A stretch of DNA of 51,254 bases from an uncultured Clostridia bacterium (GTDB lineage Bacteria; Bacillota; Clostridia; Christensenellales; Pumilibacteraceae), in NCBI GenBank assembly GCA_947175335.1, contig CAMWMF010000013.1, forward strand, positions 1-51,254. The letters are read 5' to 3'. Position numbers and translations under genes: made by a program. The notes under the pieces are model-generated. The model was given only the letters and a program-made list of their open reading frames with translations, did not search any database and was not told where the DNA came from. Within the stretch, counting starts at the first letter, position 1; every line of letters starts with the position of its first letter. Below are positions 1 through 51,254 of this stretch, one piece after another.

Positions 1-12
1 TTTTTGTTTTGG

Positions 13-168
13 TTAGTCGCCTATAACGAAGTGACTGCCCGAGTGACGCGTAGGGGGCATTCTGTTGCCCTTTTTAACGCGCACCGTGCCGAGAACCTTG
101 CCCTTTTCCGAAACGATATTGTACTCGCCGGTCTTGGGCGCAATCTTGCCGGATGTCAGCTTTTCCAT
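13..168 (-). CDS. Small YjzC-like protein, 51 aa
   Basis: This short reading frame starts at ATG 166-168, behind a strong AGGAGG site, and stops with TAA at 13-15. The 51-aa product has a GKIAPKTGEY segment near the N-terminus and ends with KGNRMPPTRHSG and a short hydrophobic tail. The pattern resembles the small YjzC-like proteins of Firmicutes (P-G-x-x-A-P-x-x-G-x-Y ... G-x-x-x-P-P-T), whose function is unknown; the match is from memory of the pattern. It is probably a soluble, single-unit protein. The strong ribosome binding site and a sensible residue composition argue that it is real despite its size. It lies downstream of the MATE gene on the same strand with an 86-bp gap, so it could be read from the same transcript. 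Confidence 0.6.
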   Translation of the reverse strand: MEKLTSGKIAPKTGEYNIVSEKGKVLGTVRVKKGNRMPPTRHSGSHFVIGD

Positions 169-223
169 TGGTAATTTCCTCCTCTATTCTATTATGTCGA
201 ATTTTGGCGGAAATATTCTTGGT

Positions 224-258
224 GAATTCGGAATTCGGAATTATGAATTCGGAATTAT
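224..258. repeat. EcoRI-rich dispersed repeat, copy 1
   Basis: Tandem GAATTCGGAATT units joined by TATGAATTCGGAATTAT. Near-identical sequence occurs at 36406-36438, 38136-38151 and 49121-49157. This copy supplies the TAA stop (255-257) of the minus-strand MATE gene. Confidence 0.8.
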
Positions 259-1592
259 AGGTAGCCGTACTTTTTGCGTTTGACGATTATAAATACGACG
301 GAAATAATAAGGCATAAGAACTCGGCGATAATGGTCGCGCTCCATATGCCGTTCAGTCCGAACATAAGCGGCATAACGTATACCGCGATTACTTGAAAAA
401 CGAGGGTGCGCGCCATTGATATTATTGCCGATACCACGCCGTTGTTTAGCGCGGTAAAGAATGCGGACGCAAAAATATTGAATCCGCTTAATAGGAATGA
501 GAACGAGAATATGCGCAGCGCGTTTACCGACATTTCTAAAAGCGTTTTATTGGAGTTGACAAAGATATACGCGAGGGGAGTGGCAAGCGCCGCCGACAGC
601 GCGGTCATAACCACGGCGGCAACGGCGTAAAATATCAAGCTCTTTTTGAACACGTTTTTAAGCTCGTCGGTGTTGTTCGCGCCGTAGTGGTAGCCGACGA
701 TTGGCGAGGTAGCGACCGAGTAGCCCAAAAAGCACCCGATAAACACGAACGACACGTACATTATAACGCCGTACGCTTCCACGCCCGCTTCACCCACGTA
801 TTTGAGCAGTTGAAAGTTGTATATCATGCTGACGAGCGAAACGGACACGCTCGTCAAAAATTCGGACGAGCCGTTGGCGCACACCTTGCCGATCGTTTTG
901 GGGGTAAAGCTCGGTTTTGCTACGTATAGGTTTTTGCCTTTTTTAGACAAGAACCACACGAGCGGAACTATGCCGCCCACGCATTCGCCTATGATCGTGG
1001 CGACCGCCGCGCCGACCACCCCACGCTTGAATGCGTACATAAACAAAAAGTCACCTATCGCATTAGTCACGCCGGCGGCAACCGTTATGAACAGTCCGAG
1101 CTTGGGTCTGTCCGCTACCGCGAAAAAGTATTGAAAAAACGATTGAAGCGAAAACGGTATCAGTCCGCAAGTCATTATCGTTCCGTACAGCGAGCAAAGC
1201 TCGGCGGTTTTGCCGCTCGCGCCGAGAAGGCGGGATATTTGCGGCATAAACCAAACGCTCGAAATAGTGATTGTCGCGGCGATGCCCGTGGTTATGATTA
1301 TAAGTCCGGTAAATATACGCCGTGCCTCGTCGTCCTTGCCTTCGCCGAATAGCTTTGCAACCAAGGCGCAACCGCCGCTGCCGAGTAGCATGCCCAAAGC
1401 GCCCGCTACGTAGAAAATCGGCAAGAATAAATTGACCGCGGCAAAAGCGCCGTCGCCCGCAAAATTGGACACGAAAAGACCGTCGACGATCCCGTACAGC
1501 GAGGTGAATATCACCATGATTATCGACGGCAAGGCAAACCGTATCAGCTTGCCGAACGTGAAGTGGTCCGAAATGTGGATTTGCGCGGACAT
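255..1592 (-). CDS. MATE family efflux transporter
   Basis: The 445-aa protein is a multidrug and toxic compound extrusion (MATE) family membrane transporter, expected to export cationic compounds using a sodium or proton gradient. About twelve hydrophobic segments are visible, with the family-typical opening (FGKLIRFALPSIIMVIFTSLYGIVDG read in pieces around residues 13-38), in which a helix is followed by a YxxxDG motif. Length fits the family (about 440-470 aa). The start is ATG 1590-1592 behind AAGGAGCG. The stop codon lies inside an EcoRI-rich dispersed repeat, so the last residues may have been set by repeat insertion. A second, distinct MATE gene is at 36739-38151. Substrate cannot be told from sequence. 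Confidence 0.93.
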   Translation of the reverse strand: MSAQIHISDHFTFGKLIRFALPSIIMVIFTSLYGIVDGLFVSNFAGDGAFAAVNLFLPIFYVAGALGMLLGSGGCALVAKLFGEGKDDEARRIFTGLIIITTGIAATITISSVWFMPQISRLLGASGKTAELCSLYGTIMTCGLIPFSLQSFFQYFFAVADRPKLGLFITVAAGVTNAIGDFLFMYAFKRGVVGAAVATIIGECVGGIVPLVWFLSKKGKNLYVAKPSFTPKTIGKVCANGSSEFLTSVSVSLVSMIYNFQLLKYVGEAGVEAYGVIMYVSFVFIGCFLGYSVATSPIVGYHYGANNTDELKNVFKKSLIFYAVAAVVMTALSAALATPLAYIFVNSNKTLLEMSVNALRIFSFSFLLSGFNIFASAFFTALNNGVVSAIISMARTLVFQVIAVYVMPLMFGLNGIWSATIIAEFLCLIISVVFIIVKRKKYGYL

Positions 1593-1619
1593 ATACGCTC
1601 CTTGCGTGTTGGATGATTA

Positions 1620-1797
1620 AATAGTAATAGCTTGACCTCATTGCGGCGGTTCGCCTAGACCCCTCGACTATGCTCGGGGTGATGGGTGGTGTGGGCTGTA
1701 CTGTTTAGAAAAGTCAAGCCTAATACCCATCATTTCGACCGAAGCGCGTTAGCGCGAAGCGGAGAAATCTAGGCGTTAGCCGCATATCTATTACTTA
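1620..1797. repeat. Composite imperfect inverted repeat, MITE-like
   Basis: Outer arms carry TAGTAATAG / TATTACT, then GCGGCGGTTCGCCTAGA on the left matched by TCTAGGCGTTAGCCGC on the right. The right arm (about 1722-1783) is the reverse complement of a sequence at 49767-49830. No gene lies within it. It looks like a small non-autonomous palindromic repeat of this genome. Confidence 0.65.
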
Positions 1798-1809
1798 CCA
1801 TCCATTTGC

Positions 1810-1906
1810 AAAATAAAAGGCTCGGCAAAATCATTTACCGAGCCCGCTCGACATCTTGTCAACTTTTCAATCGGGATTGAAAGTTCTCCGATGACCGTCT
1901 ATTGCG
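1810..1906 (-). ncRNA. Candidate small RNA, about 97 nt
   Basis: On the minus strand a consensus-like promoter (TTGACA at 1936-1941, 17-bp spacer, TACAAT at 1913-1918) is followed, after about 50 nt with one hairpin (AACTTTCAATC / GATTGAAAAGTT, about 1860-1884), by an intrinsic terminator: GGCTCGG / CCGAGCC stem at 1819-1844 and a T-rich run to 1810. The predicted transcript has no convincing reading frame with a ribosome binding site. The promoter sits 12 bp beyond the stop of the gene upstream, so this is a separate short transcript. I do not recognise the family. The start and end positions are predicted from the promoter and terminator, not measured. Confidence 0.55.
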
Positions 1907-1912
1907 AAGCGT

Positions 1913-1941
1913 ATTGTATCATACTAAATGCGTATTGTCAA
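1913..1941 (-). promoter_or_regulatory. Sigma-A type promoter of the candidate small RNA
   Basis: TTGACA (1936-1941) and TACAAT (1913-1918) on the minus strand with a 17-bp spacer; predicted start near 1906. It faces away from the protein gene at 1954-2439. Confidence 0.6.
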
Positions 1942-1953
1942 TCGGATGTGTGC

Positions 1954-2439
1954 TTAGTTGTGCAAAAATCTACGCATCTCGTCAATGTTCTTTTGCTCGA
2001 CCCAAAGCAGGCGATAGCCGATGTTCAGCACGTCGTTGTCTATGTCGGCAAACTCGGACAGCTTGGATACGCTTTCGGTCACGCCTTTGGTTGTGCCGTC
2101 TATAATCATTTTAGCGACCTCGCTTTCCGGCGTTTCGTCGTTGATTTTAAAGTTAATCATCATGCTCGCCATGGTGCGCGCTATCTTGCCTACCGATTTG
2201 GGCTCCTCGCCGCGCTCCTCCAGCTTGCGCGTTATCTGCGCGCATACGTCCGAGTAGTCGAATATGTCCTTCTCTACAGCGGTGCGCAGCTCCCCGGGGC
2301 CGATATTGTTGTTTACGTGTTCAAGCGTGTCTCTGCCCATTTGCGCCGCTTGGTGCAGCTGCTTCAAAAACTCCACCTCGCGCTCGATTTTGGCTTGCAC
2401 TTCCTTGGTCTGGTTTTCCGTCGTTTCGGTTGTGTTCAT
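1954..2439 (-). CDS. Helical hypothetical protein, 161 aa
   Basis: I do not recognise this family. The product is a 161-aa soluble protein with no signal peptide or membrane segment, rich in charged and helix-favouring residues throughout. It opens with a Thr/Glu-rich stretch and continues with EVEFLKQLHQAAQMGRDTLE, followed by predicted helices to the C-terminus. The overall look is of a small all-helical bundle. The start is ATG 2437-2439 behind GGAGG, 11 nt upstream. A palindrome (CTTGTG-N6-CACAAG) lies 24 bp before the start codon and may control it. It stands alone: the candidate small RNA follows and the spmB gene lies beyond a short AT-rich gap on the other side. Confidence 0.75.
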   Translation of the reverse strand: MNTTETTENQTKEVQAKIEREVEFLKQLHQAAQMGRDTLEHVNNNIGPGELRTAVEKDIFDYSDVCAQITRKLEERGEEPKSVGKIARTMASMMINFKINDETPESEVAKMIIDGTTKGVTESVSKLSEFADIDNDVLNIGYRLLWVEQKNIDEMRRFLHN

Positions 2440-2462
2440 AAGTAAAATACCTCCGCAATTAG

Positions 2463-2480
2463 CTTGTGTAATTGCACAAG
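2463..2480. promoter_or_regulatory. Palindrome upstream of 161-aa gene, possible operator
   Basis: CTTGTGTAATTGCACAAG is an inverted repeat with 6-bp arms, between the gene start (2439) and its likely promoter region further right. It could be an operator or a leader hairpin; there is no T-run beside it. Confidence 0.4.
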
Positions 2481-2531
2481 TATTATGCAGATACTATATT
2501 AAATAATGATATTCAAAATAATAAAATTCGA

Positions 2532-3038
2532 TTAAAAAAACCGCAAAAGATAGCACCCGACCACGCAGCCCGTGAGCGTGGCGACAAGCGCGACGGGAAT
2601 TGCATAGCGCAACCGCCGCACGTGAGACTGCGAAAAGTAAATGGTTGAGATATAGAATATCGTTTCGCTCGACCCGTAAATTACCGAGGCGCATCTGCCG
2701 ATATAGCTGTCCGGTCCGTAGTCGGCGTAAATGCCGTCGAGTATGGCAAGCGACCCCGCGCCCGATACGGGACGGAGAAACATCAGCTCGGCAAGCTCTT
2801 TGGGTAAGCCCACCGCGCCGAGTACGGGCTCCAATGCATTGGCAAGGTACGCCGACGCGCCAGATGCGCGAAAGGCTTCCACCGCGACCATAACCGCGAG
2901 TAGGTAGGGGAAAACGTTGATTGTAAGGTCAACCGCTTGCCGCGCGCCGTCTATAAATCCGCCGTACGGTTCGCGGCGGCGGGCAAACGACAATAAAAGC
3001 ACGACAAGAAATATTACTGGAATTATGTATGCGCTCAT
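2532..3038 (-). CDS. spmB: Spore maturation protein B
   Basis: The 168-aa membrane protein is the SpmB half of the SpmA/SpmB pair, which in Bacillus subtilis is needed for proper spore core dehydration and heat resistance. It belongs to the nucleoside-recognition (Gate) domain family. Four to five hydrophobic segments are present, together with the family-typical stretch FLRPVSGAGSLAILDG (about residues 88-103) and the conserved SSETIFY segment. Its ATG (3036-3038) overlaps the last codon and stop of spmA in an ATGA arrangement, so the two are translationally coupled. Length is normal for the family. Its presence suggests an endospore-forming ancestry of the host. Confidence 0.92.
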   Translation of the reverse strand: MSAYIIPVIFLVVLLLSFARRREPYGGFIDGARQAVDLTINVFPYLLAVMVAVEAFRASGASAYLANALEPVLGAVGLPKELAELMFLRPVSGAGSLAILDGIYADYGPDSYIGRCASVIYGSSETIFYISTIYFSQSHVRRLRYAIPVALVATLTGCVVGCYLLRFF

Positions 3039-3742
3039 ACTGCGCCGCCTTTTACGCGTTTGCGCTTGGACTGACGCTCGCGTTTTTTATGCCGTTTGGG
3101 TTGCGGCGAAACGGGAAAAAGCGGAAGCACTGTCGAAGGGTTGTCCGCCAAGTCGGCTTTTGCGCGGCGTGAATTTCGGCGCGGACGGTCGAAAATCTTT
3201 GAACAAATCTTAACGCCGATAATACCTATGGCGGTGGAAAGCACCGTGGCTACGAGCGAGGGAAAAAGAAAGTCGGCGGGGTTGGCCGAGCCTGCGGTTG
3301 CACGCATACCTATAACCGTGGTCGGCAGCAGTTGCAGGCTTGTCGCGGATATAACGGTCAGCATAATCATATCGGTGGTGGCGTGCGGCGAGCCTGTGTC
3401 CATGCGGTTGATGGCGGAGATAGCCATGGGCGTTGCGGCATTGCCAAGCCCCAAAAGGTTGGCGGAAAAGTTCATAGTAATAAACTTACGCGTTTCGGTA
3501 TCTGACGAGGGGAACAAACGCGATATAACGGGTCGAAGCAGCTTTTCCAACCCGCGCGAAAGACCGAGCCGCTCGATAAGCGAAAAGAATCCAAGCCAAA
3601 ACGCATACAGCGCGAGCAGGTTAAGCGACAGCTCCACCGCACCGTGCGCGCCGGTTATCATAGAATTTACCGCGGCGGCGGGATCGGTAAATATCATCAG
3701 CCCGAGCGACGCGCTAAGCATAATCAGCCATATAATTGCCAT
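3035..3742 (-). CDS. spmA: Spore maturation protein A
   Basis: This is the SpmA partner of SpmB, a Gate-domain integral membrane protein acting in spore core dehydration in Bacillus. Hydrophobic helices run through residues 1-180, including the conserved NLLGLGNAATPMAISA segment. The C-terminus carries a roughly 40-residue basic tail (RHKKRERQSKRKR) that is not part of the usual SpmA, which is near 195 aa; this tail is the odd feature. I chose ATG 3740-3742, which gives the expected MAIIWL opening (235 aa). An upstream TTG at 3766 would add eight residues; neither has a clear Shine-Dalgarno site. spmB follows with a 4-bp overlap. Confidence 0.9.
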   Translation of the reverse strand: MAIIWLIMLSASLGLMIFTDPAAAVNSMITGAHGAVELSLNLLALYAFWLGFFSLIERLGLSRGLEKLLRPVISRLFPSSDTETRKFITMNFSANLLGLGNAATPMAISAINRMDTGSPHATTDMIMLTVISATSLQLLPTTVIGMRATAGSANPADFLFPSLVATVLSTAIGIIGVKICSKIFDRPRRNSRRAKADLADNPSTVLPLFPVSPQPKRHKKRERQSKRKRVKGGAV

Positions 3743-3852
3743 GGTATAATGTATGCCAAGCGACAAAAATAATATGTATATGTCAACAATGCAAAACGCC
3801 CCACACTAAATAATGCAGAGCGTCTTGCTAATCATTTGGACACGCAAATATG

Positions 3853-4536
3853 TTATTTGCGGTTCATGGCGGATGCTATTTGTTCGGCTTGGTCTATGCG
3901 CGCTTGCGCTGCGTGTTTTTCTATAGCGTCGTTAGCGCAGTCTTTAAACGCTTGCGCATTACAGATGCCGTGAAACGTCCAGCCGTCGGAACCTACGCTT
4001 TTTATGGATATGTCGTAATATTTGAGCAAGTTTCCCCATACGCCGGCACTGAATGTTACGTTATCTATCTTTTCAATTGGAATATCCATTGTTTTAATAC
4101 TGAGTATGCCTTGCTTGCCTATGACGCGCTTATTGGTTATTACAAGATGAGTGGTCAAAACGGTTAGTATGCGTATTATAAAAGGCAGACCGCCGGCAAT
4201 GCCTAAAAACGACCAGAGAATCGGTTTGAGTATATTGAAAATTTTGTTAAATTTTTTGTTTGATTCTATTTGTCCGGGAATGCTCTGTATGTTTTCGATT
4301 TGTTGAAATATATCGCCTATATCGGCAGTCTCGTCGTCGCTGCTTGTAATACCTAATTCCGCACTAACTCCTTCTATATCGGTAGGCTTATCTTTCAGTA
4401 CGACAACGTTTAGTACTACACATGCAATTACCAATAATACCAACCATACCGCTCGCGGTATAATGTATAATGGGCTTATTTTTGCTTTGATAATTACATT
4501 TTCATCTTTGCGTAGATTTCTTTCTACATAATCCAT
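3853..4536 (-). CDS. Bacterial PH-domain (DUF304-type) membrane protein
   Basis: The 227-aa protein has a hydrophobic segment at about residues 25-47, a hydrophilic insert rich in Asp/Glu, a second membrane segment at about 110-130, and then a bacterial PH domain. The PH part shows the typical HLVITNKRVIGKQG strand pair and PIEKIDNVTF, as in YdbS/YdbT-like proteins. The function of this family is poorly known; a membrane-associated role is inferred from the helices. The start is ATG 4534-4536 behind AGGAG. A near-perfect promoter with a perfect palindrome just downstream of it precedes the gene, and an XRE regulator is divergent, so repression by that regulator is likely. Confidence 0.85.
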   Translation of the reverse strand: MDYVERNLRKDENVIIKAKISPLYIIPRAVWLVLLVIACVVLNVVVLKDKPTDIEGVSAELGITSSDDETADIGDIFQQIENIQSIPGQIESNKKFNKIFNILKPILWSFLGIAGGLPFIIRILTVLTTHLVITNKRVIGKQGILSIKTMDIPIEKIDNVTFSAGVWGNLLKYYDISIKSVGSDGWTFHGICNAQAFKDCANDAIEKHAAQARIDQAEQIASAMNRK

Positions 4537-4561
4537 AAGTTTTTTCTCCTGTAAAAACTAT

Positions 4562-4617
4562 TGAGTAATATATTACTCATATGTCTATATTATATGAGAA
4601 TGATATTTCTTTGTCAA
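4562..4617 (-). promoter_or_regulatory. Consensus promoter with perfect 18-bp operator palindrome
   Basis: On the minus strand TTGACA (4612-4617), 17-bp spacer, TATAAT (4589-4594). Right after it, at 4562-4579, is the perfect palindrome TGAGTAATATATTACTCA, covering about +4 to +21. A half-site TTGAGTAATT occurs at 4624-4633 on the plus strand. This is a classic repressor layout, and the divergent XRE gene at 4706 is the obvious candidate. Confidence 0.75.
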
Positions 4618-4705
4618 GCGCTTTTGAGTAATTTTTTTCTATAATTTTAGAAAGATTATTCTTAAAGGATGACGGACGTAAATTTACGCATTTCGAGAGG
4701 AACAT

Positions 4706-5029
4706 ATGTTACGGATTAAAACATTACGTAAGGAACAGAGTTTAAGCCAACGCGCTTTGGCGCAAAAAATAGGGTCCAGCCAAAAGTCAATCGACTATTG
4801 GGAAAAGGAAAAGGCCGAGCCGACGGCAAAGTTTATTTGCGCGCTTGCGGACTGCTTTGGGTGTTCGACGGACTTTTTGCTCGGACGTGAAGACGATTTC
4901 GGCAACGTAAATGTGCAAAGCGATTTATCGGCGGGTGAAAACAAACTGCTGTCGGATTACCGTAGACTAACCGACAAGGAAAAAGAACAGGCTTTGCAGT
5001 TTTTGGATTTTTTGTTAGCGCGCAGATAG
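4706..5029 (+). CDS. XRE-family HTH transcriptional regulator
   Basis: The 107-aa protein has an N-terminal lambda-repressor-like helix-turn-helix at about residues 5-58 (RKEQSLSQRALAQKIG then SQKSIDYWEKEKAEP), followed by a short helical C-terminal region that includes LTDKEKEQALQFLDFLL, probably a dimerisation part. The length and form match small XRE repressors of Clostridia and of mobile elements. The start is ATG 4706 with GAGAGGA seven bases upstream. It is transcribed away from the PH-domain gene; the palindromic operator and a half-site lie in the shared 169-bp gap, so it probably controls that gene and perhaps itself. Confidence 0.9.
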   Translation: MLRIKTLRKEQSLSQRALAQKIGSSQKSIDYWEKEKAEPTAKFICALADCFGCSTDFLLGREDDFGNVNVQSDLSAGENKLLSDYRRLTDKEKEQALQFLDFLLARR

Positions 5030-5063
5030 AAAAGTGTACGACAAAATCGAACACGAATTTTGC

Positions 5064-5092
5064 TTGACATAAAATCTATATCATGTTAGAAT
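5064..5092 (+). promoter_or_regulatory. Promoter of tRNA-Val
   Basis: TTGACA (5064-5069), 17-bp spacer, TAGAAT (5087-5092), about 45 bp before the mature tRNA start. Confidence 0.75.
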
Positions 5093-5136
5093 TACATTAC
5101 GCTGTGAGCGGCGGCATGCTGCTTGCGGTGATATAA

Positions 5137-5211
5137 GGGCAATTAACTCAGCGGGAGAGTGCTACCTTCACATGGTAGAAGTCACAGGTTCGAACCCTGT
5201 ATTGCCCACCA
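5137..5211 (+). tRNA. tRNA-Val(CAC)
   Basis: A complete cloverleaf can be folded by eye: acceptor GGGCAAT / ATTGCCC, D-arm ACTC / GAGT, anticodon stem CTACC / GGTAG with loop TTCACAT (anticodon CAC, reading GTG valine codons), and T-arm ACAGG-TTCGAAC-CCTGT. The CCA end is encoded (5209-5211). Its last 17 bases serve as the attachment site of the integrated island, so the 3' end now present was supplied by, or matches, the element. A terminator follows directly. Confidence 0.97.
5195..5211. repeat. attL: tRNA 3'-end copy of the 17-bp direct repeat
   Basis: CCCTGTATTGCCCACCA, identical to 19353-19369. It covers the 3' side of the T-arm, the acceptor strand and CCA of tRNA-Val. Confidence 0.88.
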
Positions 5212-5213
5212 AC

Positions 5214-5249
5214 AACCCAGTCGAACCACTAATGGTTAGACTGGGTTTT
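5214..5249 (+). terminator. Intrinsic terminator after tRNA-Val
   Basis: AACCCAGTC / GACTGGGTT stem followed by TTTTACTTT. It lies on the element side of attL. Confidence 0.85.
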
Positions 5250-5321
5250 ACTTTACAATTAACACGCTGTAAAACGGCGTGTTTTTGCATTTAACGGCAT
5301 GTAGGCTACCTTACGCAATCT

Positions 5322-6824
5322 TTACAAAGCAATCACAAAACGACTTGTAACGGTCATTTTGTAGTTTTCTTGCAAAATAAAATCCCGACTGTCCGTGTCA
5401 GGACTATCGGGATTAGTTCGGTCGGAGTAGTTAAACCATACCACTATCTCATTGTCATATAATTCTATTCTGTTTACAAGCACTTCTATAAGCACTTGTG
5501 GGGATAATTCTCTTACGCTGTTTGTTAGGTATTCCATAACTTCTTCTTTGGTTATGCCGTTTTCCAACTTGCTTTCTTCAACGAGTATTTTTCCATTAAG
5601 TTCATCTATGCGTTGTTCAAGTTCTGCCATTCGGTTCTTTGTCGTCGTGTTTATTATGCCTTCTTCAATAGCGGTCAGTATATTGTTTAAGCTCTTTTCC
5701 GCCTTTGCTTTATCTTCTTTGAGTAGTTTCAATACGGATTGTTCCGTTCTGTTCTTTTCATGTATTCGCATTATCTCATCTGCTATTATGTCAAGATTGA
5801 CTTTATGTGTGAATAAATCCATAGCCATATCTAAAACAGTTTGTTCCAATACTTCTTGCTTCACTGTTTGTTTTTTACAGTTCTTTGTATTCCGTTTCTT
5901 GTTTGAACACTTGTAAAAGAAATGCTTTGCGCCTGTGTGGCTTGTTCCGCTATCTCCGTTTATGGCTTTACCACAGTAGCCACAGAACACTTTGCCTTTA
6001 AGTAAAAACGTTGTTTCTTTGCTTACTTGTCCTATACGGTTATGTTCTATCTTTCGTTGGACTTGTTCGAATGTGTTTAACGGTACTATTGGCGGATAGA
6101 TGTTTGTATATACTTTTCCGTGTATTTCGTACTTGCCTATGTACTTTGAGTTATGCAAGATATTGTAAAGCGCGTTCGGTAAAAACTTTTTGCCACGATG
6201 TGTTATTCCACGCTTTTCCAAATGCGAAATAATATCTTTTGCCATATAACCGTTAGCGTACATAGTGAATATTTCGTTTACTACGTCGGCTTCGTTTTCG
6301 TCAACGATTACTTTCTTATTGACTACTCTGTACCCATACGGAATATTACCGCCGGTAAACAGTCCTTTGTTGCGATTTTCTTGTAAACCACGACTTACTT
6401 TTTGAGACAACTCGGCACTGTAATATTCGGCAAGCCCTATGTAAACATTTTCGAGTAGTATGCCGTCAAGGTTCTTCGTTCCGTCTATGTTCTCGGAAGT
6501 TCGCTGTGTCGCCGAAATTAAAGTCTTACCGTTCTTTTTGAGCTTTTGCTTATTAACTGCTATCTCGATTGAATTTCTACCGAAACGATCAATAGCATAG
6601 ACAAGCACTATTTCAAAGGCTTTATTCTTTTCACTATCCGCCAACATCTTTTGAAACGACGGACGATGGTCGTTTGTTCTCGTCATAGCTTTATCTATGT
6701 AAGTGTCTACAACGTACAGTCCGTTATGTTGAGCGTATTCGTTGCATACTCTCAACTGACTTTCTATACTTTGTTCATTTTGTCGTTCACTCGAATACCG
6801 AGCGTATATAACTGCATTCTTCAT
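5322..6824 (-). CDS. Large serine recombinase (site-specific integrase)
   Basis: The 500-aa protein is a large serine recombinase that would catalyse integration and excision of the island. The N-terminal resolvase domain begins VIYARYSSERQ, with the catalytic serine predicted at residue 11 and the family DRFGRN motif following. Then come the Recombinase domain (including GLFTGGNIPYGY and ILHNSKYIGKY) and a zinc ribbon (CGYCGK ... C ... C), followed by a coiled-coil region near residues 360-450. I chose ATG 6822-6824, which has AAGGAG upstream and gives the canonical MKNAVIYARYSS start; a longer frame to 6935 exists but lacks support. It points toward the tRNA and ends about 70 bp beyond the tRNA terminator. 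Large serine integrases rarely use tRNA 3' ends, which is a point to check. Confidence 0.94.
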   Translation of the reverse strand: MKNAVIYARYSSERQNEQSIESQLRVCNEYAQHNGLYVVDTYIDKAMTRTNDHRPSFQKMLADSEKNKAFEIVLVYAIDRFGRNSIEIAVNKQKLKKNGKTLISATQRTSENIDGTKNLDGILLENVYIGLAEYYSAELSQKVSRGLQENRNKGLFTGGNIPYGYRVVNKKVIVDENEADVVNEIFTMYANGYMAKDIISHLEKRGITHRGKKFLPNALYNILHNSKYIGKYEIHGKVYTNIYPPIVPLNTFEQVQRKIEHNRIGQVSKETTFLLKGKVFCGYCGKAINGDSGTSHTGAKHFFYKCSNKKRNTKNCKKQTVKQEVLEQTVLDMAMDLFTHKVNLDIIADEIMRIHEKNRTEQSVLKLLKEDKAKAEKSLNNILTAIEEGIINTTTKNRMAELEQRIDELNGKILVEESKLENGITKEEVMEYLTNSVRELSPQVLIEVLVNRIELYDNEIVVWFNYSDRTNPDSPDTDSRDFILQENYKMTVTSRFVIAL

Positions 6825-7881
6825 TTTTATTAACTCCTTTTTTGTTATTGATTTTATTTTGTCTTTCGACGGGAGCGACCGAAACGGAAGCGCAAGAATA
6901 ATGTTACTTTCAAAGCGGTTACTTCTTTTTTGCAAGGGCTGCGTAGCAGTGCATTTTACCCTTGCGAAAAAGTGCGCTTTCGTTTAAGCTCCACTGGCGA
7001 AAGACAAAAGGTGTTGTGCATATATAAAAACGCACTAAATTATAAAATCTTATCTGTTGAAATCATTTTCTTTTGTAGTGTACAATGTGGAATGAGCAAT
7101 TACAAGAAACTAAATCTACGGTATTTGTATACCCTGCACAGCAGTTTTTAAACCCTACCTATACTCAACCTATACTTTGTATTTCGCTATGAGTATAACA
7201 GGCTAATTTTCAAACCGTCACAATATCCGTCCTATGAAAACCAAATGTCGCTTTCGAAAACACTAACACAACCCAACATTAACACTAACTAAATCGTAGT
7301 TTACAATTGAGCGTAACAACAGTGTAATATATTTAATAAATCTTTGCATACTTCTCAATAGGTGCTAAACATATCTTAAACCAGTGTTACCCCAGATTAC
7401 CGTAAATTAAAAACGCGACGCTATGAAGCAATCGCGCAAAGAAAGAAATATATAGCAAGACAATGCGGCAACAATCCGAAACACGCCGCCGAACGGAAAC
7501 AAAGGCGATTGCCAAGCGGTTCAGCGGCGACGCCTTTGTTCGCTCGGCGTTTCAGTTTTGTCATTTTCTTGCTTTTCGTTGGACGTGCGCTTGTCTGCGC
7601 CGCGTAGCGGCGCACTTGTATCAAGACAAGCGCACGCCGTAAACTCAAAGCGGGTTTATTTTGTAATTAACTATCTAAAAAATGCCGACTTTTATGGTAG
7701 GAAAATATATTTTGCACATTGAAACCTTATATAAATTATGTTGAATTATTTATCAATTGAGGCAGAGTAGAATGAACAGAGTCTCGGTTTGCGTACTAAA
7801 AAATAGTTTAATTAAACAAAACTGTTATGTGCTTTACTTTTGTGTAAGTTTTTGATATAATTTTTATGGAGGAACATTCTT
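6825..7881. other. 1-kb non-coding stretch upstream of STAND gene
   Basis: No gene with a ribosome binding site is visible. 6936-7015 holds small hairpins (for example GCAAGGG / CCCTTGC at 6933-6975). 7050-7400 is AT-rich with two tandem ACCTATACT units near 7157-7176. 7411-7640 is suddenly GC-rich, with a CGCCGC-GTA-GCGGCG hairpin and no start codon in its open frames; it may be a scrap of a former gene. The remainder is AT-rich leader of the STAND gene. Confidence 0.5.
7833..7861 (+). promoter_or_regulatory. Probable promoter of STAND gene
   Basis: TTTACT (7833-7838), 17-bp spacer, TATAAT (7856-7861). The gene's ATGGAGGAACA ribosome binding region begins a few bases downstream, so the 5' leader is short. 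Confidence 0.55.
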
Positions 7882-10485
7882 ATGAAAAGTTATGAGTCGA
7901 ATTCACTATTTAGACGTGTAGAGATGTATGCAATGATTAATTCCATAGAAAATGATTTTATTGAAAATTATAGTGATAAACTTACGGTTGATTGTATTCC
8001 ATGTGAATTAATTAATAGAGCGCAAAACGTAGGAGATAAAAATAACTTATCTGATATATTACGCGGATTGGATATTCAAGCCTATATTGAAATAGCTAAT
8101 GCTAACATAGTTAAGTTAGGAATTTCAATAAATGAAAAAAAATTTATTAATACAAATTTATGTAAGATAATCAATATAAGGAATAGGGTTATGCATCCAA
8201 GATTATTTGAGTTCTTTGACTATAGTATGTTAAAAGAATGCTTTGAATGTATAGCAGAACAATTACCATCATTCAAGTGGAATAATGTTTGTAATGTTAG
8301 TAGAATAATCAAAGAAAATCCAGCTGAATTAAAGAGATATGAAATAAATTTAGTTAAGAGTAATAGTGTTATTGAAAATCTACCCACAGTAGTTGATTTT
8401 GACGATACTTCTTTTATAGGTAGGAAGAAAGAGATAAATGAGATAAAAGTTAAATTGTTGAAGAATAATGTTCATATACTCACGATACTGGGAGATGGCG
8501 GTGTTGGAAAGACTGCATTAACAATAAAACTTCTATATGATTTACTAGATGATGATAAGAATCCATTTGAGTTAATTTTGTGGGTGACTTTAAAGACACG
8601 CGAATTAAATAATTATGAGTTTGCAGAGATATCAAATTCTATCAATAATATACATCAAATGTACGATAGATTAAATGATTTTGTAGGCGGAAATGGAGAT
8701 GATGTAAAGCAAAACTTAATAGAAATATCAAAAACTTTTAAAACTTTATTAGTGCTGGATAATCTGGAAACTATTAATACTGAAGATGTAAGGGATTTCT
8801 TAGAAGAATTTTCCGAAAATAGCAAGGTGATAATAACATCGCGAATTGGATTGGGGGAAATGGAGTATAGATATGTTTTATCAGGATTATCGGATGATGA
8901 CTTGAAGTTGTATGTTGACACCTTATTAGAATTGCATGGTAAAGATAATTTTTTTACGGAAGATGAAAAACTTAAGTTTGCTAAGGAGGATTTGCATGCG
9001 AATCCGTTAGCAATAAAATGGTTTGTTCGTGGCATAGCAGATGGGCAAAATCCGACTGAATTGCTTACAAACAAAGATAATTTAATTAGATTCTGTATGT
9101 CAAACGTTTATGAAAAACTTTCAGAGAGAGCGAAAAAAATTATAGTAATAGCAAAAATCATTATGAAAGATGTTGCCTTTGCAGAATTAGCATTTGTTTT
9201 AGGTAATGATTATGATGAGGTTGAAGTGCGAGGAGCAATTAACGAATTATGCAAATGTAATTTTCTTGACTCTGAAAAGTTCCAGTTTTCGGGCATTATA
9301 TCAATAACAGATTTTGCGCAGGAGTTTGTAAAAATAGGAGTTGAAGAAGACTCGGAGATTAAGGCGACAGTCAAAGAAAGACTCAAGCAACTAAATGCAT
9401 TTGATCAAAAGATGATTGAGCGTAGAAATAGCTGCCCATACTCAATTAAAACTTTCTATTACAATAATTCAGAAAGAAGTAGATCTGTTGCGGCGTATTA
9501 CCTCAACGAAGCGATAGACGCAGCTTATAGGAAATTAATGGATTTAGCGTTTGATTATATTTATTTAGCTAAATCTTTATGCCCAAAATATTTTGAGTGC
9601 AATAAAATCGAGGCATATCTTCTTAGAGTAACCGATCCGCAAAAGGCTATTGAAGAATACGAGATTGCTAAAAAGAATGCTATCACTGAACAAGAGCTTA
9701 GGTTGATTTATATTAATTACAAAGAATTTTGTTTATCAAATAATGATTACGAGGGGGCATTAATAGCTATAGAGAAAGCTATTGTCATACATGATGAAGT
9801 CCTATTGCAATTTGAAAGAGTAAAAATATTGGCCTGTATCGGCAGATATGCTGAGGCAAAAAACATACTTGAATCTATCGAAGATATATGTCGTGACGAT
9901 AATAAACTTGAAAATATATTCAATGTTAGGAAAGCGGACATTGTCAAAAGGGAATCTGAGTCTATTAAAGATAACAAGCAAAGAATAGCATTATTAAAAA
10001 ATGCATGTCAAATTATTAAAGGTACAAAAGAAATGGATTCCAGTTCATTGAATTACTTATCTACTTTATTGCGAGAATTAATGCATTTTTATTATGATAG
10101 TAATGTCATTGAATACGTATATGGTATATTATCGTCTGTAGATAGCTATATTTTTAAGTCAAAAGGGTTGAGAGATATAAGAAAACGAGTGTCTGATATC
10201 AAGGATCGAATACCATACTGCGAACATCGAAATGAGTTTTTAATTATGCTAATAGACTACAATGCTATTATGGAAACACTTCAAGATAATGAAGGTATAG
10301 TTTATAGTTTAAAAGATAAGTATGGATTTGTGAAAAATAAGCAGTTCTATCAGGGTATTTATTTCTCACTTTCTGACGCGTATGATAATGTACAACTAGG
10401 GGATATTGTTCAGTTGGATGATGTTTATATTACTCCAAGAGGTTTTGTAGTCAAGAATGTAAAACTGTTAAGGCAGACAATATAA
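7882..10485 (+). CDS. STAND NTPase: HEPN, NB-ARC, TPR, cold-shock-like C-terminus
   Basis: The 867-aa protein has four parts. Residues 1-135 are helical and contain RNRVMH (R100-N101...H105), the Rx4-6H signature of HEPN ribonucleases, in a Swt1-like arrangement. Residues 175-480 are an NB-ARC type ATPase: GDGGVGKT (204-211), LLVLDN (289-294), VIITSR (316-321) and NPLA (374-377). Residues 550-780 are helical repeats of TPR type. Residues 800-867 resemble a cold-shock/OB domain (GIVYSLKDKYGFVKNK ... GDIVQL ... GFVVKNVKL). STAND proteins of this form are sensors that oligomerise on a trigger and switch on an effector; here the effector is probably the HEPN RNase, pointing to abortive infection defence. 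The role is inferred. It is a single-gene unit with its own promoter and a GGAGG site, inside the tRNA-Val island. Confidence 0.88.
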   Translation: MKSYESNSLFRRVEMYAMINSIENDFIENYSDKLTVDCIPCELINRAQNVGDKNNLSDILRGLDIQAYIEIANANIVKLGISINEKKFINTNLCKIINIRNRVMHPRLFEFFDYSMLKECFECIAEQLPSFKWNNVCNVSRIIKENPAELKRYEINLVKSNSVIENLPTVVDFDDTSFIGRKKEINEIKVKLLKNNVHILTILGDGGVGKTALTIKLLYDLLDDDKNPFELILWVTLKTRELNNYEFAEISNSINNIHQMYDRLNDFVGGNGDDVKQNLIEISKTFKTLLVLDNLETINTEDVRDFLEEFSENSKVIITSRIGLGEMEYRYVLSGLSDDDLKLYVDTLLELHGKDNFFTEDEKLKFAKEDLHANPLAIKWFVRGIADGQNPTELLTNKDNLIRFCMSNVYEKLSERAKKIIVIAKIIMKDVAFAELAFVLGNDYDEVEVRGAINELCKCNFLDSEKFQFSGIISITDFAQEFVKIGVEEDSEIKATVKERLKQLNAFDQKMIERRNSCPYSIKTFYYNNSERSRSVAAYYLNEAIDAAYRKLMDLAFDYIYLAKSLCPKYFECNKIEAYLLRVTDPQKAIEEYEIAKKNAITEQELRLIYINYKEFCLSNNDYEGALIAIEKAIVIHDEVLLQFERVKILACIGRYAEAKNILESIEDICRDDNKLENIFNVRKADIVKRESESIKDNKQRIALLKNACQIIKGTKEMDSSSLNYLSTLLRELMHFYYDSNVIEYVYGILSSVDSYIFKSKGLRDIRKRVSDIKDRIPYCEHRNEFLIMLIDYNAIMETLQDNEGIVYSLKDKYGFVKNKQFYQGIYFSLSDAYDNVQLGDIVQLDDVYITPRGFVVKNVKLLRQTI

Positions 10486-10660
10486 GTTTTAACAAACGTA
10501 TCTAACTTTGTTCATTATTGATTAAAACCGCTTTTGCATTATACAATAGTTAATAATTTGTTCATCTGTTTAATAATGCTTTGAGTAATATAATAGTAAG
10601 AGTTTTGGTAGTAAGTTTCATAAAAACAATATTGTTGTGAATATAGGACTATCAAGCAAA

Positions 10661-11107
10661 TTAATCACTACTTTCATACTTCATGAATCTCGGATATTGC
10701 ATAACAAACGCGGGCGTCCGCCATACGCAGAACAGTTCGCGTGTCAGGGAATTTTGGTGTTTGATAATAGCAGGTACTCTGGCAAGCGAAAGTTGCAAAT
10801 AAGCCATGTGAACGCACCGTAAGTCAATGTCCGAGCGGTCTACAAAGCAGTCCATTGCGTAGTTTATATCGAGGTCGTTTTTAAGTGCGTCGAGCGTTGC
10901 CATCATCATACCGACACTACCGCAACACTGATCGTTTATCGTCAGTATCTTTCCTTCGGCTTTATTGGGCGCGCCTATGCCTAGCTTTGCGCATAGCATA
11001 GAAACGTGGTATAGTGTAAAGAATTGCCCCATGTATTTGTTACCCATAAAGCAGCCCATAAACAGTTCACCGAGATAATCGTAGAAATGACCGTATTCGA
11101 AATACGG
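10661..11107 (-). pseudogene. N6-adenine DNA methylase remnant
   Basis: Read on the minus strand, the frame gives DYLGELFMGCFMGNK, then GQFFTLYHVSMLCAKL, then a degraded NDQCCGSVGMM and YLQLSL, in the order of an N-6 DNA methylase (GQFFTPYHV, DPCCGSGGM, IQLSL). The N-terminal part is missing: upstream, the same frame runs straight into the TGA stop of the next remnant at 11108. The C-terminus at 10661 may be natural. Several key positions are changed (the Pro of FTPYHV is Leu; the SAM-binding CGSGG is CGSVG), so the protein is unlikely to work. Such methylases are common in Firmicute conjugative elements, so this marks the island's ancestry. Confidence 0.7.
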
Positions 11108-11380
11108 TCAATCGTCTTTGTCGTGGATTAGGTTGAACGTATCTCGTGTTATCTTCCCGCAGCGTGTTATATCTACCGTAATCGTTTCACGGACGAAATT
11201 GACACCTATTATGTAAAAAGTAATCTCGTATTCACCGTCATCATAACTAAATTCCGAGAGATAGTATTTATTTGCACCTGTTTCTTAGATATTTCTAAAT
11301 GCCTCCTTGATTGAATTGGCCTTTCGGCAGGAAGCGATGTAACACTGTTCGGTAATTGACAATTGATTACAAATCAACAT
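11108..11380 (-). pseudogene. Broken small gene of element type
   Basis: A frame from ATG 11378-11380 (MLICNQLSITEQCYIASCRK) runs to TGA at 11108-11110 with one in-frame TAA about 42 codons in, just before ETGANKYYLSEFSYDDGEYE. The later part, EITFYIIGVNFVRETITVDI, is a coherent strand-rich sequence, so this appears to be a gene split by a point nonsense mutation. I do not recognise the family. It sits directly upstream of the methylase remnant on the same strand, as part of the same decayed operon. Confidence 0.5.
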
Positions 11381-11504
11381 GCAAAAGTCAACGCAGGGGC
11401 AAAATCAGTGCGTTATAGCAACAAAAAAGCCGAGCATTATAACTCGACTGTTTAAGAATGATTATTGGTTTAAGTGCTGATTTTGAACCAAGATTGACTT
11501 TTGC
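11381..11504. repeat. Nested inverted repeat enclosing a terminator-like hairpin
   Basis: Arms 11381-11408 and 11477-11504 share GCAAAAGTCAA and CAAAATCAG in inverted orientation. Between them, on the minus strand, GTCGAG-TTATAAT-GCTCGGC is followed by TTTTTTG, a likely intrinsic terminator. It lies just upstream of the broken gene at 11108-11380 and could be its attenuating leader. Confidence 0.55.
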
Positions 11505-11601
11505 GAGAAATGTGCTTCAATCACCAACCCGAAAGGCTCAATCAAGGACGTCTATAAGCCATTTTAATTTAGTTTCAATTATAAGATGACGCCGCTTTAA
11601 C

Positions 11602-11630
11602 TTGCTTTTTTTTTAATTCTGTGATAAAAT
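11602..11630 (+). promoter_or_regulatory. Probable promoter of the seven-gene operon
   Basis: TTGCTT (11602-11607), 17-bp spacer, TAAAAT (11625-11630), 31 bp before the first ATG. Confidence 0.55.
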
Positions 11631-11661
11631 TTATATGGATTGTTTTACATAAGGAAAATTT

Positions 11662-13530
11662 ATGAAAAAGTTTAGAAAAAAGTTCGGATATCTAACGAAT
11701 AATGATATCTTCATAAAAACATTTTGGATAGCGGTAGAAACCATAGTTTCAGCTTTTGTAGGCGCTCTCATAGCATTTGTTTTTGGTGAAAATTATATAG
11801 CGGCGCTCATCGCGTTTATCTCAATTATGGCTTTTTTGATTATTATTTGTGCTATTTTGCTTATTCTTGAAAACAAAGTAAGTGTTTTATCAATAATGAA
11901 ACGTGGATTAAAGGAAAGAAAATATGAAGATGTTATTAAATTTGGCATTTCAATGAGCCCGACATTATTTTCGTCGAACAAAAACGAGGACCGCGTATTA
12001 TTAGGAACAAAAATACAAGAAGCTGTGGAGGGCATTAAACAAGGGCAAAAGAAATTTAACAGTGGTAACATTGATTATGTTATAGCTATGGACGGTAGAG
12101 ATGAGCCACTCTCCGTTATCGAAATTACGTTACTTCTTGATGATTTAGGTTGGTCTTTACATTTATGTAACGAAAATGAGAAAGCAATCGCAAATATAGT
12201 AAGAGGTATTAAATTAGCTTCGTCAAAAGCTAAAGAGATAATTGCCCAACAGACAAATGAAGTCCTAACAAAAGGGGCCATAAAATTAATAAAACCATAT
12301 GTTAAACTAATGATGCGCGGGTATCGTCATTTAAGCGGAATTTATTATGCTGATAGAGATCATTATACATATTCGCTATACTATGAAAATGCCGCTAGAA
12401 TTATTTTATCGGTTGGCTTAATATTGGAATGCGGCGGCATATGTGAGAAACGAATTAATGATAATGGAATATGTCGAGCAGGAATTTACTGCGAAAAGAG
12501 CGCACATGAGAAAACGAAATGCGTTTATGATAACATAAAAAATATATATTTCAATTTTGGTCAGGACTTTAATTTATCACAAATATCCGATGAAAAAATA
12601 TATGATTTTCTAGGCGATCGCGTTCAAGGGCAGCTAGATATATATGATATTAAAGAGGCGACGCATATTTTTAACAAATTGCCGGCGGATGTAAAAGATA
12701 GCATTGTTCGTGAGCAATGCTACGCTTGGGGTAGAAATATCGTTAAAAGATTGACTAACAATCGAAATAATTTTGATTTTTTACCCGATGAAGAATTGAG
12801 ATGCAAAAGCGCTGAAGCTAGAGCTCTTGCCTACGCATATTATTACGGTGCTATCGATGATTTTAACGTCGATATCTCTAATAAGATATCGGTATTAGGT
12901 AAAAAGGAACTTCGCTATCTAAGCTTAATAAATGAAATTGCATTTATAGATTTATATACTCCTATACCAAATGTTAAAGAGAATTTCGAGCACAGTGGCA
13001 TGATTGATGATTTACATAAAATTGAGAATTTAATAAAAGAGTTGGAGCGAGTATGCGCGCAATGTAGGGATAAGCGAGGAGACCTCTATATTCGAAACTC
13101 ACTCCATTTGATGGAGGCATATTTAATAGAGTTTAATTTAAAATATCGTTATAGAATTGATAGCGCAAAAAACAATTATTCGGATTTACTTGTTTGCCAA
13201 AAGAAAATTGCAAATGTGTATTCGGATTTAAAAAATTATGAGAGTCAAGCTTCGGAAGAGATTTACGCGACTTATGGTCAGATATCTGCTGAAATATGTG
13301 TAATTAAGAAAGAACTCAAGAATCGCCGAAAAACTATTAAGGGCAAGAAAAGAATAAAATACGAAGAGCGTGATATGATCCTAGTGGAAAAAATCTTAAA
13401 TGGTTCTAAAGACAAATATTTGACGCACGATGCTTTAGAACATATAAAAAGGCAAGTATTTGATTTTGATTTGGATCAAGAGCATCAAAAAAGAATATCC
13501 GACATAAAAACAGTTTGGGGGGTAAAATGA
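11662..13530 (+). CDS. Two-helix membrane protein, first gene of island operon
   Basis: I do not recognise this family. The 622-aa protein has two hydrophobic segments (about residues 22-43 and 45-69) at its N-terminus, followed by some 550 residues of soluble, mainly helical sequence that should lie in the cytoplasm. The middle part contains a cysteine-bearing stretch (CGGICEKRINDNGICRAGIYC, near residues 255-275) that might bind metal. The C-terminus is basic and helical. The start is ATG 11662 with AAGGAAAA upstream. Its TGA overlaps the ATG of the next gene, so it is translationally coupled to the kinase pair. Being membrane-tethered and first in the operon, it could be a sensor, scaffold or export partner; this is a guess. 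Confidence 0.8.
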   Translation: MKKFRKKFGYLTNNDIFIKTFWIAVETIVSAFVGALIAFVFGENYIAALIAFISIMAFLIIICAILLILENKVSVLSIMKRGLKERKYEDVIKFGISMSPTLFSSNKNEDRVLLGTKIQEAVEGIKQGQKKFNSGNIDYVIAMDGRDEPLSVIEITLLLDDLGWSLHLCNENEKAIANIVRGIKLASSKAKEIIAQQTNEVLTKGAIKLIKPYVKLMMRGYRHLSGIYYADRDHYTYSLYYENAARIILSVGLILECGGICEKRINDNGICRAGIYCEKSAHEKTKCVYDNIKNIYFNFGQDFNLSQISDEKIYDFLGDRVQGQLDIYDIKEATHIFNKLPADVKDSIVREQCYAWGRNIVKRLTNNRNNFDFLPDEELRCKSAEARALAYAYYYGAIDDFNVDISNKISVLGKKELRYLSLINEIAFIDLYTPIPNVKENFEHSGMIDDLHKIENLIKELERVCAQCRDKRGDLYIRNSLHLMEAYLIEFNLKYRYRIDSAKNNYSDLLVCQKKIANVYSDLKNYESQASEEIYATYGQISAEICVIKKELKNRRKTIKGKKRIKYEERDMILVEKILNGSKDKYLTHDALEHIKRQVFDFDLDQEHQKRISDIKTVWGVK

Positions 13531-14117
13531 AAACCGTTTACTGGGTTTTAGGAGCTATAGGAAGTGGGAAGAGCATTATCAGCGATTACCTTTTCTCAGA
13601 GCCGCCTTTTAAATCGCTTGAATATCTTGGATCTGATTTATATAAAAAGCAGTTCTTTGATTATGATGCAAATAAAAGTAAAATCGGATATCGTTGTGCC
13701 GATGATTTAGTTTTTTATCGCTTACATAAATTATGCATCTCAAATGTTGATTTCATATTTGAGTTTTGCCCTACAAATAGAAATAAGTTAAATACAATTA
13801 AAGCAATATTTAAGAAATATGGTTACAGCGTTATTGCTTTTTTTATAGGAACAGACAATCGTTCTGTAAACCGTAAAAGGTGTAGCGAGCGTGAAAATGC
13901 GGGCGCGGATCCTGTAGATCCCTCTAAAGTGCTTGCGAGATATGATGAAGCCCTATTTAGAATACCTGAGTTGTTGAGTGTGTCTACGAGACTATATCTA
14001 GTAGATAATAGTGACATAGATGGTCTTAAATTAGTGGCCTATTTTACCAAGAAAAAGGCCTATGTTTTGCAACCGGACTGTGTTTGGTTGAAGAAACTCA
14101 ATTCAATATTTAATTAA
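13527..14117 (+). CDS. P-loop kinase (AAA_33/zeta-like), first of two
   Basis: The 196-aa protein is a small P-loop kinase. It opens with a Walker A motif GAIGSGKS (residues 9-16), has an acidic position in the following SDLYKKQFFD region, and a probable lid arginine cluster (RSVNRKRCSERE, about 113-124). This architecture is shared by AAA_33, zeta-toxin and small metabolite kinases that phosphorylate nucleosides, sugars or aminoglycosides. The substrate is unknown. I chose ATG 13527, which overlaps the previous gene's TGA (ATGA); a TTG four codons earlier is less likely. A second, unrelated-looking kinase follows after 10 bp. There is no antitoxin-like partner, so a toxin role is not favoured. 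Confidence 0.82.
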   Translation: MKTVYWVLGAIGSGKSIISDYLFSEPPFKSLEYLGSDLYKKQFFDYDANKSKIGYRCADDLVFYRLHKLCISNVDFIFEFCPTNRNKLNTIKAIFKKYGYSVIAFFIGTDNRSVNRKRCSERENAGADPVDPSKVLARYDEALFRIPELLSVSTRLYLVDNSDIDGLKLVAYFTKKKAYVLQPDCVWLKKLNSIFN

Positions 14118-14127
14118 GGAGTAAAAA

Positions 14128-14829
14128 ATGCACAACTTTATACCCGAAGCCTTAGCTCATAAAATTGTTTCTTTTTGTATAGAGCATAAATTAAGGTTTG
14201 TTTTCATTTCTGGCAATGGTGGCGCCGGAAAAACTGAACTTAGTAAACTGATACGTAGTGAAACCCAAAAATATGGGCCATGCAATACTATTGATATGGA
14301 TGAATTTGTTGTGGATACAAAACTGCGCAACAGTGCATCTTTATCGTGGATTGACGTTGACAATGGTTTGGAGCGAAGTGGTAAATATTCTACTACATTT
14401 GCAGCCTCATACTTTTTGCAAAACATTAAGGCCATCCTTTGTAATCTTGAAAGAGGTAATAATTATTGGCATTGGCCTAAAAGAGCAAAATCTTCAAAAG
14501 AGAGTATTTTAGAATATAAAGCAGACGCATTGATTACTATCGTAGAGGGTATAGGATCAGTTTTTATTGAAAAGGATAATTCAAAAACACTAAGCATTTT
14601 TATGCAATGCGATGGAGAAATAGAAATCAATAGGCGTATAAAGCGAGCAAAGTATAGCAATGAACAAGATCCTAATGAAGTGAGACGGCTTTATGAAGAA
14701 CGAAATAGTCAATTCAAAGCTAATATTTTACCATATGCTGATGAACATAATTTAATTTTACAAAGTCGAGATGATTTCAGTTTAGATGTTATAAAAGATG
14801 AACTCGGTGTACTATGCAATATAAGCTAA
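14128..14829 (+). CDS. P-loop kinase (uridine-kinase-like), second of two
   Basis: The 233-aa protein has a Walker A motif GNGGAGKT (residues 29-36), a TIDMDEFVVDT segment (around 54-64) resembling the substrate-site DxDxF/Y of uridine kinase and phosphoribulokinase relatives, a Walker-B-like hydrophobic strand (ALITIVEGIGSVF) and an arginine-rich lid (RRIKRAK). It is expected to transfer phosphate from ATP to a small hydroxylated molecule. The start ATG 14128 follows a strong AAGGAG site. Its 3' end overlaps the HAD gene by 16 bp. With the neighbouring kinase and phosphatase it suggests a pathway through phosphorylated intermediates. Confidence 0.82.
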   Translation: MHNFIPEALAHKIVSFCIEHKLRFVFISGNGGAGKTELSKLIRSETQKYGPCNTIDMDEFVVDTKLRNSASLSWIDVDNGLERSGKYSTTFAASYFLQNIKAILCNLERGNNYWHWPKRAKSSKESILEYKADALITIVEGIGSVFIEKDNSKTLSIFMQCDGEIEINRRIKRAKYSNEQDPNEVRRLYEERNSQFKANILPYADEHNLILQSRDDFSLDVIKDELGVLCNIS

Positions 14830-15488
14830 TTATTTTTGATTTAGACGATACTCTTTTTGATTATAATCGTACAGAACAAGTAGCTGTTGAGTTCGCTTGT
14901 AATCAACAAGGAATTCCATACTCGTCTAATACTTATATGAAATACAAAACGGCCAATTTAACAGCAAAAACGAGAATAAAAAGTTATCTACGGAATTTAA
15001 CTAAATTTCGCAAAATGCGTGTAGAAGTTTTTTTTGAGCTATTATCATTCACAAATGGAGATGCTTCAAAATTCGTAGATGATTATCTTGAGTATTCAAA
15101 AATTGGAATAATGATAGACGGCGTGGAAGAAACCATACCTTGTTTAAATGTGAAAAAAGTTGTCGCAACTAATGGCTCGGATATTCCCCGTTATAATAAG
15201 TTCATTAATTCTACTATTGCTCCTTATTTTTCAGCTTTTTATTCATCTGAAAGGCTAGGGTCAATCAAGCCAGATGTGATGTTTTACAAAAAAATTCTTT
15301 CCGAAATGGGCACATCCCCTAGTGATGCATTAGTCGTTGGAAATAATTTTGAGACAGATATACTAAGTGCACTTAATTGTGGATTGGATGTTTGTTGGTT
15401 TAACTGGAAGATGGAGGCTGTTCCAGAACAATATTCTAAAATTAAAGTAATTTATCAGTTTCAAGATTTACAAAATATCATAGGATAA
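14814..15488 (+). CDS. HAD-superfamily phosphatase (YjjG-like)
   Basis: The 224-aa protein has all four HAD motifs: DLDDT (residues 9-13) carrying the nucleophile Asp and the acid/base Asp, TNGS (motif II), SIKPD (motif III lysine) and GNNFETDI (motif IV). The cap is helical, as in subfamily I phosphatases such as the nucleotidase YjjG. It should dephosphorylate a small phosphate ester. The ATG lies inside the previous gene's 3' end, so the two are coupled; the next gene begins 4 bp after its stop. Within this operon it may remove a phosphate added earlier by a kinase, or proofread the pathway. Confidence 0.88.
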   Translation: MQYKLIIFDLDDTLFDYNRTEQVAVEFACNQQGIPYSSNTYMKYKTANLTAKTRIKSYLRNLTKFRKMRVEVFFELLSFTNGDASKFVDDYLEYSKIGIMIDGVEETIPCLNVKKVVATNGSDIPRYNKFINSTIAPYFSAFYSSERLGSIKPDVMFYKKILSEMGTSPSDALVVGNNFETDILSALNCGLDVCWFNWKMEAVPEQYSKIKVIYQFQDLQNIIG

Positions 15489-15492
15489 AATT

Positions 15493-16290
15493 ATGAAAAA
15501 GTATATTAATTTTAATTACAAAATAGATTCTCCTTATCAGCAACGTGCAGCAAATATAAAAGCGGCTGGCTTTGACGGCGTATTCATTTATTCTCAGTAT
15601 CAACCTAGAGAATATGTTAAAATAATTCAAGACACAGGATTAAAAATAGAAACACTTCACTTGCCGTACAAAAAATTTGAAAATGGAACACTGGTCGATT
15701 CGAGACATGTTAATGTTTTGTGGCAAAATAATATTATCGGCGACCAATATGTGGAAGATTTGATTAATGAGATTGACTTTGCATATCAAAATAAAATTGA
15801 TACTCTTATTATGCATATAACCGGTGGTGATACCCCCCCACCAATTTCTGGCATTGGATTGCAACGTATCGCGAAGATAGTTAAATATTGTGAATCACTA
15901 AATCTCACGCTTTGTTTGGAAAATTTAAGACGACTAGAATATCTAACTTATATCTTTAGCCAAATAGAAAGCGAAAATCTAAAATTCTGTTTTGATTCCG
16001 GACATGCCAATGTAATGACGCATAATGTAGATACATTTCCTTGGGATGTTTTTGGTAATAGATTGCATTGTCTACATTTAAACGATAATTTGGGTGATCA
16101 CGATAAACATCTTATTCCTTTTAATGGGAATATAGATTGGAGTAAAGTGATGGAGATCATATATTCTTATAATCCAAATATCAATCTTACTCTTGAAGTT
16201 AGAGCAACGCAAGAGCAAAGATGTATTTCAAACGAAACGCTTTATCTCGAAAACTGCTATAAAAGTTTATGTGTACTTGAGAAAATATAG
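15493..16290 (+). CDS. TIM-barrel sugar isomerase / AP-endonuclease-2 family enzyme
   Basis: The 265-aa protein belongs to the xylose-isomerase-like TIM barrel family. Visible metal-site motifs are LENLR (Glu at about residue 140), CFDSGHAN (Asp and His at about 162-165), LHLNDN then GDHDKHLIPFNGNIDW (His ligands) and LEVR (terminal Glu). Family members isomerise or epimerise sugars, and one, AsbF of petrobactin synthesis, is a 3-dehydroshikimate dehydratase that works beside NIS synthetases. That parallel matters because an NIS synthetase gene follows after 9 bp. Which reaction it performs cannot be told here. The start is ATG 15493 with AGGA upstream. Confidence 0.87.
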   Translation: MKKYINFNYKIDSPYQQRAANIKAAGFDGVFIYSQYQPREYVKIIQDTGLKIETLHLPYKKFENGTLVDSRHVNVLWQNNIIGDQYVEDLINEIDFAYQNKIDTLIMHITGGDTPPPISGIGLQRIAKIVKYCESLNLTLCLENLRRLEYLTYIFSQIESENLKFCFDSGHANVMTHNVDTFPWDVFGNRLHCLHLNDNLGDHDKHLIPFNGNIDWSKVMEIIYSYNPNINLTLEVRATQEQRCISNETLYLENCYKSLCVLEKI

Positions 16291-16299
16291 GAGTTGCTA

Positions 16300-17613
16300 A
16301 TGAAAATTGAAGAGTATTTGATTAATCCTATTGAGACATATATCAAAACAGAGCGATATATAAATGACGGATCTCCAAGTGGATTTTCTGAACAAAATAA
16401 AACATCTCCGGAAACATCTCCGAGAAGCAGTATCCTGTCGTTTGACATCTATTCGTTTGAACTAAACGAAGGTGTCACCGTAGAGAATATTGGGGCCCCG
16501 CATAACTTTAAAATTCCTAATAATATAATATATGTTCACCCCGATATGATCTCAGAACCTATTTGGAGTAAAGAATATTATCATCAATGTGCTGGCGTAG
16601 AAGTTAGTCCTACTGCCAGTGGCCGAACGGTTCTTGCCCGGGGCCAAACTCCTTTTTTTATTAAACTAGCATATCCAAAATGTTTAGGTCGGTTAATTAG
16701 ACACATGGGTAGAGACAAGATTCTATCGGCATGTGAAGTAACAAAACATTTGATGCAGGCCGTTGAGTCTAGGAAAACAAATCCAAAATTCTCGTTTTTG
16801 CGCGAGGATTATGGACGTGTGGCATATATACCTGCGGTTTCGGATATGGATCAAACATATCCATTGGTAAACGGCTTCTATGAATGGGGGATGCTGTTAA
16901 GAGAGTTTAAACCCTATCCTTACATTAACGAAAACGAATTTTTATTACCGTTTTTTGCCTTGTTTGGCAAAGAATATATTCCGGGCAGTTTAACCTCTGC
17001 AGCGCATCAGGATTTACCACTTGTTTTGCAACTTTATCAGCGGCAAACGCAATATAAAAAATTAGAGGAATATTTACTACAAGAAGTCTTGTTTCCACTT
17101 TTTGATACATACTTTGATGCATTATTATTGGCGGGAATTGAATTAGAAGCACATTCGCAAAATATGTTGATAAGTCTCGATAATAATCTTCGGGTTTCGA
17201 GAATAGTATGCCGAGATTTGGAGTCTGCTGGTAGAGATGGCACATTAATGGAATATTTGCACATTCCTTTTCAAAAACTTTGTCCTTACAAATATAATTA
17301 TTTAACTGATATAGAGCCTGATCAGAAGTATCCGAAATGGCAAATTACCCATAGCTTTATGTTTGATTTCAAATTAGGCGAATATTTGGTTTCCCCATTA
17401 TTGAGTTGCTGCAAAGAGTATTGTGATGAACTTAATCTGTCTAAAATCGAGGAAGATATCAAAGAATATAACGAACACTTTATTTCCATGTTGCCTAAAG
17501 ATTTCTTTCCTCCCGAGTGGTGCCACTATGAAAAAATAAATTTTGAAAAAGAAGGAAAAAAACGTGAATACATCTGGCAGAAAAATCCGAAATATCGAAG
17601 AGTTCGAAATTGA
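16300..17613 (+). CDS. Shortened IucA/IucC-type NIS synthetase
   Basis: The 437-aa protein looks like an NRPS-independent siderophore (NIS) synthetase, the enzyme class that adenylates a carboxylate and condenses it with an amine or alcohol. Conserved spots are SPTASGRT (residues 103-110, the ATP-binding S-x-x-S-x-R-T region), FIKLAYPKCLGRLIR (120-134), AAHQDLPLVLQLY (234-246), EAHSQN (283-288) and CRDLES (304-309). It is about 150 residues shorter than typical family members, mostly at the N-terminus. I chose ATG 16300 behind AGGAG. No other siderophore genes (acyl carrier, hydroxylase, exporter, receptor) are near, so the product may not be a siderophore. The next gene overlaps its 3' end by 50 bp. 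Confidence 0.75.
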   Translation: MKIEEYLINPIETYIKTERYINDGSPSGFSEQNKTSPETSPRSSILSFDIYSFELNEGVTVENIGAPHNFKIPNNIIYVHPDMISEPIWSKEYYHQCAGVEVSPTASGRTVLARGQTPFFIKLAYPKCLGRLIRHMGRDKILSACEVTKHLMQAVESRKTNPKFSFLREDYGRVAYIPAVSDMDQTYPLVNGFYEWGMLLREFKPYPYINENEFLLPFFALFGKEYIPGSLTSAAHQDLPLVLQLYQRQTQYKKLEEYLLQEVLFPLFDTYFDALLLAGIELEAHSQNMLISLDNNLRVSRIVCRDLESAGRDGTLMEYLHIPFQKLCPYKYNYLTDIEPDQKYPKWQITHSFMFDFKLGEYLVSPLLSCCKEYCDELNLSKIEEDIKEYNEHFISMLPKDFFPPEWCHYEKINFEKEGKKREYIWQKNPKYRRVRN

Positions 17614-18535
17614 AACGAATGCTCTTATTGATTATCTAAGCATACAGGTAGATTTGAATGTTAAAGGTGTTTTTTCTACTTTTAACGATGTAACTGTTTG
17701 CCAAACATTCAATGGTGGCGATTGTCTTCAAGAAGTGCGGTCGCTTAGCAAATTCGTTTTAGGGATGTGTATAGGCGTACTTCACGAAATTGATTCGTCA
17801 TCATTTCCTATAGAAATGGAAATATGGCCATATATAAAAATGCATTATAACGGAAAAGTGCTGCCTGCACCATCCACTGAATTGAAACAAGCAAAAGTGT
17901 GGCATTTATTAACTCAAACAATAGGATTTGAAAAAAAAGAATTGCTCTTTAGTCATACCGTTAAGGATATCAACCCAGAACTCTATCTTGACTATTTGTT
18001 AAAGGAGCCAATAATTTATGAAAATGGCGAAAAGTTTTGTTATTCGAATGCGAGTGCATATTTGCTTTCTGTGGTATTTCAGCAGTTCCTTGGCATGAAT
18101 CTTTATGATTTTGCAATTGACAAATTATTTAATCCATTGAAGATAGATTCGCATGAATGGGGTAATTATGGTTCATATTGCTGTGGGGCAACAGGATTAA
18201 AGTTGCACTGTAAAGATATACATAAGTTGGGAATATTAGTCTTGAAAAACGGAGTTTGGAATAACCGAAGAATTATTCATTCGGAATACTTAAAAGACAT
18301 GACTTCTGCTAAGGTAAAAATAGAAGATCCCACATTTGTAAACAAACCGCTATCGCCGACGCATTATGGATATTTTACTTTTATAGATAAAGAAAAGAAT
18401 TACTTCGCAAATGGCGCAAGGGGTAAATATATTGTTGTTCTACCAGAAAAATCATTAGTTTTAACAGTCATAGCAGATACATCTGCAACTACTTTATTAC
18501 AAAACATTATAAAAAATTATATAGACAGATTTTAA
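17564..18535 (+). CDS. Beta-lactamase-fold serine hydrolase
   Basis: The 323-aa protein belongs to the class C beta-lactamase / serine hydrolase family (esterases, D-aminopeptidases, transpeptidase relatives). The SxxK motif is S60-L-S-K63 and the Y-x-N motif is Y160-S-N162; a GARGK near the end replaces the usual third motif (KTG or HxG). There is no signal peptide, so it is probably cytoplasmic, unusual for a penicillin-recognising enzyme. I prefer GTG 17564, which has GAAGG seven bases upstream; a TTG at 17543 would add seven residues. It is the last gene of the operon and overlaps the NIS synthetase. It could hydrolyse or transacylate the synthetase product. Confidence 0.82.
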   Translation: MNTSGRKIRNIEEFEIETNALIDYLSIQVDLNVKGVFSTFNDVTVCQTFNGGDCLQEVRSLSKFVLGMCIGVLHEIDSSSFPIEMEIWPYIKMHYNGKVLPAPSTELKQAKVWHLLTQTIGFEKKELLFSHTVKDINPELYLDYLLKEPIIYENGEKFCYSNASAYLLSVVFQQFLGMNLYDFAIDKLFNPLKIDSHEWGNYGSYCCGATGLKLHCKDIHKLGILVLKNGVWNNRRIIHSEYLKDMTSAKVKIEDPTFVNKPLSPTHYGYFTFIDKEKNYFANGARGKYIVVLPEKSLVLTVIADTSATTLLQNIIKNYIDRF

Positions 18536-18695
18536 CCGCATATATTGGTACTCTTTGTCGTGAGGTTATGTTCAAAATCATTTCAATTAATTATCTACAC
18601 GTAGTTTATCAATATAGAGTAATACAATGAGAAAAAAATATGTTGCATAATGTACTTTAAAGGTTCGACATTGGTTGTTGTCAGTCCACTAATCA

Positions 18696-18736
18696 AAACC
18701 TAAACGAATTCTTTGTTATTTGTTTGGGTTTTTATT
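18696..18736 (+). terminator. Intrinsic terminator after the seven-gene operon
   Basis: AAACCTAAAC / GTTTGGGTTT stem with a 16-nt loop, followed by TTATTTT. Confidence 0.7.
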
Positions 18737-18756
18737 TTAAAATAAATGATAATACT

Positions 18757-19023
18757 ATGAGTAAATTTTTAGGGAGTAAAACTTTTGTTTTAGTCAGCAC
18801 ATTACTTACGCTTGTAATCGGCGGAATTGTCGGTAGGCTCATGGGTTATGAACCAATAGTTGCCGGATATGTTTCAACTCATACAAAATATGTTTTTCAA
18901 ATCCGCTTGGCTTGTGGCTATTGGCTTCTTGCTCTAATCATTACGTTTGTTGTTTTACTCTTGAGTATAACAATAAGAAATCAATACACCAATCGTATCG
19001 ATAAAACAGAAATTGAAAAATAG
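18757..19023 (+). CDS. Small two-helix membrane protein
   Basis: The 88-aa product has two hydrophobic segments (about residues 9-28 and 49-71) with a short loop containing GRLMGYEPIVAGYVSTHTK, and a charged C-terminal tail. I do not recognise it. The ATG at 18757 was chosen because the alternative TTG at 18724 lies inside the operon terminator. No convincing ribosome binding site is visible. It lies alone between two terminators near the right end of the island. Composition is AT-rich like the rest of the island. Confidence 0.5.
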   Translation: MSKFLGSKTFVLVSTLLTLVIGGIVGRLMGYEPIVAGYVSTHTKYVFQIRLACGYWLLALIITFVVLLLSITIRNQYTNRIDKTEIEK

Positions 19024-19055
19024 AATATTTTTGGTTACTACTTCTTATAATAAGA

Positions 19056-19088
19056 ATCGGCAAGTGTTTGCGCACTTGTCGATTTTAC
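19056..19088 (+). terminator. Intrinsic terminator, near-copy of the one at attR
   Basis: ATCGGCAAGTG / CACTTGTCGAT stem (one G-T pair), then TTTTACTTT. It closely resembles the terminator at 19373-19405, including the flanking bases. Confidence 0.8.
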
Positions 19089-19135
19089 TTTACGACTGAA
19101 TTTGTTAAAATCAGTCTCTTTTAATGGAGTTTCAT

Positions 19136-19219
19136 TTGCTAAAATACAAGGATGCATTTGGCTATGCTTTATGGGAATATTCGGAAAAAGCAGAGGGACA
19201 ATACAATTTTGGAGAGTAG
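19136..19219 (+). pseudogene. 27-codon fragment resembling a methyltransferase N-terminus
   Basis: A TTG at 19136 with TGGAG upstream opens a frame KYKDAFGYALWEYSEKAEGQ that ends at TAG 19217-19219. The start resembles small-molecule SAM methyltransferases (DAFGxxLxxYxxG). The end coincides with a copy of the GGGCAATACAA...GAGTAGCGC motif also seen at 21573 and 22765, so the fragment appears cut and fused to a repeat. Confidence 0.35.
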
Positions 19220-19330
19220 CGCGACAAAGTAAGGTACATTACATGGTAAAGCTATAAAAGAATTTGTTACATGAATTACAGTTACGATATTTTGTCGCGC
19301 GGTTCGCTAGCCGCTTGCGCAAAGCGCAAA

Positions 19331-19354
19331 GGCCGCCGCGAATTCGCGGCGGCC
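19331..19354. repeat. Perfect 24-bp palindrome abutting attR
   Basis: GGCCGCCGCG-AATT-CGCGGCGGCC, GC-rich in an AT-rich setting; its last two bases are the first two of the attR core. It may be a recombinase or accessory-protein site, or a leftover hairpin. Confidence 0.75.
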
Positions 19355-19369
19355 CTGTATTGCCCACCA
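19353..19369. repeat. attR: second copy of the 17-bp direct repeat
   Basis: CCCTGTATTGCCCACCA, identical to the tRNA-Val 3' end at 5195-5211. It carries no intact tRNA upstream, as expected for the distal end of an island integrated at a tRNA. Confidence 0.88.
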
Positions 19370-19372
19370 GAA

Positions 19373-19405
19373 ATCGGCAAGCGCGTAAGTGCTTGTCGAT
19401 TTTTA
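19373..19405 (+). terminator. Ancestral tRNA-Val terminator (now at the island's right border)
   Basis: ATCGGCAAGC / GCTTGTCGAT stem followed by TTTTTACTT, 4 bp after the attR CCA. Its position mirrors a terminator behind a tRNA gene. Confidence 0.75.
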
Positions 19406-19468
19406 CTTATTCACTCTTCACTCTTAACCACACCTATTTTCGGAGTGAATAGATAAAGTTTTTACTTT

Positions 19469-21271
19469 TCATATTAACGAATGTTTAATATACTCATATG
19501 CCATTACATCGGCAATCGGGTGAAAACAAACATTTTTATTCTTTAATTTGCAGTGTACGTTTTTATAAAAATCATTACATTCCGCCAATATCGCCAATTT
19601 CAAATGCGTGTTTTTTCTTTTGACGTATTTAATTATATTTGCTATGATGTTTTTTATAAGCACAATTAAAGACAATGAAGTAAAAATTATACTGAAAATG
19701 CTCGACAAGCTTTTTATAGTAAATTCGGCGCTTTTTAATTCTTTCAAGCCCATAAAAAATATCGCAAGCGCAAAAATCGAGGTAATTAAGTCTTTACTCT
19801 TTGATATCCACATAAACGCGGATTTTATAGAGTCGATAATACGCGAGAAAACATTTTTGTGCCGTTTTATTTTAACGCCGATAATTCTGCTGTTTTCGAA
19901 TTTTTCGGTGGCTTTTTTCTGCGTTTTGATTATTTGCGCCAAGTCATATTCCGTGTGACACTCACCTAAAATATTAAAATGAAATCTCCGTCGCGAAGCA
20001 TCCTTGCCGTTCAGATTCATTATCGACAAAAATGAAACGCCCTGCAACTCCCAATGGCTCGACGGGCAAATTATATTTAGCTCGGCTTCCGTTTCCCTTT
20101 CAAGCTCGCCCATAAAATCTATACGCGATTTATCGTCAACGTGAAGCGTGGGAATATCCTCATAAACAGATTGTTGGTAAAACCCGACGGTTTTATCGCA
20201 TATTTCGCTTTGCCCGTTTATCGAACAATAGTAAGTATTTGTATCGATCGTTTTTTGCCCGCGCTTGGCTAAAATCAAGTATCCGTCGGCTGTTATAATA
20301 TTACCGGAAACGGCTAAGTTGTGCGCGGAATACGACAGCTCGAGAAACGCATTAACCTTTGTCATAATGTTTTCACTCGAGCCGATGGAATTTTGTAAAT
20401 TATCTACCAGCTTATCTTCATGCTCGTCCATCTCCTCTAGGAGCGGCTTGTATTTTTCGAGAAGTCTGTGATTTTTAATGTATGAGCTGTCAAAAGCATC
20501 CATTGTAGCAAATGTCGAGCGCCCGAACTTAATTCCCAAGCTCATAACTTCCGCATTTGAGTATTCCATATTAAGCCACGAAAAATGTTTGACTCGCGGG
20601 AGCACACCGGAATAATAGCCTTTACCTTGAACCAATGATATACATTCGGCAGATAATTTTTCACGTATATTCTCTATATCTGCAACGCATTTTAATATCA
20701 ATTCCCCTTGCGTATTAATCAAAAAATTATCGTCCAAAGCATTAATGAATTGCTCGCTCGGTTGTCCGAGCAAACGAATACTATGCGATTGTTCATTAAC
20801 ATCGTAGTCTATATTTTTCGTTGCAACATTTGTTGCAATATTGCAGAATAGATCATAGCACTCTGAATTATTGCAAACAAAACTATGCCCGAACATCGTT
20901 GACATTTTGACCAACGTTTTAGCAAATAATGCTCTTGCATATTTGCGCATTGTCGACGGTACTGTAAATAGATGCGCACTATCATCAATAAATTTTTCAA
21001 ACACTTCACTATTTTTGAAATTACCGTTTTTTAAAGCGATGCAAATTTCATCAGTCCCGAATGCGGGCGTTAAACCATAGTAATATTCGCTTTCGACAAA
21101 AGGAATATCGTCCCCAACACCGTTTACTATTGAGCTTTCGCAATTATCGTATATGCCGACAATTGAAAGTTTTTTGTTCGGTTGTACTTCCATAAATGGG
21201 TAAATTATATTTATGTCGCCCTGTTTCGCATCGGCTTTAATTTTTTTACTTATTTCTGCAAACTCTTCCAT
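19469..21271 (-). CDS. Nudix-like domain protein with C-terminal membrane helices
   Basis: The 600-aa protein is unfamiliar as a whole. Residues around 330-430 resemble a Nudix fold: a strand AVSGNIITADGYLILAKRG, then GELERETEAELNI, which has the REx3EL core of a Nudix box but lacks the complete GX5EX7REUXEEXGU pattern. Two hydrophobic helices follow at about 505-525 and 535-560, then a basic tail. It may be a membrane-anchored nucleotide-binding protein. I chose ATG 21269-21271, which has AGGGGG upstream; a longer frame to 21334 lacks a site. It is the first host gene right of the island, facing it. Confidence 0.65.
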   Translation of the reverse strand: MEEFAEISKKIKADAKQGDINIIYPFMEVQPNKKLSIVGIYDNCESSIVNGVGDDIPFVESEYYYGLTPAFGTDEICIALKNGNFKNSEVFEKFIDDSAHLFTVPSTMRKYARALFAKTLVKMSTMFGHSFVCNNSECYDLFCNIATNVATKNIDYDVNEQSHSIRLLGQPSEQFINALDDNFLINTQGELILKCVADIENIREKLSAECISLVQGKGYYSGVLPRVKHFSWLNMEYSNAEVMSLGIKFGRSTFATMDAFDSSYIKNHRLLEKYKPLLEEMDEHEDKLVDNLQNSIGSSENIMTKVNAFLELSYSAHNLAVSGNIITADGYLILAKRGQKTIDTNTYYCSINGQSEICDKTVGFYQQSVYEDIPTLHVDDKSRIDFMGELERETEAELNIICPSSHWELQGVSFLSIMNLNGKDASRRRFHFNILGECHTEYDLAQIIKTQKKATEKFENSRIIGVKIKRHKNVFSRIIDSIKSAFMWISKSKDLITSIFALAIFFMGLKELKSAEFTIKSLSSIFSIIFTSLSLIVLIKNIIANIIKYVKRKNTHLKLAILAECNDFYKNVHCKLKNKNVCFHPIADVMAYEYIKHSLI

Positions 21272-21510
21272 ATTTGCCCCCTGTAACTTAATATTGAATA
21301 GTTTTATTATATCAAAATGTATGTAATAAATCAACCATAAATATTTAATTAAAACTTCATTTTACGTTACCATTGCTCACAATAGCTACACTAATAATAT
21401 ATAATTGATGTTCTTAGGCAAAGAAGAAATCCATCTTACATGTGACTATGATAATGTCCCGTCTTAAAACACGCTTGAATTGACTTATTCGAATTACCGT
21501 AAAATATTCG

Positions 21511-21598
21511 TTTTAGGTTACGACTGCTCCACTTACACACACGGACGCCGAGGCGCCCGTTTTTGCGTTGGTGGCAATACAAAGAAGGTGAGTAGCGC
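21511..21598. repeat. 88-bp repeat, copy A, with tRNA-Val-like core
   Basis: Begins TTTTAGGTT, contains a GC-rich hairpin ending GTTTTTGC, then GGCAATACAAAGAAGGTG and AGTAGCGC. Copy B at 22705-22791 has the same elements at the same spacing. Within it, TGGTGGCAATACA (21569-21581) is the reverse complement of the tRNA-Val 3' end with one base missing. Confidence 0.65.
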
Positions 21599-21638
21599 AC
21601 CCGCCACAGCGTGTGCAAATTATGATTATGATAAAAGA

Positions 21639-21667
21639 TTGCAAAACAGTTTTATTTGTGGTATGAT
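21639..21667 (+). promoter_or_regulatory. Promoter of the 334-aa gene
   Basis: TTGCAA (21639-21644), 17-bp spacer, TATGAT (21662-21667), 23 bp before the ATG. Confidence 0.6.
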
Positions 21668-21690
21668 AGAAAAAAATTCGGGAGCTAAAC

Positions 21691-22695
21691 ATGAAAATCG
21701 ACTATCAAAAAACCATCGACGAACTTAAAGAAAGCGGGCTTATCAAGCCCAATGACAAATATGCCGTTTGTTATTTCCATGCCGAAACCGTAAATTATGG
21801 AGTGATGTCAAAAGTCATAACGTCGACTGTGGACTATATTATTGCGGCAAACGCCGATGAATTAAAGCTGTTCGCTATACATAAGAAAACAGGCGAATAC
21901 ATCGGAGAAATGCTCACATTCAAAAAAGATGAAATTCGCTACGCAAAGAGAATTAAAGAAAGAAATTTCATATGGGCGTCGAAAGGTATTTTCGGCGGTC
22001 GGTACATAGGGATACGTTTTATAGCAGAAAAATTTACTCACGATTACGTAATACCCAAAAAGTTTAATGGCTTTGAGCAAATCGGCGCGAGGACGGAGCT
22101 TTTCGAATTTGTAAAAAACACTTACAATCCGTACTATACCGAATTGCAAAAATTATATAAGCAGGAAAAGGCGCACAAGGTTACATTAAACTATGCCGAC
22201 ATAGAAAAGAGCGCTTTGGCAAAAGATCCCGGCATAAACACCGTATCTATAGGTGGCGTGGATTTTGTAATAAAAGAGGACGCGCTGTTTTCGGCGTTTG
22301 GGCATTTCAAGGCCGACGCATACGGAACGGTCGACGGCATCGCAGTCAAATTCGATTTGGTGGAAAAAGCGTTTCTCGAAAATCACGTCGACGTTAATCC
22401 GGAGTATATCGAAAAAATAGCCGCGCTCTTACAAGGCTTTGAAGCACATTACAACACAATCGTCGACAGAATCGCATTGGAGACGGCGAATTATCTCAAC
22501 GCTCAAAATTTGCGCGACGAGCCGTACACGCAGGAGGAGGTCAAGCCCAATATCGACTCCAAAAGCATTAAGATAGCATTTCCCAATGACTGCGCGTTTT
22601 GCGCTTGGTTGGACGACGAATCGGCTTTCTACGTTGAGTACGACGACGGGAGTTATAGGGTAGACATCAGCACCGACGAAGAAAGCGATACTTGA
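21691..22695 (+). CDS. Hypothetical protein, 334 aa, flanked by repeats
   Basis: I do not recognise this protein. It is soluble, with no signal peptide. The N-terminal half is strand-rich, with alternating hydrophobic residues (YIIAANADELKLFAIHKKTG, IGIRFIAEKF) that look like a PH-like or beta-sandwich fold, and the C-terminal half is helical with an acidic end (DIEKSALAKD ... STDEESDT). ATG 21691 has CGGGAGC upstream and its own promoter. Two copies of the same 88-bp repeat bracket the gene and its promoter, so it might be a cassette inserted or moved as a unit. Base composition is nearer the host genes than the island. Confidence 0.7.
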   Translation: MKIDYQKTIDELKESGLIKPNDKYAVCYFHAETVNYGVMSKVITSTVDYIIAANADELKLFAIHKKTGEYIGEMLTFKKDEIRYAKRIKERNFIWASKGIFGGRYIGIRFIAEKFTHDYVIPKKFNGFEQIGARTELFEFVKNTYNPYYTELQKLYKQEKAHKVTLNYADIEKSALAKDPGINTVSIGGVDFVIKEDALFSAFGHFKADAYGTVDGIAVKFDLVEKAFLENHVDVNPEYIEKIAALLQGFEAHYNTIVDRIALETANYLNAQNLRDEPYTQEEVKPNIDSKSIKIAFPNDCAFCAWLDDESAFYVEYDDGSYRVDISTDEESDT

Positions 22696-22704
22696 TAATA
22701 TTAG

Positions 22705-22791
22705 TTTTAGGTTGCAATATTCAATTGGCAAATGCGCATCCATACGGGTGCGTTTTTGCATGGCGGGCAATACAAATAAGGTGAGTAGCGC
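22705..22791. repeat. 88-bp repeat, copy B
   Basis: TTTTAGGTT at 22705, hairpin GCGCA / TGCG with GTTTTTGC at about 22752, then GGGCAATACAAATAAGG and GAGTAGCGC to 22791. TGGCGGGCAATACA (22761-22774) matches the reverse complement of the tRNA-Val 3' end at 13 of 14 positions. A lone copy of the start (ATATTCATTTTAGGTT) recurs at 22833-22848. Confidence 0.65.
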
Positions 22792-22866
22792 GGCGAGAGT
22801 AAAGATGATACGCCGAGCGAAACATTGTAAATATATTCATTTTAGGTTTTTGTTTGCGATTAAGGC

Positions 22867-22895
22867 TTGCACTTGCATATATAACATGTTATAAT
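22867..22895 (+). promoter_or_regulatory. Promoter of the Cys-rich lipoprotein
   Basis: TTGCAC (22867-22872), 17-bp spacer, TATAAT (22890-22895). Confidence 0.65.
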
Positions 22896-22930
22896 GAACA
22901 TACAAACGGTCTTTAACTTTCGGGGAATAA

Positions 22931-23578
22931 ATGAAAAAAGCTCTGGTAATGATTTTAATATTATTGGTCACGGTCGCATTTGCACTTTGCGGATGCACTC
23001 GCTATGACTGTTCGACTTGTAATGATGAGGGACGAATTCGGTGTGAGGTTTGCAAAGGCAACTACAATGCGAACACTTGCACTTACTGCAACGGAACACT
23101 AAAAGAAAATTGCACGAGCTGTGACGGCAATGGACGTAAGATTTGTGCTATATGTTTAGGCACAGGCAACGACGAGTGCGTGTACTGCATCGGGTCGGGT
23201 AATTCCCGCTGTATAATGTGTTCGGGAACAGGTAAAGACCTCTGCTCTTATTGTTACGGGCTTGGGTATAAATATGATTACCTATCGCATACCAAAAAAA
23301 CTTGCATAATGTGTTACGGACTCGGGAGAAGGACTTGCACGTCATGCTTCGGGTCGGGTAAACAACGTTGTACATATTGTAGCGGGTCAGGTCATAAGGA
23401 TTGTTCGATATGTTTAGGGTTTGGATATCAAACGTGTTACGATTGTATATCGGGTATACGAGATTGCACGCACTGCATCGACGGAAAAGCAACGTGCCAA
23501 TATTGCACTTACGGCTATATCGACTGCCCGGATTGCTCCCCTCAAACGGAAACGGACGCTGACGCGCCCGCGTTATAA
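22931..23578 (+). CDS. Cysteine-rich lipoprotein with DnaJ-type CxxC repeats
   Basis: The 215-aa protein has a signal peptide (residues 1-21) ending in a lipobox LCGC, so Cys22 should be lipidated and the protein anchored outside the membrane. The rest is almost wholly made of CxxCxGxG-like units at about 12-13 residue spacing (CSTC, CEVC, CTYC, CTSC, CAIC, CVYC, CIMC, CSYC, CTSC and so on), of the kind that binds zinc in the DnaJ chaperone, followed by a short acidic tail. There is no J domain. An extracellular array of zinc-finger-type repeats is unusual; roles in metal binding or as a structural rod are possible. ATG 22931 has a weak GGGGAA site. It is a single gene with its own promoter and terminator. 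Confidence 0.85.
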   Translation: MKKALVMILILLVTVAFALCGCTRYDCSTCNDEGRIRCEVCKGNYNANTCTYCNGTLKENCTSCDGNGRKICAICLGTGNDECVYCIGSGNSRCIMCSGTGKDLCSYCYGLGYKYDYLSHTKKTCIMCYGLGRRTCTSCFGSGKQRCTYCSGSGHKDCSICLGFGYQTCYDCISGIRDCTHCIDGKATCQYCTYGYIDCPDCSPQTETDADAPAL

Positions 23579-23654
23579 TTGACATAAGGCAATCAAGTAG
23601 GGGAATTAAATGTTATATATACTCGAAGGTATGTTTTACGGATTAACTTTTTTG

Positions 23655-23685
23655 AAGGCGAACACGGATAAGTGTTTGCCTTTTA
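23655..23685 (+). terminator. Intrinsic terminator after the Cys-rich lipoprotein
   Basis: AAGGCGAACAC / GTGTTTGCCTT stem followed by TTTA; it also lies just beyond the stop of the converging minus-strand gene. Confidence 0.75.
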
Positions 23686-23697
23686 TATTAAAACCTC

Positions 23698-25284
23698 TTA
23701 ATAAAACTTATTCGGGTATCTGTCGTTCTTTACAAGAACTATTGCGGTGTAATTGTCGAACACGACCTTGACGGAAGTATTGCCCGACTTAATCATGCTC
23801 GAAGCGAACATGCGCGGTACGGGTACTTTTTTCTTGCTCGTCCCGTCGTTGTATTCACAGTAAAACTTCAATTTATTATCCGACTTATACGTTTTGGCGG
23901 TGGTATGTATCTTTCCGTCGGTGACGCGCGCGCCCGAACTGTTTAGTAGCTTATAGTATTTCGACATTGTGCGTTTGGGAATTATCAAGAATACCGCGCT
24001 CGGTATGCCGAATACAACAAGGCCGAATACAAACATCGGAACAAAGCTAAGCATTTCTTTCCAAAAGGATATTGTCGATTGGGCCGCAACTACCGTCGAG
24101 AAAATCACGCCGACCGTAAGCAGTATCGCAAGCATAAGCAGCAGCGACAGCGCATAAATTTTATACATTTTTACGGCGTTTATCGGAACGTATTTTAAAA
24201 GCATATTTTTGTTTGCAATATTTACCGCCTTTGCCGTACCGTCGCTCGTTGTTTCGCTTCTTTCGTCGGCTGGCAATGCCTTTTGGTCGGTTAGGGTGTA
24301 ATGGCGCAAGATATAGCTTTCGTTTTCCGAATAGGCGATAACAAGCTCTTGCCCTTCGTAGAAATACGGAGCGTTACGATTGTATTTATGCGAAAACTCG
24401 CCGGTGCGCTTTTGCATCTTGTCGTCGTAGAAAACGTAAGTAATATGCACCTTTGCGTAGCCGGAATCTTCGGAGTTACGGCCGGAAGTGCGTACAGCGG
24501 TTTCGACAAGCGACTTAATCACGCCGTTAGTAACGCGCATGTGCAGCACTTTATTTCTAAGCTGTCTACCTCGTACCAAGTAGCATATAAAAATTGCAGC
24601 CGCTGCGGCGAACAAAATACCGATTACTACAAAAAATACCGCAAACGACGATAACGGCTCGGAAGAAGTGGCGGTGAGTATAGTCAACAGCATGACCAAA
24701 AAGCACGCTATCCCGAAAAAGACGGCGGGGAATACCGATACCTTACCCTCGACCGTTATCTTTTTAGTCGGGTCGAGCTCCAACCTTTTGACTGACTCCT
24801 CGGACATGTCGGCGTATTTTTCCGACTCGATTTTTTTCGCCAGCATAAATGCGTTATTTGCGTCTACGTCGCATTCCCCGTTATCAAACTGTAAATACCC
24901 GAATTCTTTGAAAAGCTTATTGTCGGCGTCAACGGGCAAAACGAACAGATAGGGCAAGTCCTTTTGTGCGGCTCGGCGATAAAGCGCGTTTAACATCAAC
25001 CGACACGCTTTGGAAAACGTTTCGCCGTCACTGACGTACAATATTCCGATATTTCCGTCCTTATCCATGCTCGAAATGCCGACAATCTTATCATCTTCCA
25101 ACGCCAATACCGTGTACGCCCTGGACAAAAGCTTGCCTATTTTTTCGGCATTATCATGCTCATTTTCGAATAATCTTGCAATATCAAAGAAAATATCGGA
25201 CGGCAATTTGACGATATTTCTATTTACCCTAAGCAGTTCCGCCACTTGCGTATAATATTCGGATTTGTAGCGTATTGTTTTCAC
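23698..25284 (-). CDS. GNAT-like N-terminus fused to membrane DUF3592-like domains
   Basis: The 528-aa protein starts with about 150 residues resembling a GNAT acetyltransferase (AYTVLALEDDKIVGISSM, then a strand and helix, then FKEFGYLQF). It is followed by two membrane helix pairs (about 180-240 and 370-445). Each pair is followed by a strand-rich soluble segment of DUF3592 type, such as VHITYVFYDDKMQKRTG and KLKFYCEYNDGTSKKK, so the layout is duplicated. The start is GTG 25282-25284. A TATAAT lies 6 bp before it, and GGAG is rather far upstream, so translation could be leaderless. It is last in the minus-strand three-gene group, 32 bp after the GltS gene. The role is unknown. Confidence 0.7.
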   Translation of the reverse strand: MKTIRYKSEYYTQVAELLRVNRNIVKLPSDIFFDIARLFENEHDNAEKIGKLLSRAYTVLALEDDKIVGISSMDKDGNIGILYVSDGETFSKACRLMLNALYRRAAQKDLPYLFVLPVDADNKLFKEFGYLQFDNGECDVDANNAFMLAKKIESEKYADMSEESVKRLELDPTKKITVEGKVSVFPAVFFGIACFLVMLLTILTATSSEPLSSFAVFFVVIGILFAAAAAIFICYLVRGRQLRNKVLHMRVTNGVIKSLVETAVRTSGRNSEDSGYAKVHITYVFYDDKMQKRTGEFSHKYNRNAPYFYEGQELVIAYSENESYILRHYTLTDQKALPADERSETTSDGTAKAVNIANKNMLLKYVPINAVKMYKIYALSLLLMLAILLTVGVIFSTVVAAQSTISFWKEMLSFVPMFVFGLVVFGIPSAVFLIIPKRTMSKYYKLLNSSGARVTDGKIHTTAKTYKSDNKLKFYCEYNDGTSKKKVPVPRMFASSMIKSGNTSVKVVFDNYTAIVLVKNDRYPNKFY

Positions 25285-25316
25285 AACTTTATTATATCAT
25301 TACTCCAATATTAAAT

Positions 25317-26816
25317 TTATTCAGCAGCTTGTTGCACGTCGTTTGCGGGCTCCGATGCTTCTGTCGGGGCTGCGGGTTCCGCGCTTTGCTTTCCACCGTC
25401 GGTTTGCGCAACCCTTTGTCGCCGTTTGAAAATTTTGCTGCGGAACAAAGCTATATTGAGCGCCACGAACGCCACGCCTACTATTATGCAGGTTAGCAAT
25501 GCGTTTAGGTCGCTTTGGGGCGCGAAGTTGGCCAGGAACATAAGCGGGAAGCCGAACACCATTGCGGGCAAGTTTTGGTACACCAAGTTTTCGCTTGCCG
25601 GCGTGCTGTACGTTCCGTCGATTTCTCTAAGCAGTATCATGCCCGTGCTTGCCGTGCCGGTCAGCATGCCGAAGAATGCGAGGAATTGCTCATGGCGATA
25701 GGAGGGGAACAACCGCTTGCAAACGAAGTTTACGTAGAAAAGCGTAGCCAGTGCACCGATTACCGCCATTATCAGCAGCACGCCCCAGTACGACACCAAA
25801 AGCGGAATTTGGATTGCCGCCACGCCCGCAACAATCATCATATCGAACGCGAACCCGCCGAGTCTGTCCATCATAAAGTTGTTGACGATTTGCTTTTTTA
25901 TGATTTTTTTATCGTAAAGCTTGTTGAGAACGGCTTTTACGGGAATAGTCAAAAGTACGCCTATAAGGAAGTTGAAGCCGAACAGCGTAGTGGCAAGCGA
26001 GGGAATCAGCTTGGATAGCCCGAACATAATGCCGAACGAAACGGCATAAACCGCAAGCACTATGGCGACCTGCACGGTAAACTTGTCCATTGACGAAACG
26101 ACGGATATTTCGTTTTCGTCCTCGTAGTCGGCAAGGCGGTTGGCGCGTTCACGTTCTACTATTTGTATACGGCCCTTGCGGCGCATGACGTTGATGTAAA
26201 TAACGCCGACTATGCACGCGACAAGGAAACCGAGCGCGGCAACGGTCAACCCGAAATTGCTGCCGCCGACAAAACCGTATTCCTCGAAGTTCTTACCGAA
26301 GTTCATGGCTTGTCCGGTGCCTTGGCCGAAGCCGAACGCGAGCAAAATACCCGCCGCGGATATAAGCCCGTCTACGTGGCATAAGTATGCGGCAATCAGC
26401 GTTACGGCAAGCCCCACAAACGCTTGTATAAGATAGCCGTTGACAGTCGTCAATCCCGAATTGAACACTTCGCCAGCGCGCTGTTTGTTAAACTTCTTTT
26501 TGGACGTGCGCATGCCCGATGCGACAAAGCCTATACCGAGGCAGTGATAGGTAATCATTTCGAGGATTTGCATTCCGCTGAATTTACCTTCGCCGCCACT
26601 CCCGCCGAACAAGGGGAAGTTAAAAATGTAATCGCCCGCACAGTAATAGGTGATTGTCGATATTATCAGCAAAAGCATACCGCCCATAACCGAAACGGGT
26701 ATGAGCGACTTTTTTAACGCCGGTATACGCCTGAGCATACTGCAAAGCAGCATGCTGAAAAGCAGAATAGCTATAATAATAAGAAAAGCCCACACGCTTA
26801 ATTCGTTATAACTCAT
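25317..26816 (-). CDS. GltS-like sodium/glutamate symporter family protein
   Basis: The 499-aa integral membrane protein has about eleven hydrophobic segments and the look of the GltS (ESS) family, which imports glutamate with sodium. Family-type stretches are LAFGFGQGTGQAMNFG (about residues 160-175), GGSNFGLTVAALGF, and the symmetric GMLTGTASTGMILLREID in the second half. The C-terminal 40 residues are Ala/Glu-rich and hydrophilic, a low-complexity extension not usual in GltS. The length exceeds the roughly 400 aa of GltS. ATG 26814-26816 is preceded by AGGAGG and overlaps the acyltransferase gene by 11 bp, so the two are coupled. Substrate is a family-based inference. Confidence 0.85.
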   Translation of the reverse strand: MSYNELSVWAFLIIIAILLFSMLLCSMLRRIPALKKSLIPVSVMGGMLLLIISTITYYCAGDYIFNFPLFGGSGGEGKFSGMQILEMITYHCLGIGFVASGMRTSKKKFNKQRAGEVFNSGLTTVNGYLIQAFVGLAVTLIAAYLCHVDGLISAAGILLAFGFGQGTGQAMNFGKNFEEYGFVGGSNFGLTVAALGFLVACIVGVIYINVMRRKGRIQIVERERANRLADYEDENEISVVSSMDKFTVQVAIVLAVYAVSFGIMFGLSKLIPSLATTLFGFNFLIGVLLTIPVKAVLNKLYDKKIIKKQIVNNFMMDRLGGFAFDMMIVAGVAAIQIPLLVSYWGVLLIMAVIGALATLFYVNFVCKRLFPSYRHEQFLAFFGMLTGTASTGMILLREIDGTYSTPASENLVYQNLPAMVFGFPLMFLANFAPQSDLNALLTCIIVGVAFVALNIALFRSKIFKRRQRVAQTDGGKQSAEPAAPTEASEPANDVQQAAE

Positions 26817-27999
26817 TTTCAGCCTCCTGTGTGTGTTGCTCGTTCAGCCTACGCAAGCCGTCGAAGATATGAACGTACTTGATTGCGCAAAAGCGCTTGA
26901 AGCCCTTAACCTGTAAGGTCTTGCCGACGTAATAAAAATTGAATTTTTTCTTGCCGACCATCGTCAAAGCCGTAATTTCCGATAGCGGAAAAACCTGTTT
27001 GCGGTCGTCTTTGGAAATTATAAGATTGTCTTTATCGATAGACACTCGGTTGCCGTTAAGCTTTTTCTTCTTTTTGAATTTAATGCTTTCGCGGAACAAA
27101 ATATCGCCGTCCTCTATTTGTGTTCCGTTTACAACGGCCTTTACTATTTCCTTTTTTTCCCACTCGTACCAATCGTTAATATGTTCAAAGCCCGCGACGG
27201 CTGGGGAAATGGCTAGCTTTTCGGTGTAAGCGGCTGCCGTGTTGCAGTGCTCGCATTTAAACTCGTGTTTATGCGACGTTATGCTCGAAACGGCGTGGCA
27301 CACCGGGCACATATACAGCGCTCGCTCTATATACTCCGCACGCTTTCCGCTGCGGAAGGCTATGCCGGAATCGGCGTCGTTTACATTCAGTTCGGACTTT
27401 ATTATATCGAAAAGCTGTCGGTTATTCAGCGCGTTCAGTTCCTCGACGGATAGAATTTTTCGAACGTAGCCCGAGGCGCGCCCTTTGCGTATGGAATGTC
27501 CCCAGCGCGGATCGGTTCCGTAGCCGCCGCAAACGTTATATATTACCAGCGGCACTTTAATCAGCTTTGCAAGCTTGGCTATTGCGTCGGTCATTTCCCA
27601 CTGACCACCCGAAACGGTGCGGTTTCCTTCGGGGAAAATGCCTACGGCGCCGCCTTCCTTGATTACGCGCATCACGCTGCGCATTGCGGCAACGTCGCGC
27701 AAGGACTTGCTTTTGGGAATGGGCGCGACCAAATACTCGATAAGCGGCGAAACTTTAAGGTTGAACAAATCGTCGGAAGCTACGAAGTATATGGGGAAAC
27801 GGAACGACAGCGAAAGCAAAAACGGATCCATTGTGGTTTGATGATTGGATATTATCAAATAAGCACCCTTTTTCAACCCGCTCGGCACCGCCTTATAGTT
27901 GTATTTCAGTTTAAAATACAGCCGCATAATAGGGCGCAAAAAGGCAAACACTCTTGCGTGCCTGCGCTTAGTCCATGTCTTTTTCCGTTTTTGTGCCAA
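26806..27999 (-). CDS. 1-acylglycerol-3-phosphate acyltransferase (PlsC-type) with zinc ribbon
   Basis: The 397-aa protein has the PlsC acyltransferase motifs NHQTTMD (H53, D58) and FPEGNRT (122-128), so it should transfer an acyl chain to a glycerophosphate-type lipid at the membrane's inner face. Unlike standard PlsC (about 200-250 aa) it has a long C-terminal extension with a four-cysteine zinc ribbon (CPVCHAV ... CEHC, near residues 230-250) and a further strand-rich part ending in PH-like ELTALTM sequences. The start is TTG 27997-27999 with GAGG eight bases upstream, an unusual choice of start codon. It is first in the minus-strand three-gene group with GltS and the GNAT-membrane fusion. 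Confidence 0.85.
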   Translation of the reverse strand: MAQKRKKTWTKRRHARVFAFLRPIMRLYFKLKYNYKAVPSGLKKGAYLIISNHQTTMDPFLLSLSFRFPIYFVASDDLFNLKVSPLIEYLVAPIPKSKSLRDVAAMRSVMRVIKEGGAVGIFPEGNRTVSGGQWEMTDAIAKLAKLIKVPLVIYNVCGGYGTDPRWGHSIRKGRASGYVRKILSVEELNALNNRQLFDIIKSELNVNDADSGIAFRSGKRAEYIERALYMCPVCHAVSSITSHKHEFKCEHCNTAAAYTEKLAISPAVAGFEHINDWYEWEKKEIVKAVVNGTQIEDGDILFRESIKFKKKKKLNGNRVSIDKDNLIISKDDRKQVFPLSEITALTMVGKKKFNFYYVGKTLQVKGFKRFCAIKYVHIFDGLRRLNEQHTQEAENEL

Positions 28000-28170
28000 A
28001 TTTACCTCTATATCATTAATATAATAATTATATAGAAAAGCAAATAAAAAAGCAAGTAAAATCGTTTTAACGAGGAGTTGGTGGCACTGTCGCAGCCGCG
28101 TAAATACTCAAATGCGAAGTTTTGTGGCAGTTTTAAGTCGACGTAGAACTAATCTAAAAGTTGAATACTA

Positions 28171-28199
28171 TTGCTTTTGTGCAGCGTTTATTGTATAAT
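28171..28199 (+). promoter_or_regulatory. Promoter of the 132-aa gene
   Basis: TTGCTT (28171-28176), 17-bp spacer, TATAAT (28194-28199). Confidence 0.6.
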
Positions 28200-28235
28200 A
28201 TAGTTATCAGCTATATTGCAACGGAGAGTAACAAA

Positions 28236-28634
28236 ATGAATATCGAAACAAAAGTCGTCAAGGTTTATAATTACTCGTCTTATGACGAAAACAAGGATGA
28301 GCTCATGCATTTCGGATGGGTGCATACGGAGGACACCGAGGTTCATGAGGGGCGGGGGTATAAGCCTGCGTACGTCATGGCGCGCGATAAAAATATGCCG
28401 AATTACGCCGCGATTACTGCGCTTGAAAAGCATTACTTTAATTTAAAGCATACTAAAAAAACATACACTCCAATGGAAGCGTCAAACGTGTTGCTCGCTT
28501 TTGTGGCGTTTATAATCCCCGGAGTTTTGTACGTAACCTTTAAGTCGAAGCAAAAGAAAAGAATAAAAGAACACAACGCGGCAGCTCAAAAGCAAATGGA
28601 CGAAATCGTCGCAAAAGCGAAGCTGTTGCTTTAA
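28236..28634 (+). CDS. Hypothetical protein with one membrane helix, 132 aa
   Basis: The 132-aa product begins MNIETKVVKVYNYSS and has a hydrophilic N-terminal domain of about 80 residues, one hydrophobic segment (VLLAFVAFIIPGVLYVTFK, about 86-104) and a basic, helical C-terminal tail. I do not recognise it. The start ATG 28236 has CGGAGAG upstream; a longer frame to 28161 would run through the promoter and is rejected. It sits between its own promoter and the HD-domain gene, which is 84 bp downstream on the same strand. Confidence 0.7.
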   Translation: MNIETKVVKVYNYSSYDENKDELMHFGWVHTEDTEVHEGRGYKPAYVMARDKNMPNYAAITALEKHYFNLKHTKKTYTPMEASNVLLAFVAFIIPGVLYVTFKSKQKKRIKEHNAAAQKQMDEIVAKAKLLL

Positions 28635-28718
28635 TTCAAATAAAATTTATTTCACCTATTGTATTTTATATAAATATGTGGTATTATTAATATATACAGT
28701 ACCTATTCGGAGGAGTTT

Positions 28719-29942
28719 ATGTTTGATTGGGGACTTGCAAAAAAGCTGTTTGACGGGTTTATGATACTGCGTTGGACGGACTTTATTCGTCCTATGGAAT
28801 ACACGCAGATGGAAAAGAGCGCGACGCAGGCGGTGCTTTCGTACTTGATAGGAAAGGAATACGAGGAGCGCACGGGCGAAAAGTTGGACTGGGAATTTAT
28901 TGTGCGCAGCAATATTTTCGGATTGCTCAGCAAAATCGCCACGTCCGATATTAAGGCGACGATAAACAACAAAATCAAAGCCGAGCATGCCGAAGCGCTT
29001 AAAGAATATATCCTTGGCATCTACTTCGACGAAAACGACGAGTTTAGATATTGCCCGAAAGATATAGTAACAAAAGCCGACCTTGCAACGTTTATCGACA
29101 AGAGCGACGTCGACGGGCGCATAGAGTACGAGGTTTGCTACGCAGCGCATAAGTTTGCAACCTATCGGGAATTTTGCTATATAGAAAACCTCAACCTTTG
29201 CAGCCCCGACACCGAGGTTGTAAAGCGGGAAATAAGCCCTTCGACGTTTATCAATAAAATTAAGGATAAAACGGTAAAGGAAATCGTCAAAAAGCTGGAT
29301 AATCCCAAAGATGAGCTGTTCTTATTTTTCAGCTACTTCGAAAAGTTGAAGCCGCAAATCCGCTGGTCGCAGACATGCCGTTTGCCGCAAACGACGGTGC
29401 TCGGCCATTCTATGTACGTTGCGGTGCTCACTTACTTTGCGGCTAAGGAAATGCAAATCGTTACCGACGAAGCGAAAATCGTAGTAAACAGCTTTTTTGC
29501 GGCGCTCTTCCACGACCTGCCCGAAAGCTTGACGCGCGACATTATTTCGCCGGTCAAGCGGAGCATACGGCAATTCGAAAGCAAGCTTGCCGAGTACGAG
29601 TATCAGCAGGTTTGCGAAATGATGAAAAGCAGGATAGAGGACAGAACTTGGAAGGAACACTTTATGTTGCTTTTGGGCGAGGACAATCAAAAGTTTTTGC
29701 CGTTTGACGACCGCAAAGACGTTTTGGGCGAGCTGGTAGAAGTCATGGACAAGATAGCCGCCTTTATCGAAGCCAAAATGTCTATAGAGCTCGGCGTCAG
29801 CTCGGACGGATTGAAAAACGGCGTCACCTCCGGCGCGAACTTTATAATGGGCAAGGTGTTTGATTTCCGCTACAACCGCGATTGGAAAAAGAGCAAAAAG
29901 CCGTTGTACTTGAACGACTTTTTGGCGTCCATACCTCATTAG
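28719..29942 (+). CDS. HD-domain phosphohydrolase (YfbR-like), 407 aa
   Basis: The protein is an HD-domain metal-dependent hydrolase. The metal ligands are visible as GHSMYVA (first His), ALFHDLPESLTRDI (HD at residues 265-266) and a later VEVMDKIAAFIEAK (Asp). This layout is that of YfbR-type 5'-deoxynucleotidases and the HD_2/HD_3 families; the DxPE after HD is typical. The N-terminal 220 residues also look HD-like (TQMEKSATQAVLSYLIG), without obvious ligands, so it may be a tandem of one inactive and one active domain. The length is about twice a simple YfbR. ATG 28719 follows CGGAGGAG. A terminator follows at 29977-30004. Confidence 0.85.
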   Translation: MFDWGLAKKLFDGFMILRWTDFIRPMEYTQMEKSATQAVLSYLIGKEYEERTGEKLDWEFIVRSNIFGLLSKIATSDIKATINNKIKAEHAEALKEYILGIYFDENDEFRYCPKDIVTKADLATFIDKSDVDGRIEYEVCYAAHKFATYREFCYIENLNLCSPDTEVVKREISPSTFINKIKDKTVKEIVKKLDNPKDELFLFFSYFEKLKPQIRWSQTCRLPQTTVLGHSMYVAVLTYFAAKEMQIVTDEAKIVVNSFFAALFHDLPESLTRDIISPVKRSIRQFESKLAEYEYQQVCEMMKSRIEDRTWKEHFMLLLGEDNQKFLPFDDRKDVLGELVEVMDKIAAFIEAKMSIELGVSSDGLKNGVTSGANFIMGKVFDFRYNRDWKKSKKPLYLNDFLASIPH

Positions 29943-29976
29943 AGTTCGAAACGGTATTAGAATTTTGTAACTTATT

Positions 29977-30004
29977 AAACGGCGCGCATAAGCGTGCCGT
30001 TTTG
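29977..30004 (+). terminator. Intrinsic terminator after the HD-domain gene
   Basis: AAACGGC(G)CGC / GCG(T)GCCGTTT stem with a short loop, then TTTTGTT. Confidence 0.75.
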
Positions 30005-30067
30005 TTAGTAGCACAAATGCCGAGTGAGGTTATCGGTATAGCCCATTAATTTATTGGGAGGGTTTGC

Positions 30068-30763
30068 ATGACGATTATAATTCAAGGCGCGATGGACTGC
30101 GAGCTTGACGTGTTGAGGGAGCATTTTGCGCCCGCAAAAACAAAGACGGTTGCGGGATATGACTTTTTTATTTCGTCATACAAGGGTAACGATATTATAC
30201 TATCCAAGACGGATGTCGGCTTGATAAACGCGAGCGCCGCCACTGTTATCGGCATAAACGAATTCAGTCCCGCGCTTGTAATCAACCAAGGCTGTGCGGG
30301 CGGGCATATCCCCGAAATAAAAAACGGCGAGCTTGTTATCGGCGAAAAGTCGGTGTACATAAACAATTTTTACACACACCCGAAAGGTGCGGGCGAGGGC
30401 AGCGACAGCCTTGACTGGTATCCGAGCAAAAGGTCGTACGCCGTGCCGTCCACGCCCGAGTACGTGCAACTGGCTGACGGTATTGCTTTCGACGGAAAAA
30501 AGCGCATAGGCACACTCGGCTCGGGCGATATGTTTTCCCAAGAGGTGGACAGAATAAATTACTTGCACGGGCTGTTCGGCGAGCTGTGCGAGGATATGGA
30601 ATCGGTCGCGGCGCTAAAAGTGTGCGAGGCCTTCGGCGTGGACAGGCTTGCGCTCCGCATTATATCCAATAACGAAATAACACTGCAAGCGTTCGATTAC
30701 GGCGTTTGCAAAACCTTGCAAAAATTTGTTATTGCGCTCGTGGACAAAATTATTTGTGTGTAA
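30068..30763 (+). CDS. MTAN/nucleoside phosphorylase family protein
   Basis: The 231-aa protein belongs to the PNP/UDP nucleoside phosphorylase superfamily, closest in form to 5'-methylthioadenosine/S-adenosylhomocysteine nucleosidase. It has the opening IIIQGAMDCELDVLRE (catalytic Glu region), VGLINASAATVIGI, GCAGG (phosphate/ribose loop), CEDMESVAALKVC (the MExxA ribose-binding signature) and a late LRIISNN where the purine-binding Asp (usually SD) is expected. The replacement of SDxA by SNNE is a deviation that could shift base specificity. Salvage of methylthioadenosine, SAH or another nucleoside is the likely role. ATG 30068 has GGGAGGG upstream. Confidence 0.85.
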   Translation: MTIIIQGAMDCELDVLREHFAPAKTKTVAGYDFFISSYKGNDIILSKTDVGLINASAATVIGINEFSPALVINQGCAGGHIPEIKNGELVIGEKSVYINNFYTHPKGAGEGSDSLDWYPSKRSYAVPSTPEYVQLADGIAFDGKKRIGTLGSGDMFSQEVDRINYLHGLFGELCEDMESVAALKVCEAFGVDRLALRIISNNEITLQAFDYGVCKTLQKFVIALVDKIICV

Positions 30764-30775
30764 GTTTTTGCGCCG

Positions 30776-30825
30776 GTAACGGCGGCAATAATTGAAAGTA
30801 ACGGCGGTAACGGGCAAAGTAACGG
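30776..30825. repeat. Four GTAACGG direct repeats upstream of the XRE-TM regulator
   Basis: GTAACGG at 30776, 30798, 30807 and 30819, ending about 70 bp before the regulator's ATG and upstream of a TATAAT at 30858-30863. They are placed like activator or repressor sites. Confidence 0.45.
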
Positions 30826-30893
30826 GCTACTATATGTACTTTCGTCGTCGGCTGTGATATAATGCGAGCAAGCAGCATAGGGAGGCAGACGTT

Positions 30894-31706
30894 ATGCAGT
30901 TTAACGAAAAGCTGAAAGAGCTTCGCACAAAAAAAGGTGTTTCGCAGTCCGAGCTCGCCGACGGAATTTACGTTAGTCGAAGCGCGGTCGCCAAGTGGGA
31001 AAACGGTTTGGGCTTGCCGAGCAACGAATCGCTGCGGCTGCTTGCCGAATACTTCGAGGTGAGCGCCGACGAATTGTATGCCGACAGCTCGACCGAAAAA
31101 GCGATAGTAAACAAGAACCAAATAATATCGCGCTCGCGCAAGCTGCTTATTATAATATCCACTGCGTGCGCCGTGGCGGTTACCGCAATAATCGTATTGG
31201 CTATCGTTTTGGGTTATCAGATGAATAAGCCAGCTCCGCGCGGTGAAAACAATTATTACACGGGGCCGTGGGGCGTTAGTGCGGATATGTACTACGGCTC
31301 GTATGACGAAGCTACCGGTGATTTTATCGTTTCGAAATCGAATGCAACACATATTTCCTATGAGAGTGAGTATATTCCCGCTAATGAGATTGTGCAAGTT
31401 AAATACACGCTTACCGTCGGACAGAAATATGTTTTGGCTGTCCAATCGAGTCCGAGTGGATGGAACGGGCAAGCGTTCGGAATAAGCGCCGACCACGTGG
31501 GATTCAAGTATAATACCGAAGCTTTCGATATCGATTTGCTGCACGACAGCTTTGAAGTTGACTATATATTGACAATAAAAAAGCCTTGCCACATTGAACC
31601 TATATGGCTGTACCGCTTATCGAAGGGCGAACAAGTGACAAGCCAAAGCATACCGTCATACGGAATAATAATAGAAGCGGACGCGCCGAGCGAGGAACAA
31701 GTATGA
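30894..31706 (+). CDS. XRE HTH regulator with membrane helix and outer domain
   Basis: The 270-aa protein has an N-terminal XRE helix-turn-helix (residues 5-60: KKGVSQSELADGIYVSRSAVAKWENG), a short linker, one membrane helix (about 83-106) and an outer C-terminal domain of about 160 residues, strand-rich, with repeated YxSEYIPANEIVQVKYT-type segments. The layout fits a one-component membrane-bound transcription factor that senses something outside and binds DNA inside, as is common in Clostridia. The gene ends ATGA with the next membrane protein, so the pair is coupled. Direct repeats in its promoter may be its own binding sites. ATG 30894 follows GGGAGG. Confidence 0.87.
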   Translation: MQFNEKLKELRTKKGVSQSELADGIYVSRSAVAKWENGLGLPSNESLRLLAEYFEVSADELYADSSTEKAIVNKNQIISRSRKLLIIISTACAVAVTAIIVLAIVLGYQMNKPAPRGENNYYTGPWGVSADMYYGSYDEATGDFIVSKSNATHISYESEYIPANEIVQVKYTLTVGQKYVLAVQSSPSGWNGQAFGISADHVGFKYNTEAFDIDLLHDSFEVDYILTIKKPCHIEPIWLYRLSKGEQVTSQSIPSYGIIIEADAPSEEQV

Positions 31707-32506
31707 CCGCGCAAACCAAACAACGCATAATGCTTGCCCTGTCGCTTGTGCTGGTATTGATGTTTTGTGCGTACGGCGCGCTCGCTTCGTGGCTTGTGAT
31801 AGGCGACAGTGTTAATATTCACGACTATTACGGCGAAGTGCGCATAGCGGCGGTGACGGTGCGCGTGTTCTCTATACTCGCGGTGGCGTGCGCGTCGGTT
31901 ATATGCGTTGCGGAAATCATCAAGAACAAGGACACTTCGTTTAGGTTTGTCGCGTACGGGATGGGGGTCGGCTCGGGCTTGGCGTTTGCGTGCTTTTGCG
32001 ACTTGATTAATATGGCATTGAACAAGGTGGCGTGGCTGTTTGTCGTCGTGCCCGTCGTGATGATAGTCGCATTTGAGCTGACACGTTATTTTGTTTTGCG
32101 GTACGATACCGAAATCGAACGACCTAAAAACACTCCGCGTACCTACTGCGCGGCGGGAGCGTGCATTATTGCGGTTGTCGCGCTGACGGCGGTTGCCTTG
32201 TATATGTTTTTGCGCAACAACGACGGGAGAATGATATTTTCCGCGCTGTACGTGGCGGTTTGTGCGGTATGGGTTATTTACGCAATAGTAATCAGGAAAA
32301 ACGTTTTGTCGTCGGTGGGGTTTGTCGTGGGGTTTGCGTTCTTTGCCGTGCAGGTGTTGGGCTTTGCGTACCTAACCGAATACTGCCTTTCGGCGTACGG
32401 CTTTGTGGGCACGGACATATTGCTAATCGGATTTTGCACTCCGCTGCTGTGCGCGTGCGTGGCGCTTGCCGTGTTTTCTATAAAAAAGCTTTTTGCACAG
32501 GCTTAG
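31703..32506 (+). CDS. Polytopic membrane protein, partner of the XRE-TM regulator
   Basis: The 267-aa protein has about eight hydrophobic segments spread over its whole length and a short hydrophilic break near residues 140-155 (RYDTEIERPKNTPRT). No enzyme motif is visible and I do not recognise the family. I chose ATG 31703, which overlaps the regulator's TGA; a longer frame from 31604 lies inside the regulator. The tight coupling suggests that it acts with the membrane-bound regulator, for instance as its sensor or its target. A bidirectional terminator follows. Confidence 0.75.
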   Translation: MTAQTKQRIMLALSLVLVLMFCAYGALASWLVIGDSVNIHDYYGEVRIAAVTVRVFSILAVACASVICVAEIIKNKDTSFRFVAYGMGVGSGLAFACFCDLINMALNKVAWLFVVVPVVMIVAFELTRYFVLRYDTEIERPKNTPRTYCAAGACIIAVVALTAVALYMFLRNNDGRMIFSALYVAVCAVWVIYAIVIRKNVLSSVGFVVGFAFFAVQVLGFAYLTEYCLSAYGFVGTDILLIGFCTPLLCACVALAVFSIKKLFAQA

Positions 32507-32530
32507 TTTCGCATATAAATTTCCTCTATC

Positions 32531-32569
32531 AAAAAACGGCAAAGCCTAAATGTGCCTTGCCGTTTTTTT
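32531..32569. terminator. Bidirectional terminator between converging genes
   Basis: AAAAAACGGCAAAG ... CCTTGCCGTTTTTTT: A-run, stem and T-run on both strands, serving the plus-strand gene ending at 32506 and the minus-strand gene ending at 32589. Confidence 0.88.
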
Positions 32570-32588
32570 GTTTAATCTATACTTTATA

Positions 32589-34295
32589 TTACAGTATGTA
32601 GTATTCGCTGTCGTTAAGATTTTTGCCCCAGCCGAGCACGTTGCCTTTAACTTTGGTGGGGATTGTGTACTTGTTGGCTTTGTCTAAATTCTTGTTTGCG
32701 GTAAGCTCTATAATGTTGTCGAGCGTTATGTTGTACTCGTCGTATTCGCCGCCCGTGGGGGTATAGCAAAGCTTGGTATCGCACTTGACGGAATCGATTT
32801 TTCCGTCCTTCAACGTGACTTCTATATCGGCGTCCTTTATTAAGTATTCTGTATTGAAGTAGTTGTTGACGGTGATTACACTGTCGTACGGGTTGGTGTT
32901 GATCATATCGACGATTTTCTTTTGAACATTTGCTGTGCCATCTTTGCCGAGGTAAATCTTGTACACTGTTTCGGTGCCCTTGACCTGCTTTTTGATGCAG
33001 TCTATTTTGGACGCGTCCGGCTTGACCATATTTGTCAAAAAGTCGAATTGCGTATCCGCGGTGACGACGTCCGTTACCTTTGTTTGCGTATTGGTGCCCT
33101 TTCTGGATATGAGCCAAACGCCTTGGTTGTCCTCGTCCTCGCCGTTTATATTGCCCAGCGTGTACTTGTAGTTTTCCTTGCCGTCTTGCTCGTCGTGCGC
33201 CTTGTAGCAGTAGGAGTGGTTGAACCAAACGTTATTATCTTCGTCGGTTTTCTTGTACATTCTTGCTTTGTAGCTGTCCGTCGTGGCAAGCTTGTTCCAT
33301 CCGGGGTCGAACTCGTTTTTGGCTGTCAGGTCGAGAGAGTAAACGGGATCGTCCTTCAAATCCTCGAATGCGGCGTTGATTATTCCCGCTTCGCGTTGTA
33401 TGTCGGCGGCGGTGTACAAAATGCCGGTGTTTGCGCTGTTGGGAACGTTGAGCGCGGTTGTGTTGCCCGTTTGTTTGTAATCTACGGTCAACCCGACCTT
33501 GGTATTTTTAACGCCCACTTCCATTTGGAACTTAAAATGGAAATCGTTGATTTTATCGTCCTTCAAGTTAAAGTCCAGCGCGCTTGCGCTTGCGTTTAAC
33601 TTAATGCCCTTGAACGACACGCCGGTGCCCAGCTTTTCGAATACTTGGTTGATTACGTTGCACACCGGATTGGTGCTGTCCAGCTTGAGCGGGCAGGAGT
33701 AGGCATAGGCCGAATCCTGCGACGCCGTTACGCTGTCGATGTTCGCTTCCCTTACCGAATCGACAATCGCGACTACGGGCAGGTTAATCATCGTTATGTT
33801 CTGCTCCTCGGGGATTTCCACCGAAAGCTTTTTTACCGCGCTGCCGTCCATCGTCATCTTTACGCGGCTGTCGCCCGACGTGAAAACATATGCTGTGGAA
33901 TCGAACAGCAACGGCCCGCTTGTCGTGCGCTTAAAGGAAACGGTGTCGGTCGCGCTGTCGTAGCGGTAGGAACCGTCGTACCTGCCTGTGAGCGAAGCGC
34001 CTATGCCGAGTATGCTGAAATCGCCCTTAAAGGTAAGGTTAAAATCGTAGCCCTGTACGGTGCTTTCCACAGCCCTTTGCCGCGCCCTGACTACTTGCTC
34101 TTTGGTGGGAAGCGTCACTTGGGGTTGTTGCGGTTGTTGTTGTTCGGGCTTTGTTGTTTCTGTTTGCGAGGGGCCGCTTTGCTCGGGTTTGGTTGTTCCG
34201 CTCGGCGTGGTATTATTGCCGCAGGCTACAAGCATGCCGGCCATGCTAAGTCCCATAACTGCCGCTAAAATTGCAGCTGCTTTTTTCTTTTTCAT
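32589..34295 (-). CDS. Large secreted lipoprotein, 568 aa, function unknown
   Basis: The product has a lipoprotein signal peptide (MKKKKAAAILAAVMGLSMAG, then LVAC with Cys25 as the lipidation site), a low-complexity linker of Thr/Pro/Gln/Lys/Glu (residues 30-62) that would span the wall, and a large strand-rich outer domain. The outer part has two similar-looking halves (FNLTFKGDFSILGIGASLTG and LNASASALDFNLKDDKINDF-type strands), suggesting a lipid-carrier-like or beta-sandwich fold; no catalytic motif is evident. I do not recognise the family. ATG 34293-34295 follows AAGGAG. It is a single gene, sharing a terminator with the converging operon and a divergent promoter region with the DUF885 gene. 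Confidence 0.8.
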   Translation of the reverse strand: MKKKKAAAILAAVMGLSMAGMLVACGNNTTPSGTTKPEQSGPSQTETTKPEQQQPQQPQVTLPTKEQVVRARQRAVESTVQGYDFNLTFKGDFSILGIGASLTGRYDGSYRYDSATDTVSFKRTTSGPLLFDSTAYVFTSGDSRVKMTMDGSAVKKLSVEIPEEQNITMINLPVVAIVDSVREANIDSVTASQDSAYAYSCPLKLDSTNPVCNVINQVFEKLGTGVSFKGIKLNASASALDFNLKDDKINDFHFKFQMEVGVKNTKVGLTVDYKQTGNTTALNVPNSANTGILYTAADIQREAGIINAAFEDLKDDPVYSLDLTAKNEFDPGWNKLATTDSYKARMYKKTDEDNNVWFNHSYCYKAHDEQDGKENYKYTLGNINGEDEDNQGVWLISRKGTNTQTKVTDVVTADTQFDFLTNMVKPDASKIDCIKKQVKGTETVYKIYLGKDGTANVQKKIVDMINTNPYDSVITVNNYFNTEYLIKDADIEVTLKDGKIDSVKCDTKLCYTPTGGEYDEYNITLDNIIELTANKNLDKANKYTIPTKVKGNVLGWGKNLNDSEYYIL

Positions 34296-34492
34296 GTTTT
34301 TTCTCCTTTTCTTTACTACTGCAAGTAAAGTATAGCACTATTTTGCTGTGAAATCAAATAAATTGCCTGCGACAATCCAAATTCAACAATCTGTTGAGAA
34401 CGTATGATTGCGAAAAAGCCGCATCACTGGTTTGCGTATCTGCTTAAAAACATTAAGATTGTATTAGAAATAAGATTAAATAAAGATTTTTG

Positions 34493-34521
34493 TTGTATTT
34501 TGGCGAATTATTTGTTAAAAT
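34493..34521 (+). promoter_or_regulatory. Probable promoter of the DUF885 gene
   Basis: TTGTAT (34493-34498), 17-bp spacer, TAAAAT (34516-34521). Confidence 0.5.
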
Positions 34522-34553
34522 AATTAAAGATGATTTATTGTAGGAGAACGTTA

Positions 34554-36398
34554 ATGAAAAAGCGTAAAAAATTAATTGCATTTGCTATGTGTGGGGTCAT
34601 GTCGGCTTCGGCCATGTTCGGGCTTGCGGGCTGCCGCAACGGCAGATTCCCGTTTGGGCATACGCCGGAGCCGTTGGACGAGCTCGGGCTGGATTTTGCA
34701 ATAACCCTTATGGGCGGCGATGCGTTTGCTTGGAACGCGTTTTCGGCAACGCCGTACGAAACGTACGGATACGTCGTTCCCGACGAACAGTCGTGGTATT
34801 CCTATTCGGGCATGCAGACCAGCAGCGACGTTAGCATGGTCAACTATTTGTTTAATACGTATGCCAAAGAGCTTAGCTATTACAAGCCGTCCGACCTAAG
34901 CGGCGAGGACGCTATTACGTACCGCGCGCTGGACAATGCGATTGGCACCTATCGCGCGTACTACAAATCGCAATACGTAAACACGTTTGAGCTTTTGGGC
35001 GGGTCGTATATAAGCAGCGAGGGCGGGTACGTAGCCGACTTTGCGCAGTCGTTTGAAAACTTTGAATTCCGCTCGCAAAAAGACGTCGATACGTTGCTTA
35101 CCGTTACGAAGACCACAGACGAAGCGTTTGAAAGCTACTTGGACTTTGCGCGCGACCGTGCGAACAACGGCCGACCGCTGTACGACTTTACCGTCAACGC
35201 TATGCGCGATTACCTTGACGACGTTTACCAAAAGGGCGACGATTTTTATCTTTACGAGCTGGCTTCCAACAAGATAGACAGCGCCGAGTTTTTGAACGAG
35301 TCTACCAAGACCATGTATAAAAACGAGTACAAAGCGGCCATTCATGACAAATACATGGCGGGCGTTAAAACTCTGTACGACGGGCTGGGAGCGTATATCG
35401 GCAAAGCGAAAAACCCGACAAAGAGCTATCTTGCCGCGGCGGGCAATGCCGGCAAAGCGTACTATGAATGGCTGTTCCGCCAAAAGACGGGCATAACGGG
35501 CGCCAACCTCTCCGCGGTATATCAGGAGATTCTGACCGCAAACGAACAATATGAGGATAAGAAAAACGCCATAGAAGCCGAAATAGAGGCGTTGAAGGAA
35601 ACCGATCCTGACACCTATGCCGAGTTTAACGAATATAAAAGCGGGACTAAAATGCTGCTCGGACTGACCGATCCCGAGGAAATATTGGAGTACTTAAAGG
35701 TTGCGGCAAAGGACATTGTGCCCGATCTTAAAACACAGCCCGACATAGGCTTTAAGTATATGGACGACACGGTGGCGGAAATATCCAATGCCTTGGCGTA
35801 CTATATGCGTACGCCGCTCGACCTTACGAATTCGAGCGAAAAGATTACGCTCAACGGCTACCAAATGGAACAAGATCCGTCCGGACTGCTTACCACCATT
35901 GCGCACGAAGGCTATCCCGGTCACTTGTATGCTTACGTCAATGCCAAGGAGAACGGCGCAAGCCTGCTTTCAAATTGCACCAACACGTTATCATTTTCCG
36001 AGGGCTGGGCTAACTATGTCGAGCTTGTGCTGCTGGACAATATAGCCAAAACGTCAAACAAGGCGACGGCTAAGTTTTGCGAGTACCAAAAGTACCTCAC
36101 ACTTTTCGGGTATACCAATGCGGTGATTTCCGATATGGTGGTAAACTATGTCGGCAGAGATCTTTCGACACTCATCGATGACAGTACTGTACAAATGCTT
36201 ATCGAAAACCCCGCCGTGTATGTTCCGTACGGCTACGGCATGTACACTATGTATAGCTTGCACGAAAGGGCAAAAACCGAGCTGGGCGACAAGTACAACG
36301 AAGTCGAGTTCAACGGCGCACTGCTTGCAGAGGGCTTCGGTCCTACGCTGGTAAGAGCAAAGGAAATAACCGATAACTATATTAAAAATCATAAATAA
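34554..36398 (+). CDS. DUF885-family lipoprotein, probable metallo-hydrolase
   Basis: The 614-aa protein has a lipoprotein signal peptide with Cys27 in LAGC and a DUF885 body. The key motif is HEGYPGH (residues 451-457), the HExxxxH-like metal site of the family, preceded by TIA, and GWANYVE follows about 30 residues later with a possible third ligand. DUF885 members look like M2/M3-type zinc peptidases, and a few have been linked to peptide or ester hydrolysis; the activity here is inferred. It should act on the outer face of the membrane. I chose ATG 34554 behind TAGGAG, giving the lysine-rich signal start; an ATG at 34530 adds eight residues without a site. Confidence 0.88.
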   Translation: MKKRKKLIAFAMCGVMSASAMFGLAGCRNGRFPFGHTPEPLDELGLDFAITLMGGDAFAWNAFSATPYETYGYVVPDEQSWYSYSGMQTSSDVSMVNYLFNTYAKELSYYKPSDLSGEDAITYRALDNAIGTYRAYYKSQYVNTFELLGGSYISSEGGYVADFAQSFENFEFRSQKDVDTLLTVTKTTDEAFESYLDFARDRANNGRPLYDFTVNAMRDYLDDVYQKGDDFYLYELASNKIDSAEFLNESTKTMYKNEYKAAIHDKYMAGVKTLYDGLGAYIGKAKNPTKSYLAAAGNAGKAYYEWLFRQKTGITGANLSAVYQEILTANEQYEDKKNAIEAEIEALKETDPDTYAEFNEYKSGTKMLLGLTDPEEILEYLKVAAKDIVPDLKTQPDIGFKYMDDTVAEISNALAYYMRTPLDLTNSSEKITLNGYQMEQDPSGLLTTIAHEGYPGHLYAYVNAKENGASLLSNCTNTLSFSEGWANYVELVLLDNIAKTSNKATAKFCEYQKYLTLFGYTNAVISDMVVNYVGRDLSTLIDDSTVQMLIENPAVYVPYGYGMYTMYSLHERAKTELGDKYNEVEFNGALLAEGFGPTLVRAKEITDNYIKNHK

Positions 36399-36405
36399 CG
36401 CGAAA

Positions 36406-36438
36406 AATTCGGAATTCGGAATTATGAATTCGGAATTA
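36406..36438. repeat. EcoRI-rich dispersed repeat, copy 2
   Basis: AATTCGGAATTCGGAATTAT followed by GAATTCGGAATTAT, 8 bp after the DUF885 stop codon; the same as the copy at 224-258. Confidence 0.8.
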
Positions 36439-36468
36439 TTTGTAATACAACCTGTCGTTTTTACAAGT

Positions 36469-36500
36469 ATCCATACAGTTTATAACTGTGTGGATTTTTT
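36469..36500 (+). terminator. Intrinsic terminator after the DUF885 gene
   Basis: ATCCATACAGT / ACTGTGTGGAT stem, 5-nt loop, then TTTTTT. Confidence 0.85.
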
Positions 36501-36530
36501 ATAAACTATTAAAATTTTTTATCGACGTAT

Positions 36531-36559
36531 TTGACATTTTTAAAAAATTTTGATAAAAT
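36531..36559 (+). promoter_or_regulatory. Promoter of the second MATE gene
   Basis: TTGACA (36531-36536), 17-bp spacer, TAAAAT (36554-36559); predicted start near 36566, giving a leader of about 170 nt. Confidence 0.75.
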
Positions 36560-36566
36560 CAACTAT

Positions 36567-36735
36567 GCAAAGCGAAAAAAGAGCCGCTTTGCCTGCTAAA
36601 AACACAACGACACAAGTTGCGTACTTTCCCGCGCATCCGGCTACGGTACGGTGTTTGGCGTATATCGAGCGCGAAAAAGCAACTTGTTTTTTTATGGTTT
36701 TTTTTGCGCCGTAAATTGATTGTTTTTACGGAGGT
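36567..36735 (+). promoter_or_regulatory. Structured 5' leader of MATE gene; candidate riboswitch or attenuator
   Basis: The leader folds by eye into a first hairpin GCAAAGCG / CGCTTTGC (36567-36592), then a long-range stem ACAAGTTGC / GCAACTTGT (36612-36620 with 36679-36687) enclosing a GC-rich domain with CGCGC / GCGCG. A run of seven Ts follows directly, so it forms an intrinsic terminator ahead of the gene. A third hairpin CCGTAAA / TTTACGG (36709-36732) reaches the ribosome binding site ACGGAGG. This fits control by premature termination. I cannot assign it to a known riboswitch class. Confidence 0.55.
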
Positions 36736-36738
36736 AGT

Positions 36739-38151
36739 ATGGACGAAAACGAAAACAGAGTTTTGGGCGAGGGCAAGCTGTTTAAGCTGATGATAAAGTT
36801 TGCCGTGCCGTGCGTGCTGTCGCTATTGGTCAGCGCGCTGTACAACATTGTCGACCAAATTTTTGTCGGCAACAGCAAGCTGGGCGATTTGGGCAACGCC
36901 GCTACCGGCGTGGTATTTCCGCTGTTCATAATTGCGCAAGCGTTTGCCTGGTGGTTCGGCGACGGGTGCGCGGCGTACCTTAATATTTGTCAGGGCAAAA
37001 AGGCGACGCAAAACGTGCACCGCGCTATCGGCACCGGCATTGTAATGACCGTTGCGGCAAGCGTTGTGCTTATGGCGGTGTTCTATCCGCTAAAACGCCC
37101 GCTGCTGCTCACTTTCGGCGCGTCGGAAAACAGCGTCGGCTATGCAATCGAATACTTCGATATAATACTCGCGTTCTTCCCGATATTCATGGCTATGAAC
37201 ATGATAAACGGCGTTGTGCGTGCGGACGGCAGCCCGGGCTGGTCGATGGCGTCCATGCTCACCGGCGCGATTATAAACATTATTCTCGACCCGACGTTCA
37301 TTTTCGGCTGCGACATGGGCATGGCGGGCGCGGCGTGGGCGACGGTGATAGGGCAAACGGCGTCGTTTGGCATATGCCTGTTCTACCTGCTGCGCAAGAC
37401 CAAAACGTTTAAGCTCGGACTTAAAAGTCTTGTGCCCGACTTTAAGGAATTTGTCGGCCCTGTCAAGCTGGGCTTGTCGTCGTTTATTACGCAAATGTCC
37501 ATAGTTATAATATCGCTGGTGTGCAACATCATGCTCAAAAAGTACGGAGGCGCTTCGGCGTACGGCGAGGATATACCCATAGCTATAATCGCTATCGAAA
37601 GCAAGGTGTTCACCGTGGTCATAAACCTGGTCGTCGGCATAGTGCTCGGCTGCCAGCCCATAATCGGCTACAACGTCGGCGCCAAAAATTACGATAGAGT
37701 TAAAAAGCTGTATCTATATATACTATCATGCACCTTGGCTATCGGGCTGATATCAACGCTGGTGTTCGAGGTAGCCCCGCGCGGCGTGGCCGGCATATTC
37801 GGCAGTCCCAAGTATTCCGACCCTACGTTGTACTGGGACTTTGCAACCAAGACCTTCCGCATATTCCTGATGTCGGTAACCTTTACCGGCGTTATCAAAA
37901 TGACAAGCATCTTCTTTCAGGCGGCAGGCTGTCCGGTGCGTGCGGTAGTCGCGTCGCTAATTCGCGACATGGTGTGCTTTATCCCGCTCATTATTTTGTT
38001 CCCCGTATTCTTCGGCGTGGAAGGCATACTGTGGGCGGCGCCAGTTGCCGACAGCGTGGCGCTAATCGTTTCCGTCGCGCTTACCGTGCATTACTTTGTT
38101 AAGCAAAGAAAAAGCGCCAAGGCCGAGATAAACATAAATTCGGAATTATAG
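36739..38151 (+). CDS. MATE family efflux transporter, second copy
   Basis: The 470-aa protein is a MATE-family exporter with about twelve membrane helices. It opens with a family-typical LIKFAVPCVLSLLVSALYNIVDQIFVG-like stretch (the YxxxDQ motif at about residues 34-41), has NMINGVVRADGSPGWSM in the first half and FFQAAGCPVRAVVASLIRD in the second. This subfamily (VPxxxxxLxxxLYNIVDQIFVG) is common in Clostridia as a probable drug or metabolite exporter. It differs clearly from the MATE at 255-1592. Its final residues, N-S-E-L-stop, are encoded by an EcoRI-rich repeat copy. Expression is probably controlled by the structured leader, which hints that its substrate may be the ligand. Confidence 0.94.
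   Translation: MDENENRVLGEGKLFKLMIKFAVPCVLSLLVSALYNIVDQIFVGNSKLGDLGNAATGVVFPLFIIAQAFAWWFGDGCAAYLNICQGKKATQNVHRAIGTGIVMTVAASVVLMAVFYPLKRPLLLTFGASENSVGYAIEYFDIILAFFPIFMAMNMINGVVRADGSPGWSMASMLTGAIINIILDPTFIFGCDMGMAGAAWATVIGQTASFGICLFYLLRKTKTFKLGLKSLVPDFKEFVGPVKLGLSSFITQMSIVIISLVCNIMLKKYGGASAYGEDIPIAIIAIESKVFTVVINLVVGIVLGCQPIIGYNVGAKNYDRVKKLYLYILSCTLAIGLISTLVFEVAPRGVAGIFGSPKYSDPTLYWDFATKTFRIFLMSVTFTGVIKMTSIFFQAAGCPVRAVVASLIRDMVCFIPLIILFPVFFGVEGILWAAPVADSVALIVSVALTVHYFVKQRKSAKAEININSEL
38136..38151. repeat. EcoRI-rich dispersed repeat, short copy 3
   Basis: AAATTCGGAATTATAG forms the last codons and stop of the second MATE gene. Confidence 0.65.
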
Positions 38152-38273
38152 ATAATACTTTTAATAGTGTGGCGTTTAGCAATTTCTAACGACGCGCAAT
38201 TTGCGGGTGTAACAAAAAACGAACAACATAAGTAAATACCCGAAAATAAAAAGAAAAATTTGTCGATTTCCTA

Positions 38274-38303
38274 TTGACAACTATAAAAAGGCTATGTTAT
38301 ACT
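38274..38303 (+). promoter_or_regulatory. Promoter of the 131-aa gene
   Basis: TTGACA (38274-38279), 18-bp spacer, TATACT (38298-38303). Confidence 0.75.
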
Positions 38304-38354
38304 CAAACGGTTGGCTGAGGAAATCGCCGTCAAAATAAAAAAAGGAGCACGAAT

Positions 38355-38750
38355 ATGGCAGCTATTACATGGAATGACGTTGTAAAACATCTTGATTCTA
38401 CGTACAAAACGGATAGAGCGGGAGACATGGTAAAAATCGTATTTGTGTATCCCGACGACGAAAACAGGACTCAGCTGGTGCTCGTCGATCATGAGCAACA
38501 GACCAACAGACTGCTCGTGGAAGTAGTATCGCGCGTGGGCGAAATCGCAACAAGCCGCCTGCCCAAAGCCCTTGAAGCAATCGGCAAAAAGTACTTTGTC
38601 GGATTGGAAAAGATGGGCGATTTGTATTATGTAAGAGTTACGCTTGATATGAACTATGTTCCGATGTCGGCAATAGGCAATCTTGTGGAGCTTGTCAGCC
38701 GCACCGCGGATAACTTGGAAAAGGAATTCTGCGGCGGCGACGAGAACTAA
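38355..38750 (+). CDS. Hypothetical protein, 131 aa (YbjN-like fold suspected)
   Basis: The 131-aa soluble protein starts MAAITWNDVVKHLDSTYKTD, has two strand-rich segments (KIVFVYPDDENRTQLVLVDH, YYVRVTLDMNYVPMSAIGNL) separated by a helical middle, and ends in an acidic tail. The alpha/beta pattern with PMSAIGNLVELVSRTADNLE recalls the YbjN/type III chaperone-like fold, but I do not recognise the family firmly. It has a strong promoter, a good AAAGGAG site and its own terminator, so it is probably well expressed as a single gene. Confidence 0.75.
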   Translation: MAAITWNDVVKHLDSTYKTDRAGDMVKIVFVYPDDENRTQLVLVDHEQQTNRLLVEVVSRVGEIATSRLPKALEAIGKKYFVGLEKMGDLYYVRVTLDMNYVPMSAIGNLVELVSRTADNLEKEFCGGDEN

Positions 38751-38774
38751 CGGCCTATTTAAACAGCAAAGAAC

Positions 38775-38811
38775 AAGTGCATGGGTGTAACTACGTCCAT
38801 GCACTTTTTTG
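38775..38811 (+). terminator. Intrinsic terminator
   Basis: GTGCATGG / CCATGCAC stem with a 12-nt loop, then TTTTTTG. Confidence 0.9.
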
Positions 38812-38847
38812 TTGCAAAACTAATCTAAATCCCAAAAGGAGTATCCT

Positions 38848-39201
38848 ATGAAAAAAATAGAATATCGTGCCGTCAACTGGAAAGCCACGGGGCGCAATCT
38901 GCAAAATTTAAGGTTGAACAATTACAATCTGCGCAAATACGTGTGCTGGCAGTTGAAAAGCGGAAGCAGTAATTGTATAGGCGATTGCGATAAATGCAAA
39001 CTGGATATGGATAACCATATAAGTCAAGGGGAGCTTGCGCGCGTTTTCTATTTGGACAACGAAAGCAGAATTGTAAATTGGGAAAAGGGCAGAGCGCGCC
39101 CCACGATAAGTGATTTGCTGTATTATGCGGAGATATGCCGTATTCCGCTCGAGCAGGTACTTATATTCGAAACAAGCGCAACACAAGATAAAGACCAATA
39201 A
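38848..39201 (+). CDS. XRE-like regulator with cysteine insert
   Basis: The 117-aa protein has an XRE helix-turn-helix spread over residues 15-105: TGRNLQNLRLNNYNLRKYV, then a 20-residue insert with three cysteines in CIGDCDKCK, then ISQGELARVFYLDNESRIVNWEKGRARPTISDLLYY. The insert sits between the first helix and the HTH and may bind a metal or Fe-S cluster, so redox or metal sensing is possible (inference). This insertion is the odd feature; ordinary XRE domains are continuous. ATG 38848 has AAAAGGAG upstream. No operator is obvious nearby. Confidence 0.75.
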   Translation: MKKIEYRAVNWKATGRNLQNLRLNNYNLRKYVCWQLKSGSSNCIGDCDKCKLDMDNHISQGELARVFYLDNESRIVNWEKGRARPTISDLLYYAEICRIPLEQVLIFETSATQDKDQ

Positions 39202-39507
39202 TATTATCGACCGATTTGTAAGGCAAATTTTCGGTCGATACGATTGACCGAGAATAAGCCGTATTATAAAAAACACGGTGGCATTATGCCGGTTTATGCG
39301 TTTTTGCGCGCAGTCAATCGAGAACTTGTAAAATTTGCAGGTTCTCTTTTATTTTCGCAGTTTTGCTGTAATAGCTGTCGGCAAACTGCGTTGAACAATA
39401 CTTGACACTGTGCTACCATATTTATGGAGGAAAAGGGTAGCAAGGAGCTTGTAAGCTAACAGCCAAAACTTTTTAACGCGGAAACCCGCAAAGGAGAGAA
39501 AAGAATC
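39202..39507 (+). other. Intergenic region with hairpins before the ClpP operon
   Basis: 39207-39241 is a long hairpin (TATCGACCGA / TCGGTCGATA) without a T-run. 39320-39355 is an intrinsic terminator (GAGAAC / GTTCTC with AT-rich extension, then TTTTATTTT). A TTGACA at 39402-39407 lacks a clear -10 partner. The last 25 bp hold the ClpP ribosome binding site. Confidence 0.55.
39320..39355 (+). terminator. Intrinsic terminator upstream of the ClpP operon
   Basis: GAGAAC ... GTTCTC stem, followed by TTTTATTTT; it separates the regulator at 38848 from the ClpP operon. Confidence 0.6.
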
Positions 39508-40077
39508 ATGAATGAAAGAGAGAAGTTTTCTTGGGAATACTCGCTCAACCGCAACACCGTCAATATATTCGGCGTTGTGGATACTCCGATGGCGGAGCTG
39601 GTTATAGGTCAGCTTCAATACTTGGACGACAAGTTTAAAAGCGAGGACGTTCCGCCGTCCGAACGCATAATCACGCTGCAGATTAACAGCCCCGGCGGTA
39701 GCGTATCCGACGGGTTGGCAATCTACGACACAATGAACTACATAGACGCAAAAATCCGCACGGTCGGATTGGGTATGTGCGCAAGCATGGGCGCGTTTTT
39801 GCTGTCGTCGGGCACCAAGGGTATGCGCGCGGCAACCAAAAACTGCGAAATACTAATCCACCAGCCGATGGGCGGCGCGAGCGGGCAGGCGAGCGATATA
39901 ATAATCGCCGCCAACCATATCGAGCGCATGCGCTCTCGGCTCAACAACATACTTGCCGCCAACACCGGCAATTCTATCAGGAGGATAGCCAAGGACACCG
40001 ACCGCGATACCATTCTAACGGCGGACGAGGCCAAGGCGTACGGCCTGATCGATATCGTAATCAACAAAAACGCATAA
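39508..40077 (+). CDS. ClpP-family serine protease paralogue
   Basis: The 189-aa protein is a ClpP-type serine peptidase. The triad is S93 (in GMCASMG), H118 (ILIHQP) and D167 (DTDRD), and NSPGGSVSDGLAIYDTM matches the family. There is no propeptide-like extension. Genome-level main ClpP is usually beside clpX; here no Clp ATPase is present, and the two following genes encode a Sel1-like protein and a VirD4-type ATPase. It may therefore be a specialised ClpP that works with a different partner. ATG 39508 has GGAGAG upstream. The next gene begins 40 bp after its stop. Confidence 0.93.
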   Translation: MNEREKFSWEYSLNRNTVNIFGVVDTPMAELVIGQLQYLDDKFKSEDVPPSERIITLQINSPGGSVSDGLAIYDTMNYIDAKIRTVGLGMCASMGAFLLSSGTKGMRAATKNCEILIHQPMGGASGQASDIIIAANHIERMRSRLNNILAANTGNSIRRIAKDTDRDTILTADEAKAYGLIDIVINKNA

Positions 40078-40117
40078 CGCCTTTGCGATTATGCAACCGA
40101 AAAAAGGGAGATCTATT

Positions 40118-41725
40118 ATGCTTACCAATCAAAACGAACTGTTTTTATCCGAATATTTTTTTCACCGATGCGTACTCGGTAAGCTGGTCAAAGACCCCAG
40201 GCGGGTGTTTGACGTGCTTGCCGCAATATTCCTGATAGACGGCAATCAAGTGGACGGGCTGTACGCGCTGTCCGAGGATAAGCTGGTGGCGGACGTGGCC
40301 AATTACGCCGACTACCTGCAATTTTGCCGTATCAAAAAGTACGTTGCGCTTACCGCCGACGACGGCGAAGTCCCCGCCGACATCGAGGACGTTATAGCCG
40401 TCAAGGGCGAGGCGCTTGCGCGCGCGTACGACCTTAAACTGGACGGCACCCGCCTTACCGAATCGGCAGTGTTCCGCGCCGTAACGGAGGGCGCGGCGCA
40501 CGGCACGGTGGCGGCCATGCGCGTACTCGGTTTTATCCTGTGCGAGGGCATATATACCGAGCGCGACACGGTTTCCGGCGTCAAATACTTGGAAAAAGCC
40601 GCGCAGTGGAACAGCGTGGAGGGAATGCTTGCGGCGTTGTACTACAATGCTGAGCGCCAAGCGAATATCAACCGTTTGCGCACCGTTGCGGACGGCACGG
40701 TATACCGCGCATTTCCTGCGCTTGCCGAAAGCCGGTACGGCGTGGCGGCGAACGGCGAAATAAAGGAGAGCAAGCTGCTTAACAAGGCGTTTGCGCAGGG
40801 CAAGCTTACGCCAGACTCCTATTCGGCGCAGTATGCGCGCATTATACTCAGCGATATGCTCGCCCCGCGCGACAAGGAGCGCACCATATTTTCGCCCAAC
40901 GACCAAGCCATATCGGAGGTTGCCGAGCTGCCGTTAAAGCTGCACGGCAGCGCGCTCGACCTCGACCGCGGCGCCTTCGACGGCATGCCGCTTGTAAGGC
41001 AAAAGGAACAATATCGCATTGCGCTGTGCTTGACAAATAGCGATTTGCTGGAACGCTCGGCGTTCCGCCCGTTGTGCGTTTGCGCCGATTCGGAATACCT
41101 GCGCAAGCTGTACGCCCGCCATATCCGCGCGGCGTTTAAGTGCGCGCACGTGGAATACATAGACGTGGCGGGATTGAACGAGCACGATTTGCAGCCGACG
41201 GGCAAAAACATATTTGTGCGCAGCTGCGACGAGGATACGTTCAACATCTACTTTATGTCGTTTGTCGGCAATATTGCGGACGGCGTTATGCAGGAGGCGA
41301 TAGAGTTCCTGCAAAGCCGCAAGCGCAAAAAGTTCTGCCTGCTCAGCCCGGGCGTGGTTATCGACCTCGGCAAGGTGCTTCCCGTTTGCTTTTGCGATAA
41401 AGCCAACGCGAAGGAGCTTAAAAAGTTCTGCGACGTGGTTGCCGTCGGCTCTGTTACTGCGGCCGAAAAGGCGGCGGCGTACGACGATATGGTGGCGGCT
41501 AAACAGCGGTTGTACGGCGCTAAGTCGGTTACGCTGGACGGCGCGGCGGTATCGCGGCTTAACGAGCTGTCGGTGGACGGCGCGGAAAGCGTTATCGACT
41601 CGGTTATAAGGTTCAACCGCAGCAAGGCGGAAACGGTTATCACGCCCGCGCTTATCGACGAGTGCGCAACCGCTCGTACCGAAAAACACAAATACGGATT
41701 CGGAGGTGACAGCGATGAAATATAG
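40118..41725 (+). CDS. Sel1-like repeat protein of unknown function, 535 aa
   Basis: I do not recognise the whole. Residues 126-177 (AAHGTVAAMRVLGFILCEGI then GVKYLEKAAQWNSVEGMLAALYY) have the pattern of a Sel1/TPR repeat pair. Residues 300-460 alternate strands and helices (PLCVCADSEYLRKLYARHIR, KNIFVRSCDEDTFNIYFMSF, KKFCLLSPGVVIDLGKVLPV) in the order of an AAA+ ATPase, but the Walker A and B motifs are missing, so a degenerate, non-hydrolysing AAA-like domain is possible. ATG 40118 has AAAGGGAG upstream; an earlier ATG at 40091 is less likely. Its last codons overlap the VirD4-like gene by 11 bp. It probably links the ClpP and the VirD4-type ATPase. Confidence 0.7.
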   Translation: MLTNQNELFLSEYFFHRCVLGKLVKDPRRVFDVLAAIFLIDGNQVDGLYALSEDKLVADVANYADYLQFCRIKKYVALTADDGEVPADIEDVIAVKGEALARAYDLKLDGTRLTESAVFRAVTEGAAHGTVAAMRVLGFILCEGIYTERDTVSGVKYLEKAAQWNSVEGMLAALYYNAERQANINRLRTVADGTVYRAFPALAESRYGVAANGEIKESKLLNKAFAQGKLTPDSYSAQYARIILSDMLAPRDKERTIFSPNDQAISEVAELPLKLHGSALDLDRGAFDGMPLVRQKEQYRIALCLTNSDLLERSAFRPLCVCADSEYLRKLYARHIRAAFKCAHVEYIDVAGLNEHDLQPTGKNIFVRSCDEDTFNIYFMSFVGNIADGVMQEAIEFLQSRKRKKFCLLSPGVVIDLGKVLPVCFCDKANAKELKKFCDVVAVGSVTAAEKAAAYDDMVAAKQRLYGAKSVTLDGAAVSRLNELSVDGAESVIDSVIRFNRSKAETVITPALIDECATARTEKHKYGFGGDSDEI

Positions 41726-43397
41726 CAACAAGCTTTTAAAGGGTTACGAGGATATGCGGCTAATCGGCTATGAAGACGCCGCACTTCCCAACACCGTATC
41801 GTACGACGAGCTGCCCGACACATACCTTGACGGCGTTCTCAAAATGAACAGGCACAAGGACGGCAAGCTCATTCAAACATACAGCGCGGGCGAAAGTCAC
41901 GTCGGCGTAATTGCGGCGACCCGTCTCGGCAAGACTACAAGCTACGTAATACCCACTATATTGTCGTTTGCGCGGCAAAAGGTAAAGCGCAGCATGATAA
42001 TTTCCGATCCCAAGGGCGAGCTGTACAAGAGCACGGCGGAAACGCTGCGCAAGCAGGGCTACGACGTAAAGCTGCTCAACTTCCGCGACTACAAGCACAG
42101 CGAGTGCTGGAATATGCTCACGCCTATTTTCCGCAAGTACCAAAAGGCGTTAAAGATTGCCGAGGAGCCCGAGGTCGTTATAGACGGCGACGAGCTTAAA
42201 CACAAGTTCAACGGCAAGCTGTATGACGACTTTGACGAGCTGCAAAAGCAGGTGGAGTACCACACCGAAATGATGCTGGACGAGGTGGGCAACGACATAG
42301 ACATGCTTTGCTCTATGTTCATAACCACCGAAAAGCTGCAAGACCCGTACTGGGAGGACAGCGCAAGAGAGCTGCTCAAAGCGTTTTTGTGGGCGATGTT
42401 GGAGGACAGCGGCAAGGAAGCGGCCACGCCGACGCGCATAACCGAGGAAACGTTTTCGTTCAGCACCATACTTACAATACTCGCGCACTTTAAGGACGAC
42501 AACGGCACGCAGTACAACGACAGCGGTTACTTTTCGGTGCGCAAGCCGACCTCGCGCGCGTTGCAGCTTGCCAAAAACAACCTTTTGGAAAACGCAAGCA
42601 ATACGCGTAAATGTATCGTTGCTACATTCAACACCAAAATGGCGGTGTTCAGGGAGTGCGCAATGCGGCTGATTACGCGGTGCAATTCCTTTGACGTGGA
42701 AACTATTTGCGACAGGCCGACGGCTGTGTTTATTGACTACCGTGACGAGGTCAAGGTGCATTACCAAGTAATAAGCCTGTTTGTGCAAAACGCATACCGC
42801 TTTCTTATTGACAAAGCAAATGCGTCGGGCAAGGGCAGACTGGACGTTCCGTTCTACTTTATACTGGACGAGTTCGGCAACTTTCCCGCAATGCGCGACT
42901 TTGAAACTACCATTTCCGCGTGCGCGGGGCGCAACATATTCTTTATACTCATATTCCAGTCGTACGCACAGCTTAACAAGGTGTACGGCGCGGACGTCGC
43001 GGAAATCATACGCGACAACCTGAATATGCACGTGTTTTTCGGCTCTAACAACCCCGCAACGCTGCGCGCGTTTTCGGAGGAGTGCGGGGAGTACGCAAGG
43101 ATATCGCCGCTGTCCGCGCTCAACGGCAAGAGCGGCGATATGGAAATGTACAGCATAGAAACGATACCCCTCGTTACCAAAAGTCGGCTGTCGCACTTTG
43201 CGCCGGGCGAGTGCATAATTACCGAAGCCAACTCGGGCTACGTAATGTTTTCCAAGCTGGAACGGTATTACCAATGCCCCGAGTTTATGGGTCTGCCGAC
43301 GGCGGCGGAAACCGACTATGTTTGCGACGTCGATCCGTTCGACAAAAAATACGTGTACGAAGTCAAGTTCAAGCGTAAAAGTATGTACGATTTTTAG
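41715..43397 (+). CDS. VirD4/TraG-type ATPase lacking membrane helices
   Basis: The 560-aa protein is a type IV secretion coupling-protein family ATPase (VirD4/TraG). Walker A is ATRLGKTT (68-75), followed by the typical SMIISDPKGELYKST. Walker B is FILDEFGN (D385-E386), and IFQSYAQLNKVYG and FFGSNNPATLRAFSEECG follow as in TraG. VirD4 normally has two N-terminal membrane helices and sits beside mating-pair genes; here the first 60 residues are hydrophilic and there is no relaxase or T4SS gene nearby. It is therefore probably a chromosomal, soluble relative with another role. ATG 41715 has CGGAGG upstream and overlaps the previous gene. A strong terminator follows. Confidence 0.9.
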   Translation: MKYSNKLLKGYEDMRLIGYEDAALPNTVSYDELPDTYLDGVLKMNRHKDGKLIQTYSAGESHVGVIAATRLGKTTSYVIPTILSFARQKVKRSMIISDPKGELYKSTAETLRKQGYDVKLLNFRDYKHSECWNMLTPIFRKYQKALKIAEEPEVVIDGDELKHKFNGKLYDDFDELQKQVEYHTEMMLDEVGNDIDMLCSMFITTEKLQDPYWEDSARELLKAFLWAMLEDSGKEAATPTRITEETFSFSTILTILAHFKDDNGTQYNDSGYFSVRKPTSRALQLAKNNLLENASNTRKCIVATFNTKMAVFRECAMRLITRCNSFDVETICDRPTAVFIDYRDEVKVHYQVISLFVQNAYRFLIDKANASGKGRLDVPFYFILDEFGNFPAMRDFETTISACAGRNIFFILIFQSYAQLNKVYGADVAEIIRDNLNMHVFFGSNNPATLRAFSEECGEYARISPLSALNGKSGDMEMYSIETIPLVTKSRLSHFAPGECIITEANSGYVMFSKLERYYQCPEFMGLPTAAETDYVCDVDPFDKKYVYEVKFKRKSMYDF

Positions 43398-43420
43398 CTT
43401 ATAAAAAGATTGCAAAGGGT

Positions 43421-43460
43421 GCAAAAAGCTTTCGGATTTCCGAAGGCTTTTTGCTTTTGC
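43421..43460 (+). terminator. Intrinsic terminator of the ClpP-VirD4 operon
   Basis: GCAAAAAGC ... GCTTTTTGC stem with inner TTCGG / CCGAA, then TTTTGC; some of the stem is A/T. Confidence 0.7.
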
Positions 43461-43517
43461 ATAATTTTAAAGGAAATGATAAATACCATACGTAACGAAA
43501 ATCTTTTGGAGAATATT

Positions 43518-44216
43518 ATGTTCGGAATTAAACCTATATATTGGGTGCTTATCAATTCGACCGTGTCTTTCGTGTATCTGTTTATCATTTCCAAGCTGCT
43601 CGGCAAAAAGCAAATCGCACAGCTGGAATTTATAGACTACGCCATAGGAATTTCGCTCGGCTCGATTGCCGCGGAAATGTCGTTCACTTCGGATATACCG
43701 TTTTATCACTTTCTTATAGCAATGACAGTATTTTTTGTGCTGGCAATGGCGGTTACGCTGTTGGGTCGCAAGTGCACCTTTTTGAAACGCTGGATTAAGG
43801 GCAAGCCCGCCACACTTATTTACGAGGGCAAGATAGATTACAAGCAGCTCAAAAAGAACAAGATAGACGTAAACGACTTGCTGTCCATGCTGCGCGAAAA
43901 GAATTACTTCGATATATCGGACGTCGCGTACGCTATATTCGAACCGAGCGGCGAGCTGTCCGTCATGCCCGTCGGCGCGCAAAAGCCTGTAGTTATGGAA
44001 GACTTGGACGAGAGCAAGATAAAAAAGGCGTCGCTCTCCGACGTTTTGATAGTGGACGGCGCGGTGTCGTATTCGGGACTGAACGAAATAAAAAAGAACG
44101 CCGACTGGCTGTTCTCTCGGCTTAATATAAAGAATAAGGACGACCTCGACAAAATCATCCTCGCCGTGTACGACGACGAAACAGATGAGTTCAACGTTCA
44201 TTACAAAAACGACTGA
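43518..44216 (+). CDS. YetF-like (DUF421) membrane protein
   Basis: The 232-aa protein has three N-terminal membrane helices (about residues 8-27, 40-60, 64-84) and a soluble C-terminal domain with the DUF421/YetF patterns: LLGKKQIAQLEFIDYAIGISLGSIAAE, GKPATLIYEGKID and LLSMLREKNYFDISDVAYAIFEPSGELSV. The role of the family is unclear; some members are spore- or envelope-related in Bacillus. I chose ATG 43518, behind GGAG; a longer frame from 43410 begins inside the terminator. Length is normal. A terminator follows. Confidence 0.88.
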   Translation: MFGIKPIYWVLINSTVSFVYLFIISKLLGKKQIAQLEFIDYAIGISLGSIAAEMSFTSDIPFYHFLIAMTVFFVLAMAVTLLGRKCTFLKRWIKGKPATLIYEGKIDYKQLKKNKIDVNDLLSMLREKNYFDISDVAYAIFEPSGELSVMPVGAQKPVVMEDLDESKIKKASLSDVLIVDGAVSYSGLNEIKKNADWLFSRLNIKNKDDLDKIILAVYDDETDEFNVHYKND

Positions 44217-44235
44217 ATTTAAAATACCGTATATA

Positions 44236-44274
44236 AAAACCGTGCAAAACAGTATTGCCTTTTGCACGGTTTTG
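44236..44274. terminator. Intrinsic terminator, A-run/T-run both sides
   Basis: AAAAACCGTGCAAAA ... TTTTGCACGGTTTTG, a near-perfect hairpin with T-runs on both strands. Confidence 0.88.
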
Positions 44275-44289
44275 TTGTATTATAATGAT

Positions 44290-45657
44290 ATGACGTACAA
44301 AACCTTTTACAACAAAATAATATCGCTGTTACCGTCCGCCGATTTGCGCGCGGCGGCCAAAAACGGAAACCATGTTTTTTCCGAAACCGACTTGCTTAAA
44401 TTTATAAACGATTACGCGCCGTCGTTCAACAAAAAAATCGAGTATTTCGATTTGGCGGCGGAAGTGTTTTCGGATAAGGAAACAAAGTACCACGCCAAAA
44501 AGCTTGCCGAGCATTGCCGCAAGGTTTACGACTATTTTGCTATGCCGTCCGACGACGCCGTTTACGTAATTCAATCGCGTAGTAGCTTTGACGGCGGACA
44601 TTGTGTGGAAACGTTAGTCAATAAAACGTTGGACGACGCGCTTGTCACACTGCAAACTTGTGCGCGCAGGGATAAACGTGATATGAGCGAGGGTGAGTTT
44701 TACAAGTACGAGATAAAAAAGCATTCCACTGTATGTGTGCGTAAGTTTAATGATTTGAACAACGTCGGAGAGATTTGTTCGTGCAAATGGAATCCTAAGC
44801 TCGGCATAGTGGATATAGACGCTTGGAATTTAAAAAACGAGTTTGGTGTGGATTGCAAAACTTGCAAGCGCAAGCATGTTTGCCTTGATTCACATGAAGT
44901 AAAGTACCCCGCATTTTTGCAGCCGTACGACCTTGTTGCATACAAAACGGACGGCTTTACGCCCATTGAGTACAATAAGTACGGGACTGCAATACGGCAT
45001 ACCGATATTGCGTACGGCGTGCTTTGTTGCGATATGACCCGCGACGATAATAATATTTCGTCGTACGTAGTTTGCCTTGACAGCAAGTGCGTAAAGGAGC
45101 GTCGTGCGGACGAAAAAACGGAGGACGGTTATCATATGATCTACTTCGACCACGACCATCCGCAATATGCCGAGCTGTACAAGCCGAATAGAAGTGAAGT
45201 GCCGGATAGTATTTACGCCGACTATTTGTATGCGGTAGACGAGCTGAAAAAGATAGATACGTTAGCGTCTACAACTATGGGAAGCGGACACCCGAATGAT
45301 GACGATTTGCCGAAAACTCATTTTATGAACCTTGCGTCCGAGCCGTTCCGCCTTATAGAAAGCGGGCAAAAGACTGTTGAGGTTAGGCTGTACGATGAAA
45401 AGCGGCAGGCTATAAAGCGCGACGATAAAATAGTATTTTTCTTTTGCGAGAATGTGGATAACATAATTACCGCAAGAGTGAGCGGATTAAAACGGTTTAA
45501 CACTTTTATCGAGCTTATGCAATCGGACTTGTTTGAGCGAACGGGATTTAACGGGACGCCCGAGCAGGCGGTACAAAGCATGTACAAATACTACACACCC
45601 GAACAGGAAAAGAAGTACGGCGTTTTGGCGATTGAGATTGAACTTGTAAGCGATTGA
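44290..45657 (+). CDS. ASCH-domain protein with unknown N-terminal part
   Basis: The 455-aa protein ends in an ASCH domain (about residues 340-455: FMNLASEPFRLIESGQKTVEVR, IKRDDKIVFFFC, FERTGFNGTPEQAVQSMYKYYT), a PUA-like fold thought to bind RNA or modified bases. The N-terminal 320 residues are unfamiliar and include several Cys/His-bearing stretches (CSCKWNPK, CKTCKRKHVCLD), one possibly a zinc site. I chose ATG 44290, soon after a TATAAT at 44281; a longer frame starts inside the upstream gene and terminator and is rejected. No clear ribosome binding site is visible. The next gene is 35 bp downstream. Confidence 0.7.
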   Translation: MTYKTFYNKIISLLPSADLRAAAKNGNHVFSETDLLKFINDYAPSFNKKIEYFDLAAEVFSDKETKYHAKKLAEHCRKVYDYFAMPSDDAVYVIQSRSSFDGGHCVETLVNKTLDDALVTLQTCARRDKRDMSEGEFYKYEIKKHSTVCVRKFNDLNNVGEICSCKWNPKLGIVDIDAWNLKNEFGVDCKTCKRKHVCLDSHEVKYPAFLQPYDLVAYKTDGFTPIEYNKYGTAIRHTDIAYGVLCCDMTRDDNNISSYVVCLDSKCVKERRADEKTEDGYHMIYFDHDHPQYAELYKPNRSEVPDSIYADYLYAVDELKKIDTLASTTMGSGHPNDDDLPKTHFMNLASEPFRLIESGQKTVEVRLYDEKRQAIKRDDKIVFFFCENVDNIITARVSGLKRFNTFIELMQSDLFERTGFNGTPEQAVQSMYKYYTPEQEKKYGVLAIEIELVSD

Positions 45658-45692
45658 TACAAAGCATACGTTTAATATATAGGGTAATAAAA

Positions 45693-46166
45693 ATGAAAAT
45701 AGTGTTTTTGGATATAGACGGCGTACTTAATTCGCGCGAGTATGACAGAACGCGCGACAAATCCAAGCTGACCAATATCGACGAAACGCGTATTCCGTTC
45801 GTCAAGCAAATTGTGGAGCAAACGGGCGCGGTAATCGTGCTCAGCTCGACATGGCGCACGCACTGGAACAGCGACAAAAACAAGTGCGACGAGGACGGCT
45901 TGTATATTATAGACTTGTTCGGCAAGTACGGCGTGGAAATTTACGACAAAACGCCCGACTTAGGATTTTACGCCGACCGTCCCGACGAGATAAAGCAGTA
46001 CCTGCTCGAGCTGGGCGAGAAAGTGGAAAGCTTCGTCATTATAGACGACTACCTATACGGTTGGGGCGATTTGAGCGATAGGTTTGTAAGGACCGACCCG
46101 TACCGCTCGCTCGGCATAGACGCCGATACCGTCGCCCAAGCGGTAAAGATTTTAAATAATCAATAA
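45693..46166 (+). CDS. HAD-like phosphatase (RNA-repair type HAD domain)
   Basis: The 157-aa protein has a HAD motif I, FLDIDGVLNS (residues 5-14), a motif II in VIVLSSTWRTHW, and a late IIDDYLYGW with the acidic motif IV pair. The SSTWR pattern and small size match the HAD domain found in Swiss-Army-knife RNA repair proteins and related single-domain phosphatases. The substrate is unknown. I chose ATG 45693; the ribosome binding site AGGG is weak. It lies 35 bp after the ASCH gene on the same strand; with that RNA-binding-type domain nearby, an RNA link is possible. Confidence 0.8.
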   Translation: MKIVFLDIDGVLNSREYDRTRDKSKLTNIDETRIPFVKQIVEQTGAVIVLSSTWRTHWNSDKNKCDEDGLYIIDLFGKYGVEIYDKTPDLGFYADRPDEIKQYLLELGEKVESFVIIDDYLYGWGDLSDRFVRTDPYRSLGIDADTVAQAVKILNNQ

Positions 46167-46211
46167 TTATATACGGTTGACGTTCCTTGCGGCTTTATTT
46201 AAAATTACCGA

Positions 46212-46241
46212 TTGACAAAACGGCTCACGGTCTTGTATAAT
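46212..46241 (+). promoter_or_regulatory. Promoter of the radical SAM activase operon
   Basis: TTGACA (46212-46217), 18-bp spacer, TATAAT (46236-46241). Confidence 0.7.
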
Positions 46242-46272
46242 GTGACTATTATATATATAAAGGAAGAGGGCC

Positions 46273-46977
46273 GTGGAGCAATACGTAAAGATTTGCGGAA
46301 TACAAAAGCTGACGCTACTCGACTATCCCGAGCATACGGCGTGCACGCTGTTTGTGGCGGGGTGTAATTTTCGCTGTCCGTTTTGCCATAACAGCGAGCT
46401 ATTGGGCGGCGGCGTGGAGTTTTACGACGAGGCGGAAATTTTCGCGTTTCTCGCTAAACGTGCGGGCGTGCTGGAAGGTGTGTGCGTAACGGGCGGTGAA
46501 CCCACGCTGTACACCGACCTCGACAGACTGCTGCGTAAGATTAAGGATTTGGGTTACTCGGTCAAGCTGGATACCAACGGCTATATGCCCGACAGGCTTG
46601 CCGCGCTAATCGACGCGGGGCTGGTGGATTACGTGGCCATGGATATAAAAAATTCTCCCGACCGCTACGCCGAAACGGCGGGCTTGCCGCAAGAGCGGTT
46701 TGACATTACTGCAATAGAGAAATCGATAGATATAATAATGAAAAGCGCGCCCGATTACGAATTTCGCACTACCGTCGTTACCGAGCTGTTTGACGAAAAG
46801 AGCATAGAGGGCGCGGCGCGTATGATTTTGGGCGCAAAAAAATACTTTTTGCAAAAGTTCGTAATGCGCGATACCGTGCCGAGCAAAACGCTTACCTCGC
46901 CGCAAAGCATTGTGCTGTCGCGGTACTTGGATATAGTAAAGCGCATTATTCCCACCGCTCAAATAAGAGGTGAGTAA
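46273..46977 (+). CDS. Anaerobic ribonucleotide-reductase activase-type radical SAM enzyme
   Basis: The 234-aa protein has the radical SAM CxxxCxxC motif (C31, C35, C38 in CNFRCPFC) with the opening KLTLLDYPEHTACTLFVAG, typical of the NrdG2/anaerobic RNR activating group (TIGR02495-like). It would make the glycyl radical on an anaerobic reductase using a 4Fe-4S cluster and SAM. No nrdD gene lies in the window. The GGEPT motif (74-78) is present. The start is GTG 46273 with AAGGAAGAGG upstream. The DUF4353-type lipoprotein gene begins just after its stop, so the two are on one transcript, an unexpected pairing. Confidence 0.9.
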   Translation: MEQYVKICGIQKLTLLDYPEHTACTLFVAGCNFRCPFCHNSELLGGGVEFYDEAEIFAFLAKRAGVLEGVCVTGGEPTLYTDLDRLLRKIKDLGYSVKLDTNGYMPDRLAALIDAGLVDYVAMDIKNSPDRYAETAGLPQERFDITAIEKSIDIIMKSAPDYEFRTTVVTELFDEKSIEGAARMILGAKKYFLQKFVMRDTVPSKTLTSPQSIVLSRYLDIVKRIIPTAQIRGE

Positions 46978-46978
46978 A

Positions 46979-49123
46979 ATGAAACTGAAAAAGCTGATAA
47001 GCGCGTTATGCTGCGTTGTGATAGGCGGAACGCTTGCGGCTTGTAGCGACCGCACGCCGAACGGCGGCGGTGGGGACAAGCCCGATTATGGCGACGGAAA
47101 AATACCCGACGATAACAACGTGACGGTGGTCGACCCGGACAAGACCGAGCATAGTTTTGCTTTAATTTCTCAATCTGGTGGCACGATTACTTACAAATGC
47201 TCCGACTGTAATGAGCAGGAAACGGTTACTGTAACGTGCGTAAGCGGTACGGCAAACGCGTACACGGCGGAGGACAACACCATAACATTTAATAATGTAT
47301 CCGAAAAAAGCGTTTACGATATAAGCGGGTCGTTGCACGGCAATATCGTAGTCGACGTAGGCGATAGCAATAAATTCGAATTGCAAATGAGCGGGCTTAC
47401 AGTCAATTCCGCTTCGGCATGTCCGATTACCGTTATTAGCGGCGACAAGGTTACGCTGTCGGCAAAAAAGTCCACCGAAAATTATATTTACGATTTGCGC
47501 GCGGCTGTCGATACGACCGACAATACAGCGATATCCGCAAGCGTGTACGCCGAGTGCGATTTGGATATCCAAGGCAAGGGCAGCCTTACCGTCAAGTCGG
47601 TAAACAACAACGGCGTTCATACCAAAAACGATTTGAACGTTAAAAACTTGGATTTGCAGGTCGATTGCATGGACAACGCGCTCAAAGGCAACGACGGCGT
47701 CACGATAGAGGGTGGCAACGTCGTTCTTATTTCGCGACATGGCGACGGTATTAAAACAACCGACAGCGACGTCTCCAAAAAGGGAAACCAACGCGGCACG
47801 GTTGCGATTACGGGCGGCGACGTCCTTATATATGCGGCGTGCGACGGAATAGACGCCGCATACGACGTGAATATAGACCAAAGCTCAACGGACACGACTT
47901 TACAAATATTCACCGACAAATATTCAAAATATTCGGAGGAAGTGACGGCGACCGCCGAAAGCACGTACTACGTGCGGTTTAATTCGGGCGCCTACAAGTA
48001 CTCGCTCAAATTCTATAACGACGATACCGACGCGGTATGGCAAAATTCCTCTTCCGTAACGATGGTGGGTAGCTACCGTTACTATCCTATACCTAAGCCG
48101 AGCGGTTACAGCCACGTGCAGCTTTATATTTATAACAGCACTCAGCAGCAGGGTCAGGACGAGGACTACGTCGCTTGCACGGAAGGCATGACGGTAAACA
48201 ACAATTACGACACCATAGCTTTGCAGACGAGAGGTGGCAGTCTTTCTTACAGCTGGACCAACTATACAACCTCGCAGCAAGGCGGTCGCCCGGGCGGCGG
48301 CTTTGGCGGTCCCGGCGGCATGAACGACGGTAACACCGACAAGGGCAATCATTCGACAAAAGGAATAAAGGCGAGTAACGCCGTTGCGATTTCGGCAGGG
48401 AGTATTACCGTAAGCGCGTACGACGACGCCATACACGCAAGCAACGACACTACTTTGGAAAACGGCGAAGCGGCGCTTGGCAACGTGACTATATCGGGCG
48501 GTGACTTGACTTTACGCTCCAACGACGACGGACTTCACGCCGATAACAAGGTGGCTATAAGTGGCGGTACCGTCAATATAGTAAGCAGCTACGAGGGGAT
48601 AGAAGGCACGATTGTGGAAATCTCCGGAGGCGATATAACGGTAAAATCCAACGACGACGGAATAAACGGCATGGCAAAATCGGGTACCGCAATTACTATA
48701 TCGGGCGGAAAGCTTTACGTGTATGCGAGCGGCGACGGCGTAGATTCCAACAGCACGACTCAATACGAGGGTATTCACTTTGTCGGCGGCAGGAGCGTTA
48801 TCATATCGACCGGTCAAGCCGATTCCGCCATAGACACCGAGCGCGGATATAAGTATACAGGCGGCTACGTTGTTGCCGCATGCAAAAGCGGCGGCATGGG
48901 CAGCGAGTCGACAAATTGCCAAAGCTTTTCCTCGGTCGGAACGAGCAAAACGATGAGCTTGCAAAAGGACGGATATTTGACGGTGGACGGCGTAGCGACG
49001 GTAAAAATGCCCGCGGCGATAAACGCGCTTGTCGTGTGCTTGGGCAAAACAAACGCCACTATATCCTCGGGGACTACCGCGGGCGGGACATTGGACTCCA
49101 ACGGCGTGTGGTGGAACATTTAA
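46979..49123 (+). CDS. DUF4353-type carbohydrate-binding lipoprotein
   Basis: The 714-aa protein has a lipoprotein signal peptide (LAAC, Cys22), a Gly/Asp-rich linker, and a long body of short parallel-strand repeats of the form ISGG-x-hydrophobic-x-x-x-DDGI(H/N), seen for example as ISGGDLTLRSNDDGLHADNK and ISGGDITVKSNDDGINGM. These DDG-containing units are typical of carbohydrate-binding DUF4353 proteins, which probably form a beta-helix and may bind sugars or calcium. A Gly/Pro/Arg-rich hinge lies near residues 440-460. The protein is expected at the cell surface. ATG 46979 follows AGAGGTGAG and sits next to the stop of the radical SAM gene. The stop codon borders an EcoRI-rich repeat. Confidence 0.85.
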   Translation: MKLKKLISALCCVVIGGTLAACSDRTPNGGGGDKPDYGDGKIPDDNNVTVVDPDKTEHSFALISQSGGTITYKCSDCNEQETVTVTCVSGTANAYTAEDNTITFNNVSEKSVYDISGSLHGNIVVDVGDSNKFELQMSGLTVNSASACPITVISGDKVTLSAKKSTENYIYDLRAAVDTTDNTAISASVYAECDLDIQGKGSLTVKSVNNNGVHTKNDLNVKNLDLQVDCMDNALKGNDGVTIEGGNVVLISRHGDGIKTTDSDVSKKGNQRGTVAITGGDVLIYAACDGIDAAYDVNIDQSSTDTTLQIFTDKYSKYSEEVTATAESTYYVRFNSGAYKYSLKFYNDDTDAVWQNSSSVTMVGSYRYYPIPKPSGYSHVQLYIYNSTQQQGQDEDYVACTEGMTVNNNYDTIALQTRGGSLSYSWTNYTTSQQGGRPGGGFGGPGGMNDGNTDKGNHSTKGIKASNAVAISAGSITVSAYDDAIHASNDTTLENGEAALGNVTISGGDLTLRSNDDGLHADNKVAISGGTVNIVSSYEGIEGTIVEISGGDITVKSNDDGINGMAKSGTAITISGGKLYVYASGDGVDSNSTTQYEGIHFVGGRSVIISTGQADSAIDTERGYKYTGGYVVAACKSGGMGSESTNCQSFSSVGTSKTMSLQKDGYLTVDGVATVKMPAAINALVVCLGKTNATISSGTTAGGTLDSNGVWWNI

Positions 49124-49157
49124 TTCGGAATTCGGAAAGCGGAATTCGGAATTATAA
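49121..49157. repeat. EcoRI-rich dispersed repeat, copy 4
   Basis: TAATTCGGAATTCGG, spacer AAAGC, then GGAATTCGGAATTATA; the TAA is the stop codon of the lipoprotein gene. Confidence 0.8.
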
Positions 49158-49171
49158 TTGTGGAGCAGAAT

Positions 49172-49636
49172 ATGGATTATCCCATTAAAGTTTTTGAGAT
49201 TAACAGTCCCGACGGCGATTGTATTAAAATGGAAATATTGGAAGTATACGGTTTTCCGAACGGAACTTCATTTCGCGGGGGATATGATATACTTTGTAGC
49301 TTGGAGATAAACGCCGAAGCGTATAGTATACGCTCCGAGCGCTATTATTCGGCAACAGGCGCTTTGTATGATTTTTACGTTGCCATGCGAAATTGCTACG
49401 ACAAATTAAACGGCAAGGCTATATATAAAGTATTCCATGCGGAAAACGATTTGGAATTTGAAGTGAATTTCGATAATGGAAAAGTGAAAGTGTCGGGCTC
49501 GTATCAAGATAATCCGCATGTTAAAAACGTTCTCGGCTTTGAATTTATTTCCGACCAATCATATTTTAATGAGGTGTTGAATGATTTGAAAAAAATCGTT
49601 TTATTATTCGGAGATAATAAAGGAAAGAGGAAATAA
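49172..49636 (+). CDS. WapI-like immunity protein
   Basis: The 154-aa protein resembles the WapI family of immunity proteins: KMEILEVYGFPNGTSFRGGYD, a strand-rich centre with YSATGALYDFYVAMRNCYDKLNG, and a late GFEFISDQSYFNEVLNDLKK. WapI proteins protect against polymorphic WapA-type toxins. There is no toxin gene in the window, so it would be an orphan immunity gene, which is common. I chose ATG 49172, with GGAG six bases upstream; a GTG at 49160 would add four residues. The EcoRI-rich repeat lies right before it. The assignment is from pattern memory. Confidence 0.65.
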   Translation: MDYPIKVFEINSPDGDCIKMEILEVYGFPNGTSFRGGYDILCSLEINAEAYSIRSERYYSATGALYDFYVAMRNCYDKLNGKAIYKVFHAENDLEFEVNFDNGKVKVSGSYQDNPHVKNVLGFEFISDQSYFNEVLNDLKKIVLLFGDNKGKRK

Positions 49637-49766
49637 AATCCCAAATAAAAAACCGCCGAAAGGCGGAACGTCGGACGCCAACGTGGGGGATTTAAGAATT
49701 TATATAAGAGATAAAAGATAAGATTGAATAGATAAGAATGACGGAAAAAATTTTATTAAATTAATT

Positions 49767-49830
49767 ATGCGGCTTCGCCTAGATTTCTCCGCTACGTTCG
49801 CATTCGCTCACTTCGGTCGAAATGATGGGA
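49767..49830. repeat. Dispersed palindromic repeat (CCTAGATTTCTCC type)
   Basis: GCGGCTTCGCCTAGATTTC, then CTTCGGTCGAAATGATGGG; its reverse complement is the right arm at about 1722-1783. Confidence 0.7.
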
Positions 49831-49905
49831 TTTAAAGGTTACTATTCTATGAGGGCGCGATAGCGCAGTCCGACATTATTCACTTTTCACTATTAACTAT
49901 TCACT

Positions 49906-49936
49906 AAAAAACTCCCGCGTTGGCGGGAGTTTTGTT
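49906..49936 (-). terminator. Intrinsic terminator of the A/Q-rich gene
   Basis: Minus strand: ACTCCCGC-CAAC-GCGGGAGT then TTTTTT, 2 bp beyond the stop codon. Confidence 0.88.
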
Positions 49937-49937
49937 T

Positions 49938-51254
49938 TTATCTATGCGGTCTTCTCGGTCCCGGTCTGCGGCGCATAGGTCCACCGGGACGCCTACGTGC
50001 GGCGGGGCGGGCGGGGCGTCTTGCCGCAGGGCGTTTGGGCGCAGCCGGTCTCGGGCGCTCTATCGTCGGATTTGCGCTTGCCGCGCCGGACGCGGGAGTC
50101 ATTACGTAAACCTGTTTGTCTTTTGTCGAATAGTACACGCCGTTGGCGATGGGAATATATTCGTTGCCGACGTTTTGCTGAGGTGCAAGGGGAGCAACCT
50201 CGCGCGAATCGGACATTTGCATCATTTCGGGGCGAATATCGCGCACCGTTTCCGCTTCCTTTTGCCTGCGGTCGAGCTCCTTTTCGCGGTCGCGGAATTC
50301 CTTTTCCATCATGTCGCGACGCATCTTTTCAAGCTCGGTTTCCAGCCGTCTGTACTCGTCGCGGTCCATATTGCCGCGGAACTGCGGCGTACCGCTCTGC
50401 GCGCCGGAATTTGCCGATTGCGACATTGCAAAAGTCAGCTTGTTTACCAGTTCACGCATGCCGTCAAGCTCGTTTTTCAGTCTGTCAACCTCTTTGAGCG
50501 CATACGGATCGGTGCCGTACGTGGTGGCAGTGCGCATTTGCGCCGCTTGTTGGGCTTGAAACTGCGCGTTTTGCGCTTGCTCCATAATCCGTTTGGCTTG
50601 CTCCATCATCATGCGCGCCGCTTCCGTTTCGGAATTGGTTGTGCGCATGGTGGGCTGTGCCGCCGCTTGCTGTGCATGTAACTGCGCCTGTTGCGCGGCT
50701 TGCTGGGCTTGCAGCTGTGCCGCCTGCGCCTGTTGCATCATCATTTGCGCCTGTTGCATCATGGCGCGCGCCGCTTCTGCCGCTTTGTCTTCCGTTTGCG
50801 GTTTTGCGTACTGTTGCTGCGCTTGCGCCGCTTGCGCTGCTTGTGCGGGCTGGACCGCTTGCCGCGCTTGCTCCTGTATCATCGCCGCTTGCATTTGCGC
50901 TTCGGCTTGCTTTTGTGCTTGCCGCGCCTGTTCCATTATCGCTTGCGCTTGTTCGAGCATAGCACGCGCCGCTTCGTCTGCTTGCGATTGAGCTGCTTGC
51001 TGTGCGGGTTGTTCGGGCTGAACGACAACGGGCGGCTCGTCCTTTACGGTAGGTTGTTCGGACTGTCCGTCTTGCTCGCCGAGCATGGCGGCGAGCTGCG
51101 CGTCAAGGTCTTCCGTTGTTTCTGTTGCAGGTTGCTGCGTGGGTTGTTCTGACGGCTGTTCGTTTATCATAGCGGCGAGTTGCGCGTCGAGACTTGCTAT
51201 ATCTTCCGCGGGCTCGACGGGCTTTTCGGTCTGCTCCGGTTGGTCGCCGAGCAT
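49938..51254 (-). CDS. A/Q-rich coiled-coil protein, 5' end off the window
   Basis: Only the C-terminal 438 codons are present, and the frame is open to the window edge, so the true start is probably beyond it. Two LDAQLAAM-x-x-EQ units open the fragment. Then comes a long low-complexity stretch of Ala, Gln, Met and Glu (AQAIMEQARQAQKQAEAQMQ type) that would form helices, a coiled-coil with Arg/Glu (residues 250-330), a short GVYYSTKDKQVYVMTP strand region, and a basic Arg/Pro-rich tail (RPAARRPARPAARRRPGG). The highly basic end could bind nucleic acid or polyphosphate. The composition makes it prone to slippage. I do not recognise the family. Confidence 0.75.
   Translation of the reverse strand: MLGDQPEQTEKPVEPAEDIASLDAQLAAMINEQPSEQPTQQPATETTEDLDAQLAAMLGEQDGQSEQPTVKDEPPVVVQPEQPAQQAAQSQADEAARAMLEQAQAIMEQARQAQKQAEAQMQAAMIQEQARQAVQPAQAAQAAQAQQQYAKPQTEDKAAEAARAMMQQAQMMMQQAQAAQLQAQQAAQQAQLHAQQAAAQPTMRTTNSETEAARMMMEQAKRIMEQAQNAQFQAQQAAQMRTATTYGTDPYALKEVDRLKNELDGMRELVNKLTFAMSQSANSGAQSGTPQFRGNMDRDEYRRLETELEKMRRDMMEKEFRDREKELDRRQKEAETVRDIRPEMMQMSDSREVAPLAPQQNVGNEYIPIANGVYYSTKDKQVYVMTPASGAASANPTIERPRPAAPKRPAARRPARPAARRRPGGPMRRRPGPRRPHR

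Follow-up and report, generated by a model that had tools for sequence, protein, structure and literature searches.

To our knowledge, synthetases of the NIS (IucA/IucC) type serve only in the making of siderophores and other metallophores. In the petrobactin cluster, the NIS enzyme AsbB occurs together with the TIM barrel protein AsbF, and we know of no counterpart there of the two kinases, HAD phosphatase, membrane protein or serine hydrolase reported below. CBASS and Thoeris, in turn, are antiphage systems that produce a signal.

The DNA analyzed here (the window) is a stretch of 51,254 nucleotides from an uncultured Clostridia bacterium, which holds a mobile island encoding a short NIS synthetase within a seven-gene operon (11662-18535, plus strand). 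Because operons of this kind recur in distant bacteria, sometimes beside genes for defence against viruses, this one possibly represents a small-molecule defence system not described before. None like it is described in the titles and abstract openings of the literature matches listed, part of which are general phage papers.

A seven-gene operon on an integrated island

All seven ORFs lie on the plus strand and none has an internal stop. In the order membrane protein (MEM), kinases (KIN1, KIN2), HAD phosphatase (HAD), TIM barrel (TIM), NIS synthetase (NIS) and serine hydrolase (BLA), they are separated by -4, 10, -16, 4, 9 and -71 bp, negative values being overlaps, in agreement with the initial annotation, which had described seven plus-strand genes overlapping or at most 10 bp apart. 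Its gene calls also stand, with Pfam families above cut-off in six of the proteins and none in MEM. KIN1 starts at ATG 13527 and NIS at ATG 16300 (437 aa; the alternative TTG 16294 gives 439 aa). The start region of BLA has no nearby ATG; TTG 17543 produces the 71-bp overlap with NIS, and an alternative ATT near 17609 would match the start position of its relatives. MEM is the sole membrane protein, and no transporter family was found by Pfam among the seven products.

The operon is carried by an integrated island (approximate ends 5212..18687, no strand assigned), together with an integrase and an NB-ARC protein. The island is inserted at the 3' end of a tRNA-Val(cac) gene (5137..5211, plus strand, ARAGORN), and the empty site is present in the close relative L070, with which the blastn alignment jumps from window position 5212 to 18686. 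GC content is 31-39% within the island and 47-51% in the left flank; to the right it is 37-38% up to 22.5 kb and 43-50% thereafter. A large serine recombinase (5322..6935, minus strand; best NCBIfam model CcrB, 123.3 bits, below the cut-off of 900) adjoins the left junction and is the probable integrase. The second cargo of the island is a STAND NTPase (7882..10485, plus strand; Pfam NB-ARC, 40 bits, cut-off 23.5).

Occurrence of the operon is patchy (2 of 101 relatives, counting its own genome), and serine recombinases account for 6 of 104 ORFs flanking operon loci versus at most 1 of 104 control ORFs. Carriage by phages was rejected, as the NIS query had no match in phage records and scans of viral_contigs recovered no relative. 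Among plasmid records, NIS relatives occur in three, all from Methylocystis, while KIN2, MEM, the L016 MEM and the large protein of L017 have no match. TIM matches 20 rhizobial plasmid records (23-29% identity in the 10 listed), and the three contexts examined were ordinary transporter or regulator surroundings.

The NIS synthetase and the TIM barrel

The sixth gene (16300..17613, plus strand) encodes a short NIS synthetase by both Pfam and AF2 fold. Its match to IucA_IucC (PF04183) passes marginally (25.9 bits, cut-off 25.0), and the FhuF model scores 23 bits, under its cut-off of 25.2. The AF2 model (pLDDT 90.5, pTM 0.92) was compared with solved structures by VIA-align, and the best 22 matches are all NIS proteins, ruling out a different fold for the 437-aa protein; the initial assignment to the NIS synthetases is thus upheld at the level of the predicted fold. 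By title, all these solved matches come from siderophore or metallophore synthesis. AsbB is the top PDB sequence match, and identity to AcsD is 12-14%.

The protein does not reach canonical length, the listed solved NIS chains having 542-595 residues, and because its alignments enter the solved proteins only at residue 117-151 (324 in DfoC, a fusion), an N-terminal part is missing. In a comparison of 16 positions with two canonical-length proteins, six differ in at least one of them, and S107, R109, K122, R134, R201, E283, H285, Q287, N288 and D306 are common to both; from work on AcsD, we take these shared positions to be active-site residues for ATP and substrate. Within the short family, H285 is replaced by N in L016 and by Q in L017, and E283 by Q in two Methylocystis proteins.

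The adjoining gene (15493..16290, plus strand) encodes a xylose-isomerase-like barrel (Pfam AP_endonuc_2, 76.1 bits, cut-off 31.1). Among solved chains, MJ1311 and TTHB071 are the only two that its profile matches at E<=0.001. The protein scores 12.3 bits with the QuiC model, used as a test for AsbF-type 3-dehydroshikimate dehydratases, and 34.7 bits with the NCBIfam CbiR cobamide phosphodiesterase model, under the equivalog cut-off of 105. The parallel with petrobactin synthesis drawn in the initial annotation is supported neither by these profile matches nor by the QuiC score, and Pfam detects no chelator-forming enzyme among the seven proteins. A metallophore cluster, in which NIS would link citrate-like and amine units into a siderophore-like metal chelator, is very unlikely: the NIS fold and the siderophore titles of its structural matches speak for it, but hydroxamate, catechol or equivalent enzymes and siderophore exporter or uptake genes are all absent among the seven genes by Pfam, and TIM has no specific AsbF-type match.

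Accessory enzymes and membrane protein

KIN1 (13527..14117, plus strand) is a P-loop kinase (Pfam AAA_33, 28.1 bits, cut-off 27) whose GxIGSGK columns are invariant in 6 aligned sequences. KIN2 (14128..14829, plus strand) is a phosphoribulokinase/uridine-kinase-like P-loop kinase (Pfam PRK, 26.9 bits, cut-off 22), and its top PDB profile matches are phosphoribulokinases. The Zeta toxin family (cut-off 22.3) scores 19.9 bits with KIN1, under the cut-off, and 24.4 bits with KIN2 over 37 residues only, PRK covering most of the protein. The HAD-family phosphatase (14814..15488, plus strand; Pfam HAD_2, 53.1 bits, cut-off 23.8) is nearest to YjjG/YfnB, with E=7.5e-35 to YfnB 3ed5 and 101.4 bits to the NCBIfam YjjG noncanonical nucleotidase model, under the equivalog cut-off of 159.9.

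BLA (17543..18535, plus strand) is a serine hydrolase of the beta-lactamase fold with SxxK and YxN motifs (Pfam PF00144, 37.5 bits, cut-off 27), in which the motif residues S, K, Y and N are invariant across 9 aligned sequences. It contains no membrane-like or signal-like segment and is probably cytosolic. The top solved match of its profile is Lsa45 (E 5.1e-27); further matches include 6-aminohexanoate-dimer hydrolase (3.3e-16 at best) and, at a weaker level, ClbP (9.1e-7 at best). These matches, the richness of the operon in enzymes and its location on a mobile island would suit a secreted specialised metabolite or antimetabolite, a toxic or pro-drug product harming competitors, with the hydrolase serving activation or self-protection. 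Such a role is rather unlikely, given that no transporter family is encoded, that BLA lacks a signal-like segment, unlike ClbP, which is periplasmic, and that minimal loci consist of NIS and a membrane protein only, BLA being optional.

MEM (11662..13530, plus strand) has N-terminal membrane helices followed by a helical domain that resembles TPRs and carries motifs of the DDLGW and RHLxG types. No Pfam family exceeds its cut-off, and its profile has no PDB match at E<=1. Hydropathy indicates a single strong hydrophobic segment, and the AF2 model (mean pLDDT 75.1) has two long N-terminal helices, residues 1-70 having a pLDDT of just 35-70, so that the membrane part is modelled at low confidence. 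Its fold matches are TPR proteins, Rap, AimR and ALPK1 being present amid many other helical-repeat proteins; such matches are generic for helical repeats. No MEM with other partners was found, the genome of the window being the sole match among 341 genomes of the class.

A conserved core and a separable cassette

The comparison covers 12 loci and excludes the Methylocystis proteins (about 26% identity). The operon occurs in 7 of these loci, in identical gene order in 6, which discards an arrangement unique to one genome and bears out the kinase-kinase-HAD-TIM-NIS order proposed for a neighbourhood search in the initial annotation. Since this order is kept across phyla, the operon is non-random. 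For five genes, the identity matrices are correlated with one another (10 gene pairs, r 0.75-0.94, with 0-70 of 2000 permutations as high), the correlation being partly driven by the near-identical pair L004/L011.

By tblastn, the two kinases, HAD and TIM are all present in 7 loci and all absent in the other 5, thus behaving as a separable cassette. A membrane protein, either of MEM type or larger with C-terminal membrane-like segments, lies within or next to the NIS operon in all 11 loci where this region is visible (the sequence of L007 stops inside the operon). The recurring core is NIS plus a membrane protein; neither this core nor the cassette was visible to the initial annotation. The smallest loci have two genes, MEM-NIS in L016 and NIS-MEM in L015, and TIM and NIS are fused as single ORFs in G049 and L011.

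Two further readings bear on this architecture. A role in which NIS would act at the membrane, modifying a macromolecule such as a protein, a lipid or a nucleic acid, with MEM as a scaffold rather than a sensor, is unlikely: L015 and L016 do lack all four precursor enzymes, and the MEM fold matches TPR domains, which commonly bind proteins, but the cassette of kinases, HAD and TIM, like the fusion of TIM to NIS, indicates a small-molecule precursor. Still more doubtful is ordinary accessory metabolism, in which the operon would break down or salvage a phosphorylated sugar or nucleoside of an unusual kind. The kinases, the resemblance of HAD to YjjG and the isomerase-like character of TIM would suit it; however, the cassette is missing from 5 of 12 loci that retain NIS and the membrane protein, no transporter is encoded, and the distribution is extremely patchy.

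Defence genes in the neighbourhood

PADLOC families matching at E<=1e-25 number 76 in the flanks of the loci versus 7 in controls, a contrast that is suggestive only, because many overlapping families count per protein: 8 flank proteins could be placed singly and about 11 are inferred in total, versus 1-7 in controls. Neighbours include Druantia DruB/D/E and PDC-S01 (L011), type I restriction-modification (L017), PDC-S37 and PDC-S31 (L004), PDC-S01 (L014) and AbiEii (L009). Among the matches listed, outside which 51 of the 76 families fall, no defence neighbour was placed within 10 kb in 7 of 12 loci. Defence islands also gather unrelated cargo.

The operon proteins matched no system model of PADLOC 2023 (best JetB, E=0.012), and assignment to a known defence system was rejected. 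The 'defence nucleotide or toxin' suggested initially gains some support from these neighbourhoods. Pfam reveals no clear toxin domain among the seven proteins.

Proposed mechanism

The gene set, predicted NIS fold, conservation of active-site positions, gene order, fusion, mobility and neighbourhoods are the observed basis on which we tentatively favour a horizontally moving small-molecule system, with a core of NIS and a membrane-anchored protein and, in this version, a cassette that would prepare the substrate, most likely for defence; each chemical step, ligand sensing and defence itself are inferred. The kinases and HAD would produce and fine-tune a precursor, a phosphorylated compound resembling a sugar or nucleoside, which TIM may isomerise or rearrange and pass to NIS, sometimes its fusion partner. 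NIS would then adenylate a carboxylate and couple it to an amine or alcohol, and BLA could cleave the product, as in the trimming step envisaged by the initial annotation, or trans-acylate it, as eraser or activator. MEM might act as sensor and effector, its TPR-like domain binding the product and its helices acting on the membrane. Most likely, the system would serve to fend off phages or rival mobile elements.

A bolder version is conceivable, with less confidence: a new class of prokaryotic immunity, in which infection would trigger NIS to make a non-nucleotide second messenger or warhead to which the TPR-like membrane protein responds, with kinase/phosphatase and ligase/hydrolase writer-eraser pairs and a modular core with exchangeable cassettes, spread between bacterial phyla and an archaeon. 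If true, NIS chemistry would reach into signalling or immunity. The interest lies in a mobile operon combining NIS and a TPR-like membrane protein, which includes no iron genes and in some loci lies near defence genes; its two-gene versions L015 and L016 offer a compact unit for testing.

Comparison with known systems

As in the petrobactin cluster, one operon encodes both an NIS enzyme and a TIM barrel, TIM here being closer to MJ1311/CbiR-type barrels. The NIS synthetases AcsD, AsbB, IucA, IucC and DesD (PF04183) possess the N-terminal part absent from the operon protein, and, in contrast to NIS siderophore clusters, the other six genes include no siderophore gene. BLA shares the beta-lactamase fold, SxxK and YxN with 3-succinylated cholic acid synthase and other SxxK serine hydrolases, scoring 75.8 bits with the model of the former, below the family cut-off of 800.

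The IucA/IucC proteins of Methylocystis plasmids are similarly short, with 24-28% identity to the operon NIS. In L005 and L006, their genes have DUF1259, chromate-resistance and MFS genes as neighbours, and tblastn found no relatives there of KIN1, KIN2, HAD, TIM, BLA or MEM. With an adjoining MFS transporter and no MEM relative, these loci count against the core model.

CBASS and Thoeris differ from the operon, which has no Pfam cyclase or TIR domain and no PADLOC match. They resemble it in having variable accessory genes, in being mobile and at times near defence genes and, as far as the proposed logic alone is concerned, in that an enzyme would make a small signal to which another protein would respond.

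Composition and conservation of the operon

The seven-gene operon proposed in the initial annotation (11662-18535, plus strand) holds up, its genes being real and tightly packed. The Pfam families represented are an AAA_33 kinase (KIN1), a PRK-type kinase (KIN2), a HAD_2 phosphatase (HAD), an AP_endonuc_2 TIM barrel (TIM), an IucA_IucC synthetase (NIS) and a Beta-lactamase serine hydrolase (BLA). The first protein, MEM (622 aa), reaches the cut-off of no Pfam family, and no operon protein matched the PADLOC defence models (best E 0.012). HAD is closest to YfnB/YjjG, KIN2 to phosphoribulokinase/uridine kinase (it passes the zeta-toxin cut-off, yet over 37 residues only), TIM to MJ1311, with a weak likeness to CbiR, and BLA to SxxK hydrolases, of which Lsa45 is the best match. 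A membrane-like segment is absent from BLA in all nine loci that encode it, suggesting that the enzyme is probably cytosolic.

Relatives were sought in genome contigs with two short peptide patterns, a non-exhaustive search that recovered 65 stretches and 11 confirmed relatives. Counts refer to 12 distinct loci, window included (L004 and L010 denote one place), and omit the Methylocystis plasmid proteins (L005, L006; 24-28% identical). KIN1, KIN2, HAD, TIM, NIS and BLA are all present in 7 of the 12 (window, L004/L010, L007, L008, L009, L011 and L012; KIN1 of L007 is cut by the contig end), in genomes recorded as Clostridia, Carboxylicivirga, Tannerella and Saprospiraceae. The conserved synteny that, according to the initial annotation, would support a genuine system was recovered: six of these seven loci share the same gene order, the exception being L008, with KIN1 between HAD and TIM. 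MEM comes first in five of the seven, among them L012, where the contig stops within it, and can not be judged in L007; L008 encodes instead, after BLA, a protein of 903 aa whose C-terminal part has two membrane-like segments.

TIM and NIS form a single ORF in L011 (713 aa) and in G049 (706 aa), a genome of the same family as the window, suggesting that they may catalyze consecutive steps; both fused operons are closely related, with proteins 84-92% identical. At 54%, the Carboxylicivirga NIS resembles the window protein slightly more than the G049 NIS does (50-52%), a pattern expected for transfer between phyla. NIS relatives are rare, occurring in 2 of 101 genomes among relatives (own genome counted), in 2 of 398 sampled across the phylum (the window's own, plus one with a partial match to an open frame that is longer and of canonical type) and in 1 of 395 around G498, the L007 genome, namely the seed itself.

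Variants lacking the kinase-kinase-HAD-TIM cassette

The recurring core consists of NIS and a membrane protein; BLA occurs in 9 of the 12 loci and the four-gene cassette, all-or-none, in 7, being missing by tblastn from L013, L014, L015, L016 and L017. In L013 (Rhodopseudomonas) and L017 (a Thermoplasmata archaeon), NIS and BLA are partnered by a relative of about 770 aa (11179-13494 and 11194-13503, respectively) of the L008 membrane-type protein (12297-15008), also a partner of NIS and BLA. This family spans 769-903 aa, has two C-terminal membrane-like segments and contains no member above a Pfam cut-off. L014 carries a variant operon (9318-13572) encoding a Nudix protein, NIS, a histidine phosphatase, a MEM-like and a YdjC-like protein; the nearest models for the Nudix protein (IPP isomerase) and for the phosphatase (alpha-ribazole phosphatase) both score below cut-off. 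L015 and L016 contain NIS-MEM and MEM-NIS pairs, respectively. Directly upstream of the L015 pair lie three consecutive large serine recombinase-like genes (1356-6391), the middle one by similarity only.

Genomic island and nearby DNA

The close relative G012 lacks the island, its flanks (93.5% and 95.6% identical) joining at window positions 5212 and 18686. The junction lies at the 3' end of a tRNA-Val, with short imperfect similarity between junctions. GC content is 31-39% in the island, 47-51% in the left flank, and 37-38% in the right flank up to 22.5 kb, then 43-50%. Besides the operon, the recognizable cargo of the island is a serine recombinase and an NB-ARC STAND NTPase (7882-10485), the latter with nothing better than E 0.049 against PADLOC. 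The 1.2-kb gap between the NTPase gene and the operon (10486-11661), whose sole ORF of at least 70 aa is on the minus strand (132 aa), may hold remnants of older cargo.

Segment 19204-21573 is unmatched in the close relative (L070) and thus may be a second variable segment. A 621-aa protein encoded at 19469-21334 (minus strand) has no Pfam match at E<=1; by eye, part of it resembles a Nudix box and its C-terminal region contains hydrophobic stretches. Also by eye, a small lipoprotein-like protein (22931-23578) is dense in CxxC repeats resembling DnaJ zinc motifs.

Defence genes around the loci

Flanking genes within 10 kb of the 12 loci (104 ORFs, each 150 aa or longer) were compared with an equal number of control ORFs, a random draw from 259 on stretches positioned arbitrarily in the same genomes (2 of 261 removed for length). 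At E<=1e-25, 76 PADLOC families matched in the flanks and 7 in the controls, with a single control member per family; 25 of the 76 are named among the matches listed, without assignment to single ORFs. When the 104 flank proteins were scanned one by one, 8 passed this threshold: PDC-S37 and PDC-S31 (L004), DruB, DruD and PDC-S01 (L011), the type I methyltransferase and the restriction subunit of L017, and PDC-S01 (L014). AbiEii (L009, from Pfam), a specificity subunit (L017) and a dGTPase match without assigned locus were added by inference, giving about 11 defence proteins, inferred ones included, in 5 of the 12 loci, versus 1-7 in the control set (SspH, IetA, mad8, mad3); no defence neighbor was placed within 10 kb of the remaining seven. 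Also, DruE of L011, found in a separate scan, extends beyond the locus, and the flank set contains a second MTase_I member without assigned locus. Pfam serine recombinases number 6 in the flanks versus at most 1 in the controls, where single-member families may be unlisted. The association of the operon with defence genes is suggestive rather than proven.

Possible role and comparison with known systems

Tentatively, we favour a system that uses a small molecule for signalling or warfare, probably directed at phages, for which we infer both the chemical steps and the sensing. Production of a siderophore is unlikely, given that neither transporter nor chelator chemistry occurs among the seven proteins. 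For the signalling or warfare system, a bold reading would be a categorically new immune chemistry. No description of such an operon was found in the portion of the literature consulted, for which the broadest queries were a poor test of absence. On the Methylocystis plasmids (L005 and L006, around 9956-11182), a short IucA/IucC gene sits between DUF1259 and MFS transporter genes, adjoining chromate resistance, with no relative of the other six operon genes by tblastn; these proteins therefore stand outside the locus counts. The NIS enzyme fold is familiar, but we know of no gene context like that of this operon.
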